From Hanleya hanleyi (Eukaryota; Mollusca; Polyplacophora; Lepidopleurida; Hanleyidae): DNA of 64,000 nucleotides. This document shows, piece by piece, positions 1 to 64,000 of this stretch. The translations under genes and the position numbers were made by a program. The notes beneath the pieces are model-generated. The model made no database searches. It worked only from the letters and a program-made list of their open reading frames with translations, and had not been told where the DNA came from. The stretch lies in contig JAVTVY010037230.1 in assembly GCA_036873755.1 (NCBI GenBank), positions 62,001 through 126,000 on the forward strand, read 5' to 3'. Within the stretch, counting starts at the first letter, position 1. Each line of letters begins with the position of its first letter.

Positions 1-469
1 TGTTAGTGATTATGTAAGCATGTGGAATATTTTTTTTTATTGAATCATTTAGTGACTGTATGGGTGCACTATCTCTAATATGTGAGATAGCCGCTAAATT
101 CCTATACATTCTATTGACGCAGACTCTTTATGGTGTAGGGTGTTATATATTATACACTACTTTTAATATCCTAATAAGCCCCAAACATAGTTATGGACGC
201 ATATATAATATGCAAATATGTGCGCAAACGTTATTTTTCATCATATGTCCTAGCTGTATCGAGTCTGACCATAGCTTGTTTTCCGCCTCACACGTCCTGG
301 GTAAATTACACACAATATTTTAACTCCTGCAAAAATACAGATATAGAAAGGTTACATACATATATTGACACTGAATTTCAACGAAACGCTGTTTTTATAT
401 ATGAAAATCAATATTATCATTTGAGGGAAATATTGTGATTGTTAGACTATACCTTTTTACGGAATTCTG
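1..469. other. AT-rich DNA, nothing recognised
   Basis: Two short overlapping open frames occur on the plus strand (60-323 and 193-438), but their translations show no domain, signal peptide or family resemblance that I can identify. I see no repeat or RNA gene here. Treated as non-coding. Confidence 0.5.
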
Positions 470-950
470 ACAAATAAACGGTGATATTATTATTTTGCGG
501 GTGAATGATTGTGTAAATCATTGAATGATTCTATGAATCGGTGATTTTGTAAATGATTGAATGAATCTGTTATTATGTGGGTGAACGATTGTGTAAATCA
601 TTGAACGATTCTTTGAATCAGTGATTTTGTAAATGATTGAATGAATCTGTCATTATGCGAATGTATGATTGTGTAATTCATTCAATGATTCTTTGAATCA
701 GTGATTTTGTGGAAGATTGTATGAATCCCTCATTATGCGGATTATTGAATGAATGAATGATTCTTTGAATCAGTGACTGTGTAAATGATTGAATGTGAAT
801 CTGTCATTATGGGGGTGTATAATTGTTTAATTCATTGAATGATTCTTTGAATCAGTGATTTTGTGGAAGATTGAATGAATGAGACATTATGTGGGTGATT
901 AAATCAGACAGTGATTGTCTAAATGATACATTGAATCAATGTGTGTGTGT
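470..950. repeat. Degenerate TGATTGAATGAATC minisatellite
   Basis: A run of imperfect tandem units built from gattgaatgaatctgt, cattatgtgggtgaatga and tctttgaatcagtgatttt segments, with an overall period near 100 bp and short TGAATGA sub-repeats. A related TGAGTCAATGA array recurs at 2866-3165 and 3676-3790. No open frame of interest. Confidence 0.75.
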
Positions 951-953
951 GAA

Positions 954-1143
954 TAAACAGCCGCCAATCAGAGCACGGCATTTCTATTGTCTAAAAATAT
1001 TCACCAATCAGAGGACAGCTCTTCTATTGTCTAAAAATATCCCCCAATCAGAGAACAGCTCTTCTATTGTCTAAATATATCCATCAATCAGAGGGTAGCT
1101 CTTCTATTGTCTAAAAATAGTCACCAACCAACGATCAGCTTAT
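954..1143 (+). promoter_or_regulatory. Four-to-five-unit 40-bp CCAAT-box tandem array
   Basis: CCAATCA or a one-base variant starts at 964, 1004, 1044, 1084 and 1124, an exact 40-bp period. Each unit also carries TCTATTGTCTAAA, so a reverse CCAAT (ATTG) sits about 20 bp from the forward one. The array ends about 25 bp before a TATA box and about 65 bp before the ATG of the zinc-finger ORF. Multiple phased CCAAT boxes followed by TATA are what a strong upstream promoter region would show. The promoter role is inference from position and motif. Confidence 0.6.
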
Positions 1144-1167
1144 TTTAAGCCATCCACTACCGTATGC

Positions 1168-1175
1168 TATAAAAG
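1168..1175 (+). promoter_or_regulatory. TATA box of the zinc-finger ORF
   Basis: TATAAAAG lies 39 bp upstream of the ATG at 1207. About 25-30 bp further on is the pyrimidine-rich, initiator-like TCATTCTTCATTC, so the predicted 5' leader is only about 10-15 nt. Together with the CCAAT array this favours 1207 as the true start. Confidence 0.65.
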
Positions 1176-1206
1176 CGACTACCCATCGTGTCATTCTTCA
1201 TTCATC

Positions 1207-1623
1207 ATGGATTACTCTAAAATCGACTCCTTCCCGGACGTAAATTCCTTGAATGCTTGGGCTTCAGAGCGGGGCGCCTATAACGATGTTGCTGTCAATT
1301 TATGTCGAATACAACTACTCGCCGATACCATCTGTCGTTTCGCGCCCACCATTCCTCAAATTCAATGCGATGTTTGCTCTCAAACCTTCACGAATCGAAG
1401 AAATATGCTTCGCCATCGACGCAGTCACACCAGTCAACCATTCAACTGTTTCACATGTCGAAAATCCTTCACTCGCATGGATAAACTTTTAACTTATCAG
1501 CGTTCCCATACGAGGAAAAGACATGTTTATGGCGCACATCATAGCAGAGTTAAGCGGATGAAAACAGACCTACCACCACATCAGTCTAAATGTAACTTTT
1601 GCGGAATCATAGCACCGGCATAA
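1207..1623 (+). CDS. Small C2H2 zinc-finger protein (138 aa)
   Basis: Single open frame from an ATG with a purine-free but G+4 context, directly behind a TATA box. Residues about 53-76 form a canonical C2H2 finger (CDVC, 12 residues, H-x3-H) containing RRNMLRHRRSH. A second finger follows (CFTC, 12 residues), but its first histidine is a tyrosine (TYQRSH), so it is probably impaired. A basic tail and a CNFC pair precede the stop. The RRxNMLRH core closely matches the finger at the N-terminus of the Polinton ATPase at 61812, so a mobile-element origin is likely (inference). The last codons (APA-stop) lie in a dispersed repeat found twice more downstream. It could act as a DNA-binding regulator; no function is proven. 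Confidence 0.6.
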   Translation: MDYSKIDSFPDVNSLNAWASERGAYNDVAVNLCRIQLLADTICRFAPTIPQIQCDVCSQTFTNRRNMLRHRRSHTSQPFNCFTCRKSFTRMDKLLTYQRSHTRKRHVYGAHHSRVKRMKTDLPPHQSKCNFCGIIAPA

Positions 1624-2000
1624 GCGGTATTACATACAAATCTAAAGAGCTATGATGGAAATGCTCTTTCAACTCGTATACTGGTAATTGGTGAGCTGTT
1701 TCGCTGTGACAGCTCGTACATTTGAGATTGGTGAGCTGCATCGTCGTCAGATGTAAATGACGGCAATTAACACAAAAGAATTAACACAAAATCCCGATGT
1801 CGACCCAGCATCAACTTCCCACAAATGCCAACATATATCAAAGACCAAAAGGTCTGTACAGGGGGCGGGCCTCGGGGACGAAACGTCCACCAGCAGAATC
1901 TTGCCATATACAGGTAAAAATTACAACACATATAAGGGAAGTGGGAAGAGGTGCCGACATACTGACTGCGTCATATGACTTCACAGAATAGTCTTCTGGT
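1602..2000 (+). repeat. Copy A of a dispersed repeat (period ~504 bp elsewhere)
   Basis: Begins around the end of the zinc-finger ORF (atagcaccggcataagcgg) and runs through two GGTGAGCTG blocks, a CCAAAAGGTCTGTACAG block and a GACGAAACGTCCACCAG block. Near-identical text recurs from 4638 and from 5142. At the start of all three copies the same reading frame would end in A-P-A-stop. Probably the 3' end and UTR of a duplicated gene or element. Confidence 0.75.
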
Positions 2001-2545
2001 AAGACAAAGGAACAGGGAATTAGCAAGAAATAACAATAGAACAGGGGTTTTCCCAATAATGTTAGTGTGTGAGCATATACGGCTCTTTGTTTATGGAGAG
2101 ACTATTGCCCTACCTAAATGCAGTTGTCAAGTCTGTCGAGAAATAACAAAGGAGCATGGAATTAGCAATGATGTCAGTGAGTGGGCAAAGATAAATTTCT
2201 CCAATTTAACTAGGATGGCAATGAATATAGCGTGACTCATCGCTCTTTATTTATGGAGAATCTATTGTTCTGCATAGACGCGTCTGTACTTGTCGAGAAC
2301 TAAAGACAAAGGAACAGGAATTAGCAAGAAATAAGAATAGAATAGGAGTTTTCCCAATACTGTCAGTGTGTGGGCAAATACAAATTTATCCAATTTAGTT
2401 ATGATAGCGAAGTAGAGCATGACGAATAGCTCTTTGTTTATGGGGAGTCTATTGTTCTGCATAGCTGCGGGGTCAAGTCTGTCGAGAATTAAAGACAAAG
2501 GATCAGGAAATAATAACGAAATAACAATAGAACAGGTGTATTAAC
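1995..2545. repeat. Degenerate 160-190-bp tandem repeat
   Basis: Successive units contain GAAATAACAAAGGA, AATTAGCAAGAAATAA, GGGTTTTCCCAATA, CTCTTTGTTTATGG and TCTATTGTTCTGCATAG. The last string starts at 2261 and again at 2448 (187-bp spacing). The same unit reappears at 3795-4100, after the intervening minisatellite. Non-coding. Confidence 0.7.
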
Positions 2546-2865
2546 AATGATGTCAAGATGTAAAAATAGAACTGAGGTGTTGCTCTATATATAAAACTTA
2601 CATATGAAGTAACTCGGTCCCATTATACAGACTTTATAGTAAAAATAATACACACTGAATTTAACGAGAGGAAACAAAGCGGTAGTAGTATAGAAAGAAA
2701 GCAATATCAGGTACGCATGAATGGACTATACTCGCTCCTAATGAGCAACTATTGAACAGCGTGGCGTAGACTACAGCAATAAGATCAGTAGTACAGAAAG
2801 CGTATTTTAAACTCCATACAAAATGAGTAGTAGAAAAACCGAAAAGGGGAAACCCATTTTTTGAT
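2546..2865. other. Stretch with no recognisable feature
   Basis: AT-rich sequence between two repeat arrays. The longest frame (minus strand, 2661-2885) shows nothing recognisable. Confidence 0.5.
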
Positions 2866-3165
2866 TGAATCAGTGATTGTGTCAATGAATGAATAAATCA
2901 GTGAGTAAAGGAGTCATTGAGATAATGAGTAAATGAGTCAATGACTCAGTGAGTAAATGAGTCAATGAATGTGTGATTTTATGAGTCAATGAATCAGTGT
3001 TTTTTGATTCAGTGAGTGAATGAGTCATTGGGTTAATGAGTCAATGAATCAATGAGTGATTGTATAAATGAGTCAATGATTGTGTGATTTTATGATTCAT
3101 TGAGTCAATGATTGTGTGATTCAATGAGTCAATGATTGTGTGATTTTATGAGTCATTGAGTTATC
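2866..3165. repeat. TGAGTCAATGA minisatellite, left part
   Basis: Tandem irregular units of aatgagtcaatga, gtgattgtgtaaatga and gtgattttatgagtcatt. The array is interrupted at 3166 by an inverted-repeat element and resumes at 3676-3790, so the element inserted into the array. Confidence 0.75.
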
Positions 3166-3675
3166 TGGCCTGGGCGATTTGGGGTGTATCGCAGCCTGGG
3201 GGGGGGGGCGGAAAGTGCCCCCTATATATTTTCTCTACCACCAAGGCTAGAGCGCTGAAACTTACCACACAGTATCTTAGGTTCAAGCTCTACCGGAAAA
3301 TGTAAAAAAATCCAAGGTGGCCGCCATGATGACGTCACAGTAACGTAATATTCTCGGAAGCCATTTTTCGGCCTTTTGGGCGTCGATTTTTCGAAATTTT
3401 CATTTTTCAGATTTTTCTCTCGAAAAAAATCTAATAAAATAGAGGATAATTAGGTTTGCATAAATAAAATACTTTTAAGGCCTTTTAGGCAAGGAAAATG
3501 TGCAGAAATTGAGCGAAAAGATTGAAAAACACGACTTTCGCGAATACCACCTGGCCGCCATTTTGAATTTACCCATGATCCTCTGCCCGGGGGTTTGTTT
3601 TGCCGTTTCGGAGCAGCGGAGAAAAGTTCACTAGGGGGGCACTTTCCGCCCCCCCCCCCAGGCCAGGTAGGGTTA
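3166..3675. mobile_element. ~510-bp inverted-repeat element, TTAA-type (piggyBac-like MITE)
   Basis: The left end reads TCTGGCCTGGG and then a G-rich run followed by CGGAAAGTGCCCCC. The right end is the inverse: GGGGGCACTTTCCG, a C-run, and CCAGGCCAGGTAGGG followed by TTAA. It sits inside the TGAGTCAATGA minisatellite, which shows an insertion. Related right ends (AGGCCAGATAGGGTTAA, ACCTGGTAGGGTTAA) occur at about 15120 and 21420. CCCTA next to TTAA recalls piggyBac-type elements, but no transposase is present, so the family assignment is tentative. Confidence 0.6.
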
Positions 3676-3795
3676 ATGAGTAAATGAGTCGATGAGTGAT
3701 TGTGTAAATGAGTCAATGGTTGTGTGATTTTATGATTCAGCGAGTCAATGAGTTAGTGAGTAAATGAGTCAATGATTCAGTCAAGTGATTGAATT
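3676..3795. repeat. TGAGTCAATGA minisatellite, right part
   Basis: Continuation of the array at 2866-3165, with the same unit and orientation, after the inserted element. Confidence 0.7.
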
Positions 3796-4100
3796 GCCAG
3801 GTGTAGGTATGTCTGTCAAGAAATAACACTAGAAGTTGGGTTTTCCCAATACTGTGAGCAAATACAAATTTCGTCAATTTAGCTATTGACGACAATGTAG
3901 AGTATGACTCATGGCTCTTTGTTTATGCGGAGTCCATTGTTCTGCTTAGACGCGTCTGTACTTGTCGAAAAATAACAAAGGAGCAGGGAAATAAAAAACA
4001 GTATGACTCACCACTCTTTGTTTATGAGGAGACTAATGTTCTGCATAGGTACGGGGGCACGTTTGTCAAGAAATAAAGAGATGTCAAGATGTAAAAATAG
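3796..4100. repeat. Further units of the 160-190-bp tandem repeat
   Basis: Same unit as at 1995-2545: GGGTTTTCCCAATACTG, CTCTTTGTTTATG, CATTGTTCTGC and GACGCGTCTGTACTTGTCG. Confidence 0.65.
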
Positions 4101-4499
4101 AACTGAGGTGATGCTCTAAAAATAGGACTTACATATGAAAACAGGGATTAATACATATGAAGTAACAAAACTCGAAGCAATACTTTTTAAGTAACAACAA
4201 ATATTATGTAAAAAATAGGGAGCAATGCATATTAAGTAACAAAAACATGTGGCGTATTACGTATAAGATTGGGTCAGGACCCCCATTTCCCCCTTTACTC
4301 TTAGCTGTTAGATACTGGCGCGATCGGCTTTTTTTGAAGAGTACCAACTGGAATATGTGCAAACTTAAGGCACTCGCAATCTGAAAATGTATGTCACATA
4401 TTCTAGACAAATAAAGATTTAAAAACTATCGGTATATACTATACATCGGGTATATATGCCAGAAACAGAACATTGAAAGACATCCATCTCGTAAAGCTT
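4101..4499. other. Stretch with no recognisable feature
   Basis: AT-rich DNA between repeat blocks. A 68-codon minus frame (4204-4410) has no recognisable content. Confidence 0.45.
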
Positions 4500-5440
4500 G
4501 AAGAATAGTCTTCTGGTTAGCCTATTCTAAAGCACATACCAAGAATCTAACGATTCGTGATATGTGTTGTATCTCAGGTACGCTTTTATTGTACCTGTTC
4601 ATGTGGCAACTTGGATGATACGACCAAACGGCCCCTAGCACCGGCATAAGCGGTATTAGATACAAATCTAAAGAGCTATGATGGAAATGCTCTTACAACT
4701 CGTACATTGGTAATTGGTGAGCTGTTTCGCTGTGACAACTCGTACATTGGAGATTGGTGAGCTGTATCGTCGTTAGATGTAAATGACAGCATTTAACACA
4801 AAAGACTAGTCTGTAAGGCCCGATGTCGACCCGTCAACTTCTCACAAATGCCAACATATATCAAAGACCAAAAGGTCTTACAGGGGGCGGGCCTCGGGGA
4901 CGAAACGTCCACTAGTAGAATCTCGCCATATACAGGAAAAAATTACAACACATATAAGAGAGGTGAGAAGAGGTGCCGACATACTGACTGCGTCACATGA
5001 CTTCGCAGGATAGTTTTCTGGTTAACCTATTCTAAGGCACATACCAAGAATCTAACGATTCGTGATATGTGTTGTATCTCAGGTACGCTTTTATTGTGCC
5101 TGTTCATGTGGCAACTTGGATGATATGACCACACGGCTCATAGCACCGGCATAAGCGGTATTAGATACAAATCTAAAGAGCTATGATGGAAATGCTCTTA
5201 CAACTCGTATACTGGTAATTGGTGAGCTGTTTCGCTGTGACAACTCGTACATTGGAGATTGGTGAGCTGTATCGTCGTCAGATGTAAATGACGGCATTTA
5301 ACACAAAAGACTAGTCTGTAAGACCCGATGTCGACCCAGCATCAACTTCCCACAAATGCCAACATATATCAAAGACCAAAAGGTCTGTACAGGAGGCGCG
5401 CCTCGGGGACGAAACGTCCACCAGCAGAATCTCACCATAT
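4500..5440 (+). repeat. Tandem copies B and C of the ~504-bp repeat
   Basis: The landmark AGCACCGGCATAAGCGG starts at 4638 and 5142, a 504-bp period. The block upstream of each landmark (ATTCGTGATATGTGTTGTATCTCAGGTACGC) is also duplicated (about 4550 and 5055). Copy C breaks off near 5440, next to a MITE. Upstream of each landmark a short frame with a cysteine-rich CSCGNLDD stretch runs to the same A-P-A-stop seen in copy A, so the repeat may be a duplicated 3' exon plus UTR. Confidence 0.75.
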
Positions 5441-5497
5441 AATTTATATAATCCTTCATCTATATTCTTTAGGTAACGAAGATTGTGCAACAAAAAA

Positions 5498-5757
5498 TTC
5501 GTTCTACCATATATCTAAAGAGATTTATAGAGGTCTTCTCTTAAGTCACTGGTGACGCTGACCCGATTTTCTCAATAGTATTTGTACCTTGATATTTCCC
5601 CACGTTATATTACAACTATACATCCAATGGCTGAATTACCTCACGTCGTCACAGGAAATACTACAAATACCGCGGACAAAATCGAGTCAGCGTCACCGGA
5701 TGAGTGACTTATTAGAAGACCTCTATAAATCGTTCTGAATGTATAATAGAACGATGG
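5498..5757. mobile_element. ~260-bp MITE with long terminal inverted repeats
   Basis: Left arm: ATTTATAGAGGTCTTCT, TAAGTCAC, GGTGACGCTGAC, CGATTTT. The right arm carries the inverse (AAAATCG, GTCAGCGTCACC, GTGACTTA, AGAAGACCTCTATAAAT). The similarity continues outward through TCGTTCTA / TAGAACGA and inward for roughly another 50 bp, leaving a very short centre. No coding capacity. The superfamily is undetermined. Confidence 0.7.
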
Positions 5758-6024
5758 AATTTTACAAATCTATGTTGCATGGAGAAAAAATATAGTATGA
5801 AACATATTCCATTATACTATAATATGATACAGGCATATGCGTTGTACATAACATACCGGCAGTGTTTTATTTCTTCATTTTCCTAGAATATCTGATTAGT
5901 AAATCATCAGTTTACAGGGTACCAACTAGAAATTTAGACTTAAGCTATTCAGAAAGGCTTTCTTCTAAAGAATGTGTACAGTTCTTTTCACTTCTACTTC
6001 CAAAACAGTCTAAAAATAGCTTAC
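5758..6024. other. Sequence downstream of the last recognised patatin exon
   Basis: No further exon could be identified on the minus strand between here and position 1, although the family normally has a short C-terminal segment after the GFLL-type sequence that ends exon 6. The terminal exon is probably beyond the window or unrecognised. Confidence 0.4.
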
Positions 6025-6155
6025 AAGAAGGAATCCCATTGATTTGTCGTTCCATTTGCCGAACCGGTTCGACTTTTCATACAGACTGGTAAGCTGAGAC
6101 AATGGCTGGAGTTTTCTCAGATAACTGTCCTCCGGGTCCATAGAAAGCCACCATC
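6025..6155 (-). CDS. Patatin gene exon 6
   Basis: Follows the acceptor TTTCAG. The split glycine completes FDG, and the exon continues WWLSMDPEDSYLRKLQPL ... RFGKW to GFLL before the donor GTAAGC (phase 0). The WWLSMxPEDS block is characteristic of the family. Confidence 0.86.
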
Positions 6156-9100
6156 CTGAAAGTTCAAAATGTTACTATATCAAAGAGAACCGAGGCGAAA
6201 ATTATTTAAAAGAAATTTCTAAGCACAAATGATTTTATGTGTGATAGTACAATATTTATCATCTGATTTGTTGTTTGCTAGATTTGACGTTTTATTTTTG
6301 CTACAACTTGTCTCACTTGACGGAATTAGCTGAATCGTCGACAAGACCAGCATCACAGGAGAATTAAAATTCCTTTTTCCTTTTTAACCGGACGATATAG
6401 TCAGATTCGTTTTTGAGGGATGATAAATCGACAAAAAGATTAACCTAGTGCATTAGGGATAGCTATCCCGTTAGAGGGTCAAATTGTTTTCATTTGTTTT
6501 TTATTTCTTCATTCAAATATTCACTATTTCGTCTAACATTTGGTAAAAATATGAAATCAAAATTATAAATAGAAGTGCTTCAATATTAGGATTAAAAAAT
6601 TTAGTTTCCGAGGCGCTGGAAAAACATTAGACAGATTGCCTTAGCTTGGGCTTGGCTACTATTATTTTTGTCTGTTAAATTTCCCTTTCCAAAACTCATT
6701 TCCGCAGTATTTTTGGTAAGCTAATAATCTATTAGTCCTACTTATTTACATTAATCTACCCCATTCTGATCAAAACCATGCAAACATCCATATTTTTGTT
6801 TCTAATTATAACAATGACACTTCGCTCAGACACCCGCCGTGAAGTGACCTACTCAGGTGTGAACAATTCTCAGCTGAACAAGTTTTAGCAAGTTTTTAAA
6901 GTTTAAATTGGACTTTAAACCGCCTTGATGAATACACTTAGTGTAATAATTATCCAGAATAAACATGAATTCGAGTAGGTTCCATGAGACAGATTAAAAA
7001 TGTATTTGACAATAGAATTCAAGCAAAAAATTTGAATTCATTCATCAGATGTACAGCTGTACACATTTTACCCAATTTCTAGCCTTTCATTTTTTTACAA
7101 AATCCGAGATTTAAACGTTTATTTCTCGAAAAGTATCCATGCTACGCTTTTGAAATTTAGCATGCTTGTTACTTATAAGGTGATTTAGTAACCTTTATCT
7201 CACTTTTTGTAAGTTCGGCTTAGTTTTGTAATTATTCAACTTTTAAGACAAACGACGGTAAAATAGTACGTCTTTTTCAATTTATTTTAGTAATCAAACC
7301 AGGCGAAAATTAAAATAAATGAGATTTAGTTTACTAGTTCGAGTTGTCTCCCATCAAGGTAACCATCAAAGTTGAAACAAGATCAATAGTTTTCATGGAA
7401 TTTCAATTGAAAAATGGACGTTATTGTTTTCATTTGAATTTTTTAAAATTGGAATATTTTCTACACAGTAGCAGCGTCGGTTATACCAATCATATAGTTG
7501 GAATCCCTACGGTGTACGCTTTCACAAATGTTTCCCCTTACGGTGTACGCTTTCACAAAATATATAGTTTATTATGGTTATCTTCTATATTTATTGATAC
7601 AGAAGACAAGATTGTCATGGGGGTGCAAAAACTGTCTCTAACGGGAAAGCTATCCTTAATCAATATATGCCTATACACTTACCGTCAAAACAATGGATTG
7701 GATAGTTACAGAGCACGCCCCCGTCCACGTACACATCAGTATGGCCAGACAGAGTATATTGTGTGGCTGCGAACATTCCTGCATATAAACAATATAATGT
7801 CAGTTATACACTGTTATGGTCCAGCTTGTAACGATATTAAATGAACTAAGGGACGTACAGCGAAATTTAAATAAAACATTGGGTTGATGGACCGCGAAAT
7901 CCGCATGGGAAGCGGCCCTTAATTACAATTTCAATCAAATCAAAGTTATGGTCCAGTACAGGTGTTGGAGGTGATGCGTGAAGGTAAACAGTGCCCTATC
8001 CCAATCCACCCCATAAAGACAACCTTTGAAGTTTTAAATACGTGTATATCAAGTGAATTTATAGAACACACCATTATTCAACCAGAAAAGAAAACTCTGG
8101 TAGATGTTTGTTGCAATTGACGGGTCACTCGGCTACCGGATTCAACGGCATTAGAGGCAGGAATCAAATGTTGGTAATAACCTCGTGAAATGATTTGACA
8201 GAAATGGGGTTTCGTTCATATGCACCGTTAGATGTAAGCGACGGATGAGACTTACCGGGAATGGACATTGACATGCGCACTGCGATGCAGACTGGCATAT
8301 CGGGAGTAGATTTTGGGTGACAGTATATGGTGCTCATTTGATTCAGGTTGGTCACTGCCACACATAATTCCTTTCCCAATCTCTCGTAAACCTAAAATGA
8401 TGGAAAGAAATTGTTTTTATTTTCTGCAGAAATTCCAATGCATCAGGAGTTATCTGCGAGATTTAAGCGCTCTGATTGGATGATTTGGGTCAGTCGGTGC
8501 ATATTGTAAATAGGGAGAACAAATTGTACATTACGAAAAACAGATTGTAAATATGGATAACAGATTGAACATTACGGAGAACGGATTGTAGAGCACGGAG
8601 AAGAGATTGCACGTTATGACGAACAGATTGTACATTACGGACAACATTACGAAGAACATACGTTACATTACGGAAAACATGTACATTACGGAGAACAAAT
8701 TCTCATAACGGAGAACAAATTTTACATTACGAAGTACAGATTGAACACTACGAAAAAAACAGATTGTACATTAGATAGTGGTGTGTCGAGCTTGCAACAT
8801 ATTTACCTGCATAAAGGTGATATTTCTGTCTTGTGTCTGCTCGTACAGTCGGTCTTGTAACCAACGAAAAATCCTCTTTCCTGGATTCCAACCGTAGCTG
8901 GATAGGAGATTTGGTAGAAGACTGAAATAACCACAGCTGTGATCTAAAAAAAAACATCGGGAAACTTTCTAATAATTATGGTAGAAGTCGAAAATTTACC
9001 TAAATCATCTACAGAAGGTAAGAGAATAGATTTGGATATAATTTCAAACGCGGGAAAGCACAAAATTAAGCACAACTTCAATTCGTGGAGTGTTAGCATT

Positions 9101-12100
9101 AATATCCGTCGAATCATTTGATGCGGGCAACCAGTACTGTTTGACACACATGTATACAATTTCGAACTACGCAGAAAAGTAAATTAAGAACCAATAAAAA
9201 AACCTTCCTAGAACCAGGGATTCTCTTTGATAGTTCCAGCTAGAACTTACCGACTCAAATCAAATATAATAATAATTCTATATAATTTAACAATCTTCGA
9301 TGAAACATATCGCTCTCATGTACACCACGGGGAGACATTCAGGGATATTTATTTTTAAATAGTTTGACCTACCTAGGAAGACCTTTCTGAGATCTTGGCT
9401 GAGGAATTCCCTAATTTCATCCGCACTGAAGCCGACGCACAGTAACGCGGCAGTCATGGCGCCAGCGCTGGCGCCGGCGTAACGCTTGACCTGTCCCATC
9501 ATTCCCATATCTTCCATTTCCTGGGTGAAGAAGTGGGGATGAAGAGTGTTACAATTTTATTAATTTACGGTGCAGACACCTATATTTTCCCTCACAACAT
9601 TTTCTTGGGACCTTTTATATGACTTAGAGCTATTAAACATATAAAAGAAATGAAATATAAAAATGGTGTCGCCACTAAATTAACAAATGTAAATGCCCAT
9701 AAACGGATTGACTCGTGAATAATAGGGAAATGGAGAAGAGTAACGTTTAGATTAAATGTTTTGATAGAAATACACATAATTTGTTTCTCAAATGTCCACT
9801 GACATGTAAGTCAACCAATCGAAGTATAATAAATCTGGAACCAATTCGACAGTGTCCACAGGGGCACATGTGCCCCTTCACGCATAAGCGCATTTGATGG
9901 TCAATGGAACAAATCTCAAAAATAAGTACTCTTACACCCAAAATGCAACTGTTTCTTCCTTGCTCCCAAATTAATATGAAATATTTGATACACCAAAAAT
10001 GTAAAACAAAAATACTTCTTCTGCTTGGACAAATTGAGGGACGGATAAAGAGCAAGCATGTATATTATTTGGCACTGATCAATTTGACCCATTGGTTTTG
10101 CATTGTGATAGAACTCTCGCCTATCAAGTGACAGATCCCAAGTTCGACCCTGGCAGTGTCATAACAAGGACTTCAAAAATGGACCTTGAATATTCCTTGC
10201 TTGGCGCTCATCAGGAAGAGGATAGATCAAGGACTGGTTGTACCGGTGTCAGGACAATGTGACTGGGTCATTGTGATATGACTGTAATATTGTTGAAAGC
10301 GACGTTACAATCCTACTCATTCGCGCTTGTATCACGAGAATACTAAAGAGGTATATCCCTTACGTTTCATGGAAGTAAGTTTATTGGGAATCAAATAGAC
10401 AGCTTCGAGAAGATTGTTGGGTCATAAGAAGGTACCATACCTGCAATAGACGTCTTGTCGGTCGTCTAAAAATTTCAAAAGCCGCGATGTTTCTTCCCAT
10501 AGTGCAATGCGAGCCACGAGTAAACTTTTGCCTTACGGACCGAAAATTGCTGAAAAAAGTTATTTCAAAGGCTTTTTTACATGATTTCTTCAGACTTCTT
10601 TCCCTCTAGAACAGTTCAGTGATATTTCAGGTCCCTGTCAGCCTCTCGCACTGTCTATTAACAAACTTATGACGGTGATTTTTCCGAGGCCCGTATGAAG
10701 GCATTGCTGTATTCGAATCTTGTTCCTGAAAAATGGGCGATAACTCTTCTTTTTGCCACTTTCAGACGACCGGCAGGTCGTGTATTGAAGATTGTCATCT
10801 GGATACTGTTTTAACACCCCCCCCCCCTTTCCCCCTCCCATGCAAACCTGGGATATAAAACCGACGGTACCCAGCTCTGTATTTTATTATATTTGCCCAA
10901 AACCGTGACACGTGACCATCAGCTCTGACGTATGACATCGGCTCTCCAATCGAGAAGCGAATGTGGTTGAAAAACAGTCGACGACGTAATGGCCAAAAGC
11001 AGTTCCTTTGATGTGTGTTGCCTGGCAGATATTCTTTCAAGCGTACTTTTATACAATCAGATTTGACGTTGAAGTGCTCCAACGATGTGTGTTGCGGGTG
11101 GGGGGAGGGAGCAAATGATGCAGAGGTAAGTACGCTAGTTTGCACTGAAATCTGGACAAGCTACATTCAGTTTAAGGTGCTGTTACCTTTACCGTTGACC
11201 TCAAAATAAACAGAATGAACGAAATAAACTCTGGATTCACACGGACAACCTAGTCTCGAGAACTCGGCTGAATCAACCCACAGCGTGGGCAAGACTAGAT
11301 TTAGTTTCCGGGTGGTGTGATCCTGACCGTTGACACCAATAGGCTTCCTTTAAAGCACACGGACAACACACCTGTGAATTTTCGAGATGTTCAGTGGAAG
11401 CTAACTCAATATATCACCCGGAGAACGTTAAGTATAACGGAATAACTGACTGAAGGACGGACGGACCATAATGCCACTTCGAGTAAATACGGTGTGTCAC
11501 CAGAAAAGGTCCGTTGAATCATGGACGCGGAAATTCTTTAATGGACGACGACTGAATCTGGAATTACACTTGTAGCTTTCTATTGCACGAAAAATTAATA
11601 TATTTTCATTTTGGTTTCTGTGTTAATTCTACTAAAATGAAATAGTCACAACTTTAGTCATCTTCGAATACAATTTTGCAATACAGTATTTTGGAGGTTG
11701 GGTTATTCAAGGAGAATTACATTTCACCTTTTTAATTAAACTGTATTAAGTTCTGTTCATGAGGTGTTGGTCTCTGTTCTACTTGTCCGCTGAACCGATT
11801 AATGCGAAACTTGGCATACGTAATGGATGAGTCAGAGTCTATCAAAGATACTCATGAGAAGTTGTTCTAAGAAACAATATGGCCGCCAATAACCAAACAA
11901 AATGGTCAGATATCGGGTTTTGATGGCGAAAACGGGTATATCGACAGGATGATAATGAACAAATGGGTCCCTAAGTCTGGAATTGATCCGATTCACCCAC
12001 ACGGGCCTCAACAGATGCACTGTTATAAATCACACCGTAAATTCACAGTTAAATGTACTGGCAGAAAAGGTGCCAGTACATTCAACTGTAAAAAAATTAC

Positions 12101-15100
12101 GTTGCACCGTATTTTACAATTTTACCGTTTTTTAACAGGCTTTGAACTGTAAAATGTTGCATCGTATTTTATAATTACCGTTTATTGACAGGCATTCAAC
12201 TGTAAAATTTGGGTAGCCCTGTAATTTACAATTATCGTTGCTTTAACATTCTTTAAACAATAAAATTACGTGGCACCATTGTCTACAATTATCGGTTCCG
12301 CGGCAACGTAGGTCACTGAAAGGCCGAAATGGCCATTGCTCTTCGTGTTTACAAATGCGATCACCACAAGCTTCGTAAATAATCACGAACGAATCTGTGC
12401 AATTATTACACGAATAGTAGGATGCAACTCCAAGTCAGATAAAACCCATCTTCGCATATGCAAGTCGAACACTAAATGACGGAACGTTAGCGTAGTACTT
12501 AGCTTGAACTGTGAAGATGGATAAAACCAAAACCACCCAGCGCGTGTTCTGATAATGCTCTGAATGTTGTATCGTACAACACAGGTGTCGGATGTTTCCT
12601 GCAACTGAGCGTTTCGTGTGCAAAGATATCAACCTCCTTTCAGAGAAAACAAGAATTTTATGTTACGTGTGTGCGCAGTTTACCCATTGCAGTTGATGTC
12701 AACTGAAATATCACAGTTCAATTTACAGATTAATGTGTTTACGATTGAATGTACTGTAAACTCCAACATACATTTAGTGTAAAATAACGGTAATTTATAA
12801 CAGTGTGCCCAGATGGAATGTAGATTAACGAACTTTTACCGTTCACCGATCGGTTTGGCGGCCATATTGGTTGACCTCGTCTTTTTAACCTTCTAAGGCA
12901 GCTACAGAACCAATTGTTACGGAACTTCCGGATCTACCAATGGTACTACCAAGTGTTTCAAGGGACAATATGGCTGTAATCCACAATTCAAAATTGTCGG
13001 ACTTTTTGTAATGGACTAGAACGACCAAAGTGGCTCTATTTATGTTCGGGGACACATAAAAATGAGATGTTTTCATTGAAGACATTGCAGCCAAATGCGA
13101 TAATTATTTTTGGAAAGATGTATTTCTATCTTTGACAGAATTCATACAAATATGTAGGAATCAGATTAGTAGTATCCAGCAACCGATTTGGAGGAATTCA
13201 GCGGTTCTGGTGAATGATCAACCTATTTACTATCCAAAATGGCTTAGGCGGGGGATAGTAAACTATATAGATTTGATAGACGCTCAGGGAAGGTTTCGAG
13301 AGTATGAGGATTTCTGTGAATTCTGTGGTTTCCGTCCAGCTTTCACTTTATATTATGGATTAACAAACGCATTGAAATATAGTGTAAAGAATCTTAAGGT
13401 TCACAGTAAAGATGTATTAGGCACATATGGTCCACGTATAGCGGATCACCTATTGATATTGTTGAATTGTAAAAAAGGTTGTAGAAAAATATCTGCACTC
13501 TTTGTTCACAAATTGTATTCGGTTCCGAAATTTGAACGTAAATGGCACGATGAACTGCATATTGTTTATAGTAAAGAAGTTTGGAATAGAGTCTATATGG
13601 TTCCCAGATCGGCTACCCTAGATAAAAGACTACTATGGTTTCAATACAGGATAATAAGTCGGATCCTTGGAACCAACGAATATTTACACAAAATAGGATT
13701 TCAGGATCACGATACCTGTTGGTTTTGTAAAAGTACGTTCGAATGCATTTCCCATCGGTTTTGGTTCTGCCCAATTGTGAATCAGTTTTTGCGAGAGGTA
13801 AATCTCTTGTTTTCGGACTTTGGTTTCAGTCTCATCCTTAACGCAACAACTGCTATTTCAGGTATAACAGACGGTCTAAATGAATACATGTATAAAGATT
13901 TAAATTTCTATATGTTGCAAACACGTTTTTACATATTTAAAACTCGTTGTCAAAAAAGTATTCTCAGCTTACCTAATTTCAAAACAGAATTGGAAAATTA
14001 TAGACAATTAGAAAAAGTTATTGCACTGAGAAAAAAACACCTTGGTAGAACATTACAAAAGATGGGAAGTCCTACATTATTGACAGTAATTTCTTTCTAT
14101 TACGAAAGAAACTATTTTTTCCTTTTCCTATCTGTTTAAATGCTTTTGTTATGTAAACATGCTGCCAGGTAATTTTTTGTGTATACGACATGCTTACCAA
14201 ACTGCCATTATGTTATGTGTTACCAAATCTTATGTAACAATTATCTATATCTGTGCAAATAAAAAAAATAAAAAAATGTGGTGTTTACAAAGCCTATGGC
14301 CATGGAAATGTCAGTAGATGTTTTTTTTTTTCCCTGAAAATCTCGTTGGGCCCCTGGTATTATTGTGGCCTTATTAATATTTATAATTAGGGAATACATT
14401 TTTTTCTTCATAGGTCAATAACTATAGATTGCTGTGACGAAAAAGAAAATGCATGCACATTTTCTCCGACACGGATGGCTACACCTTAGGCGACGTTCTA
14501 CCTAAGGCGAATTATCAACGAAGTGACAGCGAAATGAATAATGTATGACAAGCTATGAATGCATTTATATTAAGCTCGGGGCGTCGTGGTGTCGCAAGAA
14601 TGTTTGGTGTGCTGTTCGTTTGTAACAAATTAAATGTGATATTTTTGAAAAATCCTGGTGCATACCCAAGGCGTACTCATATTTTTGACAATATTTAGGA
14701 TTTTATCTTTGCCGGTGTTTCTGAAGGTGGGTGGGTGGGGCGGGGGGGCGGTTAAGAGGGGCGCATTCTGCTTTATCTCCTAATCGACAAAATATTCAGA
14801 GCTGGCATTCGTTGACTTTATACCCTATCATATTGGGGCGTTTCGTCCTCTTTCTTCAGTGATTTTGCATATTTACGCGTGAAAGTGCACAAAATCATTC
14901 TATTTCACATCAGGTAATTCTTTATAAATGTTTTGGAGAATATAACAAGTAAAAATCGGAAAATATGACCGTCATCACAACGGCCAGCTGGAATTTTATT
15001 TTAATTTTCTGGCGGAGGTTGACCCAAAAATGAATTGTAGAAATCTGAGCCCCTCCCTGCCGCCACATATCCCAATGAGTAACCTATGAACAATATTTAG

Positions 15101-18100
15101 AGGGTGGAGTGAAATGCTCAGGCCAGATAGGGTTAATCATTGGAGATGTTTCTGAAGGGACGGGAAGGGGGCATTATTTGGAACAGAAAAAGCCTGTATG
15201 CCTATATGACAGAGTTTGTTTTTCGAATATAGAAACGTTCTTTCAAATCGAGACTCAGATGAATTGGAGCTCCAATAAGAAGCCTACATGTATATTCTTT
15301 TGAAAAGGCACATAATCAACATCGTCGCTATTAACCAAGGCCATGACCTGATTTAAAGTGCAAACATGTGTCTAGACATTATTCAGCAAGTGATGAGCTA
15401 AATTGCGCGCAAAAACAGAAACGTGGTTTAATGGTGTCTGCATATTTTAATGTAGGCTACGGGGGTCAAGAATAAAAGTATTTGTGAAATGACAAATGTT
15501 ACTAAAGTGACGATTTATCGTTGAATTTATTTATTTTCTCGAAATTCGTGTCAATGACTTTGATTTGGATTGTCGGGACACTAAGTCGACTTCCAGAAAT
15601 GTTGGCTAGGAATTTCGAGAAAATAAATAAATTCCAAGAGAGAATAACTAAATCTAAATCAGTCTTTCCATGATACCATTTCCAGAGGAGGAGTCGCGGT
15701 CAGGCAAGGCAAATAATTGAGGTATCTTCACACACGCAACCAGTCGGAACACTACAGATACTCGAATGACGGGACGTTGAAACGGGAAGCAATCTCAAGT
15801 TACCTCATGCAGATATAAAGTTAGGGGTTATTATATCTTACACCAGGGCTATCTAAATCCCGTGCGAGCTAAGCTGTAACTCCGAAATGACGCCTCTTTC
15901 AAATACAGGCAGGATGAATATAGAGAAACAATATCCAGTTAAGGCTTCATACTCATGGTGCGTGCCAAACGCTCTTCTCTGGAAAGTTCAAATGGTTTGC
16001 TGTCATCAATGAAAATATCAAAAGACCGTCTAGCGCATGTTATACATTACCTTATAGCCTAATCCTAATCAATACTAAAATGAAAAGGCAGAATTTGTCA
16101 CGATTGCATGGATTATATCGGATACCGATGGTGGGAAGGAGCAAGCAAGAATTTTTCATAGCGTTACTACTAGATGGTATATCAGGGAAATACCATCTAT
16201 TTTGGTATAGCAAGGTTGAAACTTGAACATGAATTCAGTTGGCTGGAACGGCATCTTCGCATACCCAAGCCGAATACTGCGCGTGACGGAACGTTAGTGT
16301 AGTATTTAGCTTGAAACGTGAAGATGCTGGACGGGTTTCGATCTATATAAAAAAAAGAGCATGAGACCACCCTCCAATTTGCTTTTTGTTGCTCCTGTCG
16401 ATCCAACATTTTTCAGGCAGTAATTGAATGCTGAAAACACAAAATGAATTCGAATCCTGCGTTCTTACTTTAGCCATCCTCGCTACAATCTGATTAAATC
16501 TCAGACTTAATAACCGCTCCTCTATCGGACATGTCGCTAATTAAGATCTGGGACAGTCTGTATCTTAAATCTGTCGCGCATGTCAGACTGGCGATCAATC
16601 AAAGTCCAACTTCAACGGGCGAATAGGTGCCTATCCGAGCAAATAATAATCTTCGCTGTTGCTTATGGAGAGCAAGAACTTCGTCAGCCGCCTGGGTTGG
16701 ATTTTTGCTGCTCCCCGTCCACTACAGAAATAATCGGATAAGCAAGCATCGAGGCGTTTTTTCATCAGATTGTTGGAACGCATCAGTATTCGAAAAATGA
16801 CCTCAACATGAATTTTTTATCCAGGTAACATTAAAGTGAGCGTAAAGGCTGCGACAACACACACACACTATGTGGAAGAACTATATTAAAAGTATCATTT
16901 GGCAGCAACAAATATTTTTTTGGATTTTTTTCCTTCCAAAAAAAAATCAAAAAAAATCCAAACATCGGAATTATTGACTGGTGCAACAATCGACTGGGGT
17001 CGGCCATGTCAGTGTATTGAGTAGCCTTGCCCCAATGAAAACGCTTCCACGTAGCAAGTGATATTTTCCTGTGAAAAGCTCGGCTGTTTCAAGCGTGTTT
17101 TGACTGTGTTGCCTGTCTCCAACATGTGTTTACCGAGCTGAAACGTTACACGAACTACTCACTACTTTCGTCGACATCGCAGCGTTTTGGTTCAAACTGA
17201 TAACTCTGTAAATCTTCATTTGTCTCTTCGTCAGAACTTGAAGTCAGGCTGTCCTCCTCGTACGTCGCCATGTTTACATGCTTACTACGCTTTCTAACTC
17301 CGCGAAGTAGAGAGCTTCGAGGTGATACAACGTCACTGGTCTGATGTGAGATAGCCAACATGGCGGCGGCCGGGGAACAATCATCTTCACATTTCAAGTT
17401 AAAGGCTACACTAACGTTCCGTCATTTACCTTGACATACTGAATAGAGTAAAGTGTTCAAACCGGGAAACGCACGTGATGTCATATAGCCAATCAAGATG
17501 GGAGCTTGCCAACATTGTGCAGAGAGGATTTTCTTTGATGTCTGTCCGTGTGGTTTCCGTATATGGCAAGTGGTGGTTTTTAGCGATGTTAATTTCTTTC
17601 GAATAGCCAATCAAATTTGAATTCTTGAGGTCATACGTTACGCTTCTCCTAATATGGACCACGGAATATTTATAGACCCGTATTCTGATCACATAATGCG
17701 TCGTGTTCAGCCAAGGCAACACGTGCAGTGTTCGGCTTGGATATGCGAAGATGGGGAACAATAATACAACGGAGATAATTTCGCTCCTACTCGGTGCAAA
17801 CAAATTCCAAAATATAGTTGTTGCTGCTGTTTAATGCTTTCAATGTAGTTCTTTCCCACAAAGTGGATGTTGCCTCAGCCTTTACGTGCACTTTAAGGAC
17901 GAGTTCTTAGCCCATCACACCACCTGAGGAATATATGAGTGACTATCACTCCACCTGAGGAATATATGAGTGACCATCACTCCACCTGAGGAATATATGA
18001 GTGACCAAGGGGCTCCGAGTTTATTTCAATTTACTCGTAATATAGCTAGCTTATGATATTACGACTGTGTTCTGCGAAGCATCCGATCTTGGGCTGTCAG

Positions 18101-18477
18101 TATTGTGATTATTCATATAGTAGCACATTCCATACTGATATAATACATAAACTTACCTTTAATGCGCCACAATAAGCAAGTCCTTTGTTTCCGCCTCCCT
18201 CCAGAATCAGATTCTCGAAAGGGTATGTGTATTTGGTGTGATCCACTGCCTCGGCCTTGGCGTCCACATCGTCCAAAGTGGTGCTCAACCGTGCACGAGT
18301 CTCCCGTAATTCGTTCGAAATTCCGGGAGTATCCGGGGGCACACTCTCGTCTAGAAAAATGGAATTGTCAATCTGACAAGATGACTCCATATCCGAGTCG
18401 TTATCCGAGTCGTTGCCCGGATCTACGCTTCCATACCTCTGGTTCGAGATTTTTGACTTGGTTGATTTATTTCCCAT
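6025..18477 (-). CDS. Patatin-like phospholipase, six exons (3' end not found)
   Basis: Exons 18157-18477, 9373-9520, 8807-8943, 8256-8391, 7683-7778 and 6025-6155 (minus strand) join in phases 0,1,0,1,1,0 into 323 codons. All internal borders are GT/AG. Seen: a GGGNKG oxyanion loop (residues 94-99), GASAG with Ser125 as nucleophile, and DGG with Asp266, the three signatures of the patatin Ser/Asp lipid acyl hydrolases. MGNKST at the start fits the N-myristoylation consensus and is followed by lysines, so membrane targeting is likely (inference). Residues 10-85 are acidic, low-complexity and probably disordered. Expected activity: ester hydrolysis of phospholipids or neutral lipids at a membrane. 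Intron 1 is 8.6 kb and full of transposable elements. The exon after residue 323 was not found, so the C-terminus is missing. Confidence 0.88.
6156..7682 (-). other. Patatin intron 5
   Basis: 1527 bp of AT-rich sequence with no gene. A short direct duplication (TACGGTGTACGCTTTCACAA twice) lies near 7510-7560, just past its end, inside the antisense open frame. Confidence 0.6.
7683..7778 (-). CDS. Patatin gene exon 5 (catalytic aspartate)
   Basis: A 96-nt exon between the acceptor ATGCAG and the donor GTAAGT, phase 1 at both ends. It codes TDVYVDGGVLCNYPIHCFD, with Asp266 in the DGG motif. It is overlapped by a long antisense plus-strand frame (7344-7844) with no recognisable content. Confidence 0.88.
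8256..8391 (-). CDS. Patatin gene exon 4
   Basis: Starts VYERLGKELCVAVTNLNQM and continues through CHPKSTPDMPVCIAVRMS to SMSIPG, with donor GTAAGT in phase 1. AVRMSMSIPG is a strongly conserved block in this family. Confidence 0.87.
8515..8790. repeat. Intronic ACATTACGGAGAACAGATTG minisatellite
   Basis: About ten imperfect units of 20-28 bp (attacggagaacagattgtac) in patatin intron 3. It ends about 20 bp before the exon 3 donor. Confidence 0.75.
8807..8943 (-). CDS. Patatin gene exon 3
   Basis: Preceded by a poly-T/AG acceptor. Codes HSCGYFSLLPNLLSSYGW, then NPGKR, and ends NITFMQ before the donor GTAAAT (phase 0). The GW-NPG and diTF segments are typical of animal patatin-like proteins. 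Confidence 0.85.
9373..9520 (-). CDS. Patatin gene exon 2 (catalytic serine)
   Basis: Starts after the acceptor TTCACCCAG with EMEDMGMMGQVKRYAG and contains GASAG (Ser125). Ends CTAG before the donor GTAGGT, phase 1. This follows GALK of exon 1 in the order expected for the nucleophile elbow of the fold. Confidence 0.88.
10065..10330 (+). mobile_element. tRNA-derived SINE with a CORE-like domain
   Basis: The head has an A-box-like segment (GATAGAACTCTCGCC) and a B-box-like AGTTCGACCCTGG at tRNA-like spacing. It is followed by the conserved body CATCAGGAAGAGGATAGA, GGTGTCAGGACAATGTGACT and GTGATATGACTGTAATATTG / TTGAAAGCGACGTTA. The last segment recurs at about 22500. The layout (Pol III promoter head, conserved core, short tail) defines a SINE. 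The core resembles one I associate with mollusc genomes (recollection, not checked). Confidence 0.7.
12015..12300. repeat. Degenerate ~60-bp tandem repeat (TTCAACTGTAAAAT / TTTACAATTATCGTT)
   Basis: Units alternate CATTCAACTGTAAAAT and TTTACAATTATCGTTTTTTAACAGGC with drift. The first units contain the short palindrome CTGGCAGAAAAGGTGCCAG. Related fragments recur at 12690-12800. Non-coding, probably a decayed terminal-repeat element. Confidence 0.55.
12440..12560 (-). repeat. Interspersed repeat copy 1 (CTTCGCAT...CGGAACGTTAG)
   Basis: Contains CTTCGCATATGCAAGTCGAA, TGACGGAACGTTAGCGTAGT and TTAGCTTGAACTGTGAAGATGG. The same order occurs at 16240-16340 and, inverted and split by an insertion, at 17385-17760. 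Confidence 0.6.
13066..14276 (+). mobile_element. 5'-truncated Tx1/L1-like LINE, ORF2 C-terminus
   Basis: Open from 13066 to 14139. It starts in the post-RT region (NYFWKDVFLSL...YYPKWLRRGIVNYIDLID) and includes the C-terminal block of such LINEs: RLLWFQYRIISRILGTN, then CWFCKSTFECISHRFWFC, a cysteine/histidine knuckle (CxxC...HxxxxC). The frame stays open for 335+ codons but lacks endonuclease and RT, so the copy is dead. The 3' end is an A-rich tail (AAATAAAAAAAATAAAA) at about 14260-14276. It lies in patatin intron 1, antisense to the gene. A related, more complete LINE is at 48.2-59.65 kb. Confidence 0.78.
14705..15137. mobile_element. Degenerate TTAA-type inverted-repeat element, copy 2
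   Basis: The right end is CTCAGGCCAGATAGGG followed by TTAA. The interior has a G-rich left tract (GGGCGGGGGGGCGG) and a C-rich right tract. It shares the ggccgccatttt-like segment and the overall layout of the copy at 3166-3675. The left border is approximate. Confidence 0.45.
15523..15634. repeat. Perfect 25-bp inverted repeat, 62-bp loop
   Basis: The arm at 15523-15547 (GAATTTATTTATTTTCTCG...) is exactly complementary to 15610-15634. Total length is 112 bp with no coding content. It may be a very small MITE or a relic of a foldback element. The perfect arms suggest it is recent or conserved by hairpin-based correction. Confidence 0.7.
16240..16340 (-). repeat. Interspersed repeat copy 2
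   Basis: CTTCGCATACCCAAGCCGAA, TGACGGAACGTTAGTGTAGT and TTAGCTTGAAACGTGAAGATG in the same order as at 12440-12560, uninterrupted. Confidence 0.6.
16899..16965. repeat. A/T-rich imperfect hairpin
   Basis: TTTGGATTTTTTT faces AAAAAAATCCAAA across about 20 bp. Probably simple-sequence expansion in a small palindrome. Confidence 0.4.
17163..17271 (-). CDS. Possible first exon, acidic SSSDEE...YQFEP protein
   Basis: From an ATG in good context (AACATGG) the frame codes MATYEEDSLTSSSDEE, then a short linker and SYQFEPKR, and reaches a consensus donor GTGAGT after 36 codons. A short acidic segment followed by YxFEP resembles the start of animal P2X7-like ballast or zinc-ion proteins (family impression only). 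No second exon was found. The frame is also open upstream to 17397. It may be a pseudo-exon inside patatin intron 1. Confidence 0.3.
17385..17760 (+). repeat. Interspersed repeat copy 3, split by an insertion
   Basis: In inverse orientation to copies 1 and 2: CTTCACATTTCAAG...CTAACGTTCCGTCA at the left and GCAGTGTTCGGCTTGG, ATATGCGAAGATGGG at the right. These halves adjoin in the other copies but are about 290 bp apart here. Confidence 0.65.
17426..17720. mobile_element. ~290-bp MITE-like insertion in interspersed repeat copy 3
   Basis: Defined by comparison with two uninterrupted copies. Ends are TTACCTTGACATACTGAA and TTCAGCCAAGGCAAC, an imperfect inverted repeat (TTRCCTTG...CTGAA). No ORF typical of a transposase. 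The exact target duplication is not clear. Confidence 0.5.
17921..18010. repeat. 31-bp tandem repeat, three units
   Basis: CACCTGAGGAATATATGAGT units start at 17921, 17952 and 17983, an exact 31-bp period, just inside intron 1 near the exon 1 donor. Confidence 0.85.
18157..18477 (-). CDS. Patatin gene exon 1 (start, oxyanion loop)
   Basis: Codes residues 1-107 from MGNKSTK to GGGNKGLAYCGALK and ends AAAG before the donor GTAAGT (phase 0). The serine/aspartate-rich stretch precedes the start of the patatin fold at FENLILEGGG. Confidence 0.88.
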
Positions 18478-19775
18478 CTTTTCATATATTTCCTTGTTGC
18501 CGGTTTTGGTGTGGGACTCTCTTCTCGTTATTTCTCTCGATCTCGCCGTTGACGTATCCGTGATTTATTTTGAACCTCCAATTGCAGGGTATTTTTCTAA
18601 ACGCCCTCTCTCGACCAAGGCATATTTCTGGAATACGATTAAGAGATATTTGTTCAGATTAAGCGGTTGTGTCACCTGTACCGTCGTAAATCATTTCAAG
18701 TGAAGACGTACTGGTGTAGTATCTGTGACTGTATTACAAATCAAGTTTATTTATTATACATATTCTGTAGCCATCATTCGTCTGACAAAGCCGCACCATG
18801 GCAGACTATGCGTTTGACATAACTATACGACAGTTGTTGCACCGATTCACATTTGAGATCTATTAGTCATGACCTTTCCGAATATAAGCATATTGAGCAG
18901 ATTAGAAGCCAGGCAACGTGAAGTATATTTGAACTCGGTTGTAAGTATCCGTTACTGTTTTGACTGGAGAGAAGCTTACTTATCACTCCCTCAATGACTA
19001 AAACCGAAAACGTCTCAGATAGAATTGGTATTCGCAATAGTAGAACTACTTTCACTTTAAAATGTATGCTTCACGATATAACTGTCGTTAAACATTATAG
19101 TCTAAAGATTTTCCCCGGCGCAGATGCATTGATGCCTGACTCATGTCATCAAAGTGTGGTTCGTTTATTTCCTTTATGACTACATCATGGGCCATTTTTT
19201 TAACTATTGATAACACTTGTAAATATGGAATATATGCATCCAAATTACCCACTATTTCAAGAATATAGGACGAAATTTTGAAATTACATCAGTGATAATT
19301 TTGGCAACTTCGGGTTGAAAATAGCCCAGATCAAGATTACAAATATTTCCAAAGCTGCAGACATATGCCGGAGGGGAAATGTACGATCCACAAATGTATG
19401 GCGGAATCACGCGTCAATGCACCTTCCGCTGCAGCGGGTCAAATCTGTTGTCTGCGGATTAACGACACTCGAGCATTGCTTTCGGACTTGAAAAAATATT
19501 TTCCCTGACAAAAGTTTAATGAATTGTTTTGACTCAAGTTAGACATGAGAATTCTAAAACCTGTGAATTCGGGTAAGTGTTTCGCCTTTTCGGTGTTCCA
19601 AGCATGGCCATTAATTTGATATCGATGATAATAGTCGACCGTATAATCAGCTCGTCGATTTTCGCTTAATGGGACCTGAATGTTCGACAACGATTATATG
19701 ACTATAAGTCCCATGTTGACTGTGTTTGACATCAGTCAATTTTCGATCCATTATTTCCAGCCGAAAAAATGTTCT
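18478..19775. other. Region upstream of the patatin gene, no gene seen
   Basis: About 1.3 kb 5' of the patatin start on the minus strand. No obvious TATA box or CpG-rich promoter could be defended. Short frames on both strands are without recognisable content. Confidence 0.5.
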
Positions 19776-20560
19776 CACTTGAGAGAAAGACATTTCACCC
19801 GGATGGAGACTATTTTCACTTGGGAAAGATTGTTTCCACCTGGGTAAAAACGTTTCCACCTGGAGGAGAACGTTTTCACCTGGGTAAGAACGTTTACAAC
19901 TTCATTTGTGAAAGTTTCCATCTCAGTGAAAACGTTCCAAGCTAGTTGAGAACGTTTCCACTTGGGGAAGAAAGTTGGGTGAGAATGTTTCCACCTGGGT
20001 AAGACCGTTTCCACCTGGGTGAAAATGTTTCCACCTGGGTGAAAATGTTTTCACTTGGGTAATGAGGTTCCCATTCGGTTGAAAACTTTTCCACCCGGAT
20101 GAGAACATTTCCACCTGGGTGGGAACGTTTCCGTCTGAGTGAGGGCATTTCCATCCGGATGAGAACGTTTCCATTTGGTTGAGAACATTTCTACCTGGGT
20201 GAGAACGTTTCCACCTGGATGAGAACCTTTCCATGTGGTTAGAAACGTTTTACCGGTGTGAGAACCTTTCCACATGTGGGAGAAAGTTTCCATCTGGGTG
20301 AGAACGTTTTCACCCGAGCGGAACGTTCCCACCTGGGCGAAAATGTTTTTACTTGGGCGAAGAGGTTTCCATTTGGTTGAGGGCGTTTCCACCAGGATGA
20401 CAACGTCCACCTGTGTGAGAACGTTCCCACCCGGACGGAACGTTTCCATCTTGGTGAGAACGTATCCACCTGAGTGAGGACGTTTCCATCTAGGTGAAAA
20501 CGTTTTCACCTGGATGCGAACGTAAATTTTACCTTTTCGGCCAGTTGGAAACCGAGGTTT
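19776..20560. repeat. 20-bp GAGAACGTTTCCACCTGGGT minisatellite (~38 units)
   Basis: Imperfect head-to-tail copies of a 20-bp unit. Because 20 is not a multiple of three and the unit lacks stop codons on the minus strand, all three minus frames stay open over long spans and give METFSPRWK / PGGNVLTQ-like periodic peptides (20 residues per 60 bp). Degenerate units continue to about 20700. The frames are a consequence of the repeat, not evidence of a gene. Confidence 0.9.
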
Positions 20561-21095
20561 TCACCCAGATGAAAACTTTCAAAACAAGGTGAAACAGATT
20601 CCATCCAATGGAAACCATTTATCACTCAAGCAGAAGAACGTTTCCAGCCGAGCGGAACGTTTTCATCAGATGTATATGATTCAACGCAGGTGAGAAACGA
20701 AACTTAAGTGACAGGCATGAAAAAACCCGTCAGCATTTGAATGGGGAAACCTAAGTGGAAATAAAAAGATAACGCGTCAAATTATCATTCCGAGGTCAAT
20801 GCTTAACGTCTACCTGGGGCTATGGCTTTGTGCAGGCAAACGCATAATTGTAAACATGAAACAGGTCAATTGATAATGATATTCATGCACATGTTATATT
20901 AATAAAAAACAAGTATTCTCCAGTGAACGCGATTAAATGGAGTAGGCCTATCTAGCGGGGTTTCGCAAAATAGGTCAAGCGACATGATGTTAGCTGCATG
21001 TATGTACTTTGGAATCACGGTATTTTTGGACGATATTTGTTTAATTATGTGTATTCTTCGCAAAAGATGCATGATAAATTAGTAAATAATAATCT
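20561..21095. other. No recognisable feature
   Basis: AT-rich sequence with scattered remnants of the minisatellite to about 20700. No gene or clear element. Confidence 0.5.
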
Positions 21096-21099
21096 GATG

Positions 21100-21436
21100 T
21101 GAAATAAAATAACTTTTGCCCACCGTTCCTCATAGGAAAGCAGGAATTTTGAAGAAAAATGACGAAAACATCAATTTTCTGGTACTCCACATGGTCATCA
21201 TTTTGAATTTATCAATAGTCCTCAGCTAACGGGGGTTGGGGTTGGGAGTTATGTAAATATGCTCAAAATGACCCCAATATGATAAAATGCAAAGTCGCGG
21301 AGTGTCAGCTCTCAAGTTTTTTTCGTGTCGGAGAGAGGGTAGAAAGTTTGGTAGGGGCGGGGCGGGGAGATGTGGGGGGGGGGAGTTGGGGAGGGGGCAT
21401 CATACCGCCCCCCTCCCCCAAACCTGGTAGGGTTAA
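21100..21436. mobile_element. Degenerate TTAA-type inverted-repeat element, copy 3
   Basis: The right part parallels 3550-3675: ATTTTGAATTTA, TGTCGGAGAG, AGAAAGTTTGGTAGGGG, a C-rich run, then AACCTGGTAGGG and TTAA. The left border is uncertain. Confidence 0.5.
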
Positions 21437-22380
21437 GGACTTCGTGTTCATAAAATTAGTAAAATTCACGAATTTCAGTCCAGCGCCTATTCTACTCGTA
21501 GTTCACTGTGGAACAACCAAATTTGTATATTGTTTATGAATGTGAAAAATTCCGTATCATTGATTATTTATTTTCTCAGGATCCGTGTCATCGATTTCAT
21601 TAGATCCGAAGACATTTTTTTGTGACAGAGGTAATTAAACAAATAATATCATGATAACGACGTTTTTATAGCAAGTGTATTCATGCTGGAATGTTCACCG
21701 AAGGCGATGGCGTTTGTTGGATATTTTCATCGAGATGTCGACACGTGTGTGAACAATTTTCAGATGTACTCTCTTCAAATGTAGGCCTACATATATTCGA
21801 CATCGTCGTTTGGGAAGTTCCTCGTATGTGCTGTATGCATATCATGAACTGTTGTAGGCCTACATATCCGCTCATCCTACTGAGAATAAAACAATAATTC
21901 TTGTAACAATCAATTAATATACGAAAGGTACTTACAGCATAGGCAGGTACGTTATATAGAAGCTTGATATTCACAATACCCTATAGCGATCGCCATCTCC
22001 GTCTGAAAAGAACGAACCAAAGATGCGTCTGTAATACTTGATGCGCATGACACGTATTGCTTTATGACAATTTTATTAATGTTCTGCTCATTTTTTCGCG
22101 TGAATGTGACCCAGAAAAATAACAACATGATTTGAACTCCCTGCGGCGCACCTTTTGATACAAATATTGATGTACCTCATATTCTAGACTGAACCTGTTT
22201 TAATATAAAGGGTTAAGTGCAGATGACACAAGTAACAGTCGCGATAGATGGTCAGACACCCGCTGTTCCACAGTTCAAACAACTTTAAACAATACGATAA
22301 TTATACTAGAAAAAATCAGCCAATTACTTTTCCCCACCACGCGAGAGCATGCTGTAGAATTGTATGTTGTTTTCACAAAT
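21437..22380. other. No gene recognised
   Basis: Contains the palindrome-like TAGGCCTACATAT words (21783, 21855) common in many marine invertebrate genomes. The short frames on both strands (21681-21974) show no domain. Confidence 0.45.
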
Positions 22381-22384
22381 AATT

Positions 22385-22550
22385 TTGATCTACAGTCTTA
22401 CACGGCGAAACAGTCACCCGTGGGGTTCCCGGGTGTGAAAAGGAATAGGACCCCAACCGTGTGGTTTCCTGGTGTGAAAAGGAATAGGAGCCAAACGTCG
22501 TGATATGACTGAAATAGTGTTGAAAGCGTCGTTAAATCATATTCACTAAT
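22385..22550 (+). mobile_element. SINE tail fragment with duplicated segment
   Basis: GTGTGAAAAGGAATAGGA occurs twice, 43 bp apart, followed by CGTGATATGACTGAAATAGT and TGTTGAAAGCGTCGTTAAA, the same core end as the SINE at 10065-10330. Only the distal half is present. Confidence 0.55.
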
Positions 22551-22794
22551 TCAGTTCTTTACTATAACAATTCGTCGGTGGTATATTAACTTCAGATGGA
22601 GCACGCATCATATGTTTACGGCCTGCAACGATGAGTGGTACAGTATACTCTGTCTCATTACCCACTATCAGTCAGGTGTGAGAATTTCAACAGAAATATT
22701 CAAAATAAGAATGAATCGATATGATGGTTGTATCATGTCTTGGACGTACGGCAAATATTATCTCATCGGCGTGGCCAGGATTTGTTGAACATAT

Positions 22795-22955
22795 TATTAG
22801 GGACAGTTCAGAGTTGATCTTGAAGGGGGGGGGGCGGGGCGGTGGAAATTCAGCAGCTGATGACCCTAAGTTCTGTGTGACCCCCCCTCCTTTGGCTGGA
22901 AGGTTACCACTGACCCCCATCACCTGACACCATATTTATGACCCCCCCCCAATTT
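22795..22955 (-). repeat. C/G-rich dispersed repeat, copy 1
   Basis: GGACAGTTCAGAGTTGATCT, then G-tracts and GTGTGACCCCCCCT. In inverse orientation it parallels 25215-25345 (C-tracts, TTCAGGATAAATTTTGAATG, GTCC). Low complexity, non-coding. Confidence 0.5.
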
Positions 22956-23060
22956 CCCTGCTAACCCACACCCAATTCCAACATAGCCAGGGGCACGAAA
23001 TGATGCAGTGTGGAATTATATTTAGACCGATTGAAAAGTAGTTAATAATACGAAGAGTTA

Positions 23061-23241
23061 TTCGTTGACATGAGTAGTGTGACCAACGTCACAGGACCTA
23101 CGAAGTAGGGTGAGGAGGATGACTTGGGGGCCCAAGCGTAATATTATAGGTCACCTGGTTAGTAGGTCAAATTTTCATCAAAAGTAGGTCAGCTCGGAAC
23201 TTGCCGGTAACAGTCCCCTAATGCATCTTCATGCCAAAAAT
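23061..23241 (+). repeat. 181-bp duplicated block, copy 1
   Basis: Identical to 26301-26481 except one base (23162 g versus 26402 t). It starts TTCGTTGACATGAGTAGTGT and ends ATGCCAAAAAT. Flanks differ completely. Confidence 0.9.
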
Positions 23242-23329
23242 CAAGGTCCTAATGTCAACAATTCTCCTTATTTTGCCGACGAGAGCATTTAGATGGACTA
23301 ACTGACTCACTTATTACCGGACAATTTGC

Positions 23330-24400
23330 AAGAGACAGCCTACTACGCAGGAATAAAGTGATTCGCGGTATGGTATTATACATATGAACCAACTGAAAGT
23401 ATTCCACATTTGGGAAAATATGGGGTGTCGCAACCTGAACAGAACACTTGAGTTTGTTAAATCCCAGCTCCAGAAAACTTTTATTGACCTCTGGAAAACA
23501 GAAATAAATAACAACAGTAAACTTGAATTGTACAGTAGTATTAAAAGTAGATACACTGCAGAAACAAATATCCTTGCCATTGCAAACCGAAAACACCGTG
23601 CTGCCATGGTACAATTGCGCATCAGTGTGCACAGGCTAAATGTTGAACGTGGTAGATACGCAAAAGATCCAGTAAATGCGAAACTGTGTAATGCATATAT
23701 TCACACAAATGATGCAAACGAGCTGTGTCAGTTTCTCTTATCAAACAAAAATCTAGTGACTACCAAACATGTTGCAAAATACACATACACATGTTTCAGT
23801 AAATTGGCTTGATGGTCTCATTCTGTGTATTCTGCTATGGGTCATGGAATCTACTGTGTCAGGACCTGATGGTGAGCTATGTGCGGATTGAGTCGGCCAT
23901 CCATACAGAGTTACCCTCCTTTATCAGTCTAAAAAAAAAATATAATAAAATAATAATAATTCTATATATTTTTAATAGTCATATTTTAAATGCATGCCCT
24001 AAGTATTATTATTACATGTGTGTTTAAGTATGTGTGCAAGACTTTCTTTATTGCATTTGTCTTGATATGTATCGTCCACGATGTTTGTACAAATGCTTCT
24101 TGTAAAGCTCTGTCAAATATGTATGGTTCTTGTTTATGTCATACATACATGTATGGCTTGTTTTGTGTGTGTATTGTCTTCATTTACCATCAATGGTGTC
24201 TGTGTAAATGTACTTTATAAATGTCTTGTCAAATATGTGTAAATTTCTGTCTGTCATGTGTATTGTCTACAGGTGTATCTTAATGTATTTATTCATGTAT
24301 CTGCTTTTTAGCCCTATGAGCATAACGATAGCGATAACATTATCTATCTATGAAAAAGTGGCAGAAAACCTGACACGGTTCTGCACTATGACGTAACAAC
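23330..24400 (+). mobile_element. 5'-truncated LINE remnant (C-terminal RT tail plus 3' UTR)
   Basis: The frame 23384-23812 codes LEFVKSQLQKTFIDLWK, a kLELYSSIKSRYTAE segment and RKHRAAMVQLRISVHRLNVE-type sequence, then GRYAKDP and a cysteine-containing tail. This is the layout downstream of RT in CR1/jockey-like LINEs (w...kL..Y...K...R...H.L..E.GR). The knuckle region is corrupted, so the copy is inactive. A T/G-rich 3' region follows to about 24400. The end is approximate. Confidence 0.6.
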
Positions 24401-25150
24401 TGCGAGGAGCGAGGAAATAAAATTCTGTATGACGTATTTATTCGAATTCACGAATTCCATGCATTCATCATGTTAGCCTCGTCACAAAAAACCCTGCAAA
24501 AAATGGACGGCATTTTATAATATTATTAAACTATTAAAATTATTATATATTATAACATTATCCACATCATGACTTTAACTACCGTAAGTGCAACTTGCAT
24601 TGTCTTGTAGTACGCCACAATTTATGTCTTCAACTTTTGGCCAGCATAAATTATTGAATGGTTTGTTTCAATCTCAAAATGTGAGCTATATTCATTTAAC
24701 TAGTAAACATAACATACATGGTGAAACTGCACTGCACCTGGATGTGTTTAGATAAAGGATTTGCTACATGCACTGTGTACTGACTCAAATCGAGCCGGCA
24801 TGAATAGTGGCCTAGGTGTTAAATGTTAATAATACATTTTGAGAAGAGTAAATATGATGATGAATCCATTTACCAGCTTCATGTCCTACAGCACTGAAGG
24901 AGGTGTTTACAGAGCTGAATGCTAAAAGAACATAGGTCTACTTATGTTGTATAGGCTTATGATAAACTGACCTGATAAACCATAGAGTCTACTGTTTTAG
25001 TAGGCGCCATGGATAAACAAAGCCCTGTGCTGATACATGTGTTTCCTGATCTGAAGTCCACACCCTGTTTCTTCGACTTAAAAAAAACATGAAATTCAGC
25101 CAGAAGCTCAAGAAATCCTATAGCTGATGAATAGCTATGTCCATTTATCA
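24401..25150. other. No recognisable feature
   Basis: AT-rich spacer. I see no coding, RNA or repeat structure beyond short homopolymers. Confidence 0.5.
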
Positions 25151-25214
25151 TCCGTCTCCTGTAAAGGTGTCAGCCTATTTCGATTGAAAACAAATTCCAA
25201 TTTACTGATGACCC

Positions 25215-25345
25215 CCTCTACAAACAGTCTAGTTACACATGACCCCCCCCCCCCCTTCGTAGAGATTGAAGTTATTTGTGACCCCCCTCAAATTCCACCC
25301 CCCCCCTTCAGGATAAATTTTGAATGGTCCTTTAGATGTTTTTTT
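25215..25345 (+). repeat. C-rich dispersed repeat, copy 2
   Basis: GTGACCCCCC tracts followed by TTCAGGATAAATTTTGAATG and GTCCTTTAG. Inverted relative to 22795-22955. Confidence 0.5.
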
Positions 25346-25600
25346 TTTATTTTAGATCTAGACGTCATTCGCAATTTGGAGTTTTCTAGAATGGAGAGAA
25401 GGTATTTCGAGTGCAATATATTATCAACATCAAGTATCCTGGATACCTTGGTAGGCCTAGACAGGTAGGAATGGATCGTGTTCATGAAAACTCCGTGGTG
25501 TTGATAGGAAATATTTTTGATCAATAATAACTGGATTATTTTCGACCTGAATTTGCCAAAATTAACAAAAATGAAAGCATAATGGTCTTTTATGGAATAG

Positions 25601-25984
25601 TAGGATAATTTTATCCATATTTATCATATGTACACCAGCTATCAATAGTAGGATAATTTTATCCATATTTATCATATATACACCAGCTATCAATAGTAGG
25701 ATAATGTTATCCATATTTATCATATGTACACCAGCTATCAATAGTAGGATAATTTTATCCATATTTATCATATGTACACCAGCTATCAATAGTAGGATAA
25801 TGTTATCCATATTTATCATATGTACACCAGCTATCAATAGTAGGATAATTTTATCCATATTTATCATATATACACCAGCTATCAATAGTAGGATAATGTT
25901 ATTCATATTTATCATATATACACCAGCTATCAATAGTAGGATAATTTTATCCATATTTATCATATGTACACCAGCTATCAATAG
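25601..25984. repeat. 48-bp minisatellite, eight units
   Basis: Units start at 25601, 25649, 25697, 25745, 25793, 25841, 25889 and 25937. Each reads taggataat(t/g)ttatcc, atatttatcatat(g/a)tacacc and agctatcaa. The period is a multiple of three, so a 16-residue periodic peptide is open on both strands (LLIAGVHMINMDKIIL on minus). This is a sequence-composition effect. Variants alternate T/G and G/A between units, showing higher-order amplification. Confidence 0.92.
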
Positions 25985-26196
25985 ATTTAAAAAACCCGCC
26001 CAAGTTAAAGAGACAGAAAGCAGAGTGCATGCATGAACGAACAGCTGCCTCAATACACCTGCTGGTGCTATCGGCCCAGCTCTTTCTTTGAAGGATTAAA
26101 TTGAAGTTTGTGCAAGTTAGGGATTAGCTGATAATAAATGGATGTTGTTCCAACAAAACTGACACTGAATTATGGAACATAGTCGCAGCTGGTTAT

Positions 26197-26300
26197 GCCG
26201 TCGGTGCTTGTTAATTCAGTAACTTCGCCGTCGGTGCTTGTTAATTCAGTAACTTCGCCGTCGGTGCTTGTTAATTCAGTAACTTCGTTAATTCAGTAAC
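26197..26300. repeat. 30-bp tandem repeat (GCCGTCGGTGCTTGTTAATT)
   Basis: Units start at 26197, 26227 and 26257 and then decay to GTTAATTCAGTAACTTC. One more unit lies at about 26483-26535, beyond the 181-bp block, so that block interrupts the array. Confidence 0.85.
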
Positions 26301-26481
26301 TTCGTTGACATGAGTAGTGTGACCAACGTCACAGGACCTACGAAGTAGGGTGAGGAGGATGACTTGGGGGCCCAAGCGTAATATTATAGGTCACCTGGTT
26401 ATTAGGTCAAATTTTCATCAAAAGTAGGTCAGCTCGGAACTTGCCGGTAACAGTCCCCTAATGCATCTTCATGCCAAAAAT
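26301..26481 (+). repeat. 181-bp duplicated block, copy 2
   Basis: See 23061-23241: one mismatch over 181 bp. It is embedded inside the 30-bp tandem array, which shows that it was inserted here. Confidence 0.9.
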
Positions 26482-27067
26482 GTTAATGTTAATTCAGTAA
26501 CTTCGCCGTCGGTGCTTGTTAATTCAGTAAATTCAATCAACCTTGATTTTTTCCTGATAGAATGCATCTGAGCGGAAATCTATACGCGAGGAACCGGTGT
26601 ATGGGTGGTTTGGGGAAACGGGTTCACACAGGGGCTCGTTATCGTTAATTGTTATTTTGAATAATTATGATTATTGGGTGGAGGGGGTCGGGGTCACGAA
26701 GAAAAGAAGTTCACGGCCACGACCCCCTCCCCCAAATCAACATAATTAACCAAATTAACAGAGGTAATGTGCCCCTGTAAGGTTGCACGGATCACTCTGT
26801 ATGCATGCAGTGCCATCGTACTACGATGGAATGCCTAACCGAGTGTAAGAAAATCCCCCCCCCCCTCAAAAAAACTTCCTCCTGGAAAGATTCCCCCGGC
26901 AATAGTCCCCCCTGGAACCCCCCACCCCCCCTAGGAATTTCTCCCCCCCCGGAAATTATCCCCCCTACCTTTTATTTATACCATATTAACTGAAATTCCG
27001 AGAACAAAATATATGAAAAATGAACATTCATGGTTTATTAAAATACCATTTTCACCAGCCAAGTCAA

Positions 27068-27394
27068 CTACATCGCAAAGCTCTCTACGCTGCCTTGACA
27101 TTCATGGTTGGTGGCAGAGGTGTACTGCTCTGCGCCACCTAGTGGAAGTTTTAACGATGAGCGACTTTTTGCCTCCAGGAGTTGTTCCCCTTCAATTTCA
27201 AGTCTACCACACTCGTAAGGCGTTTCGTTATCGTTCGACCGTGCAGCGCGTCCCAAAAGCTGATTCAATTGATCAGAACATGGAAAGCAGCCGTGAAAAT
27301 GCTTCAGTTTTTTTTGTTTTGTTTTTTCCGGCAGAATTTCCCAGCACATTCGACACAGCTCGTTCTTAGTAGGGGGCGCTATCTTGCTAATCAA
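27068..27394 (-). pseudogene. Unrecognised ORF with a CxxC motif inside the C-rich inverted-repeat segment
   Basis: 108 codons: ELCRMCWEILPEK, a basic KHFHGCFPC stretch and TPYECGRLEIEGEQLLEAK. The C-x2-C...C spacing and the conserved-looking Y-x-C-x-R hint at a degenerate zinc-binding domain (ZAD-like impression). The frame has no clear promoter or splice context. It could be the remains of the element's own gene or chance. Confidence 0.25.
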
Positions 27395-27504
27395 CTGCTA
27401 CGTAACGCGCATTCTGATTGGATGCAGCAAGCCGTCTCTGCATTCCACTCATCGATGAGGATTCACGTTCCAACTTTACTAGAGAAGTATGCCAAGGCAA
27501 TGTA

Positions 27505-27825
27505 CAGGTCACAAACCACTAAATATTCGCCTTACTTAATACATTCCCCACCATTTTTCGAGATGGGACCCCCAGAAATAGAATCATCCAGCCCGACACC
27601 ATTACGGCAAATTTCGGAGGTGCCAATCAAACTAGCCCAGATTTTTTTTCCGATTAAAATTTGAAAAGGTGGTTTTGATATATTTTTGAGTCAAATATTA
27701 TAGAAACATTTTAAAATACGTCACAGACCATTTCTGGCCCAGTCAGGCATAATGGCCAATCAATGTTCGCCGGAAGTTAAGTCCTGATAATAATCTTGGA
27801 CGGCAATGGAGGTTTGTGACCTACA
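27505..27825 (+). repeat. Direct duplication, copy 1 (short form)
   Basis: From CAGGTCACAAACCACTAAAT to GGAGGTTTGTGACCTACA it matches 28672-29106 but lacks an internal block of about 115 bp after CTTACTTAATA, and differs in small indels near the end. Confidence 0.85.
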
Positions 27826-28671
27826 AATAAGTAAATCTATTCAGCTTCCAATAAACTTTGTGTGGCCGAACCAATAACAAACAATCATATACATATGCAA
27901 ATATAAAGGTCTTGCTTCGAATAATCGCAAAGTTATCGATTGTAACATCAAAGTGACATTTCCCTTAATATATGGACCCATGAGTAGTCAAACACTTATT
28001 CAAGTATTTCACCCCAAAAGATTATTTAATAATTTGTTTTCTGGATTTTTAATTTATACACTTACAGACGTTAACTACAGTCCCCCGAATTGTATCTGTA
28101 CACGCATGAGATAACGATTATTAACACAAATTCGACCCCCCCCCCCATTGTAGAGGGGAAATAAAAGCAAAATTTTACCGCTCATTTGTATCATATCTCC
28201 AGTTAGAATCCGATGAACGCCCTTTCATGCAGTTATTTGACAAACCGGACCAGTGTTACTTTGCAATGATTAAAGTTTGTGAATATATTGACCTAATTTA
28301 ATGTGTGAGCTTACTGACCAGAACGATCGCTGATGTGGAGGGTGGAGTCAATAAACGGAATGCGCAAATAAACGTTTCCACAGCACAGAATATATCAACG
28401 AATGGCTTGAAAATAACTGTACTGACACAATAACTCAATTCCTTTATAGAAGTCAGACAATATTAAAATTGGGCTGCAAGCACAGAAATGGCAGCTCGGG
28501 CGCCCGCAATAGACGAAAAATGTATACGTTTAGGCTTGATAACATTCTATCCGACCTGAACAAGCAAAAAATTGGCTGAAAACAGGCATTTATATCTGAT
28601 TCTGTACCTTTCTGGAGGAAAAAGGCACTTAAACATGTGACAATGAAGAAAGGCCGATTTTCGTTTTTCTC
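27826..28671. other. Spacer between direct duplications
   Basis: AT-rich. Includes a C-tract at 28138. No gene or RNA recognised. Confidence 0.45.
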
Positions 28672-29106
28672 CTACAGATCACAAACCACTAAATATTCGC
28701 CTTACTTAATATGTAGTAAATTGGCCGAGCACATCTTGAGAAAACTATATTGCCTAATATTCGCCGCCACAAATGACCCACCACACCAGGTAGCCTGGCC
28801 TTTCCGCTCAAACATATGGAAAATTCAGCATACATTCCCCACCATTTTTTCGAGATGGGACCGCCAGAAATGGAATCATCCAGCCCGACACCATTACGGC
28901 AAATTTCGGAGGTGCCAATCAAACTAGCCCAGATTTTTTTTCCGATTAAAATTTGAAAAGGTGGTTTTGATATATTTTAGAGCCAAATATTATAGAAACA
29001 TTTTAAAATACGTCACAGACCATTTCTGACTAATCAATGTTCGCCGGAAGTTAAGTCCTGATAATAATGTTGGACCCACTCACGTCAATGGAGGTTTGTG
29101 ACCTAC
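28672..29106 (+). repeat. Direct duplication, copy 2 (long form)
   Basis: Same boundaries as copy 1 but with the extra internal block (TGTAGTAAATTGGCCGAGCA...CAAACATATGGAAAATTCAG). ATA at both junctions would allow a microhomology deletion in copy 1. Confidence 0.85.
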
Positions 29107-29515
29107 AGAGCAACGTGATATACGTCGACTTGGCTAGAGAAGATGTTAAAATACATACTGAAAACTAGACATATAGCGACAGTTCCCCTCCCCAATCAAA
29201 TTTAATGGTAAACTCCTTCCAATAAATTAATTTTTAGATAAAACAGATATAATTTTACAATTATATATCTTTATTAGGAGAATTAAAAAAATTAAATTCC
29301 ATATTAATAATAAATTCAGGTTTTACTCATCAGAATAATAAAATGATAATATAAATAATACATAATCCTTTAAAAATTTACAGGAAAGACTGCAGAAGAT
29401 TTGTGTCGACCGCAGAGATGGTGTGAAAACGATCGCAGAGACACTTCAGTCTGTTGGTCGATGTATTGTGTACTGGTAAATTAATATATGCATATACATA
29501 TAATATTACTGATTG

Positions 29516-29728
29516 TACACTGCGAAAAATATTGTGTTGTTTTAACACAATTTTGTGCTAAAATGGCTTCAACACAAAATGTTTTGTGTTGAAATCAACA
29601 TGGTTTTGTGTTAAACTTAATGTATCAACACAAAATTGTGTTGAGTTCAATACAAATTAGTGTTGATTCTTACACAATTTGTGTTATTTTCAACACAATT
29701 CTGGTGCTAAAATGGCTTTCGCAGTGTA
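29516..29728. mobile_element. 213-bp MITE, TA-flanked, TIR CACTGCGAAA
   Basis: The 12-mer TACACTGCGAAA (29516-29527) is the exact inverse of TTTCGCAGTGTA (29717-29728). If TA is the target duplication, the TIR is CACTGCGAAA, as in Tc1/mariner-type MITEs. The inside is a run of ACACAAAATTGTGTT-like palindromic units with no ORF. Confidence 0.7.
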
Positions 29729-29997
29729 CTTCATGGTGCTCATATATGTATGATTTACATATGAATGTAGTGCTATTGCAAATGTATGTGATCGCGATAT
29801 GTCTAGTTTTCAGTATATTTTAATAAACCATGAATGTTCATTTTTCACATATTTTGTTCTCTGAGTTTCACTTAATATATGAAAGGTAGGGGGGGGGGAT
29901 AATTCCTAGTGGGTGGGGTTCCAGGGGAGGGGGGGGCTATTCCGGGGGGGGTATCTTTCTAGGGAAAAGTTTTCCGGGGGGACTTTTCCGTACCACG

Positions 29998-31140
29998 CCT
30001 CACCAACTTAACCATACTCCGTTAAGATAAAATATCCCCGAGAAGTTGCGAATACATTATGCGAATTATTATATTTTTTATTCCTTAGCAAAACAGGTGA
30101 AAGAAGGAATGTTCCTACTGCAAAAACTAGCTCGTAGTTAACAGCAAGATATTTTTAAACAGCTGTCAGCTTAGCAACATGATCACTGAAAGTGAAAATA
30201 ATATGGTAGACAATTTACTATATATACACTTGCAGGTCTAGCAGTTACTGTGGGTAAAGTTAGACCATGGAATACCAAATGTACAAGATGGGGATAGAGT
30301 TTCTTGGATCCCGTGCAAAAAGTTTACGGTTATTGCTTCCACGGTGCTATCAGCTAATTCAATCAAAATTACACATCTTTATCAAATAATCGGGTTATTT
30401 TATTCATATTCACCCATTAAGACATCGCTTCCCATCCATTTTTCGAAGGAGATTTCGCGGCGGTATTTTTATTGCTTCACAAGCTGACACCGATAACCTA
30501 GTTTTGCCGATCTAGGCGAGTTGAGGCAAGAAAAAGTCGACTAATAAAAAAAAAAAAATTTAAACCCCCACATCGGTAGGCCTAAGCAACATTAGCGGGC
30601 GCCATTTTGTATTCACCCATGATAGGCCTACTTTGTGCCAAGGATTATCAGGGCCAACAATTAATCGATGCGCTAAATGTACCGCCTTCAATGGTAATTA
30701 TTTTTTTCGTGTTATTTGCAGTTTCTCTGCAGTTTCTACACAGACCTCATGCGCCAAAGCCACCAATGTATAGCCCAATTCGGAAAGGGTTGTATCTCCC
30801 TTGTTTCACTATGGGCGTGTTGGTGCAGAGAGCTTCCGGTAAGTATACCAAAGGTCTTCACAATTAGTTTTAGTAATAAAATATTCTATTTTTCTAGAAA
30901 ATTAACTTCCTAATGTACACGAATACAAGATTTATCGGTTCATGTAGAAAATATTAACAGAATAGTTTTCCAAACACATATTCTGGAATAGTTTATCATT
31001 ATATTATTCAAAATAATTGCGGGTGCCTTTGGTAAAGTTGAAACCGAGGCGACTATTTCTCGGAAGCAGCTTTACGTACCTTTAACCTCAAAGAGCGACA
31101 GTTAATCAGGGGAAGATCAAATACTTTCCGGAAAGGGCTA
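29998..31140. other. No certain gene
   Basis: A possible exon-like piece between an acceptor-like TTTCTCTGCAG (30731) and a donor GTAAGT (about 30840) reads FYTDLMRQ...CWCRELP in one frame, but it has no recognisable family, so it is not annotated as a CDS. Confidence 0.4.
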
Positions 31141-31146
31141 TAGGTG

Positions 31147-31292
31147 TGTGAAATCAGTTAAAATCTTTATCTGACATGCTTTAATTACCACAAACACCCC
31201 AACACAAGTATATTTGAGGGGTATATATATTGTGGAAGGGCTTGCAATGACTAAAACATGTCAGGTAAATATTTTAACTGATCTGAAATCCC
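31147..31292. repeat. Imperfect inverted repeat abutting the Gypsy-1 5' LTR
   Basis: GAAATCAGTTAAAATCTTTA / TCTGACATG at 31149-31177 faces CATGTCAGGTAAATATTTTA / ACTGATCTGAAATC at 31258-31290. It forms a long imperfect stem ending a few bases before the LTR. Probably a small foldback element or MITE into or beside which the retrotransposon lies. Confidence 0.5.
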
Positions 31293-31297
31293 AATAC

Positions 31298-31659
31298 TGT
31301 AGTAAATACTGCCCTTTAGCGTATAGGTAGTCAAGGGTGGCCACCCTTAACAGGTTAGTCTAGCTTTGGCAGGGCCTCCAAATGTAGCTTAGCTACCATT
31401 AGGAGTAGGTTAGGCTAGCTTACGTAGGGTCTCCAAGCGCTATCTGGCTCCTGGAGTTATTGCCCCTGAGGGCGCTGCATGTAAACGGACCAATCAGGGA
31501 CGAGAAGACATAATTCCCGGGAGATACAAGTTAGAGAGAACACTCTTGCAGATGATCTCGAGGTAGTAAGACGTAGCACCGGGAGCTTCGAGGGATAATA
31601 TTCAACAGGTAAGGCCCTGTTCCGTACCGGTCTGTTACTATAGCGAGGAAATTACTTCA
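31298..31659 (+). repeat. Gypsy-1 5' LTR (362 bp)
   Basis: TGTAGTAAATACTG...GGAAATTACTTCA. Contains a CCAATCA box and an exact splice-donor consensus CAG/GTAAGG at 31616-31622. No clear TATA box or AATAAA. Confidence 0.93.
31616..31622 (+). promoter_or_regulatory. Candidate major splice donor in the LTR
   Basis: CAGGTAAGG context (ATTCAACAG/GTAAGG), conserved in both LTRs. In retroelements with a third ORF, a donor near the 5' end of the transcript is used to make the subgenomic mRNA. Use of this one is inferred. Confidence 0.5.
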
Positions 31660-31660
31660 C

Positions 31661-31672
31661 TGGAGTCAGAAG
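31661..31672 (+). other. Putative primer-binding site
   Basis: TGGAGTCAGAAG begins one base after the 5' LTR, where a PBS starting with TGG is expected. The matching tRNA could not be decided by eye. Confidence 0.5.
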
Positions 31673-34632
31673 TTTAAATAATCAGTTCGAATTGGTCCGT
31701 TTGTAGACAAATTTGGCCTGGTTGGCAACACTGGCGTAGTTTTGCCTTTTGTTGGTCGGCCATTTAGCACGTGTGTTGAAATTTTCCTGACAAAATTGGG
31801 TGAGGTTCTTTCTTTGGCCGGGTTTTTATTTATACTGTAATAAATAAGGAGTATATTGAGAACTCCTGTGACTTTTATTGTCTCTGAGAGACTATAAGTA
31901 TAACCGTGACAATTTTGTTTCGTGCAGTTTGCGACTCGGTCGGCGGCCATTTTTTCACGGGATTTTCCTCCCGTCTTTTGACGTGTCGAGTTGTCTCGTG
32001 GAACTTTGGTTACTTCTTTCGTTGACTGCTTCGTTGATTTCACGAAATTGAATAAAGGATTTATCGGATATTCTATCAAATTATACCGTCGTCGATAAAA
32101 TATTTTCGGACGGTTTTTAGTGTTCAATTTTCGTCACGATAAAATATTGATAAATAGTCGACGTTTCATAAAATTTTGGGCCTCCGTTAGTCTAGCGTTG
32201 ACAAATTCTTCCCTGTGGGGTTTATTCACGAACATACCTCGTTCAATGAGGTGACTTTAACAAGTATTTGATCATTTTGAGCTTCGTTTGTCGTGTAATG
32301 AGCGATAGGGTATAGTTTTTGTCAACTTACGGGAGTGACGGAGTTGTCTCCCATGGGTTGTGATTTCGACTTGGGTATCGATTTACCGGTGCGGGACACG
32401 GCCTGCCTGTTGGATTACTTTAACATTGCACCATAGCTTAGTTAGATTTTGTGAAATTCTTATTTATTTATTTTTTTTCTTCATTTATTACTTTGGTTGA
32501 TAGAATTGATAGGGAGATAGGGGTAGGGAAGTGGAGATATTCGGCTTGCATATTAATTTAGTTTATCGGTGCAATTGTTAAAGGCTGTAGGAGTCATTTT
32601 TGATTTTTTTTTTTTTTTTATATTGATTCATTGATTATTTTGCGTTATTTTGTCTGAGTTGTCCATGTGTATTGTCTTTGTCTGCATGACCCATGTGTCT
32701 TGTCTTTGTCTATACTTGTCGTGTATATCGTTAGTTTGTCAGTGTTTTGTGTTCCCTTGTCCATGTCCATTGTTTGTCTTGATCATTCAATAAAACCAAA
32801 AAGTTATTTTCTATTTTTTTTTTTTTTTTTTGTGTTGTCGTTTGTGTTTAGTTATTGGGGGCTAGGTGTAGGGATAGTAAGTAGGGATAGGCTAGGTTTG
32901 GGAAAGTTCTTCTGAATATATGAGCAGAGGATATTGTCCCCTGCTCGTATGTTGTATGGTTACATCCTGAACCATATAAATACCTACTGCACCCATTATA
33001 GGATGTAAATTTTCCGTTTAATTGGATTGGGTTGAACTTCGGATTGAGTTGTTGTTGTAGGTTTATGTCCACTCGATTTTTCGCGAGAATCGATTGGACG
33101 CAATCTACATGTGGAATTTATTTCTGATTTCAACCATTTCTAAACTCATTGGACACTTAGGTGAAGGAGTCACTCGAGTGTTATTCATCTAAATTTTACA
33201 TTGTAAAATTTTGGCTGTCTTATACTAGCAGTTGATGTTTGCCCGAGGAATACATGAATTGCTGATGTTTATTCTAATTTGGTGAGTTACATTTAAACTA
33301 TAGAGGCTGAATTTATCTCAGATTCTGTGGTGAACATTTTACACTGAGAGCCTTGATGGTGTTCTCAAGGGTGAGTGTTCAGTGTTGCTGAAATACTCAG
33401 AATTTATTGAATAATAAATTTTGAGTGTTAAATATTTTGGTAAGTATGTGTGGTGTTAGCAAACTTGGGCCATATCCAATCAGATATTGATTTGGTGTGT
33501 GTGGTTCATTGTTTGGTGTTGATTATAACACAAACTCTGATTGTATTTTGAGATTTCAGTGTTGACATATCAACATTGCACTCAATTTGATTGTGATGTG
33601 GTGGTGTTAAGTGGCACCATCTGATTTTGATTGAGTGTTTAGTGTTTATTCAAATGCTCATTCTTGTATTTACTTCGAAAAAGAAAAAAAAATTGTAGTT
33701 TTTTTCTTTTTTCACTTTGAGTGTTGACATATTGGCACTACACTCAATTACATTGTGGTCTTGTGGTGTCAAGTGGCACCATCCGACTTTCGTTGGGTGA
33801 TTGGTGTTTATTAAAACACAAACTCTTGTATTTACTTTGAAAAAAATAAAAAAAATAAAAACAATTGGTGTGGCATCAACACTGCACCCGATTAGAGTGT
33901 AATCGGGTATTGTTGGGCAACACCAGTTGATTTTGGGAACATTTGAAGGGCATCTATTAAATAGGCAACCATTATTTAGTTGATGATTGCAGAATGCCAA
34001 CTTGGTGAATTTTGATCCTATTTATTTTGGGAAATAGATATTGATCATTGATAACTAGGTCTCATTTGGTATTGATTGGCACCATTTGATGATTGTTTAG
34101 TATTCAACACCCGTACTATTGAGCTATTACGCATTAACTGGGCTGCTAGCGACTGCAGTTATTTTGTATATTATTTGACCTAGTTTTTGGACTTCATCAA
34201 AATTCACTGTAGTTCACTTAACTATTACCTTGTAGCTATTGCGTAAGGGATTAGCTAGTGTTTACTGTGAATGAGGGTGGGGTGTATTCTGGAATATTGG
34301 GCATAGAATTTTTGATTTATTATCATAAATTTTCTGTATGTCCATTTTGGACTTTGCCAAAATTCATCATCAGGTTTTTCGCTACAGCTGGATGGCTTTT
34401 GTTTGATATATTAGCTAGTCTTGTGCATTTAACTTGATATATAAGCCGTGATGGATATGCGCCCCATGTGATAATCTTTGGTGAGTATTTCAGCAGTTCA
34501 CCAGACCAGATTTTGTTTTGGTAAGTTGCGTGGTAAGTGGGTTGTTTGGATCAGTGAGTGTAATTCACTGCTCCTTTTCACGCGCCGCTGCTTGATTTTG
34601 ACGCCGCGTGTGATTCATATTCATTTTCGAAT
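31673..34632 (+). other. Gypsy-1 untranslated leader with internal repeats
   Basis: About 3 kb without a credible ORF. Between 33340 and 33960 there are 2-3 imperfect ~165-bp units (GTGTTGACATAT, CACTCAATT, GTGGTGTTAAGTGGCACCAT, CTTGTATTTACTT, an A-rich run), suggesting expansion of leader sequence. Several T-runs. Confidence 0.6.
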
Positions 34633-36876
34633 ATGTCGGATTACACAATTGACGTGTCCACCGCTACGGCTGCTGAGATACAGACAATAGAGGGTATTGG
34701 TAGAGTAAAGGCTGAAGCAATTGTCAAATGTCAGTCTGTGGACAAGTCTATTAGCTTTAGAGATTTTAGGCGCGCAACGCGTTTCTCTGCCTCACATATT
34801 GTAGCCATATTACGGGCTTCAGTTATTTCAGGGATAGATATAGAGGGTCCAGAGTATGTCTCTGCCCTGATGGATACCCAGGAGCAGCGAAATAATTTGG
34901 CAGTTGAACTTCAAATTCGGGAAAGTAGGTCTGAAATGGACACTTCAGTTAGGGATGTTAGAGAGCAGTTTAACTCGCTAAATACAAGAGTGGAACAAAA
35001 TTTGGATCACTATCGAAATCGTGTTAATCAGGTTGAGGAAGTAGTAGAGGCGATCAAGGAGGAAATAGGTACACATGGGGTTCAGTTAACTGAGCATGGT
35101 ACCCAATTGACTGGATTGAAATCTCAAGTGGGCGAGATGCATACTCAAGTGAGGGGGATGCATACGCAAGTGAGGGGGATGGATACTCAATTGAGGGGGA
35201 TGGATGATAGATTAGGGGCAGGGTTTACCAACATGGGGGACAAGGTTGGAATGCTGGTGACCATGATGCGTGGCCAGACGTCTACTCCAATGGTTAGGGG
35301 GGTGGGGGATACGAATGTAACGCAGTCTAGTGGCGTCGCTGGGGGGCAGCCAACTCCAGCATTGCCTGTTAATGGGGATGCATCTATTCCTGTTGGGTCT
35401 GATCTTATTGATCTTGAAAGTCAACAACCTCGGGTCAGCCAGTTGCAGACACCAGGGAGCGTAAACGTAACTGGAGGTAATCCACCGCCAATTTCGCGGA
35501 ATTTGTTATCCAGTGAATTACAACCTGGTGAACTGAATGAGATGACACCAGGTGGTTCATATATTGGGTTGCCTTATGTTAATTCTGGGGAGGATCGCCA
35601 GCCCCCTTGGATGCATAACATTGAGCGGGCGATTCCCCCTAGGGGAATCTATGGTAGTGGAGTTCCCCCTGTGGGCCCCGGAAGAGAGGCTCAGACTGAC
35701 TCCTCTAGTTATCATACTCCAGTCTCTCAAGTTAGTAGGGGTGAGGGTGATCGCGTGGGTACTCCAACCCCGAACATTTCACGACGCGGGGAGTTGGTTA
35801 CTCGAACTCCGCACCGCACGGAGGCGGAGATAGTTTTGCCGGCGCCTCTGCGAGACCGACATGTTAGGGGTCAGGTATAAGGTGCAACAGGTGGGGATTC
35901 TTCTTCCGATAGTGAGGATAGTGGGGCCGTTGGGTGCAGTCGCTTATCGGACTCCCAAACGTCAAGGCGTTCGAGATCTCCCACCAGTGAGGGGAGGTCA
36001 CGCCGTCGCAGTCGCAGTCGTCCACTGCCAAAGACATTGGTTTTTGGTGGTGTAGCGGATACTTGGATCCCATTTAAAATCAAATTTGAATTGGAGATGG
36101 ATAGTCGTGGTTGGGACAAGGCCAAATCCCTTAGGCGTCTTCGTGAATGTATGCATGGGAAAGCTATGGAATTCTATCGCGTCCTACCAGAGGCGGTTAG
36201 AAATTCATTTGACAAGTTAATCGAAGCTCTGGAGAAGCGCTATGGTAGGCAAGAGCCTGCACATGCGGTCAGACGACGTTTGCAAGTGGAGGAGCGGGGG
36301 GCTGATGATACATTGGGTGATTTTGCTGACCGTTGCATGCAGTTGGCTAGGGAAGGCTATCCAGGGGCTGCTGATGAAGTAGTCGATACTGTGGCCGTGG
36401 AACATTTTTTTTAGGGGTTGCCGTGAGCGTCAAGCGATCCGAAAACTGTACAGGAGGCATTGGCCTATGTTAATTCCTCCTTGCACAATCATCGTGCCAT
36501 GAGCGCTAAGGGTGTGAGATTGGTGACAACCGAGGCTGATGAAGCTGTTTGTCCCTGGACTGCCAAGTCTGACTCTGGAGGCTCGGGAGGATTTTCAGAG
36601 AAGCAGCAGAAGACCCTAAAAGCATTGCTTGCAGAGGCCTGTCGAGGGAAGCAGAGTGCGGTACCAGAGAAGGCCGCACCCTCTTCCCGGGGTTCAGCCC
36701 CACGCGGCTGGTCTGTCAATGTTATTCGCTGCTATACATGTGGAGAGGAGGGATACAAAAGTTTTCACTGTCCACAATCCTCTAATCTCTCCCGGTCACC
36801 GATTCGCTGCTATATCTGCGATGAATTAGGTCACATTAGCCGGAATTGCCCAAAGAAACACTCGGGAAACGAATAG
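34633..36876 (+). pseudogene. gag: Gypsy-1 gag with N-terminal HhH domain (broken)
   Basis: Starts ATG at 34633. Residues about 6-58 form a ComEA-like helix-hairpin-helix (IDVSTATAAEIQTIEGIGRV, then KAEAIVK), a fold that binds DNA non-specifically. A coiled coil with HTQVRGM heptad-like repeats (about 100-200), a Ser/Arg-rich linker, the retrotransposon gag domain (about 36030-36400) and two knuckles follow. CYTCGEEGYKSFHC has Tyr for the His ligand; CYICDELGHISRNC is canonical. Lesions: in-frame TAA at 35878, a T8 run at 36405-36412 that shifts the frame to a stop, and a second shift near 36437. Frame 1 resumes to 36876. HhH in gag is unusual; it could aid nucleic-acid packaging or integration (inference). 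Confidence 0.82.
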
Positions 36877-39800
36877 GGGCTGGTAGGCAAGGTCCACCAC
36901 CAGCCCAGGATTCCCAGTTAAGTGACCAGAAGGGGGTTGAACCAGCAACCGGAGCTAGTGCATCACCTGTGGCCTCTATTGAGGTCACGGAGTCTTCGCC
37001 AGTAGCCATTAGGGATGTGATTGTTTCACGTTCACCTGGTTGGACAATGACGGTGCCGGCGAAGGTCGGAACAGTTCCTGTGACCGCCGTTGTTGACACC
37101 GCTGCTCAGGTAACCGTCATGAGTCAAGACCTATTTGCCAGATTGAAGTTAAAGGGGCTGTCCACCACCCCAATAAGGTTGACTGGAGCATTTCAGGGAA
37201 CGTCCAGCATGGGGATGCTAGTGCAAAAGGTCCCCTTGTCTGTTTTGGACTTCCACTGTACTTGGGATGTAGTGGTAGCACCATTAGTGGACGAGCTCTT
37301 GTTGGGCTTTGATTTCCTGTCTGCTAATGGTTGCATTGTAGACTTCAATAAGAATGTCCTTGTGATAGGAGACATGAAAGTTTCGGCAACCCTTAAGCAA
37401 CAGGGAGATGGCGAACCGCTGTCTGTAAACCGGGTCACACTTGCTGAAACAGTAACCATTCCTCCCTTAACATCCCAGTTAGTCCGAGGTGTAATGCAGG
37501 GATACTCCCCTGCCCAATCTGGGTCAAATTTGGTCGATTATGTTTTGGAGCCCGTAGTCGATCAATCGGTCGTGATGGTTCCCAAGATGGCAATTCGCGG
37601 GGGTCCAATGGTTCCGATCTGCTTGCGCAACCCGAATGATACTGAGGTAAAGGTCATTCGGGGGGCCTGGATTGGAACCACTCTGGAATGTAGCGATCAC
37701 CCCGTGTCTGGCGATGTAGAGGGCGCATCTGTAAGAAAAGTAGATGTCCCTTTACCTGAAACCCTCCCAGAGTTCCTTGTTCCATTATACGAGGCAACAT
37801 GTGAGGGTTTGACCGAGGAGCAGGGAGCTGCTGTCAAGGACACACTGATTGAATTCCAAGACGTTTTCGCCAGTGGGGACTTGGATCTCGGTCACTTCGC
37901 CAATACCAAACATTGTATTAATACGGGCGATGCACGTCCCGTCCGGCAGCGTGTGCGACGATCACCAAGAGGTTTGAGAAGGAGGAGGGTAAACATCTCG
38001 AAGCTATGCTGGATGCTGGAGTCATTCGACCCTCAGAGTCTGAATGGGCTTCTGTCCCGGTTCTAATTCGTAAGAAGGACGGTTCTGTCCGCTATTGTGT
38101 GGACTTCCGGGAATTAAACGACAAAACGGTGAAAGACGCGTTTCCGCTGCCGCTGATAGACGAATATCTGGATGCGTTAGATGGGGCGGAGTACTTTAGT
38201 ACTTTGGATTTGGCAGCTGGCTACTGGCAGATCTCTATTGACCCTGCGGACCAGCACAAGACTGCCTTTATTACGAAGTATGGGCTTTTTGAGCATGTTC
38301 GTATGGCTTTTGGCCTCTGTAACGCTCCTGCAACGTTTCAGAGGGCGATAAATACGGTGCTCCGTGGCCTTACTTGGCGGGAAGTGCTGGCCTACCTTGA
38401 TGACGTCATTGTGGTGGGACGTACCTTTGAGAGTGCCCTGGCTAATTTGCGTCTTGTCCTGCAACGGTTTCGGGAACATAATCTCAAGCTGAAACCTCGG
38501 AAATGCTCCTTGTTTCGGCGGGAGGTGGAGTTCCTGGGTAAGACCGTTAGCCGGGGTGAAATTTCCATTACGGAGAGTAAAATTAGTGCCGTGCGCGATT
38601 GGCCGGTCCCCACGGATCGTACCGAACTACAGTCTTTTCTGGGGTTCGTGAACTACCACAGGGACTTCGTGGCCGGTTTCGCAAAATTGGCAGGTTGCCT
38701 GTATGAACTGACGGGGCCGAAATCTACCTTTCATTGGCAAACTCGGCACCAGGAAGCCTTCGAGAAACTCCGGGATGCAGTGATTAGTGCACCGGTTTTG
38801 GCATTACCCACTGCAGGGGATCCATTTATTCTCGATACCGATGCCTCTGACACTGCTATCGGGGCAGAGCTTGTACAGGTTCAGAATGGCGTGGAACGTA
38901 CCGTAGCATATGCCAGCCATAACCTTGCCCCGGCACAGCGCCGGTATTGCACGACTCGAAAAGAGCTTCTGGCAGTCGTGACATTTACCCGCACATTCCG
39001 GCATTACTTGCTTGGCAAACCTTTCCTGATACGTACCGACCATAATAGCTTGGTCTGGTTAACTCGGTTTCGTCATATTGAAGGTCAGCTGGCTAGGTGG
39101 CTTGAAGAGCTCAGTCAGTATGACATGACAATTCAACACCGAGCAGGGGTGAAACATGAAAATGCCGATGGACTCTCCCGAATTCCGGATTCCTTGCCAC
39201 TGTGCAATTGTTACGTGGCAGGAAGTGAGCCTACGTCACTCCCTTGTGGCGGATGTAAGTATTGTATTCGGGCCCATAACCAATGGGGACGATTCACAGA
39301 GGATGTGGATGATGTGGTGCCACTGGCTACGGTTGGGGAGACCGTGGCTGCAGTTCGGGCCCTCTCTGTGAACTTTGATGCTCCATTAGAACCTCCGTCC
39401 CAATCTCAGTCTGAACTCGATATGGTCTGGGAAGCGTTCTCCCCCAAAGAGTTGAGGGAGAAGCAATTGGCCGATGTTCAGCTTCGACCCGTGATTGACC
39501 ACTTGGAAACTGGTCAGACACCATCCCGGTTATTTTCCGGTGGCCCTGTAACTAAGCACTTGTGGCTTTGCCGGTCGTGTTTGAGGTTACAGGAGGGTGT
39601 CCTATACTATCAGTGGGATTACGGCATGTTTACGAAGTTGAAATTGGTGGTACCGGCGGCTCTTCGTTCCGAGGTATTGCGCTTGGTGCATGATGCCAAG
39701 TCAGGGGGTCATTTAGGCCAGAGTAAAACTGTGGCTTTGGCCAAACGGTCATTCTTTTGGCCGAACCTGACGCGGGACGTGGAGTTATATGTCGAGACAT

Positions 39801-41025
39801 GCGCCACCTGTAATGTGAACAAGAAGCCTAAGGTACATCCGCCAGGTGCATTGGGGTCCTACTATGCGGGGACTCCGATGGAGCGGGTTCACCTAGATAT
39901 CCTAGGACCGCTGATGTGCTCCGAGGGAGGCAATCGTTACATCTTAATGATGATCGATCAGTTTACAAAGTGGCTGGAGATCTGCCCTTTACCTGAGCAA
40001 TCGGCTGAAAACATCGCTAAGGCTTTCCTAGAGGGTTTCATTGTTCGGTTTGGTGTGCCCTTGCAGGTACACACCGACCAGGGCCGGAATTTTGATGGTA
40101 ATCTGTTTTCTGAATTCTGCAGGGTTTTCAAGGTGACCAAGACACGCACCACACCGTACCGCCCGTGCTCTAATGGGCAGGTGGAACGGTGCAACAGGCT
40201 CCTTCAATTGGTGCGGTGTTACCTTGAGAGCCGTCAGTCGGATTGGGATAAACGCTTGCCATTGATCGGCATGGCTATTCGGGCAATGCCCAACAGAGAC
40301 ACTGGTTTCTCTCCCAATCTTTTGATGTTAGGGAGGGAAGTGACGATGCCAGTGGATATCCTGTTGGGTGTCGCGGGTGTGAACCTCCAGCAATCTTCAG
40401 GGGGGGGGAATACCTGAAGCAGCTTCTACTCCAGCTGGAGGAGGTTCATCGTCTGGCCCGTGATAAGGTCGGGGCATGTCAGTTGCGCCAAAAACGTACC
40501 TACGACTTGAGATTGGAGCAGAAAGTCTATAACGTAGGCGATTTAGTTTATCGCCGGGACTTGGCTGTTAAGGTAGGTCAGAGTAAAAAGTTGCGGCCTA
40601 TTTTTGCTGGCCCGTATATTGTTGTGGCTGTTCTGGGCCCCTGCTTGTATCGAGTTGAAAGCAGACGGGGTACGCATGTTTGGCACCATGACGTTCTTCG
40701 TCAGTGCCGGGACAGAGATGTACCCCTGTGGGTCCGGCGGAGACGTCACACTATACTTGGGGTAACCGATTTGGGAAAGAATATTGTAGGGGAGGAGGGG
40801 AATCAAGTTAATCAGAACCCTGCTCCACCCTTGTTTACATCTGATGTTCCGGACTTAGACTTGGGGATGTTGTTTGGGACACCGAAGCGGAAGAGGTCCC
40901 ATCGTAGGGGAAAAAAGCAGGTCTCGGACTTGAGTTCAGACTTGAACGAAGTAATTGGACCGCCGCGGGTAACTCGCGCTGGACGAAAAAGTCGTCCCCC
41001 TCAGTTTTTGGGTGTGGAGAGTTAA
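36846..41025 (+). pseudogene. pol: Gypsy-1 pol: PR-RT-RNaseH-IN (two frameshifts)
   Basis: Overlaps the gag end by 31 bp in another frame, as if expressed by frameshifting. Protease VVDTAAQVTVMS (DTA in place of DTG). RT from about 37960 with FRELN, AFGLCNAPATF and YLDD at about 38394. RNase H TDASD...TDHNSL. Integrase HHCC (HDAKSGGHLG...CATCN), then the catalytic Asp in LDILGPL, Asp in HTDQGRNF and Glu in NGQVERCN. A C-terminal GDLVYRR...GPYIV SH3-like tail and a basic KRKRSHRRGKK end follow. One-base losses or gains near 37962 and at the G9 run 40400-40408 break the frame into three ORFs (36846-38066, 38006-40417, 40483-41025). Confidence 0.9.
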
Positions 41026-41354
41026 AGGGAATTTGTTTCACATTCATTGATGTGTCGCGCGTTCGCGTGAGACAACTGGCCTTGGGTGGCATGCTGTGTT
41101 TCGCCATTGTTCACTGGGGAGCTTGTCCATGGCGCTCAACATTTTGTACATATGTTTTTTGGTTTATTTTTTGATAGTTTGTGGTCTAGGTAGTTCAGTT
41201 GATGTGTAGCATGTTTGTGCCCTGCATGCTCAGGTTTGTACCCTTGCATGCTCATGTTTGTGCCCTTGCATGCTTATGTTGTGACGTTGCATGCTCATGT
41301 TGTAGCGTGGAGTAATGTGATGGATTGATGTAACTCTCAAATGTTGTATAGAAT

Positions 41355-41377
41355 AAGTGTTGTTTCTTTTGTTGTAG
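41355..41377 (+). promoter_or_regulatory. Candidate splice acceptor before ORF3
   Basis: Polypyrimidine tract TTGTTTCTTTTGTTGTAG ending at 41377. No ATG lies between it and the ORF3 start 48 bp later, so a transcript spliced from the LTR donor would present ORF3 as its first ORF. Inference from motif and position. Confidence 0.5.
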
Positions 41378-41425
41378 ACACACTTCTCAAGAGTATTTAG
41401 ATAGCACCTCTCACAAAATTCTAAA

Positions 41426-43402
41426 ATGGACAAGGGGAAAGATAATGGGCAGGATACGGATAATGGGAATGGGGGACTAGTAGTTAGGGAGATGGAGGGA
41501 TGGGTAGTAGTAGATTTAGAAGAGGATCAGGCGCAGGGTGGGGTAGAGGGTGCAGTAGGTTGGGCAGGTGTAACGGGGGAGGACTTGGATAGGGCTTTCG
41601 GGGGGTGGGCTAGTGTAACGGGGGAAGACTTGGATAGGGCTTTTGGGGTAGGGGGTAGGGTTATGGTAGAGGGCGTTCCATTTCGGGATATGGAGGATTT
41701 GGTGCCCCCTCCAGTTCCCGAGGTGGAGCACCCTAGTAGGTCTGCGGAGGTGGTTCCGGGGGATGGTGTTGGTTGCGGCCGTCCCCTGGTGCCACAAGCT
41801 CCTGTAGATGATTGGGTTCCCCTGGTGGGGTTGGGTGGGCCAGTTGGTGTGGTCCCTGTGGATGGTACCATTAGCGGCCATCCATTGGGGCCACAGCCGG
41901 TAGTGCCTGCTCCGGCTCCTCTGGGGGGACCCACTGAACCACCTGTAGTGGTCCCAGGGGAGGGTACCACTGGTGGCCGTCCCCTGGGACTGCAACTAGG
42001 ACCTCTTCCCTGTGACGGTCGGTGGATTGCCCAAATCAACTCCGACTGTCGCAGGAAAGATTGTCCTATTTGTCAGCTGCCTCTCGGCAAGAAGCTCCGG
42101 CGACATCTGGGCTGGATACACTTTCCAGCCTGGATGTCGCCTGATAGATTCTGCTGGGAGTGTGGCCATCGCTCGTCCTCTCTGGGCTATAGTTTCCGGC
42201 ACGGAGCGGGCGAGCATCACTCTATGGAGGAGTGGGCATTCACCGATGACCACTGGTGGCGGTGGGTGCCCCTCCTTCACGGGTTCCTCCAGTCCCTGAT
42301 GGAGATCCTGTGGGTCAGCACGTACCAGGCCTTGCTGGATTACGTGTTGGCCAACAGGCTATTTCCACAGGAGCTGGAGGTTGACCCCACGGGGAACTGT
42401 ATGGCCCTAATGGTGGCCTTCGATGCTTCCCGCGGGGTCACTACCCACACCTTGAGTGTCTCCCCTCCGTCCTCGGTGTCCGCTCTGATCAGTTGGCAGG
42501 TGCTGGGACGCGTCCTGGCGTTCCTGTCAGCTGCTCAGAGGGAGCGGCTGGTCGATCTACAGCGATTGAGCGGCGCTCTGGGCGTATGCCCCACACCGAG
42601 GGCGGTGGATGCTCATGCCCACCTTGACCTGCTCCTGAAGGACCTGGGGATCTTCACCAGTCTGGAGGAACTTCGGGAGTTGGTCGGTGTGGAGTATGCT
42701 GAGCGGTTGGAGATCACTTCGGTGATCTGTAACTTGGTCTTCCCGAACAGGTCGGAGCCTGGTGCCCTCCGGCGTCTTCTGGAAGACCCAAGAATACAGA
42801 CCACCTATGGGATCCACCCCCATCAGGCCAGTCTTCCGGTTTCAGGGTCATCCATGAGGGCCTTAGTTGCCAAACTGGATGACCCTCGATGCCGTGGTCT
42901 GGGGGAGGTGGGTCTCGGCTGGCATGGACACGAGACGGACATAGAGCGCCGGCGGCAGGAGGATTTCCTGAAAAAAGTCCTGCCGTTGGCGGTGGAGCGG
43001 AATCTCCCTGTAGTTATTCACTGCAGGGAGAAGAAGCCTGGTCAGTCTTCTGCCCATGTCAGATTGCTTGGCCTCCTGGGGGCTACTTTGCCTCCGGGGT
43101 GGCCGATACATGTTCACTCCTTCAGTGGGAACGTCGCCGTTGCCCGAGCATGGGTGAAGCGCTTCCCGAACGTCATGTTCGGGATGAGCGTGTTGCCTCT
43201 TCGCGAGGGCAATGGCGACAACGATGAAGTTCTCAGGGAGGTGGGCATGGGTCGGCTACTCCTGGAGACAAATTCTCCATACCTGAAGCCCCCCGGAGGC
43301 CGTAATCCCAACACACCATGGGGAGTGTGGCCAGTGGCGTGCTGGGTGTCCAGGATGGTCAATTTGCCCCCCCTGGGTCATCCTGGAAGTGACCCGCCGT
43401 AA
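41426..43402 (+). CDS. Gypsy-1 ORF3: zinc-finger / TatD-like hydrolase fusion (658 aa)
   Basis: Intact frame from an ATG in AAAATGG context. Residues 1-80 are acidic and Gly-rich with a duplicated VTGEDLDRAFG; about 100-195 is Pro/Gly-rich with three PLGxQ-type repeats. Two Cys2His2-like motifs lie at about 209-260 (CPIC...H-x4-H; CWEC...H-x4-HH). From 393 to about 640 is a TatD-type TIM-barrel hydrolase: HAH (397/399), GE-x-GL (Glu494), IHCR (His532), H-x-HSFSG (His564), and LETNSPYL, where the usual metal-ligand Asp of ETDxPyL is Asn616. TatD family members are metal-dependent 3'-5' nucleases. A retroelement could use one on cDNA ends or host DNA, or the protein may only bind (inference). 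It follows pol by 400 bp on the same strand. Confidence 0.85.
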   Translation: MDKGKDNGQDTDNGNGGLVVREMEGWVVVDLEEDQAQGGVEGAVGWAGVTGEDLDRAFGGWASVTGEDLDRAFGVGGRVMVEGVPFRDMEDLVPPPVPEVEHPSRSAEVVPGDGVGCGRPLVPQAPVDDWVPLVGLGGPVGVVPVDGTISGHPLGPQPVVPAPAPLGGPTEPPVVVPGEGTTGGRPLGLQLGPLPCDGRWIAQINSDCRRKDCPICQLPLGKKLRRHLGWIHFPAWMSPDRFCWECGHRSSSLGYSFRHGAGEHHSMEEWAFTDDHWWRWVPLLHGFLQSLMEILWVSTYQALLDYVLANRLFPQELEVDPTGNCMALMVAFDASRGVTTHTLSVSPPSSVSALISWQVLGRVLAFLSAAQRERLVDLQRLSGALGVCPTPRAVDAHAHLDLLLKDLGIFTSLEELRELVGVEYAERLEITSVICNLVFPNRSEPGALRRLLEDPRIQTTYGIHPHQASLPVSGSSMRALVAKLDDPRCRGLGEVGLGWHGHETDIERRRQEDFLKKVLPLAVERNLPVVIHCREKKPGQSSAHVRLLGLLGATLPPGWPIHVHSFSGNVAVARAWVKRFPNVMFGMSVLPLREGNGDNDEVLREVGMGRLLLETNSPYLKPPGGRNPNTPWGVWPVACWVSRMVNLPPLGHPGSDPP

Positions 43403-44295
43403 TGCCTGTCTGTTGTACAAATTACCTTTGTAGGCAGGCGTTCGGTGGGTCGCTTCATGGGTCGGCTCCACTCCCATGGGTGTGGGAGGGGGAACAGATC
43501 ACAGGGTTGTATGGGAGACAGTCAAAAAGAAAAGGGGGAGGGAAAGTGGGAGGAACATCTAAATAAAATTAAGTAATAACCAGGGATACCATTGGGGACT
43601 TCCTTGGGCTACTTCTCTGCCCACAGGATATTATAGTTTTTCAGGTTTTCTGTAACCGGCTTCCTGGTAAACTCAGCTGCAGGTTACCAGTACAGTTTTC
43701 AAGTTTCCTGCTCAAATTAGCTGCGGGTTACCAGTACAGTTTTCAAGTTTTATGCCACCGGTTTCCTGGTAAAACAAGCAGGGAGTTACCGGTATAGTTT
43801 TTTATGACAGCTATCAGGGAGTAACTAAGTTATGTCCTGTGTGGCGGGTTAGCCTTGCCTACCCTGTGACCTGGGTTTGACCCTGTGACCTGGGTCTGAC
43901 CCTGTGACGTGGGTTCAGGATGGTATCCCTGGGCGGGATGGGACCATTGGTGACCCATCCCGTTAATTTTGGGGGGTGGTGGTAGGTGCGGAACTTTAGT
44001 ACTGGTACCGTTGTCGACAGTACAGTTCTGCGGGTGGGTGTTAGGAAATATAATGGGTGGGATTTTTAGACTTTTTAGGGGAGAAGGTTATTATTCTTAC
44101 ACCTTTTTCCCCCTTGGAGCGGTCATTTATTAGAGGGTATTTTAGGCGAAGTGCGAGGACTAGATGTCCTCGCACAACCCTATTTTATAGGGTATTTTAA
44201 TTGAATAGGTCTTTATACTGTAGAGGGGCCCATGGTGCAGGATGCCCAGGGCAGGGTTGGGGGTGGTTTTCACTTAGGAAATTGGACCCTTCCCC
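43403..44295 (+). other. Gypsy-1 3' untranslated region
   Basis: Contains three copies of a GTTACCAGTACAGTTTTCAA-like unit (43680-43805) and a repeated GTGACCTGGGT (43866-43915). No ORF of note. Confidence 0.6.
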
Positions 44296-44315
44296 AAAAA
44301 GAAAAGGGGGACGGG
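44296..44315 (+). other. Gypsy-1 polypurine tract
   Basis: AAAAAGAAAAGGGGGACGGG immediately before the TG of the 3' LTR, the expected plus-strand primer site. Confidence 0.85.
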
Positions 44316-44678
44316 TGTAGTAAATACTGCCCTTTAGCGTATAGGTAGTCAAGGGTGGCCACCCTTAACAGGTTAGTCTAGCTTTGGCAGGGCCTCCAAA
44401 TGTAGCTTAGCTACCGTTAGGAGTAGGTTAGACTAGCTTACGTAGGGTCTCCAAACGCTATCTGGCTCCTGGAGTTATTGCCCCTGAGGGCGCTGCATGT
44501 AAACGGACCAATCAGGGACGAGAAGACATAAGTCCCGGGAGATACAAGATCGAGATAGTACTCTTGCAGCAGAACTCGAGGTAGTAAGACGTGAGCACCG
44601 GGAGCTCCGAGGGATAATATTCAACAGGTAAGGCCCTGTTCCGTACCGGTCTTGTACTATAGCGAGGAAATTACTTCA
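44316..44678 (+). repeat. Gypsy-1 3' LTR (363 bp)
   Basis: Matches the 5' LTR with roughly 16 differences, several clustered between the CCAAT box and the splice donor. Confidence 0.93.
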
Positions 44679-46198
44679 GTCCTTTGACGTCACAGGAACT
44701 GGCAAAGGCCAAACTATTGTGGATTCAAAACGTTCAACAAAGGAATTTCAAAGATGTCATTGAAGCCATCCAACACAGCAAGAGAAATAATCTCCAGCAG
44801 CAGCTAGGTCTACAGTTGGATCCAGAAGAACTACTTCGTTGCCATGGGAGACTGAGAAACGCAGAACTTTCAGCGGGTGCGAAATCACCTATATTGCTCC
44901 CAAAATTTGACCCGTACACAACTCTGGTGATAGAGAAGTATCATAAGAGCATTCTCCATTCAGGTGTTTCACAAACACTGGCGCAAACACGACAGGAATA
45001 TTGGATTCCTCAAGGTCGATCGGTGGTGAAGAAGGTCCTACGGAACTGTACGATTTGTCGTCGACACGAGGGCGGACCGTACAAAATGCCAGTTATGCCG
45101 CCATTGCCTAAACAAAGAGTAACTCAGTCTGCTCCTTTCACGTACACAGGACTTGACTACCTTGGACCCCTCTATGTAAAGGACGCGACAGAAGTGACAA
45201 ATGTTTGGGTGTGTCTCTTTACTTGCATGGCTGTTCGGGCTATACATCTAGAGCTGGTCAGAGACATGTCCACCCCTCCATTTTTACTCTGTTTGCGACG
45301 ATTCGTTGCTCGTCACGGCGCACCTAAGCAGATCCTATCAGACAACGCACCACAGTTCAAGTTGGCCAAAACAGTCATCGACAATATGTGGAAACAGATA
45401 GTTCTGAACCCAGAGGTGAAAAATTATGTGGCGGAGCAAGGAGTGATGTGGCAATTTATAACAGAGTTATCCCCCTGGATGGGAGGGTTCTACGAGAGAC
45501 TAGTTGGACTCGTCAAAAGATGTCTACGTAAAGCCATTGGCAGGACTTTGCTGACTGTTGACCAGTTACAGACATTTCTTCACGAAGTACAAGCTGTGGT
45601 AAACTCAAGACCTTTGGTTTATGTCGATGACGACATAAATTCCAACACGACAATCACACCATCAGACTTTCTTACATTGAATCTGAAAACTGCATTCCCT
45701 GAAGTGGCCATTGATCTTACCGATCCAGATTACCAACCAACGTTTAGTTCAGCAGACAAGGTACTCCAGATGTGGAGAAAAGGACAAAGGCATCTGGAAG
45801 CATTTTGGAACTCCTGGAGAAATGAGTATCTGACTAGCCTAAGAGAACGGACACAATCGCATTTGAAGGGACCCAGGAGTCAGTCTATCTTTGAACCAAA
45901 AGCAGGTGATATTGTTCTGGTAAAGGATGATCTTCCTCGTGCTGCATGGCGACTCGGGAAAATACAAAGTGTGATAGCTGGTAGGGAAGGTAATGTTAGA
46001 TCTGCAACGATTCTGCTGCCTTCCCAGAAAAAGATCAACAGACCAGTGTGCTTACTCTATCCTATTGAGTGTCCAAATACCCCAACTGATGAAACATACC
46101 CGTTGAAACAGAAACGCCCAGAAACTGTAACTACAAGACCACCTGCAAGGTCAGCTGCTGTTGAAGCTAGAAAACTGATATCACAGCAGCTAAACTGA
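44679..46198 (+). pseudogene. BEL/Pao retrotransposon integrase fragment
   Basis: Begins mid-gene directly at the Gypsy-1 LTR end. The frame runs uninterrupted for more than 500 codons: LTSQELAKAKLLWIQNVQ (typical entry to the Pao integrase), HHCC zinc domain (H-x3-H... CTIC), catalytic core with Asp in TGLDYLGPL, Asp in LSDNAPQF and Glu in GGFYERL, then the C-terminal Pao domain (GDIVLVKDD...RAAWRLGKI) and a stop. RT, gag and both LTRs are missing. The 3' side passes straight into Polinton-like sequence. The intact frame suggests a fairly recent truncation. Confidence 0.85.
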
Positions 46199-46304
46199 TT
46201 TTTCGTGCACCGGAGCACCGTCAATGTGATCTGCTACGCCGAGTTTGACAACATCATTCAAGTGGACAAGGCGCGCAACGTCCTGTGTGACTTCTCCACC
46301 TAAC

Positions 46305-46778
46305 ATGGATACAGACCAGATAACCACCGTGCTGGAGAATGACCCAGAGACACGTATGGTCTTTCAAGGGGTGTTCGCCCGAGATGTGTTCCCATTAGAC
46401 CGTATGTATCCTGCTGCTTACGTTCTCAACACGGACCCGATGGATCGGCCCGGTGAACATTGGGTGGGCGTGTACTTGACAGAACAGCAGGGCGAATACT
46501 TTGACCCGTACGGCCTGCCGCCCCTCCATCCCGATTTAGCAGACTTCATGGATCAAGGCACAGAGACGTGGTGTTGGAACAGTCAAACGTTGCAAAGCCT
46601 GACCAGTAGCGTGTGCGGACAATATTGCTTGTTTTACCTGTACCATCGATGCCGGGGAAGACCCTTATCTACCATCGTACAGATGTTTGACGAGTACCCC
46701 AAGGCCGAGGACCGCGATGTACTCGTATATGACTGGGCCGCCCATCATTTCAATGTACAAGCCCCGTTCTGGGCTTAA
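46305..46778 (+). CDS. Polinton adenain-like cysteine protease (157 aa)
   Basis: MDTDQITTVLENDPETR start. An upstream in-frame ATG-equivalent at 46245 would add 20 residues without family resemblance. Catalytic signature of the adenovirus/Ulp1-type maturation protease: His in GEHWVGVYL, Asp in GEYFDPYG, Gln in WNSQTLQS and Cys in SVCGQYCLFYL, in the right order and spacing for a family of about 150-200 aa. In Polintons this enzyme is thought to process capsid proteins. The frame is intact. An AATAAA follows 140 bp downstream. Confidence 0.88.
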   Translation: MDTDQITTVLENDPETRMVFQGVFARDVFPLDRMYPAAYVLNTDPMDRPGEHWVGVYLTEQQGEYFDPYGLPPLHPDLADFMDQGTETWCWNSQTLQSLTSSVCGQYCLFYLYHRCRGRPLSTIVQMFDEYPKAEDRDVLVYDWAAHHFNVQAPFWA

Positions 46779-46882
46779 GTTCTTTCAATGTACAAGCCCC
46801 CTGTTCTGGGCTTAAGTTTACAAGCCCCCTGTTCTGGGCTTCAGTTCTTTCAATGTACAAGCCCCCTGTTCTGGGCTTCAGT
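46752..46882 (+). repeat. TTTCAATGTACAAGCCCC tandem repeat at the protease 3' end
   Basis: Four imperfect copies (TTCAATGTACAAGCCCC followed by TGTTCTGGGCTTMAGTT). The first copy forms the last codons of the protease, so the repeat grew from the gene's own 3' end. Confidence 0.8.
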
Positions 46883-46918
46883 TTTCACGTGGTTGTTCTC
46901 ACGTTGTTGTTGTTACTG

Positions 46919-46924
46919 AATAAA
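46919..46924 (+). terminator. Polyadenylation signal AATAAA
   Basis: AATAAA followed by A-rich and then GT-rich sequence (CTTGTCTTGTGTGTTTT at about 46953), the usual cleavage/polyadenylation layout, 140 bp after the protease stop. Confidence 0.55.
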
Positions 46925-48205
46925 AAACAAAATGAGATCTCACCAAAAAAAACCTTGTCTTGTGTGTTTTCTATATGAGCATAATGCATGAAACTGGCTT
47001 TGAACACCGTATCAGTGGCCTAGAATGGGGCCAAAGGTAACCCATCCATGTCCAGAAAATATTACCCGGATGTACAAGAACCCAGATGTAGGCGCGGAAG
47101 TAGGCGAAAGCATTCTAGTACCCGGATGGAGGCGCAGACGTGAGCAAAATTCTAGTACCCGTCCATTGGTTCTTTTATCGATCACTCATTGGCTCTTTCT
47201 CGACCGCTGATTGATGCAAATGGAACTGCCCATCCTTCCCAGGTTAATTTACAATCCCCTTTTTGTGTTCAAGCTCTGTATATCGATGCCACAACATCGT
47301 TGCCGAACCTTGCCGAAAGGGAGACCTTTGACCTTCTGACTTGGATGTGACCTTTGACCTTTTGACCCGACATTCACCCGCGCACTTCCGGTGATGACGC
47401 GTACTTCCGGATAACCCGCGCGCGCGCGCTGCGGCCGGAGTAACCCGCTCGCGCGCTGCGGCCGGGGCGGGCCGGGCCGGGCCGGGAAAGACCCTACGTC
47501 TGAGGAAACATTGGAACTCTTCTGGGTTCGGAGGTAGTTTTTGTGAAACCCGGAAGTGACCTCTTGGTCTACCACGCATGCGCAGAATGACCATGTTCCA
47601 ACCCCACACCCAGCCCATCGGATGCCCCCTCACATATGCTTCACATTGATACCTCACTCGACTCCATCGGACCACTAGTGAACCACCTAGACTCCAAAAC
47701 GTCTATTTCCATACCCTTGCTCTACCGCGTATGCGCAGAATGACGATATTTCAACCCCACACCCACCCCATCAGATGCCCCTTCACGAATGCTTCACATT
47801 GATACCTCATACGATCCAATCGGTACACTAGGGACCCCTCTCGCCCCTGAAGATTGCCGGAGAATGCCGGAGAATTTGGGACTACTTTCTGTCCGCGGAG
47901 GCAGACCGCATCACCACCAGACCGCATCACCGCGGAGGAATACACACGCCCGATTCATGCAGACCGGAAGTGACGTCATACATGACGTCATTCAGTACAT
48001 GTCCTATCATGTTCACAGGTCACGCCCCATTCACCCAGACCGGCAGTGACGTCATACCTGCATGTCAAGCTGGTGGCGCCCCCTGGCGGAAGCAGGGAAC
48101 CAAGGGTTACCTCCCTGGAAATCCTGAGTTTAAATCCGCTTACATTACTACTGGCATACGTGGCGGCAATCCACTCCAATCAAACAAGCACGGCTGGACG
48201 TTTTC

Positions 48206-48566
48206 CTAATATCCCGTGATATACTGCATTGTGTGCTTAATACAAATATTCATCCAAGTTATTGAACAGATCACTCATTGATCAGTATATCACAAAAATT
48301 TAAAATCGTCAAAGAGGAAAAGGGTTCTGGAAATTCAATAACTTCTTACTCAAAGACAGGGCCTATGTAGATACAGTTAAAACAGTTATAAATTGAACAA
48401 TACAAGAATATAAGGTTGAGGGGGTTAATTTACAGGAGAACTTTTCTATTAATGATCAGTTATTTTAAGTGATACTTTTAAAAATTAGAGGGAAGACTAA
48501 AGCATATCCGTCCAATAAAAAACGACAGCCAAAAGTTAAGGAAACCGAACTTTCGGCTGAATTACA
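48206..48566 (+). mobile_element. Tx1/L1-like LINE, left part (end of endonuclease domain)
   Basis: Shows TDHSLISIS (the conserved SDHxxI-type end of the APE endonuclease) at about 48266, then KGFWKFNN-like and NFSINDQL-like pieces in shifting frames. It continues after Gypsy-2 at 57629. The 5' border is approximate. Confidence 0.7.
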
Positions 48567-48842
48567 TGCGAGGCTCGGTTTATGGGTACCCCCTATTTTT
48601 TATTGTTTTAAATGGTTATTCTCTACGATATTGTGTTAGTCAGATGTTGACACTCTGTTGACAGTCTAGGGGAGCTAACTCTGCATGACCTGTGTATCTC
48701 ATTTGTTAAGCTCAGAAGGGGCCTCACCCACGTGTGAATAAACCGCAGCCATTTGTCGAATTCAGACAGGAACATCATGTGTCTGTAGTTTTACTATTAT
48801 TTCGCCTCTCCCTAGGTTATGAAGACCTTATCCCGGGTAACA
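48567..48842 (+). repeat. Gypsy-2 5' LTR (276 bp)
   Basis: TGCGAGGCTCGGTTTATGGG ... CCCGGGTAACA, with AATAAA at 48737-48742 as probable polyadenylation signal. Confidence 0.93.
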
Positions 48843-48845
48843 TTC

Positions 48846-48862
48846 TGGGGGCCTGTCCGGGA
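48846..48862 (+). other. Gypsy-2 primer-binding site (tRNA-Pro-like)
   Basis: TGGGGGCCTGTCCGGGA, three bases after the LTR. It closely resembles the tRNA-Pro primer site used by many retroviruses and Gypsy elements (two or three differences). Confidence 0.7.
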
Positions 48863-48909
48863 GTACGTCTTCGACGTGAATGAGTACACGACAAACCTGA
48901 TTGGGCAGA

Positions 48910-49203
48910 ATGGCAGACGAAGGTGAAGGAGATATTCCAGATGAAGGTAATCCAGAGGGACATGATGCAGATGCAGCTGATCAAGACGAAGGTAATGTGG
49001 CGGATGCATCACGATTGCTCAATGATATGAGCAAATGTTCAGTTTTCCGTAAAGAATTTAAGTTGATTGGACAGGTTGGAACTTCAAAAGGATGCCTTAG
49101 CTTCACTAGCCTGACACGACAGATTGAAAATGGTTTGGCGCGGGGATATTCGGAGGCAGAAATCGTGGAAGCGATTATTAAAGCTGTCCGAACAGGATCA
49201 TGA
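48910..49203 (+). pseudogene. Gypsy-2 gag, N-terminal part
   Basis: MADEGEGDIPDEGNPEG start, acidic, then FKLIGQVG...LSFTSLTRQIENGLARGYSE and AIIKAVRTGS, a gag segment common in this Gypsy group. It stops at TGA 49201. The following YLEGIDNWTL-like stretch is interrupted by stops up to 49265. Confidence 0.75.
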
Positions 49204-49265
49204 TTAAGCCACTACTTAGAAGGCATAGATAACTGGACTCTATAACTAATTTAAGGGCAATCACC

Positions 49266-50354
49266 ATGTCCAATTATGATGAAAAGAGTGCCACAGAGCT
49301 CTATACCGAGTTATGTAACATATCACAAGAGGATTGCCAAGGTTACCTGGTAAGGGCACTGGGATTGAGACAACAGATACTAGCAGCATCTAAGGAAAGT
49401 AGTGATGATTCACTTCGGTATAATCCAGAACTTGTCAAGGCTATGTTTATGCACTCAGTTTACACCGGTTTCGCAGAAGACAACATCCGTTTCGAAATTA
49501 GATCATTGCTGGAGAATCCAACCGTTAGTGATCAAGCATTGATTCACAGACTGAACCAAGTATCTCGGCAAGAGAGGGAACGTGTAGCTAAAATAAAAGG
49601 TAGTAGTAGGGGGAAAACAGGAGTCTACAGTGTAGAAACAGAGTCAGAGATACAGAAACTGAATGCATTGAGAGCAGCAGATCAGAAGGAGATTGCTGCT
49701 TTGAGAAAAGAAATTACTGATCTGAAGAATTTGGTGACAAAGCCACCCATGGCCAGGAAATATAACCAGGAACAAGACCCACCTCGTAGGGAGTTCAAGA
49801 ACCCAGGGTGTTCGGCCTGCAGAGAGAACCACATGGCTTCGCAATGCGAACACTGCTGGTCCTCTGGAAGCGGCGATCATTATAAGGCTGGTTGCATTCA
49901 AAAACGACAAACGAGGATGAGGGACAGTGAATATAACCCACCAAGTATGCATGAACTGCGTGGCAGCGTCTGGCAACTATCTCCACGTCAGAAGACCAAC
50001 ATGGTCAGACTCGTAGGGGATAGATGTATGCTGAATTGCTCAATCGCGGGTGTGCCAGTGAATGCACTTTGGGATACTGGGGCACAAGTTTCCATGATTC
50101 CTGGCGACATGATGACAAAAGAATTCCGAGGTCATACAGTGCGTCCTTTGGATGAACTAGTGGAAGGAGACCTGACCATATATGCAGCAAATGGCTCTGA
50201 AATACCATTCCAGGGCTGGGTTGGACTATATTTTGCCATGGACGCTGGTGAGAGAGGAATAACCGTCCCCTTCCGAGTCTGTAGCCACCCTGAAGTGAGA
50301 CAGCCAATCATAGGTTATAACGTGATCCAACAGTGGGATGGTAAAGCCCTGTAA
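49266..50354 (+). pseudogene. Gypsy-2 gag C-terminus and protease
   Basis: YDEKSATELYTELCNISQED (gag), a coiled coil (about 125-160), a knuckle-like CSACRENHMASQCEHC region, then the retropepsin motif ALWDTGAQVSMIPG and a flap-like IIGYNVIQQW. Out of frame with the preceding gag part. The pol linker 50355-50881 is broken by a frameshift and stops. Confidence 0.82.
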
Positions 50355-50881
50355 AGTAATTTGAAGTCGGCCATGCCAACTGCCCAGACCAAGGAAAGCC
50401 GAGCAGTGGTAAATCTTATTCATCGGGGACAAGACACCTTGAGTGCTGTGAAAATTGGAAGACAAGATGTGATCATTCCAAAGGGTGAGGCTGTACCTCT
50501 GAGATGTACAACACACGCCAACACAGAACTGACTCAAGAGGCATTATTGTTCCAAACGAGGAAATGACCTGGCTAGAGGGGATAAACCGTCGTGAAACTC
50601 TCGTCACCATTCCCAGGGGTTCCTGTTGCCACATTAGAGTTATGGCAGAGAATACAACTGAACATGCCATGGTAATATCAAGACATACGAAGATAGGGGC
50701 CATTCAGCAAGTTAAGTCGGTGATTCCCATCCCCATGGACAAGCTGGAGACACCAACTGCTGAGTAGGGTTCTGAAAGAGAACCTGAGATACAGGGAAAG
50801 AGGGCTGAATCTTCATGGGATCCGCCTATTGATCTGGAGAAAACTGACCTGACAGAGACACAAAAGAGAGAGGTTAAACAA

Positions 50882-52885
50882 ATGCTACGTGAAGAGTCTG
50901 ATGCTTTTGCACGTGAAGATGAAATAGGAACTGTGCCAGATTTGGTGTTACGTATCAACCTACAAGACCAGGTTCCGGTTCAACGAAATTATGTGTCGAT
51001 TCCTCCACCACTCCACCAAGAGGTAAAAGATTACCTGACAGATCTTCTGAGGCGTGGGTGGATCAAAAGAAGCACATCCACTTACTCGAGCCCTGTTGTG
51101 TGTGTGAGAAAGAAAGATTCCTCCCTGAGACTGTGCATAGACTATCGCCAGATGAATTTAAAAACCCACCCTGAGCGACAGCCAATTCCAAGAATCCAAG
51201 ATGCGTTGAATACTCTAAAGGGGAAATATTGGTTCACCCTTTTAGACCAAGGCAAAGCCTACCACCAGGGCTTTGTGGCCGAAGAATGTCGGAAGTCGAC
51301 TGCCTTTATTACCACTTGGGGCCTATTCGAATGGGTTCGTATCCCGTTCGGTTTGACAGGTGCACCAGGAGCCTTTCAAAGATTTATGGAATCGACATTG
51401 GAGGGTCTTCGTGACATAATGTGCTTGCCTTACCTTGATGATGTCTTGGTGTACAGTGACAGCTTCCACGTCCATCTTCAGCATGTTCGACAGGTGATCC
51501 GGAGGCTGAAAAGCAAAGGAATAAAGTTGAAACCATCCAAGTGCCAATTTTTTCAACGCGAGATACGATACCTTGGACATCTGGTGTCCGAGAAGGGCTA
51601 TCGCATGGATCCTGCTGATAGCGAAGCTGTGCTCGCACTGAAGGAGAAAGTTCCAACCTCGGTGGGTGACGTACGACAAATGCTGGGATTCATTGGCTTC
51701 TATCGAAAGTACATTCCAGACTACTCAAGGAGAGTGAAACCCATTTTTGACCTACTGAAGGTAGACCATGAGCAAAATCCTATTCGGAACCAGCGGAAGA
51801 AAGGACGAAAATCAGGGAAGGGAGGACAAGCCCCATCAACACAGAGAGTTCAATGGACGCAAGGAGATAACTTGTTGGAACCTTGTGTGATGGTGTAACC
51901 AGATTTTGAGAAACCCTACATCGTCCATACAGATGCATCTCATCAGGGCCTAGGGGCTGTTCTGTATCAGCGACAGGATGATGGTAGACTGGGAGTGGTT
52001 GCTTACGGGTCCCGCACATTGACACCTGCAGAGAAAAACTATCCCTACCACTCAGGAAAACTGGAGTTATTGGCACTGAAGTGGGAAGTCTCCGAGCGCT
52101 TTCGAGATTACTTGTATTACGCACCTTCTTTCGACATTTACAGTGACAATAATCCGGTGACCTACATACTTACCACGGCCCGACTGGATAGCACCAGGCA
52201 TCGTTGGGTATCGGAGCTGGCTGACTTTAATTTCACTATCCACTACAAGCCAGGAAAGCTGAACACTGATGCTGACGGTCTGTCACGCATGCCACTTGAC
52301 ATCTGCCAGTACATGCCTGAATGTACAGAGACCTTACCTTCAACAGTGATCAGCACTTCAGTACATACAGTGTTGGCACAACAGGAAATGAGGATTCCCT
52401 TGCTAGCATCATCTTCAGCAGCGGAACCAGAGGACAGTTGGGTGGTCAGGGAGTTGGCAACCATCTCAAAGCGTGAACTAGTCGAGTCGCAGAGCAATGA
52501 CCCAGTCATCACGGAAGTATTGAGATACGTGCGCAGTGATCGGCGGCCAACACTGAAGGAGACCAAACAGGCTCCTCCAGGTGTGGCTACGATGCTACAT
52601 GAGTGGAGAAGATTACAGATTGGTGAGGATGGACTGCTGTATAGGAAGACGGTTGTGAATGGCCAGGATAGGAGTCAGCTGGTTCTCCCAACCAAGTACC
52701 ACAACCAGGTCATGCAGGAGCTCCACAACAAGATGGGACACCTTGGAGTGGAACGTGTTTGTGCATTAGCCAGAGACCGGTTCTATTGGCCCAGAATGGC
52801 CCGAGATATAGAGTATCACATCACCAAAGCCTGTCCTTGTATCAAGAACAAGATCCCCACAGTTATGGATAAGGCATCTCTTTAA
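50882..52885 (+). pseudogene. Gypsy-2 RT, RNase H and integrase zinc domain
   Basis: RT with [23 protein letters not shown] and YLDDVLVY; RNase H with HTDASHQGLGAV and YSDNNPVTY; integrase HHCC part HNKMGHLGVERV...KACPCIK. A single in-frame TAA at 51896-51898 separates RT from RNase H, and another TAA at 52883 stops before the integrase core. Confidence 0.88.
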
Positions 52886-53136
52886 TCAATTACATCAACT
52901 GCACCGCTAGAGTTGGTATCAGTGGATTACTTGAAATTAGAACGGAGCAATATATATCCTGGTACTGGTCGACCACTTTACTAGATATGCACAAGCCTAT
53001 CCCACTCGCAACAAATCAGGCAAAACAGCGGCAGAGAAAATCTTCAATGACTTTGCACTGAGATTCGGCTTGCCAGCGAAGTTGCACCATGATCAAGGCC
53101 GTGAGTTCGAAAACCATATTTTTGATGAGTTACACA
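52886..53136 (+). pseudogene. Gypsy-2 integrase core, first half
   Basis: [14 protein letters not shown] carries the first catalytic Asp. After a frameshift near 52950 the core continues ([27 protein letters not shown] with the second Asp), then is cut at 53136 by Gypsy-3. The second half begins at 55353. Confidence 0.8.
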
Positions 53137-53959
53137 TGTCACGGGATTAATTTCGAGAGACGGGACAAACACAGTTTTGCTGATGTTGTATCTTTATTGT
53201 ACAATTAGGTCACCACTTGGTTCTGAAGGAAAACATATACATTCGATTAGAGTGTATTTCCAACAACCCGTCAGCCGGACACACCGTGAAGGCATGTGCC
53301 GTACATATATAAATTACCGTATCAATCTTTAAACATTATATTTATAGCAATATTCAGAAATACAACACCGGTCATTTAATCCCCAAAATAACCCCCCAGA
53401 GTGCATACAGAAAATATTCACTAATTCACCTTTAGATGCGATAATATTACCGTATTAGCGCAATCAACAATTCACTCGCTTCATGTTATTTCATTTACGA
53501 TATCAGCATTACATTTACTATAATAGCGTAATAAGACCTACATACCTGAAGGAAAACATATACATTCGATTAGAGTGTATTTCCAACAACCCGTCAGCCG
53601 GACACACCGTGAAGGCATGTGCCGAGACGATCAGCTGTGGGTCAGATTTATACCATACTATTGCGTAATGTGTAGTCGTGCCAGGTAGCGGTGTAGAGTC
53701 GCGACAAGCGTGCGGCGCATATGAATCAACGAACGATCGAATATGAATAGAAGCGTTAGCGAGCGGTTGGGTGAACGCATGAATGAATGAATGGGTGGAT
53801 GAATGAACGACCAAGTGAATGAATCGGGCACTCCCAGTTAGAACCTTCCGTTAGTCAAGTACATTAGAATATATTAGAATACGGTATTAGCGTGCATGTA
53901 CAGGAGCAAAGACAGTTCATTGAAAAACAAATTTATTTGCAGCTAAATCGACTGTGACA
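53137..53959 (-). repeat. Gypsy-3 3' LTR (823 bp)
   Basis: Complete LTR. Contains an internal duplication of an ~80-bp block (GAAGGAAAACATATACATTC ... GTGAAGGCATGTGCCG) at about 53223-53300 and 53550-53624, and a TGAATGAATGAATGG tract. 53711-53959 is repeated as the partial LTR at 55100-55348. Confidence 0.88.
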
Positions 53960-54013
53960 TTATCCCCCCCGATATGAAATGTTGTCCCCGACATTTCAAA
54001 CAGATATACGATT

Positions 54014-54814
54014 TCAGTTGCAATAAGCGTTTCGCTGCTGTACCCAGTCTCCAAGCCTATCTGGAGGTCTTTTGATCCTTCTAGATCGCCTCAGCGCGGG
54101 AGTAGGCGGGTCTGATACAGCATTATCGGGATGCGGAAGAACACTAACATTTCCAGGTACAGTAACTTCAGGTAACCGACTTGACGTCCCAACGGTGTTC
54201 GTGCGTTCAACCTGCGTGGTTCGTTCTGGACCGGCTTGGGTTCGCTCTAAGACGGGCAAATCGACCATACGCCGCGGCAAGTCAGATCGTCCACTCGGAG
54301 TAACAGTGAGAGCGGTAGACCTTAAGATTCTCTGCTCAGTTGGACCATCTAAGGGCACGTTCATCACTTCCACTTCGCTTTCAGACTCCGAGGACTCCGA
54401 CGACACCAGAGGGCGCGGCTGTACAGAAGATCTTTTCTTTTTAGTTGTCCGATTGTCAGGACCCGATACAAGAGTTTTCGGAGTAGGGAGTGATTGAAAT
54501 GGCAGCAACAAATTACGGTGCAAGATAAGTTTCCTACCCTTTTTATCCTCCCGCATTACTTCGAAGACGGGGATACCCCTATTGGGTTGGCGTAACACCA
54601 CATAAGGAAACCGTTCCCACCGATCTGCTAATTTGTGCTTTCCCGAATACCCACATTCTTAACTAAAACTCTGTCTCCAGCCTCTAGTTTTGAATTTCTA
54701 ACCCGAATATCGTAATTCTTTTTGTACCGGTTAGAGGATTTCTGTTTATCCTCTTCCAAACGCTTAAGGCGATCACATATTTCTTTCAAATGAGAGCGTA
54801 TATTCTGGTTAGCG
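54014..54814 (-). pseudogene. Gypsy-3 pol C-terminal tail
   Basis: The upstream piece (about 54814-54628) has SNRYKKNYDIRVRNSKLEAG and DRVLVKNVG, the post-integrase domain. After a small frameshift, 54601-54014 continues VVLRQPNRGIPVFEV...LHRNLLLPF and an acidic/Ser-rich region to RRSRRIKRPPDRLGDW and a stop. Confidence 0.78.
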
Positions 54815-55099
54815 GTTTCAGGTTCAGCGGTCACATGAAGTTGTTGTCGTTTTTTTCCTTTTGTAACTTTATCACAATCGGATAACTCTAGCTCAACACA
54901 ACACACTTCCCTCAATAGCGTGTCAAAATCCGTTTCCGCATCATATTTGTGCCTGGTCGCAGATTTTAGACGTTCACTACATAAACCTGTCCAAAACTTA
55001 TTTCTCAACATTCTGTCGGCTATTCTACCCCTTACAGATCCCTTTTCAACAGCGATCTGTAATAAATCTTCGAACCGACAAGCCCAACTAGCTACAGTT
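54815..55099 (-). pseudogene. Gypsy-3 gag remnant fused to pol tail
   Basis: WACRFEDLLQIAVEKG...MLRNKFWTGLCSERLKSATR, HKYDAETDFDTLLREV: a gag capsid C-terminal segment of vertebrate/invertebrate Gypsy type. Its 5' side is joined directly to LTR sequence and its 3' side to the pol tail, so two deletions shaped this copy. Confidence 0.75.
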
Positions 55100-55348
55100 T
55101 GCGGCGCATATGAATCAACGAACGATCGAATATGAATAGAAGCGTTAGCGAGCGGTTGGGTGAACGCATGAATGAATGAATGGGTGGATGAATGAACGAC
55201 CAAGTGAATGAGTCGGGCACTCCCAGTTAGAACCTTCCGTTAGTCAAGTACATTAGAATATATTAGAATACGGTATTAGCGTGCATGTACAGGAGCAAAG
55301 ACAGTTCATTGAAAAACAAATTTATTTGCAGCTAAATCGACTGTGACA
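55100..55348 (-). repeat. Gypsy-3 5' LTR remnant (249 bp)
   Basis: Near-identical to 53711-53959. The rest of the LTR, the PBS and the gag start are deleted. Confidence 0.88.
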
Positions 55349-55352
55349 CACA

Positions 55353-56400
55353 GACTAACTGGTGTGAGTCACTCCCGCACGACCCCCTACCACCCACAGG
55401 GCAATGGGCAGGTGGAGCGTCTGAACAGAACATTACTTTCCATGCTACGCACACTACCAGAGGAGCATAAGATTAACTGGCCGCAACATGTTGACAAGAT
55501 GATCAACGCTTACAACTCCACTAGAAACGACGCTACAGGATTTGTGCCTTATTTCCTGCTATTCGGTCGTCCGAATACCTGTAGATTTGATGTTCGACTT
55601 ACCACCAGAGCAGTCTGAAACGAAGTCAAACTATGTGGAACAGTGGGAACAAGGAATGCGAAAGGCTTATGAGACTGCAGCTGAGAATGCATCCAAGTCC
55701 TCTGCAAAGGGCAAAGCTCGATACGACAAGATGGTTCGTAGCCAAGCATTGTTGCCAGGAGACCGAGTACTGGTTCGAAATCTGTCTAAGAGGGATGCCA
55801 TAAGAAGTTACGGTCACATTGGGAGGAACAAGTTCATACAGTGGTTCGTCGACTTGGAGGAGATGGTCCAGTGTATGAAGTTAAACCTGAGTCTGGAAGG
55901 GGTAGACTGTGTGTGTTACACCGTAATCTCTTGCTGTAGTGCATTGAATTGCCATTGCGTGTTGATAAACATAAGTCGAACAGGAAGTCTGCAAAAGCCC
56001 ATCCTGCAGCTGGGCCGGCAAGGACAAGTTTCACAGACTGTTCTGAGCCAAGTGATAGTGAAAGCTCAGATGAAGAGATATACATGGACTTTGGATCCCT
56101 ACTGACAAGGGGACAAGACCTGAACGCCAGGCAAAGTAGACCTCATATTGATGCTACTCCGTCTATGGATCAAGGGGATAGGCAGGGGGAGAACGTGAAA
56201 CAACTCCACAACCTACACAAATGAGTCCGCCAGACCACCCGAGTGGTGTCTCTGAAACCATTACTCCTCAACGTTACTCTGATGTACCTCGCGCACGTAG
56301 ACGACTTCTGGCAAAGAGATTCACCTATGATCAGCTGGGAAATCAGTCAATTCGAGGAGTGCAAATTGGACCGACCGAATAATCCCCGGTGTTGTACCCG
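55353..56400 (+). pseudogene. Gypsy-2 integrase core second half and C-terminus
   Basis: RLTGVSHSRTTPYHPQGNGQ then VERLN (catalytic Glu), to FLLFGR. Frameshifts near 55560 and 55800 lead through SETKSNYVEQWEQGM, GDRVLVRNLS and a Ser/Asp-rich tail (SEPSDSESSDEEIYMDFG). Confidence 0.82.
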
Positions 56401-56524
56401 AACATGACACATCATATACCAGGTGGACATGTGACAGTAAATCAACCATTCATGTGGAATGTTCCGCCACCACCACCAATGTACCGGGTGTTTCCAGGAA
56501 ACTATCCATTTGACTACTAGTGAT

Positions 56525-56715
56525 GTCTCATTGATTTCTAAGGATCTTCAGTATTGTGCCAGTGATTTCTAAGGATCTTCAGTATTGTGCCAGTGATTTC
56601 TAAGGATCTTCAGTATTGTGTTTGTGATTTCTAAGGATCGTCAGTTTTGTGCCAGTAATTCCCAAGGATCTTCAGTTTTGCATTTGTGATTTCCAAGGAT
56701 CTTCAGTAGTTGTGC
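56525..56715 (+). repeat. 31-bp tandem repeat in the Gypsy-2 3' UTR
   Basis: About six units of GTGATTTCTAAGGATCTTCA followed by GTATTGTGCCA, with drift. The rest of the 3' UTR to 57338 has no ORF of note. Confidence 0.85.
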
Positions 56716-57338
56716 CTAATGAATAATAGCTTGTGAATACATGTTAACTTCTGATTCCTTTGACGGATGAGGACATGAAGGATTCTTATGAACTATATCC
56801 CAAGAATAGAATTGTGAACTATGAGAATATTGATGAAATGTGTGTGCTCTGAAGTGTAGTGGATTTTGCACTGAGTCACAAGAACAATAACTGTCTGATA
56901 GTTCTCATGAACCATGGGCGGATATTAAAGAAGTACTCTGAAATGTTTATTGAGAAATGAATTAATCGTGACAGTGCCGCAGTGCTCGTTATCACTAAAA
57001 GAAACCCATAGATGTAAAGGATGTTACAGTTATTCTGATAGATTAGGGACTGTAGCAAAAGCAATTTGTGCTTCGATGCAATGTTTCAGTACTCACAGTT
57101 TAAAGTAACTGGTGAACTCTTGGACATGGCCAGTCCAGGAGTATTACCCGAGTAGATGGAACTTAGGTTGTAGTGATCATAAGTGATACATCAACAGTGC
57201 AAGAACAAGAGAACAGTATGGTACCATAAAGGAACATTGTGTAATGTGTTGAGGAACATCTCGAACTGTTTAGGGTATGTCATACCAACAAGGTTGAGAA
57301 TTTTATTGTGGATTTGTAAATGTCATGGACATTTCTCG

Positions 57339-57352
57339 AAGAGAGGGGAGAG
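57339..57352 (+). other. Gypsy-2 polypurine tract
   Basis: AAGAGAGGGGAGAG immediately before the 3' LTR. Confidence 0.85.
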
Positions 57353-57628
57353 TGTGAGGCTCGGTTTATGGGTACCCCCTATTTTTTATTGTTTTAAATG
57401 GTTATTCTCTAAGATATTGTGTTAGTCAGGCGTTGACACTCTGTTGACAGTCTAGGGGAGCTAACTCTGCATGACCTGTGTAACTCATTTGTTAAGCTCA
57501 GAAGGGGCCTCACCCACGTGTGAATAAACCGCAGCCATTTGTCGAATTCAGACAGGAACATCATGTGTCTGTAGTTTTACTATTATTTCGCCTCTCCCCA
57601 TGTTATGAAGACCGTATCCCGGGTAACA
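57353..57628 (+). repeat. Gypsy-2 3' LTR (276 bp)
   Basis: Same length as the 5' LTR, with about ten base differences. AATAAA at 57523-57528. Confidence 0.93.
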
Positions 57629-59655
57629 TACAAAACTTAAAGAAAAACTAGATAAAGAGAATGACATTAATTACAAAGATAAGAGATAACCATAAAAGTT
57701 GAATTGGAATTGATAAATAAAAAAGGCTGATGGCATAATTACTCGTACAAATGCGAAATGGGCAGAATATGGTGAAAACCGACTAAATATTTTTTGACGC
57801 TGGAACATCGAAATTATATTAAAAAAATCAATTACTCAGATTCAAAATTCTGAAGATAAAATCATCACAGAACCAAAACGTACATTACAAGATATTATAA
57901 ACGACTTCATAGCAAAAAAACACTAGCCCAATTAACTTAGATGAGCTGCGGGAAAAGAAGGTGACCAAACTGAATACAGAACAATCATATGATCTCGAAG
58001 GAGAATTGTCCAAAGAGGACATATTGGGCGCTTTAAAAAAAGTCGAAGAATGAAAAAAGCCCAGAATTTCGGTCCGTCTATCCAAAAGTGGATAAAGCTG
58101 ATGTATAAAAATGCACAGTAGTGTGTAATCGTCAATGGGCATGCTTTTGATTTCTTTGAGATTACCCGTGACTGTCGTGAGGGAGACCCCTTCTCACCTT
58201 TCATTTTCTTGCTGTGTGCTGAAATTCTTTCAATTGTTTTCAGAAACAATAAAAAACATAAGTGGAATTTAAGTAGGAGATCATGAATTCGTATTACACA
58301 ATACGTTGATGATACAACCATATTTTTAGATGGTTCTCAGAAGAGTTTATACTCATGTCTCGAAAATTTCAGGTTTGAAAATGAACGCTGATAAAACTAG
58401 GATTATTTGGATTGGTTCAAAAAAGTACTCGGATATTAAATATATTATGGCACCTCGACCGAAAACAGGATGTCCATTTAAATGCTCGGGCTTGTATTCA
58501 CTTTAAATTTGGCAGAAATGGCTGAGAGAAACTATAAAGATAAATTAAAAGAAATTGAAATTATTATGAAAATCCGTTAACAATGTTATTTAACACCACT
58601 AGATAGAATCGTCATTTTTAAAAGCTTATTGATATCGAAATTGAATCACCTTTTTTTCTTCTTTGCCAAATCCGCAAATGATATTAATTGAGGAATTCCA
58701 GAAGAAAATATTCGAGTTTTTATGGAATTCGAAACCAGATCAAATTACGAGAAAGATAGATAAACATCCATTGAAATTGGGGGGATTGAAAGTGCCTGAT
58801 ATATACTACACAATTCAAGCACAGAAAATTTCATGGATAAGGAGATTATATAAAAAGACTCACAAATGACGTGAAATATTTAATATGTTCCTGAAAATAT
58901 AAAAATAGTAGATGGGTAATACAGCATTAAGGAATATGGTAATACCACGTGTAGAAAACGACTTTTGGAAGGATGTTTTAGTAGCATACGGAAAGTTTAA
59001 GCTTAGACGCTCAATCGATTGTGCCACTAAATTCTCGAACGAATTATTATAGCTTAATGATAAATTCATAATAAACAATAAATTATTTTATTATAAACAA
59101 TGGGATAGAAAAGGTGTGCGTTTTGTAGACGATCTGATGGACGTATCTGAAAATTTCCTCTCTATAAATAAGTTTAACGATACATTTGGTACAGATGTTA
59201 ATTATTTGGAGTTTATGGGAGTTTGTCATGCAGTAAACAATGCAGCAAAAGTTATAGGGATTGAAATGATTAAAGCGCAAACATATTGTCCACTAATACC
59301 TTCACATTTACTTCAGTGGTTACATTATAACTGGTTGACGACAAATATTTATCCCACAGATTAGATCCTAATATCAGCAGTTTGTGTACTTTCTGTGCAA
59401 GGTCAGCTGAAACGATTATTCATATATTCTGGGAATGTGTAGTGATTCGTCCAATTTGGTTTGAAATAGAAAAATGGCTGGAAACGGCAGGGATGAAAAT
59501 TCAATTTTTGAATGACAAAAATGAAACCTATATATATCACAGATAAATTTATCAGAAGCAAGAATGGAGTTTGTAAATGTTGTGTATGCCGTATATTGCC
59601 TGTATGTATGTATATGCCTGAAAAAATCAATAAAATATCAATTAAAAAATAAGTG
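57629..59655 (+). mobile_element. Tx1/L1-like LINE, right part (RT to 3' end, decayed)
   Basis: Continues the reading broken at 48566. Recognisable pieces in shifting frames: NAKWAEYGENRTKYF-like, RDCREGDPFSPFIFLLCAEI, YVDDTTIFLDGS (RT catalytic YxDD), LKMNADKTRIIWIGSKKYS, a post-RT IFEFLWNSKPDQITRKI...HPLKLGGLKVPDI segment, and VRFVDDLMDVSENFLSINKF similar in layout to the LINE at 13066. Many stops and shifts. Ends AATAAAATATCAATTAAAAAA at about 59650. Confidence 0.82.
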
Positions 59656-59677
59656 GATTGCGCTGTATTAGAATATC

Positions 59678-59683
59678 ATCCAT
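59678..59683 (+). repeat. Left target-site duplication of the mini-Polinton
   Basis: ATCCAT, identical to 63551-63556. Six-base duplications are characteristic of Polintons. Confidence 0.85.
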
Positions 59684-60934
59684 AGTAGTAGTATAAGCGT
59701 GAAAGCCCGAGTATTGACACCAGGGGGCGCTGTTGAACTACTTGGTGACGTCACTTCCTGTTTTGGTCAAGTTACCGGAAGTGACCTTTGACCCCTGCGC
59801 ATGCGCACAACAACGGATATCAATAATGGTGCGCAGGGGTCAAAGGTCACTTCCGGTCACGTTACCGGAACCGGAAGTGACGTCACAAAGTAGGTCAACA
59901 GAGCCCCCTGGTTCACGCTTATGTTCAATCAGATATTAATAATGTTGCGCAGGGTTCAAAGGTCACTTCCGGTTCTGGTCACGTGACCGGATCATTGGTG
60001 TCAATTTGGTCAACTGGTGTCAATTTGCTCTTTAAGTGCACAAAAGTCAACGCGCGGTCATTTGCTGTTATGGTGCGCAGGTCTCAAAGGTCACTTCCAG
60101 TCAGGTGACCGGCCTCCAGGAAATGACCCCGGGGAATGTATTCCTCCGTGGTAATGCGGTCATTTCCTGCGGTGATGTTGTCGCGGGAAGAAGCCTCCGC
60201 GGACAGAAAGTAGTCCCATGTCAACCAGACTTCAAATACGCGGGTGTTCGGGAGATTCTCCGGGAATGTCCGAAGATCTTCGGCAATGTCCGCTCATCTA
60301 CGGCAATGTCCGGTCATGTCCGGTAGGTAATCGAAGTCAAGATACCCCAGTGACTTCCAATGTTAATCTCTCGGAATGCACGTCATCAAACATGGTCCCC
60401 GACAATTTCGCCAGCTATATTCTCAGCATAAATGGCAAGTGGGGAACCCTCAGTTTCTCCACATAGCCATGCAGCAAGAGAAAGGGAATCCCCGAAACCG
60501 TATTGGCACGAAAAAATACATGAATACATGGGAAGTGGGACTTATAGTAATAAAGATAACCTACAGGTGTTGTACGATGTTATTATTACGAGTCTATGAT
60601 CGGCGCGACCACAGGGTCGAGCGTGTCGTGTCCAGTATGTCTCTGCAAAAATTAAACAAAACAAATGGCGGTGCTTGCTGTGGGAAATCCCCTTTTGGCA
60701 TCGATCGTGCTGCCATCTGGAGACAAGGAAGACACCTCTGACTAGGCGAAACCTCTGTGGGCCGAATTCCGGGTGATCTCTCCCGATTCGAACATTTGCG
60801 AATATGCCCAATGGGGAACCCACACATGGCCATTTGCGGTATGGAGTGTGGCATCTTGTTTTTTTTTCGTCTCACCGCATAGAACACGATGATAGGGGTC
60901 TCGAAGCCATTGGTTGAAATTTGTTGAAAACTTT
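59684..60934 (+). repeat. Mini-Polinton left inverted arm (~1.25 kb)
   Basis: Pairs with the right arm. Contains an extra block (about 59925-60065, with TGTGTCAATTTGGTCAACTGG-type repeats) missing on the right. The inner end lies inside the ATPase gene, so the last ~65 codons are part of the arm. Confidence 0.85.
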
Positions 60935-61812
60935 GTATTCACATTGTCATTCCCTTGTACGGGTTTGGGTTGATCCTTTATGGTTGGGTGATATTCCGGG
61001 ACTGATGGTATGAAGGAGACTCGCTGTATGGGGGGCGGGTTGCTGTTGCTGGACGGTGACTGGTGTTGGGGTATATGACGTTGTGGTGATCCCTCGCCGG
61101 GTAACCGTTGGAGGGTCAACCGGCGATCAACTTCGGGGATGTGAGCTTTTAAGTCTACGAACAGGTAGCCGTACGGACGACTTGTCACGCCTTGAAACGC
61201 CTGCATGGAATGGTCGATGTTCTGAGGATAAACTCGACTACCAAACACACGGATTTGTGCTTTGTCGATGGGATTGGTGAACAACACAAAGTATTGGCAG
61301 CTCAAGGCAATATCTCTGGATGCCTTCCCTTGAGGAAAGACATTCTGGGTCAAATGGATGACGGACAGATTCCGATGATGGCACCCTTTGGTGGATAGGT
61401 CCGCGATTTTCGAATTGTCCTTGGTCACACTCATCAGGTTATCTAGCACCAACACGTTGGTGTGCTCGGGGTCGAAGAAATACACTTGCTCGATATCGTG
61501 AGGAATTCCTGCGACGAAGCTCACATTCTGTAATCGCGTATTCTCGTTCGCGGGCTGCCATTGGCCATAACACCATACAACGCGTGTTGGAGCTGAGGTT
61601 GCTACACCTTCTTCTAAGAACTTCATCACCCAGGACGTCTTTCCACATCCCGTAGGGCCGCTCACCGTCATCGTATAGGGATGCTCTACTCCACTTGGTG
61701 GACTTATAGCGGGACTCGGTGGTGTCTCTTGTCTATGCATCAGACGAATATGTCTGAGCATATTGTCGCGACGAGAGAGTGTATTCTGACAGAACGTACA
61801 TGTACTCGACAT
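60742..61812 (-). CDS. Polinton packaging-type ATPase with N-terminal C2H2 finger (356 aa)
   Basis: MSSTCTFCQNTLSRRDNMLR start. C2H2 finger at residues 5-26 (CTFC, 12 residues, H-x4-H). Walker A GPTGCGKT (52-59), Walker B NVLVLDN (119-125), KGCHHRNLSVI and HLTQNVF (142-159), which are hallmarks of the FtsK/HerA-like ATPases that pump genomes into capsids in Polintons and related viruses. A Pro/Ser-rich linker (about 235-290) leads to the C-terminal HVWVPHW...ITRNSAHRGFA. The frame is intact although it is the only gene of the element. The start is supported by a TATA-like box about 50 bp upstream. Confidence 0.88.
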   Translation of the reverse strand: MSSTCTFCQNTLSRRDNMLRHIRLMHRQETPPSPAISPPSGVEHPYTMTVSGPTGCGKTSWVMKFLEEGVATSAPTRVVWCYGQWQPANENTRLQNVSFVAGIPHDIEQVYFFDPEHTNVLVLDNLMSVTKDNSKIADLSTKGCHHRNLSVIHLTQNVFPQGKASRDIALSCQYFVLFTNPIDKAQIRVFGSRVYPQNIDHSMQAFQGVTSRPYGYLFVDLKAHIPEVDRRLTLQRLPGEGSPQRHIPQHQSPSSNSNPPPIQRVSFIPSVPEYHPTIKDQPKPVQGNDNVNTKFSTNFNQWLRDPYHRVLCGETKKKQDATLHTANGHVWVPHWAYSQMFESGEITRNSAHRGFA

Positions 61813-61862
61813 GGTACCCGGTCAGAGGGTGGACACAGACTAAGACTAATGGTGTACAAACG

Positions 61863-61871
61863 ACCTTATAT
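61863..61871 (-). promoter_or_regulatory. TATA-like box of the ATPase gene
   Basis: On the minus strand CATATAAGGTCG lies about 52-58 bp before the ATG at 61812. Position and sequence fit a core promoter. Inference. Confidence 0.45.
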
Positions 61872-61899
61872 GACCACTCACTCACCCACTCACACCCAC

Positions 61900-62500
61900 G
61901 GTTTAGATGTAAAGTCCGTGTTCCGCTTTTTACATTTTTTGGGACAAATCCTAATTTTACATACAACCCTGCAGATGCCACCATACCCACTTCCCTGGAT
62001 GATTCCACATAATTTATGCTTTTTATATGTTCAAACCCAATCCTGAAGTTGCATACACCCACTAACCCACCCCGCCTCTCTCGGCAGGTCCCGATCCGCC
62101 GGGGACAGATATTAGCCCTTCTAGACCTGGTTGATAGGGGGTTTTCCCTATTTTAGGGGTAAAGTCCGTGTTTCCGGATTTTATATGTTCAAACCCAATC
62201 CTAATTTTACATGCACCCACCCACGACATGATCGCCTTGGAGGAGCGCCTCACTTTGACACCTCCCACGACCCATTTGGACAATTAGTGGCCCACCTCGA
62301 CCCCAAAACGTCCATTCCCATGCCCCTTTTTACTGCGCATGCGCGGAATGGCGTCAGCTCCACGTCACATCCATCCAGTTGGATGCTCCCTCACGAGTAC
62401 TTCACTCTGATACCTCACCCGATCCAATCGCATCTGTATGGGCTCACATATACTCCAAAATGTCTCCGACAAGATTGTCTGAGTATCGCGCATGCGCAAT
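61900..62500. repeat. Mini-Polinton subterminal repeats
   Basis: TATGTTCAAACCCAATCCT...TTTACATRCACCCAC appears twice (about 62028-62060 and 62186-62222), GGTAAAGTCCGTGTTTCCG appears near 61910 and 62157. CGCATGCGCGGAATGG (62338) with TTCACTCTGATACCTCACCC matches units in the Polinton fragment at 47580-47830. No gene. Confidence 0.6.
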
Positions 62501-62507
62501 GCACACT

Positions 62508-62693
62508 TTTCAACAAAATTCAACCCATGGCTTCGAGACCCCTATCATCGTGTTCTACGCGGTGAGACGAAAAGAACAAGATGCCACACCCTATACCGCA
62601 AATGGCCATGTGTGGGTTCCCCATTGGGCATGTTCGCAAATGTTCGAATCAGGGGAGATCACTCGGAATTCGGCCCACAGAGGTTTCGCCTAG
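62508..62693 (+). pseudogene. Inverted partial copy of the ATPase 3' end
   Basis: Matches the last ~65 codons of the ATPase (HVWVPHWACSQMFESGEITR, NSAHRGFA-stop) on the opposite strand. An A-run length difference (about 62568-62575) shifts frames between its two halves. It is part of the right arm, without promoter or start. Confidence 0.85.
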
Positions 62694-63550
62694 TCAGGGT
62701 TGTCTTCCTTGCCTCCACATGGCAGCACGATCGATGCCAAAAGGGGATTTCCCTCAGCAAGCGCCGCCATTTTGTTTGTTTATGTTTGCGGAGACTTACT
62801 GGACACGACACGCTCGACCCTGTGGCCGCACTGATCATAGACTCATAATAATAACATCGTACAGCACCTATAGGTTATCTTTATTACTATAAGTCTTCAT
62901 GTAAGTATTCATGTAATTTTTCATGCCAATACGGTTTTGGGGATTTCCCTTCTCTCGCTGTATGGCTATGTGGATAAACTGGGGGTTCCCCACTTGCCAC
63001 TTCGATTACCTACCGGACATTCCCGGAGATGACCGGACAGTGCCGAAGATGACCGGACATTGCCGAAGATTGCCGGACATTCCCGGAGAATCTCCCGACC
63101 ACCCGCGTATTTGAAATCTGGTTGACATGAGACTACTTTCTGTCCGCGAAATCTTCCTCCCGCGACCGCATCGCCGCCGAACATGCCCGCATCACCGCGG
63201 AGGAATACATTCCCCGGTGTCATTTCCGGGAGGCCGATCACGTTACCGGAAGTGGCCTTTGATCCCTGCGCACCATTATTAATATCCGGTTGCACATAAG
63301 CGTGAACGCCCGAGTATTGACACCAGGGGGCGCTGTTGACCTACTTTGTGACGTCACTTCCGGTTACGGTCACGTGACCGGAACTGACCTTTGACCCCTG
63401 CGCACCATTTTTAATATCCAGTATTGAGCGTATGCGCAGGGGTAAAAGGTCACTTCCGGTCACGTGACCGGAACCGGAAGTGACGTCACAAAGTAGGTCA
63501 ACAGCGCCCCCTGATGTCAATGCTCGGGTGTTCACGCTTATACTTTTACT
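62508..63550 (-). repeat. Mini-Polinton right inverted arm (~1.04 kb)
   Basis: Inverse of the left arm. Shorter because of several deletions relative to the left arm. Ends CTTATACTTTTACT before the target duplication ATCCAT. Confidence 0.85.
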
Positions 63551-63556
63551 ATCCAT

Positions 63557-64000
63557 TTATGTTTGAATTATGTAGAAGGTGGCCTGATACAGTTTGTCAT
63601 TTGACACCAGTAGCCAACCGTGTCTTTAGCGAATTCAAAAAACCATGCTGCCCGAGAAGACATTTCTCTATCTACTTGGCGCACTCTGGACTTGGAGCCT
63701 ATAGGCGCAAATAGAAGTAGAATTCGATGTGGGTTGTGGGTGTAGATTGCGTGGGTGGCTTATATATGGGATCATAATCCAGTGTGGGGAGGTTTGGGCT
63801 TGTCTGTGCAGGTCTGTGTCTGGGCAGTACAATATTCCCACATTGCTTCCAAAATACACCGCAATAATTGGTGACATGTTTAACGTCTCAAAGTGAAACA
63901 ACTTTTGAGACATGTGAGTACGTACGTGTCTCCTTTTAAATGGCCTTCATGTTTCAATTTGAAACACGTGTCATCTTCATATGTGTTACTGATGTCTCAA
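63557..64000. other. Flank of the mini-Polinton, nothing recognised
   Basis: No ORF with recognisable content, RNA gene or repeat could be supported in the last 440 bp. Confidence 0.5.

Follow-up and report, generated by a model that had tools for sequence, protein, structure and literature searches.

A 64,000-nt stretch of the Hanleya hanleyi genome (GCA_036873755.1, contig JAVTVY010037230.1, positions 62,001–126,000 of the forward strand; hereafter the window) raises the question of whether a Gypsy retrotransposon carries, as genes of its own, a Gag that starts with a helix-hairpin-helix (HhH) domain and a TatD-type nuclease as a third ORF, or whether a host gene lies inside one element at one locus. 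Copies were searched for in the window's own genome (2.48 Gb), and the Pfam, NCBIfam, and PHROGs profile sets were run. The features of the window element are listed in Table 1.

Table 1. Features of the window element (positions in the window)
Feature	Position	Strand	Remarks
Element, whole	31298..44678	+	LTR pair, HhH gag, PR-RT-RH-IN, TatD ORF3
5' LTR	31298..31659	+	TG...CA ends
Splice-donor-like CAG/GTAAGG	31606..31614	+	within LTR
Leader, LTR to gag, ~3 kb	31660..34632	+	GC 36%
gag N-terminus, ComEA-like HhH	34633..34950	+	Pfam HHH
gag coiled coil and Pro/Gly-rich part	34951..35880	+	closes with a stop in the window copy
gag RS-rich and capsid-like part	35881..36414	+	weak DUF1759/PNMA/Retrotrans_gag matches, below cut-off
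gag nucleocapsid, two CCHC knuckles	36427..36876	+	out of frame with capsid in the window copy
pol: aspartic protease, then frame break	36840..38066	+	Pfam
-1 frameshift slippery site G GGA AAC	36864..36870	+	gag/pol overlap, predicted stem after
pol: RT, RNase H, integrase H2C2 and core	37922..40417	+	Pfam
pol: integrase C-terminus, GPY-like, SH3	40252..41025	+	after frame break at G run
Splice-acceptor-like pyrimidine tract, ends TAG	41358..41377	+	48 nt 5' of ORF3 ATG
ORF3, 658 codons in the window copy	41426..43402	+	between integrase and 3' LTR
C2H2 zinc finger 1, C213 C216 H227 H232	42062..42121	+	conserved in 21, 21, 21, 19 of 21 rows
C2H2 zinc finger 2, C243 C246 H259 H264	42152..42217	+	conserved in 21, 20, 21, 21 of 21 rows
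TatD nuclease domain	42605..43363	+	Pfam, Foldseek, metal ligands, dN/dS
Polypurine tract	44296..44315	+	direct reading of sequence
3' LTR	44316..44678	+	pairs with 5' LTR

The family is an LTR retrotransposon with Ty3/Gypsy gene order. As the earlier note on this DNA had proposed, paired LTRs bound the element, and Pfam analysis revealed the PR-RT-RH-IN order through matches to aspartic protease, RVT_1, RT_RNaseH, H2C2, and rve. The window LTRs are identical at 347 of 362 aligned bases, plus one gap; no target-site duplication was present around this copy, no tRNA primer site was identified in it, and its leader contains two 139-nt repeat units with a spacing of 162 (33554–33854). Among ten copies examined, the four with both LTRs complete showed pair identities of 99.7, 98.6, 100, and 95.6%, and 4-bp target duplications were exact in three of these (ATAA, CTTC, and ATAT), the fourth having GTAC/GTAA. 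TG...CA ends were seen in the window copy and in C6977, and three copies of another subgroup had TTTA ends, as cut by the script. The family is multi-copy and recently mobile, and the window holds one worn copy.

In gag, this wear comprises an in-frame stop (35878–35880) and a break of frame at a run of T; pol has two frame breaks, and ORF3 has one at a run of C close to its 3' end, beyond which other copies read on. Since the only three homopolymer runs of at least 7 nt between 34633 and 43402 each sit at one of the frame breaks, base-calling error is a possible cause of those breaks. The decay of the copy, the two C2H2 fingers, the -1 frameshift site, and the splice-like signals had been overlooked in the earlier note.

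The claim that an HhH domain starts gag held up at family level. Pfam HHH matched residues 8–32 of the window Gag with an E value of 5e-5 and 23.4 bits, slightly below the cut-off of 24, and the two other main-family Gags scanned scored 26.7 (L032) and 24.0 (L045). HhH-gag was seen in 14 of the 19 upstream stretches read, a count that, like the LTR counts given here, was drawn from individual stretches and not genome-wide. A single stop-to-stop frame of 766–770 aa spans the coiled-coil and Pro/Gly-rich part in 5 of 14 other HhH-matching copies. The dN/dS value was 0.33 for the N-terminal HhH part (13 rows, window counted) and 0.135 for the capsid part (12 rows), and the HhH structure model had a mean pLDDT of 51.8, too uncertain for judging DNA binding.

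Pol gave at least 57 matches in the genome (56 of 35,685 candidates scored), and dN/dS for the integrase C-terminus was 0.318 (15 copies). The slippery site was retained in all 14 anchor-holding stretches among the 19 read, the donor-like CAGGTAAGG was present in 34 of 35 LTR matches (a few perhaps double-counted from overlapping stretches), and TAGACA lay within 75 nt upstream of ORF3 in 21 of 21 copies; as the copies are closely related, conservation of the slippery and splice-like sites is weak evidence alone. Pol would be produced through -1 ribosomal frameshifting, and ORF3 would most likely be translated from a spliced mRNA joining the donor in the LTR to the acceptor just 5' of ORF3.

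The product of ORF3 is predicted to be a TatD-family protein with two C2H2 fingers and putative nuclease activity. The TatD ORF that had been noticed between integrase and 3' LTR was confirmed by Pfam TatD_DNase (E value of 8.7e-32; 110.9 bits, the cut-off being 27) and by Foldseek, in which ranks 1–13 were all TatD-family structures. The Pfam scan of ORF3 revealed no env family and, up to an E value of 1, gave TatD_DNase only, with no DEDDy (RNase D-like) domain. Measured from the matched start, ORF3 is 643–669 aa long in 19 of 24 other copies (L002 excluded). The metal ligands were retained in nearly all of the 21 rows (H397 21, H399 21, E494 21, H532 20, H564 21, and D616 20). The TatD motifs read in the earlier note are present, with the correction that the Asn of "ET-N" replaces the metal-ligand Asp (D616) in the window copy. 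The sole row of the 21 with Asn at this position is L002, whose ORF3 protein is identical to that of the window.

Genome-wide searches revealed at least 79 ORF3 matches (67 of 872 candidates scored). ORF3 lay within 4 kb downstream in 22 of 29 close pol copies, window's counted, at a pol-to-ORF3 distance of 1.0–1.1 kb in 17 of those 22. The integrase C-terminus was found upstream of ORF3 at 6/7 loci in one set and 17/18 in another, and an LTR downstream at 7/7 and 15/18, respectively; in the older copy L062 (~75% identical), ORF3 adjoins the integrase. HhH-gag, pol, and TatD ORF3 occurred together between LTRs in many copies, as had been predicted, and the picture within this genome was not one of copies devoid of ORF3 or HhH, or of a host gene confined to a single locus. 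The window copy by itself could not exclude a host gene or nested insertion at this locus only, but the number of ORF3 matches and their recurrent integrase, LTR, and pol context rule this out, leaving it a negligible probability.

Selection analysis revealed that constraint within the ORF3 protein is strongest in TatD, with a median dN/dS of 0.147 (21 copies), close to that of the capsid part, compared with 0.186 for the finger/helical part (21 copies); the dN/dS pairs are non-independent, and the copies are closely related and were the best-scoring ones of a ranked list, a choice that biases them toward open frames. TatD variants found in at least two copies comprised 54 silent and 28 replacement changes, and singletons comprised 21 silent and 37 replacement changes, the neutral ratio being 2.54. 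The purifying selection on TatD that the earlier note had looked for is thus borne out, and we hold with high confidence that ORF3 is an element-borne gene under selection.

A sister family shares 82–83% pol identity with the main family and gave at least 27 pol matches. None of 27 sister pol copies lay near a listed ORF3; this count reflects search sensitivity, and absence of ORF3 from the sister family was rejected on reading three copies, all of which showed a diverged, broken TatD ORF with a shared frame break and the first His of HxH changed to Tyr. Sister and main ORF3 are 40–44% identical, and the single sister gag start read is HhH-like (Pfam HHH 17.5, below the cut-off of 24). Because the sister family has both a broken TatD and an HhH-like gag start, ORF3 is older than the family split; because this family still has its pol matches, the nuclease is either dispensable or trans-supplied there. 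To judge from these sequences, ORF3 is accessory and not indispensable. A sister family with a broken TatD in the same genome provides a natural comparison for the role of the nuclease.

As a whole, these observations are probably best explained by a Gypsy family with an accessory zinc-finger TatD nuclease as its third gene. Its Gag carries an N-terminal HhH and a coiled coil ahead of capsid and nucleocapsid, and ORF3, in what would be the retroviral env position, would most likely encode an accessory nuclease that binds nucleic acids via its fingers. TatD proteins are 3'-5' exonucleases of ssDNA and RNA, with which the NCBIfam family name agrees. The nuclease would trim 3' ends or else the RNA strand of RNA-DNA hybrids in reverse transcription or integration, a choice of substrates that we put forward only tentatively. 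HhH and TatD may in addition act jointly on cDNA or target DNA, as the earlier note proposed. The maintenance of the TatD gene by selection suggests that an extra nuclease is used in the element life cycle.

Selection could instead have acted through escape from silencing, with ORF3 degrading small RNAs of the host or other nucleic acids involved in silencing or immunity. A third gene that is separate, probably spliced, and equipped with fingers suits an accessory regulator, and the gap between ORF3 and pol identities across the two families is arms-race-like, although sister decay explains part of it; QatD, the TatD nuclease of an anti-phage system, illustrates only that TatD enzymes occur in conflict systems. 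Given the strong conservation of TatD within the family (dN/dS 0.15), we consider counter-defence rather unlikely. It is improbable that ORF3 has become a nucleic-acid-binding or structural protein in which catalysis is no longer relevant: at all six metal-binding positions, 20 or 21 of the 21 main-family rows have the ligand, and no part of the protein is more constrained than TatD. In favour of this reading, some copies have lost a ligand: Asn stands for Asp in the window copy, the third His is replaced by Asp in L010 and by Arg in L025 (a row left out of the counts), C30431 reads HAN for HAH, and three copies of the sister family have Tyr for the first His. Animals possess host TatD genes, LTR elements capture genes, and ORF3 has lost its function in the sister family, all of which would suit a host TatD gene that travels with the element and brings it no advantage. 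The position of ORF3 beside most pol copies and beside integrase in L062, its relics in the sister family, and purifying selection on shared variants make such a passenger very improbable.

A homology search with ORF3 residues 195–658 revealed zinc-finger or extended TatD relatives, namely P0001 (Mytilus edulis), P0002, P0006, and P0007, all of them protein sequences; the whole-ORF3 query gave no matches, low-complexity words having probably filled the candidate list. P0001 and ORF3 have finger, helical, and TatD parts in common (126 of 480 columns identical). In the tree, the four proteins formed a group with ORF3, separate from the TatD rows presumed to be bacterial, with support of 100/99, on long branches with no settled inner order. 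NCBIfam QatD matched these four and P0008 far below cut-off, and did not match ORF3 itself. Viral contigs scanned with ORF3, RT-IN, and gag yielded no relatives, and those scanned with alignment A1 yielded one ordinary TatD gene, presumably bacterial. It is conceivable, if doubtful, that in several invertebrates the zinc-finger TatD proteins, the Mytilus edulis "tatD" included, are encoded by a widespread Gypsy lineage, with a hybrid- or 3'-end-directed nuclease in the env place working with HhH-Gag on element nucleic acids or against silencing, and with lineages switching between nuclease-bearing and nuclease-less states. The sister family would, on such a reading, show this switching. A caution for annotation is that invertebrate genes labelled TatD may belong to transposons.

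The literature search revealed no TatD-type ORF3 in LTR elements; among the leads rejected, PMC5408686 names only a TATDN2 retrocopy, and "TatD" in a wheat paper refers to gene names such as TaTDP1. The earlier note knew of no description of the arrangement, and the search agrees as regards the TatD type, but a nuclease ORF3 as such is known: Vesta and Juno, LTR retrotransposons of bdelloid rotifers, carry a DEDDy exonuclease as ORF3 (Rodriguez et al. 2017, PMC5408684), which, like that of the window element, is the third ORF after pol. According to the portions of that paper available, this type of ORF3 occurs in several families and is missing from others, and its authors doubt an env-like function. 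The Vesta/Juno nuclease has an RNase D-like DEDDy fold whereas that of the window element is TatD, and no HhH-gag is mentioned for them in those portions. Their ORF3 is reported there to show no significant intragenomic departure from neutrality, in contrast to the TatD dN/dS of ~0.15 and the sequence evidence for selective retention found here. TatD would be a further enzyme fold among the nucleases acquired by LTR elements.

Cer1 of C. elegans is likewise an LTR element with an extra protein, the nuclear CERV, whose modelled H domain is described in the available text as a helix-hairpin-helix with a possible leucine zipper (PMC10309623); that HhH lies in CERV and is named by shape, whereas the window HhH is a ComEA-like sequence motif starting Gag. 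Within the TatD/TATDN family, of which TATDN2 has been linked to R-loop resolution (PMC12709183), ORF3 shares the TatD_DNase profile, the HxH...E...H...H...D ligands, and the fold matches, but adds two N-terminal C2H2 fingers and a helical stretch and is encoded by a mobile element. With Ty3/Gypsy elements (Metaviridae) bearing an env-like ORF3, the window element has in common the LTRs, PR-RT-RH-IN, and a probably spliced third ORF before the 3' LTR; in the window element, by contrast, this third ORF is predicted to encode a zinc-finger TatD nuclease.

The Gypsy-type element in the window belongs to a real family that is recurrent and recently mobile and combines a zinc-finger TatD gene under selection (ORF3) with a Gag starting in a ComEA-like helix-hairpin-helix (HhH); the finding is larger than the earlier note had it, extending to a whole recurrent family. 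LTR alignment, Pfam and Foldseek confirmed the structure read from the sequence at the outset: HhH-gag, PR-RT-RH-IN and a TatD ORF3 between paired LTRs. The LTRs, which form the element boundaries, are identical at 347 of 362 aligned positions, with a single gap, and have TG...CA ends, and a polypurine tract lies 5' of the 3' LTR. The TatD_DNase match in ORF3 (8.7e-32) is far beyond chance, and HHH scored 23.4 bits in the window copy against a cut-off of 24, with 26.7 and 24.0 bits in both other main-family copies scanned. A structure model of ORF3, from a six-sequence input and confident over the TatD core only (mean pLDDT 57.9 overall), retrieved TatD-family structures at Foldseek ranks 1-13 (6l25, 2.6e-9; human TATDN3, 9.2e-9); confidence in the predicted HhH structure was too low for use.

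Features of the element and of the surrounding window, with the basis of each assignment
Feature	Position	Basis
5' LTR, 362 bp	31298-31659	LTR alignment
HHH motif	start of gag	Pfam
Capsid-like part	gag, after HHH	weak Pfam matches
Two CCHC knuckles	gag, after capsid-like part	Pfam
Aspartic protease, then RVT_1, then RNase H	pol	Pfam
H2C2 and rve integrase domains, then SH3-like integrase C-terminus	pol	Pfam
Short repeated units resembling TGCATGCTCATGTT, between pol and ORF3	41200-41310	by eye
TatD_DNase	own ORF, 41426-43402 (+)	Pfam
3' LTR, 363 bp	44316-44678	LTR alignment
Tandem array, units ~48 nt, both strands open	25562-26095	by eye
Integrase ORF with H2C2 and DUF5641, directly past 3' LTR, and the ORF after it	44663-46778	Pfam
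Second Gypsy-like element, protease and RT	49233-52885	
Open frame, C2H2-like start and P-loop GPTGCGKTS	60742-61821 (-)	

Among the neighboring features, the integrase ORF past the 3' LTR is presumably of BEL/Pao type, and the ORF after it shows a weak adenovirus endoprotease match (Peptidase_C5, 18.4 bits, below the cut-off of 21.3). The second Gypsy-like element is 30% identical in pol, and no HhH was seen by eye at its gag start. The minus-strand open frame matched neither Pfam nor PHROGs up to E 0.001; it resembles the packaging-type ATPases that DNA mobile elements carry.

The window copy is worn, with one in-frame stop and one frame break in gag, two frame breaks in pol, a frame break close to the 3' end of ORF3, and an Asn in place of the metal-ligand Asp in the last TatD motif. 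Only three homopolymers of at least 7 bases occur in 34633-43402, each at one of the frame breaks, so base-calling error is a possible cause in this copy. Comparison of the flanks revealed no target-site duplication. Contig C13902 is 99.9% identical to the window around ORF3 (4,975 aligned columns) and 94-97% further upstream, and given this near-identity it may be an allele or near duplicate.

A search of the 2.48 Gb assembly containing the window revealed at least 79 ORF3 matches, a lower bound from 67 scored of 872 first-look candidates. Besides the window, 25 ORF3 loci were read in sets of 7 and 18; the integrase C-terminus lay upstream inside the fetched flank at 6/7 and 17/18 loci (exceptions: L005, at a contig end, and L026), and an LTR lay downstream at 7/7 and 15/18 (exceptions: L010, L018, and L025). 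Among the matches listed, 29 pol copies, window included, were at least 95% identical to the window pol, and for 22 of them the ORF3 matches listed include one on the same strand no more than 4 kb downstream, 17 at a distance of 1.0-1.1 kb; of the remaining seven, four lie no more than 1.9 kb from the end of their contig, which leaves three unexplained. Gag was expected in 20 stretches, one of which lay past a contig end; 14 of the 19 read contained HhH, L030 and L038 stop inside gag, and L033, L035, and L048 show no gag. From HhH to the second knuckle, gag formed a single stop-to-stop frame of 766-770 aa in five copies and was shorter or broken in the remaining copies with HhH. Both LTRs were complete in 4 of 10 copies examined, with pair identities of 99.7, 95.6, 98.6, and 100% and target flanks, in turn, of ATAA/ATAA, GTAC/GTAA, CTTC/CTTC, and ATAT/ATAT. 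The LTR-pair identity, matching flanks and recurring gene set demonstrate that the main family (the window element and its close copies) moved recently and as a unit; of the recurrence in several loci and species that the earlier note had named as support for its reading, the part across loci was found in the Hanleya hanleyi genome. An older copy of this family, L062, is ~75% identical in ORF3 and still has the integrase directly upstream.

ORF3 also encodes two C2H2 fingers overlooked in the earlier note (C213 C216 H227 H232; C243 C246 H259 H264). Twenty-one of the 25 extracted loci were counted, leaving out L021 (stop), L024 (short), L025 (broken, with a ligand His also lost), and L027 (5' part missing); zinc-finger ligands were kept in 19-21 of 21 rows and each of the six TatD ligand positions in 20 or 21. 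The median pairwise dN/dS of TatD was 0.147 (163/210 pairs with enough silent change; single pairs up to 1.01), a value based on non-independent pairs and on the copies ranked highest by match score. In the same copies, dN/dS was 0.186 for the finger and helical part and 0.36 for the low-complexity N-terminus, compared with 0.135 for capsid, 0.212 for nucleocapsid, 0.328 for HhH, and 0.534 for the coiled coil in gag, and 0.318 for the integrase C-terminus. TatD variants common to at least two copies comprised 54 silent and 28 replacement changes, and singletons 21 and 37, against a neutral expectation of 2.54 replacements per silent change. Purifying selection on TatD, likewise sought at the outset, is thus borne out, and the pattern is one of constraint in the replicating lineage with decay after insertion.

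Separately, contig C30431 (L028:7670-9901 and L029:1-285) holds an ORF3-like gene that has diverged (58% identical) and has an open frame of 838 aa, with HAH changed to HAN and weak LTR-like stretches on either side. No gag or pol match was found upstream in L028, and dS and dN against the active family were 1.0-1.5 and 0.3; the gene is possibly a domesticated or long-lived solo ORF3.

A sister family comprised 27 pol copies at 82-83% identity (among the matches listed; 56 of 35,685 candidates were scored), whose open frames measured 1047-1674 aa, with a stop in two copies. None of the 27 had an ORF3 within 4 kb among the ORF3 matches listed. The three copies read (L063, L065, and L066) all contained a TatD region downstream of integrase, 40-44% identical, with the identical frame break and the first HxH His changed to Tyr, and open frames of at least 110 aa showed no finger pattern. 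In the one upstream stretch read, the gag start was HhH-like and 34% identical to that of the main family (tblastn 9e-14; Pfam 17.5 bits, below cut-off). Because homologues of both occur in the sister family, HhH and TatD were most likely present before the two families separated, and the sister nuclease most likely decayed afterwards, with the family still multiplying.

Gag and pol overlap by ~30 nt, pol being in the -1 frame. Within this overlap lies G GGA AAC, with a predicted stem after it; all 14 stretches holding the search anchor (19 read) keep this heptamer. In the window, the ORF3 ATG is preceded at 48 nt by a pyrimidine tract with TTGTAG/AC at its end, TAGACA occurs within 75 nt before the ATG in 21/21 copies, and CAG/GTAAGG in 34/35 LTR matches (a few perhaps counted twice). 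These signals suggest a spliced mRNA for ORF3, as with retroviral env, their conservation among close relatives being supportive, not decisive.

TatD enzymes are metal-dependent 3'-5' exonucleases with single-stranded DNA and RNA as substrates. By analogy, ORF3, an element-borne TatD with fingers, would most plausibly target replication intermediates of the element itself, at their 3' ends or as hybrids; the accessible text of one article links vertebrate TATDN2 to R-loop resolution (PMC12709183). The main rival is a putative role against host silencing, which is favored by ORF3 being a separate gene, by its greater divergence than pol between families, and by its decay in one family. HhH-Gag and TatD may act together, as the earlier note proposed.

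Protein searches with ORF3 residues 195-658 identified a protein of Mytilus edulis with the name tatD (667 aa, 7.9e-29), whose alignment spans the fingers, the helical part, and the TatD domain. P0006 and P0007 came from a profile search, and P0008 is a 348-aa TatD protein bearing two Gag-like CCHC zinc knuckles. In an 18-row tree, ORF3, Mytilus edulis tatD, the zinc-finger or extended TatD protein P0002, and P0006-P0008 separated from eight presumed bacterial TatD rows (100/99), with long branches and no resolved inner order in the ORF3 group; these relatives may be element genes or host genes. In the giant squid Hox cluster, the non-Hox genes include one annotated as TATDN2 next to a POGK transposon-like gene (PMC6962438, accessible text), a lead only.

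Among the papers listed by text searches of a largely open-access literature, none was seen to describe a TatD gene in an LTR element or a ComEA-like HhH in an LTR-element Gag. In the accessible text of the respective articles, a modelled domain of CERV, the Cer1 accessory protein, is called helix-hairpin-helix by shape (PMC10309623), and Troyka elements encode no envelope protein, with no further gene named (PMC12440569). The bdelloid elements Vesta and Juno, for which the authors report no significant departure from neutrality in intragenomic evolution, carry a DEDDy exonuclease as ORF3 and are the nearest precedent, as far as the accessible text describes them (Rodriguez et al. 2017, PMC5408684).
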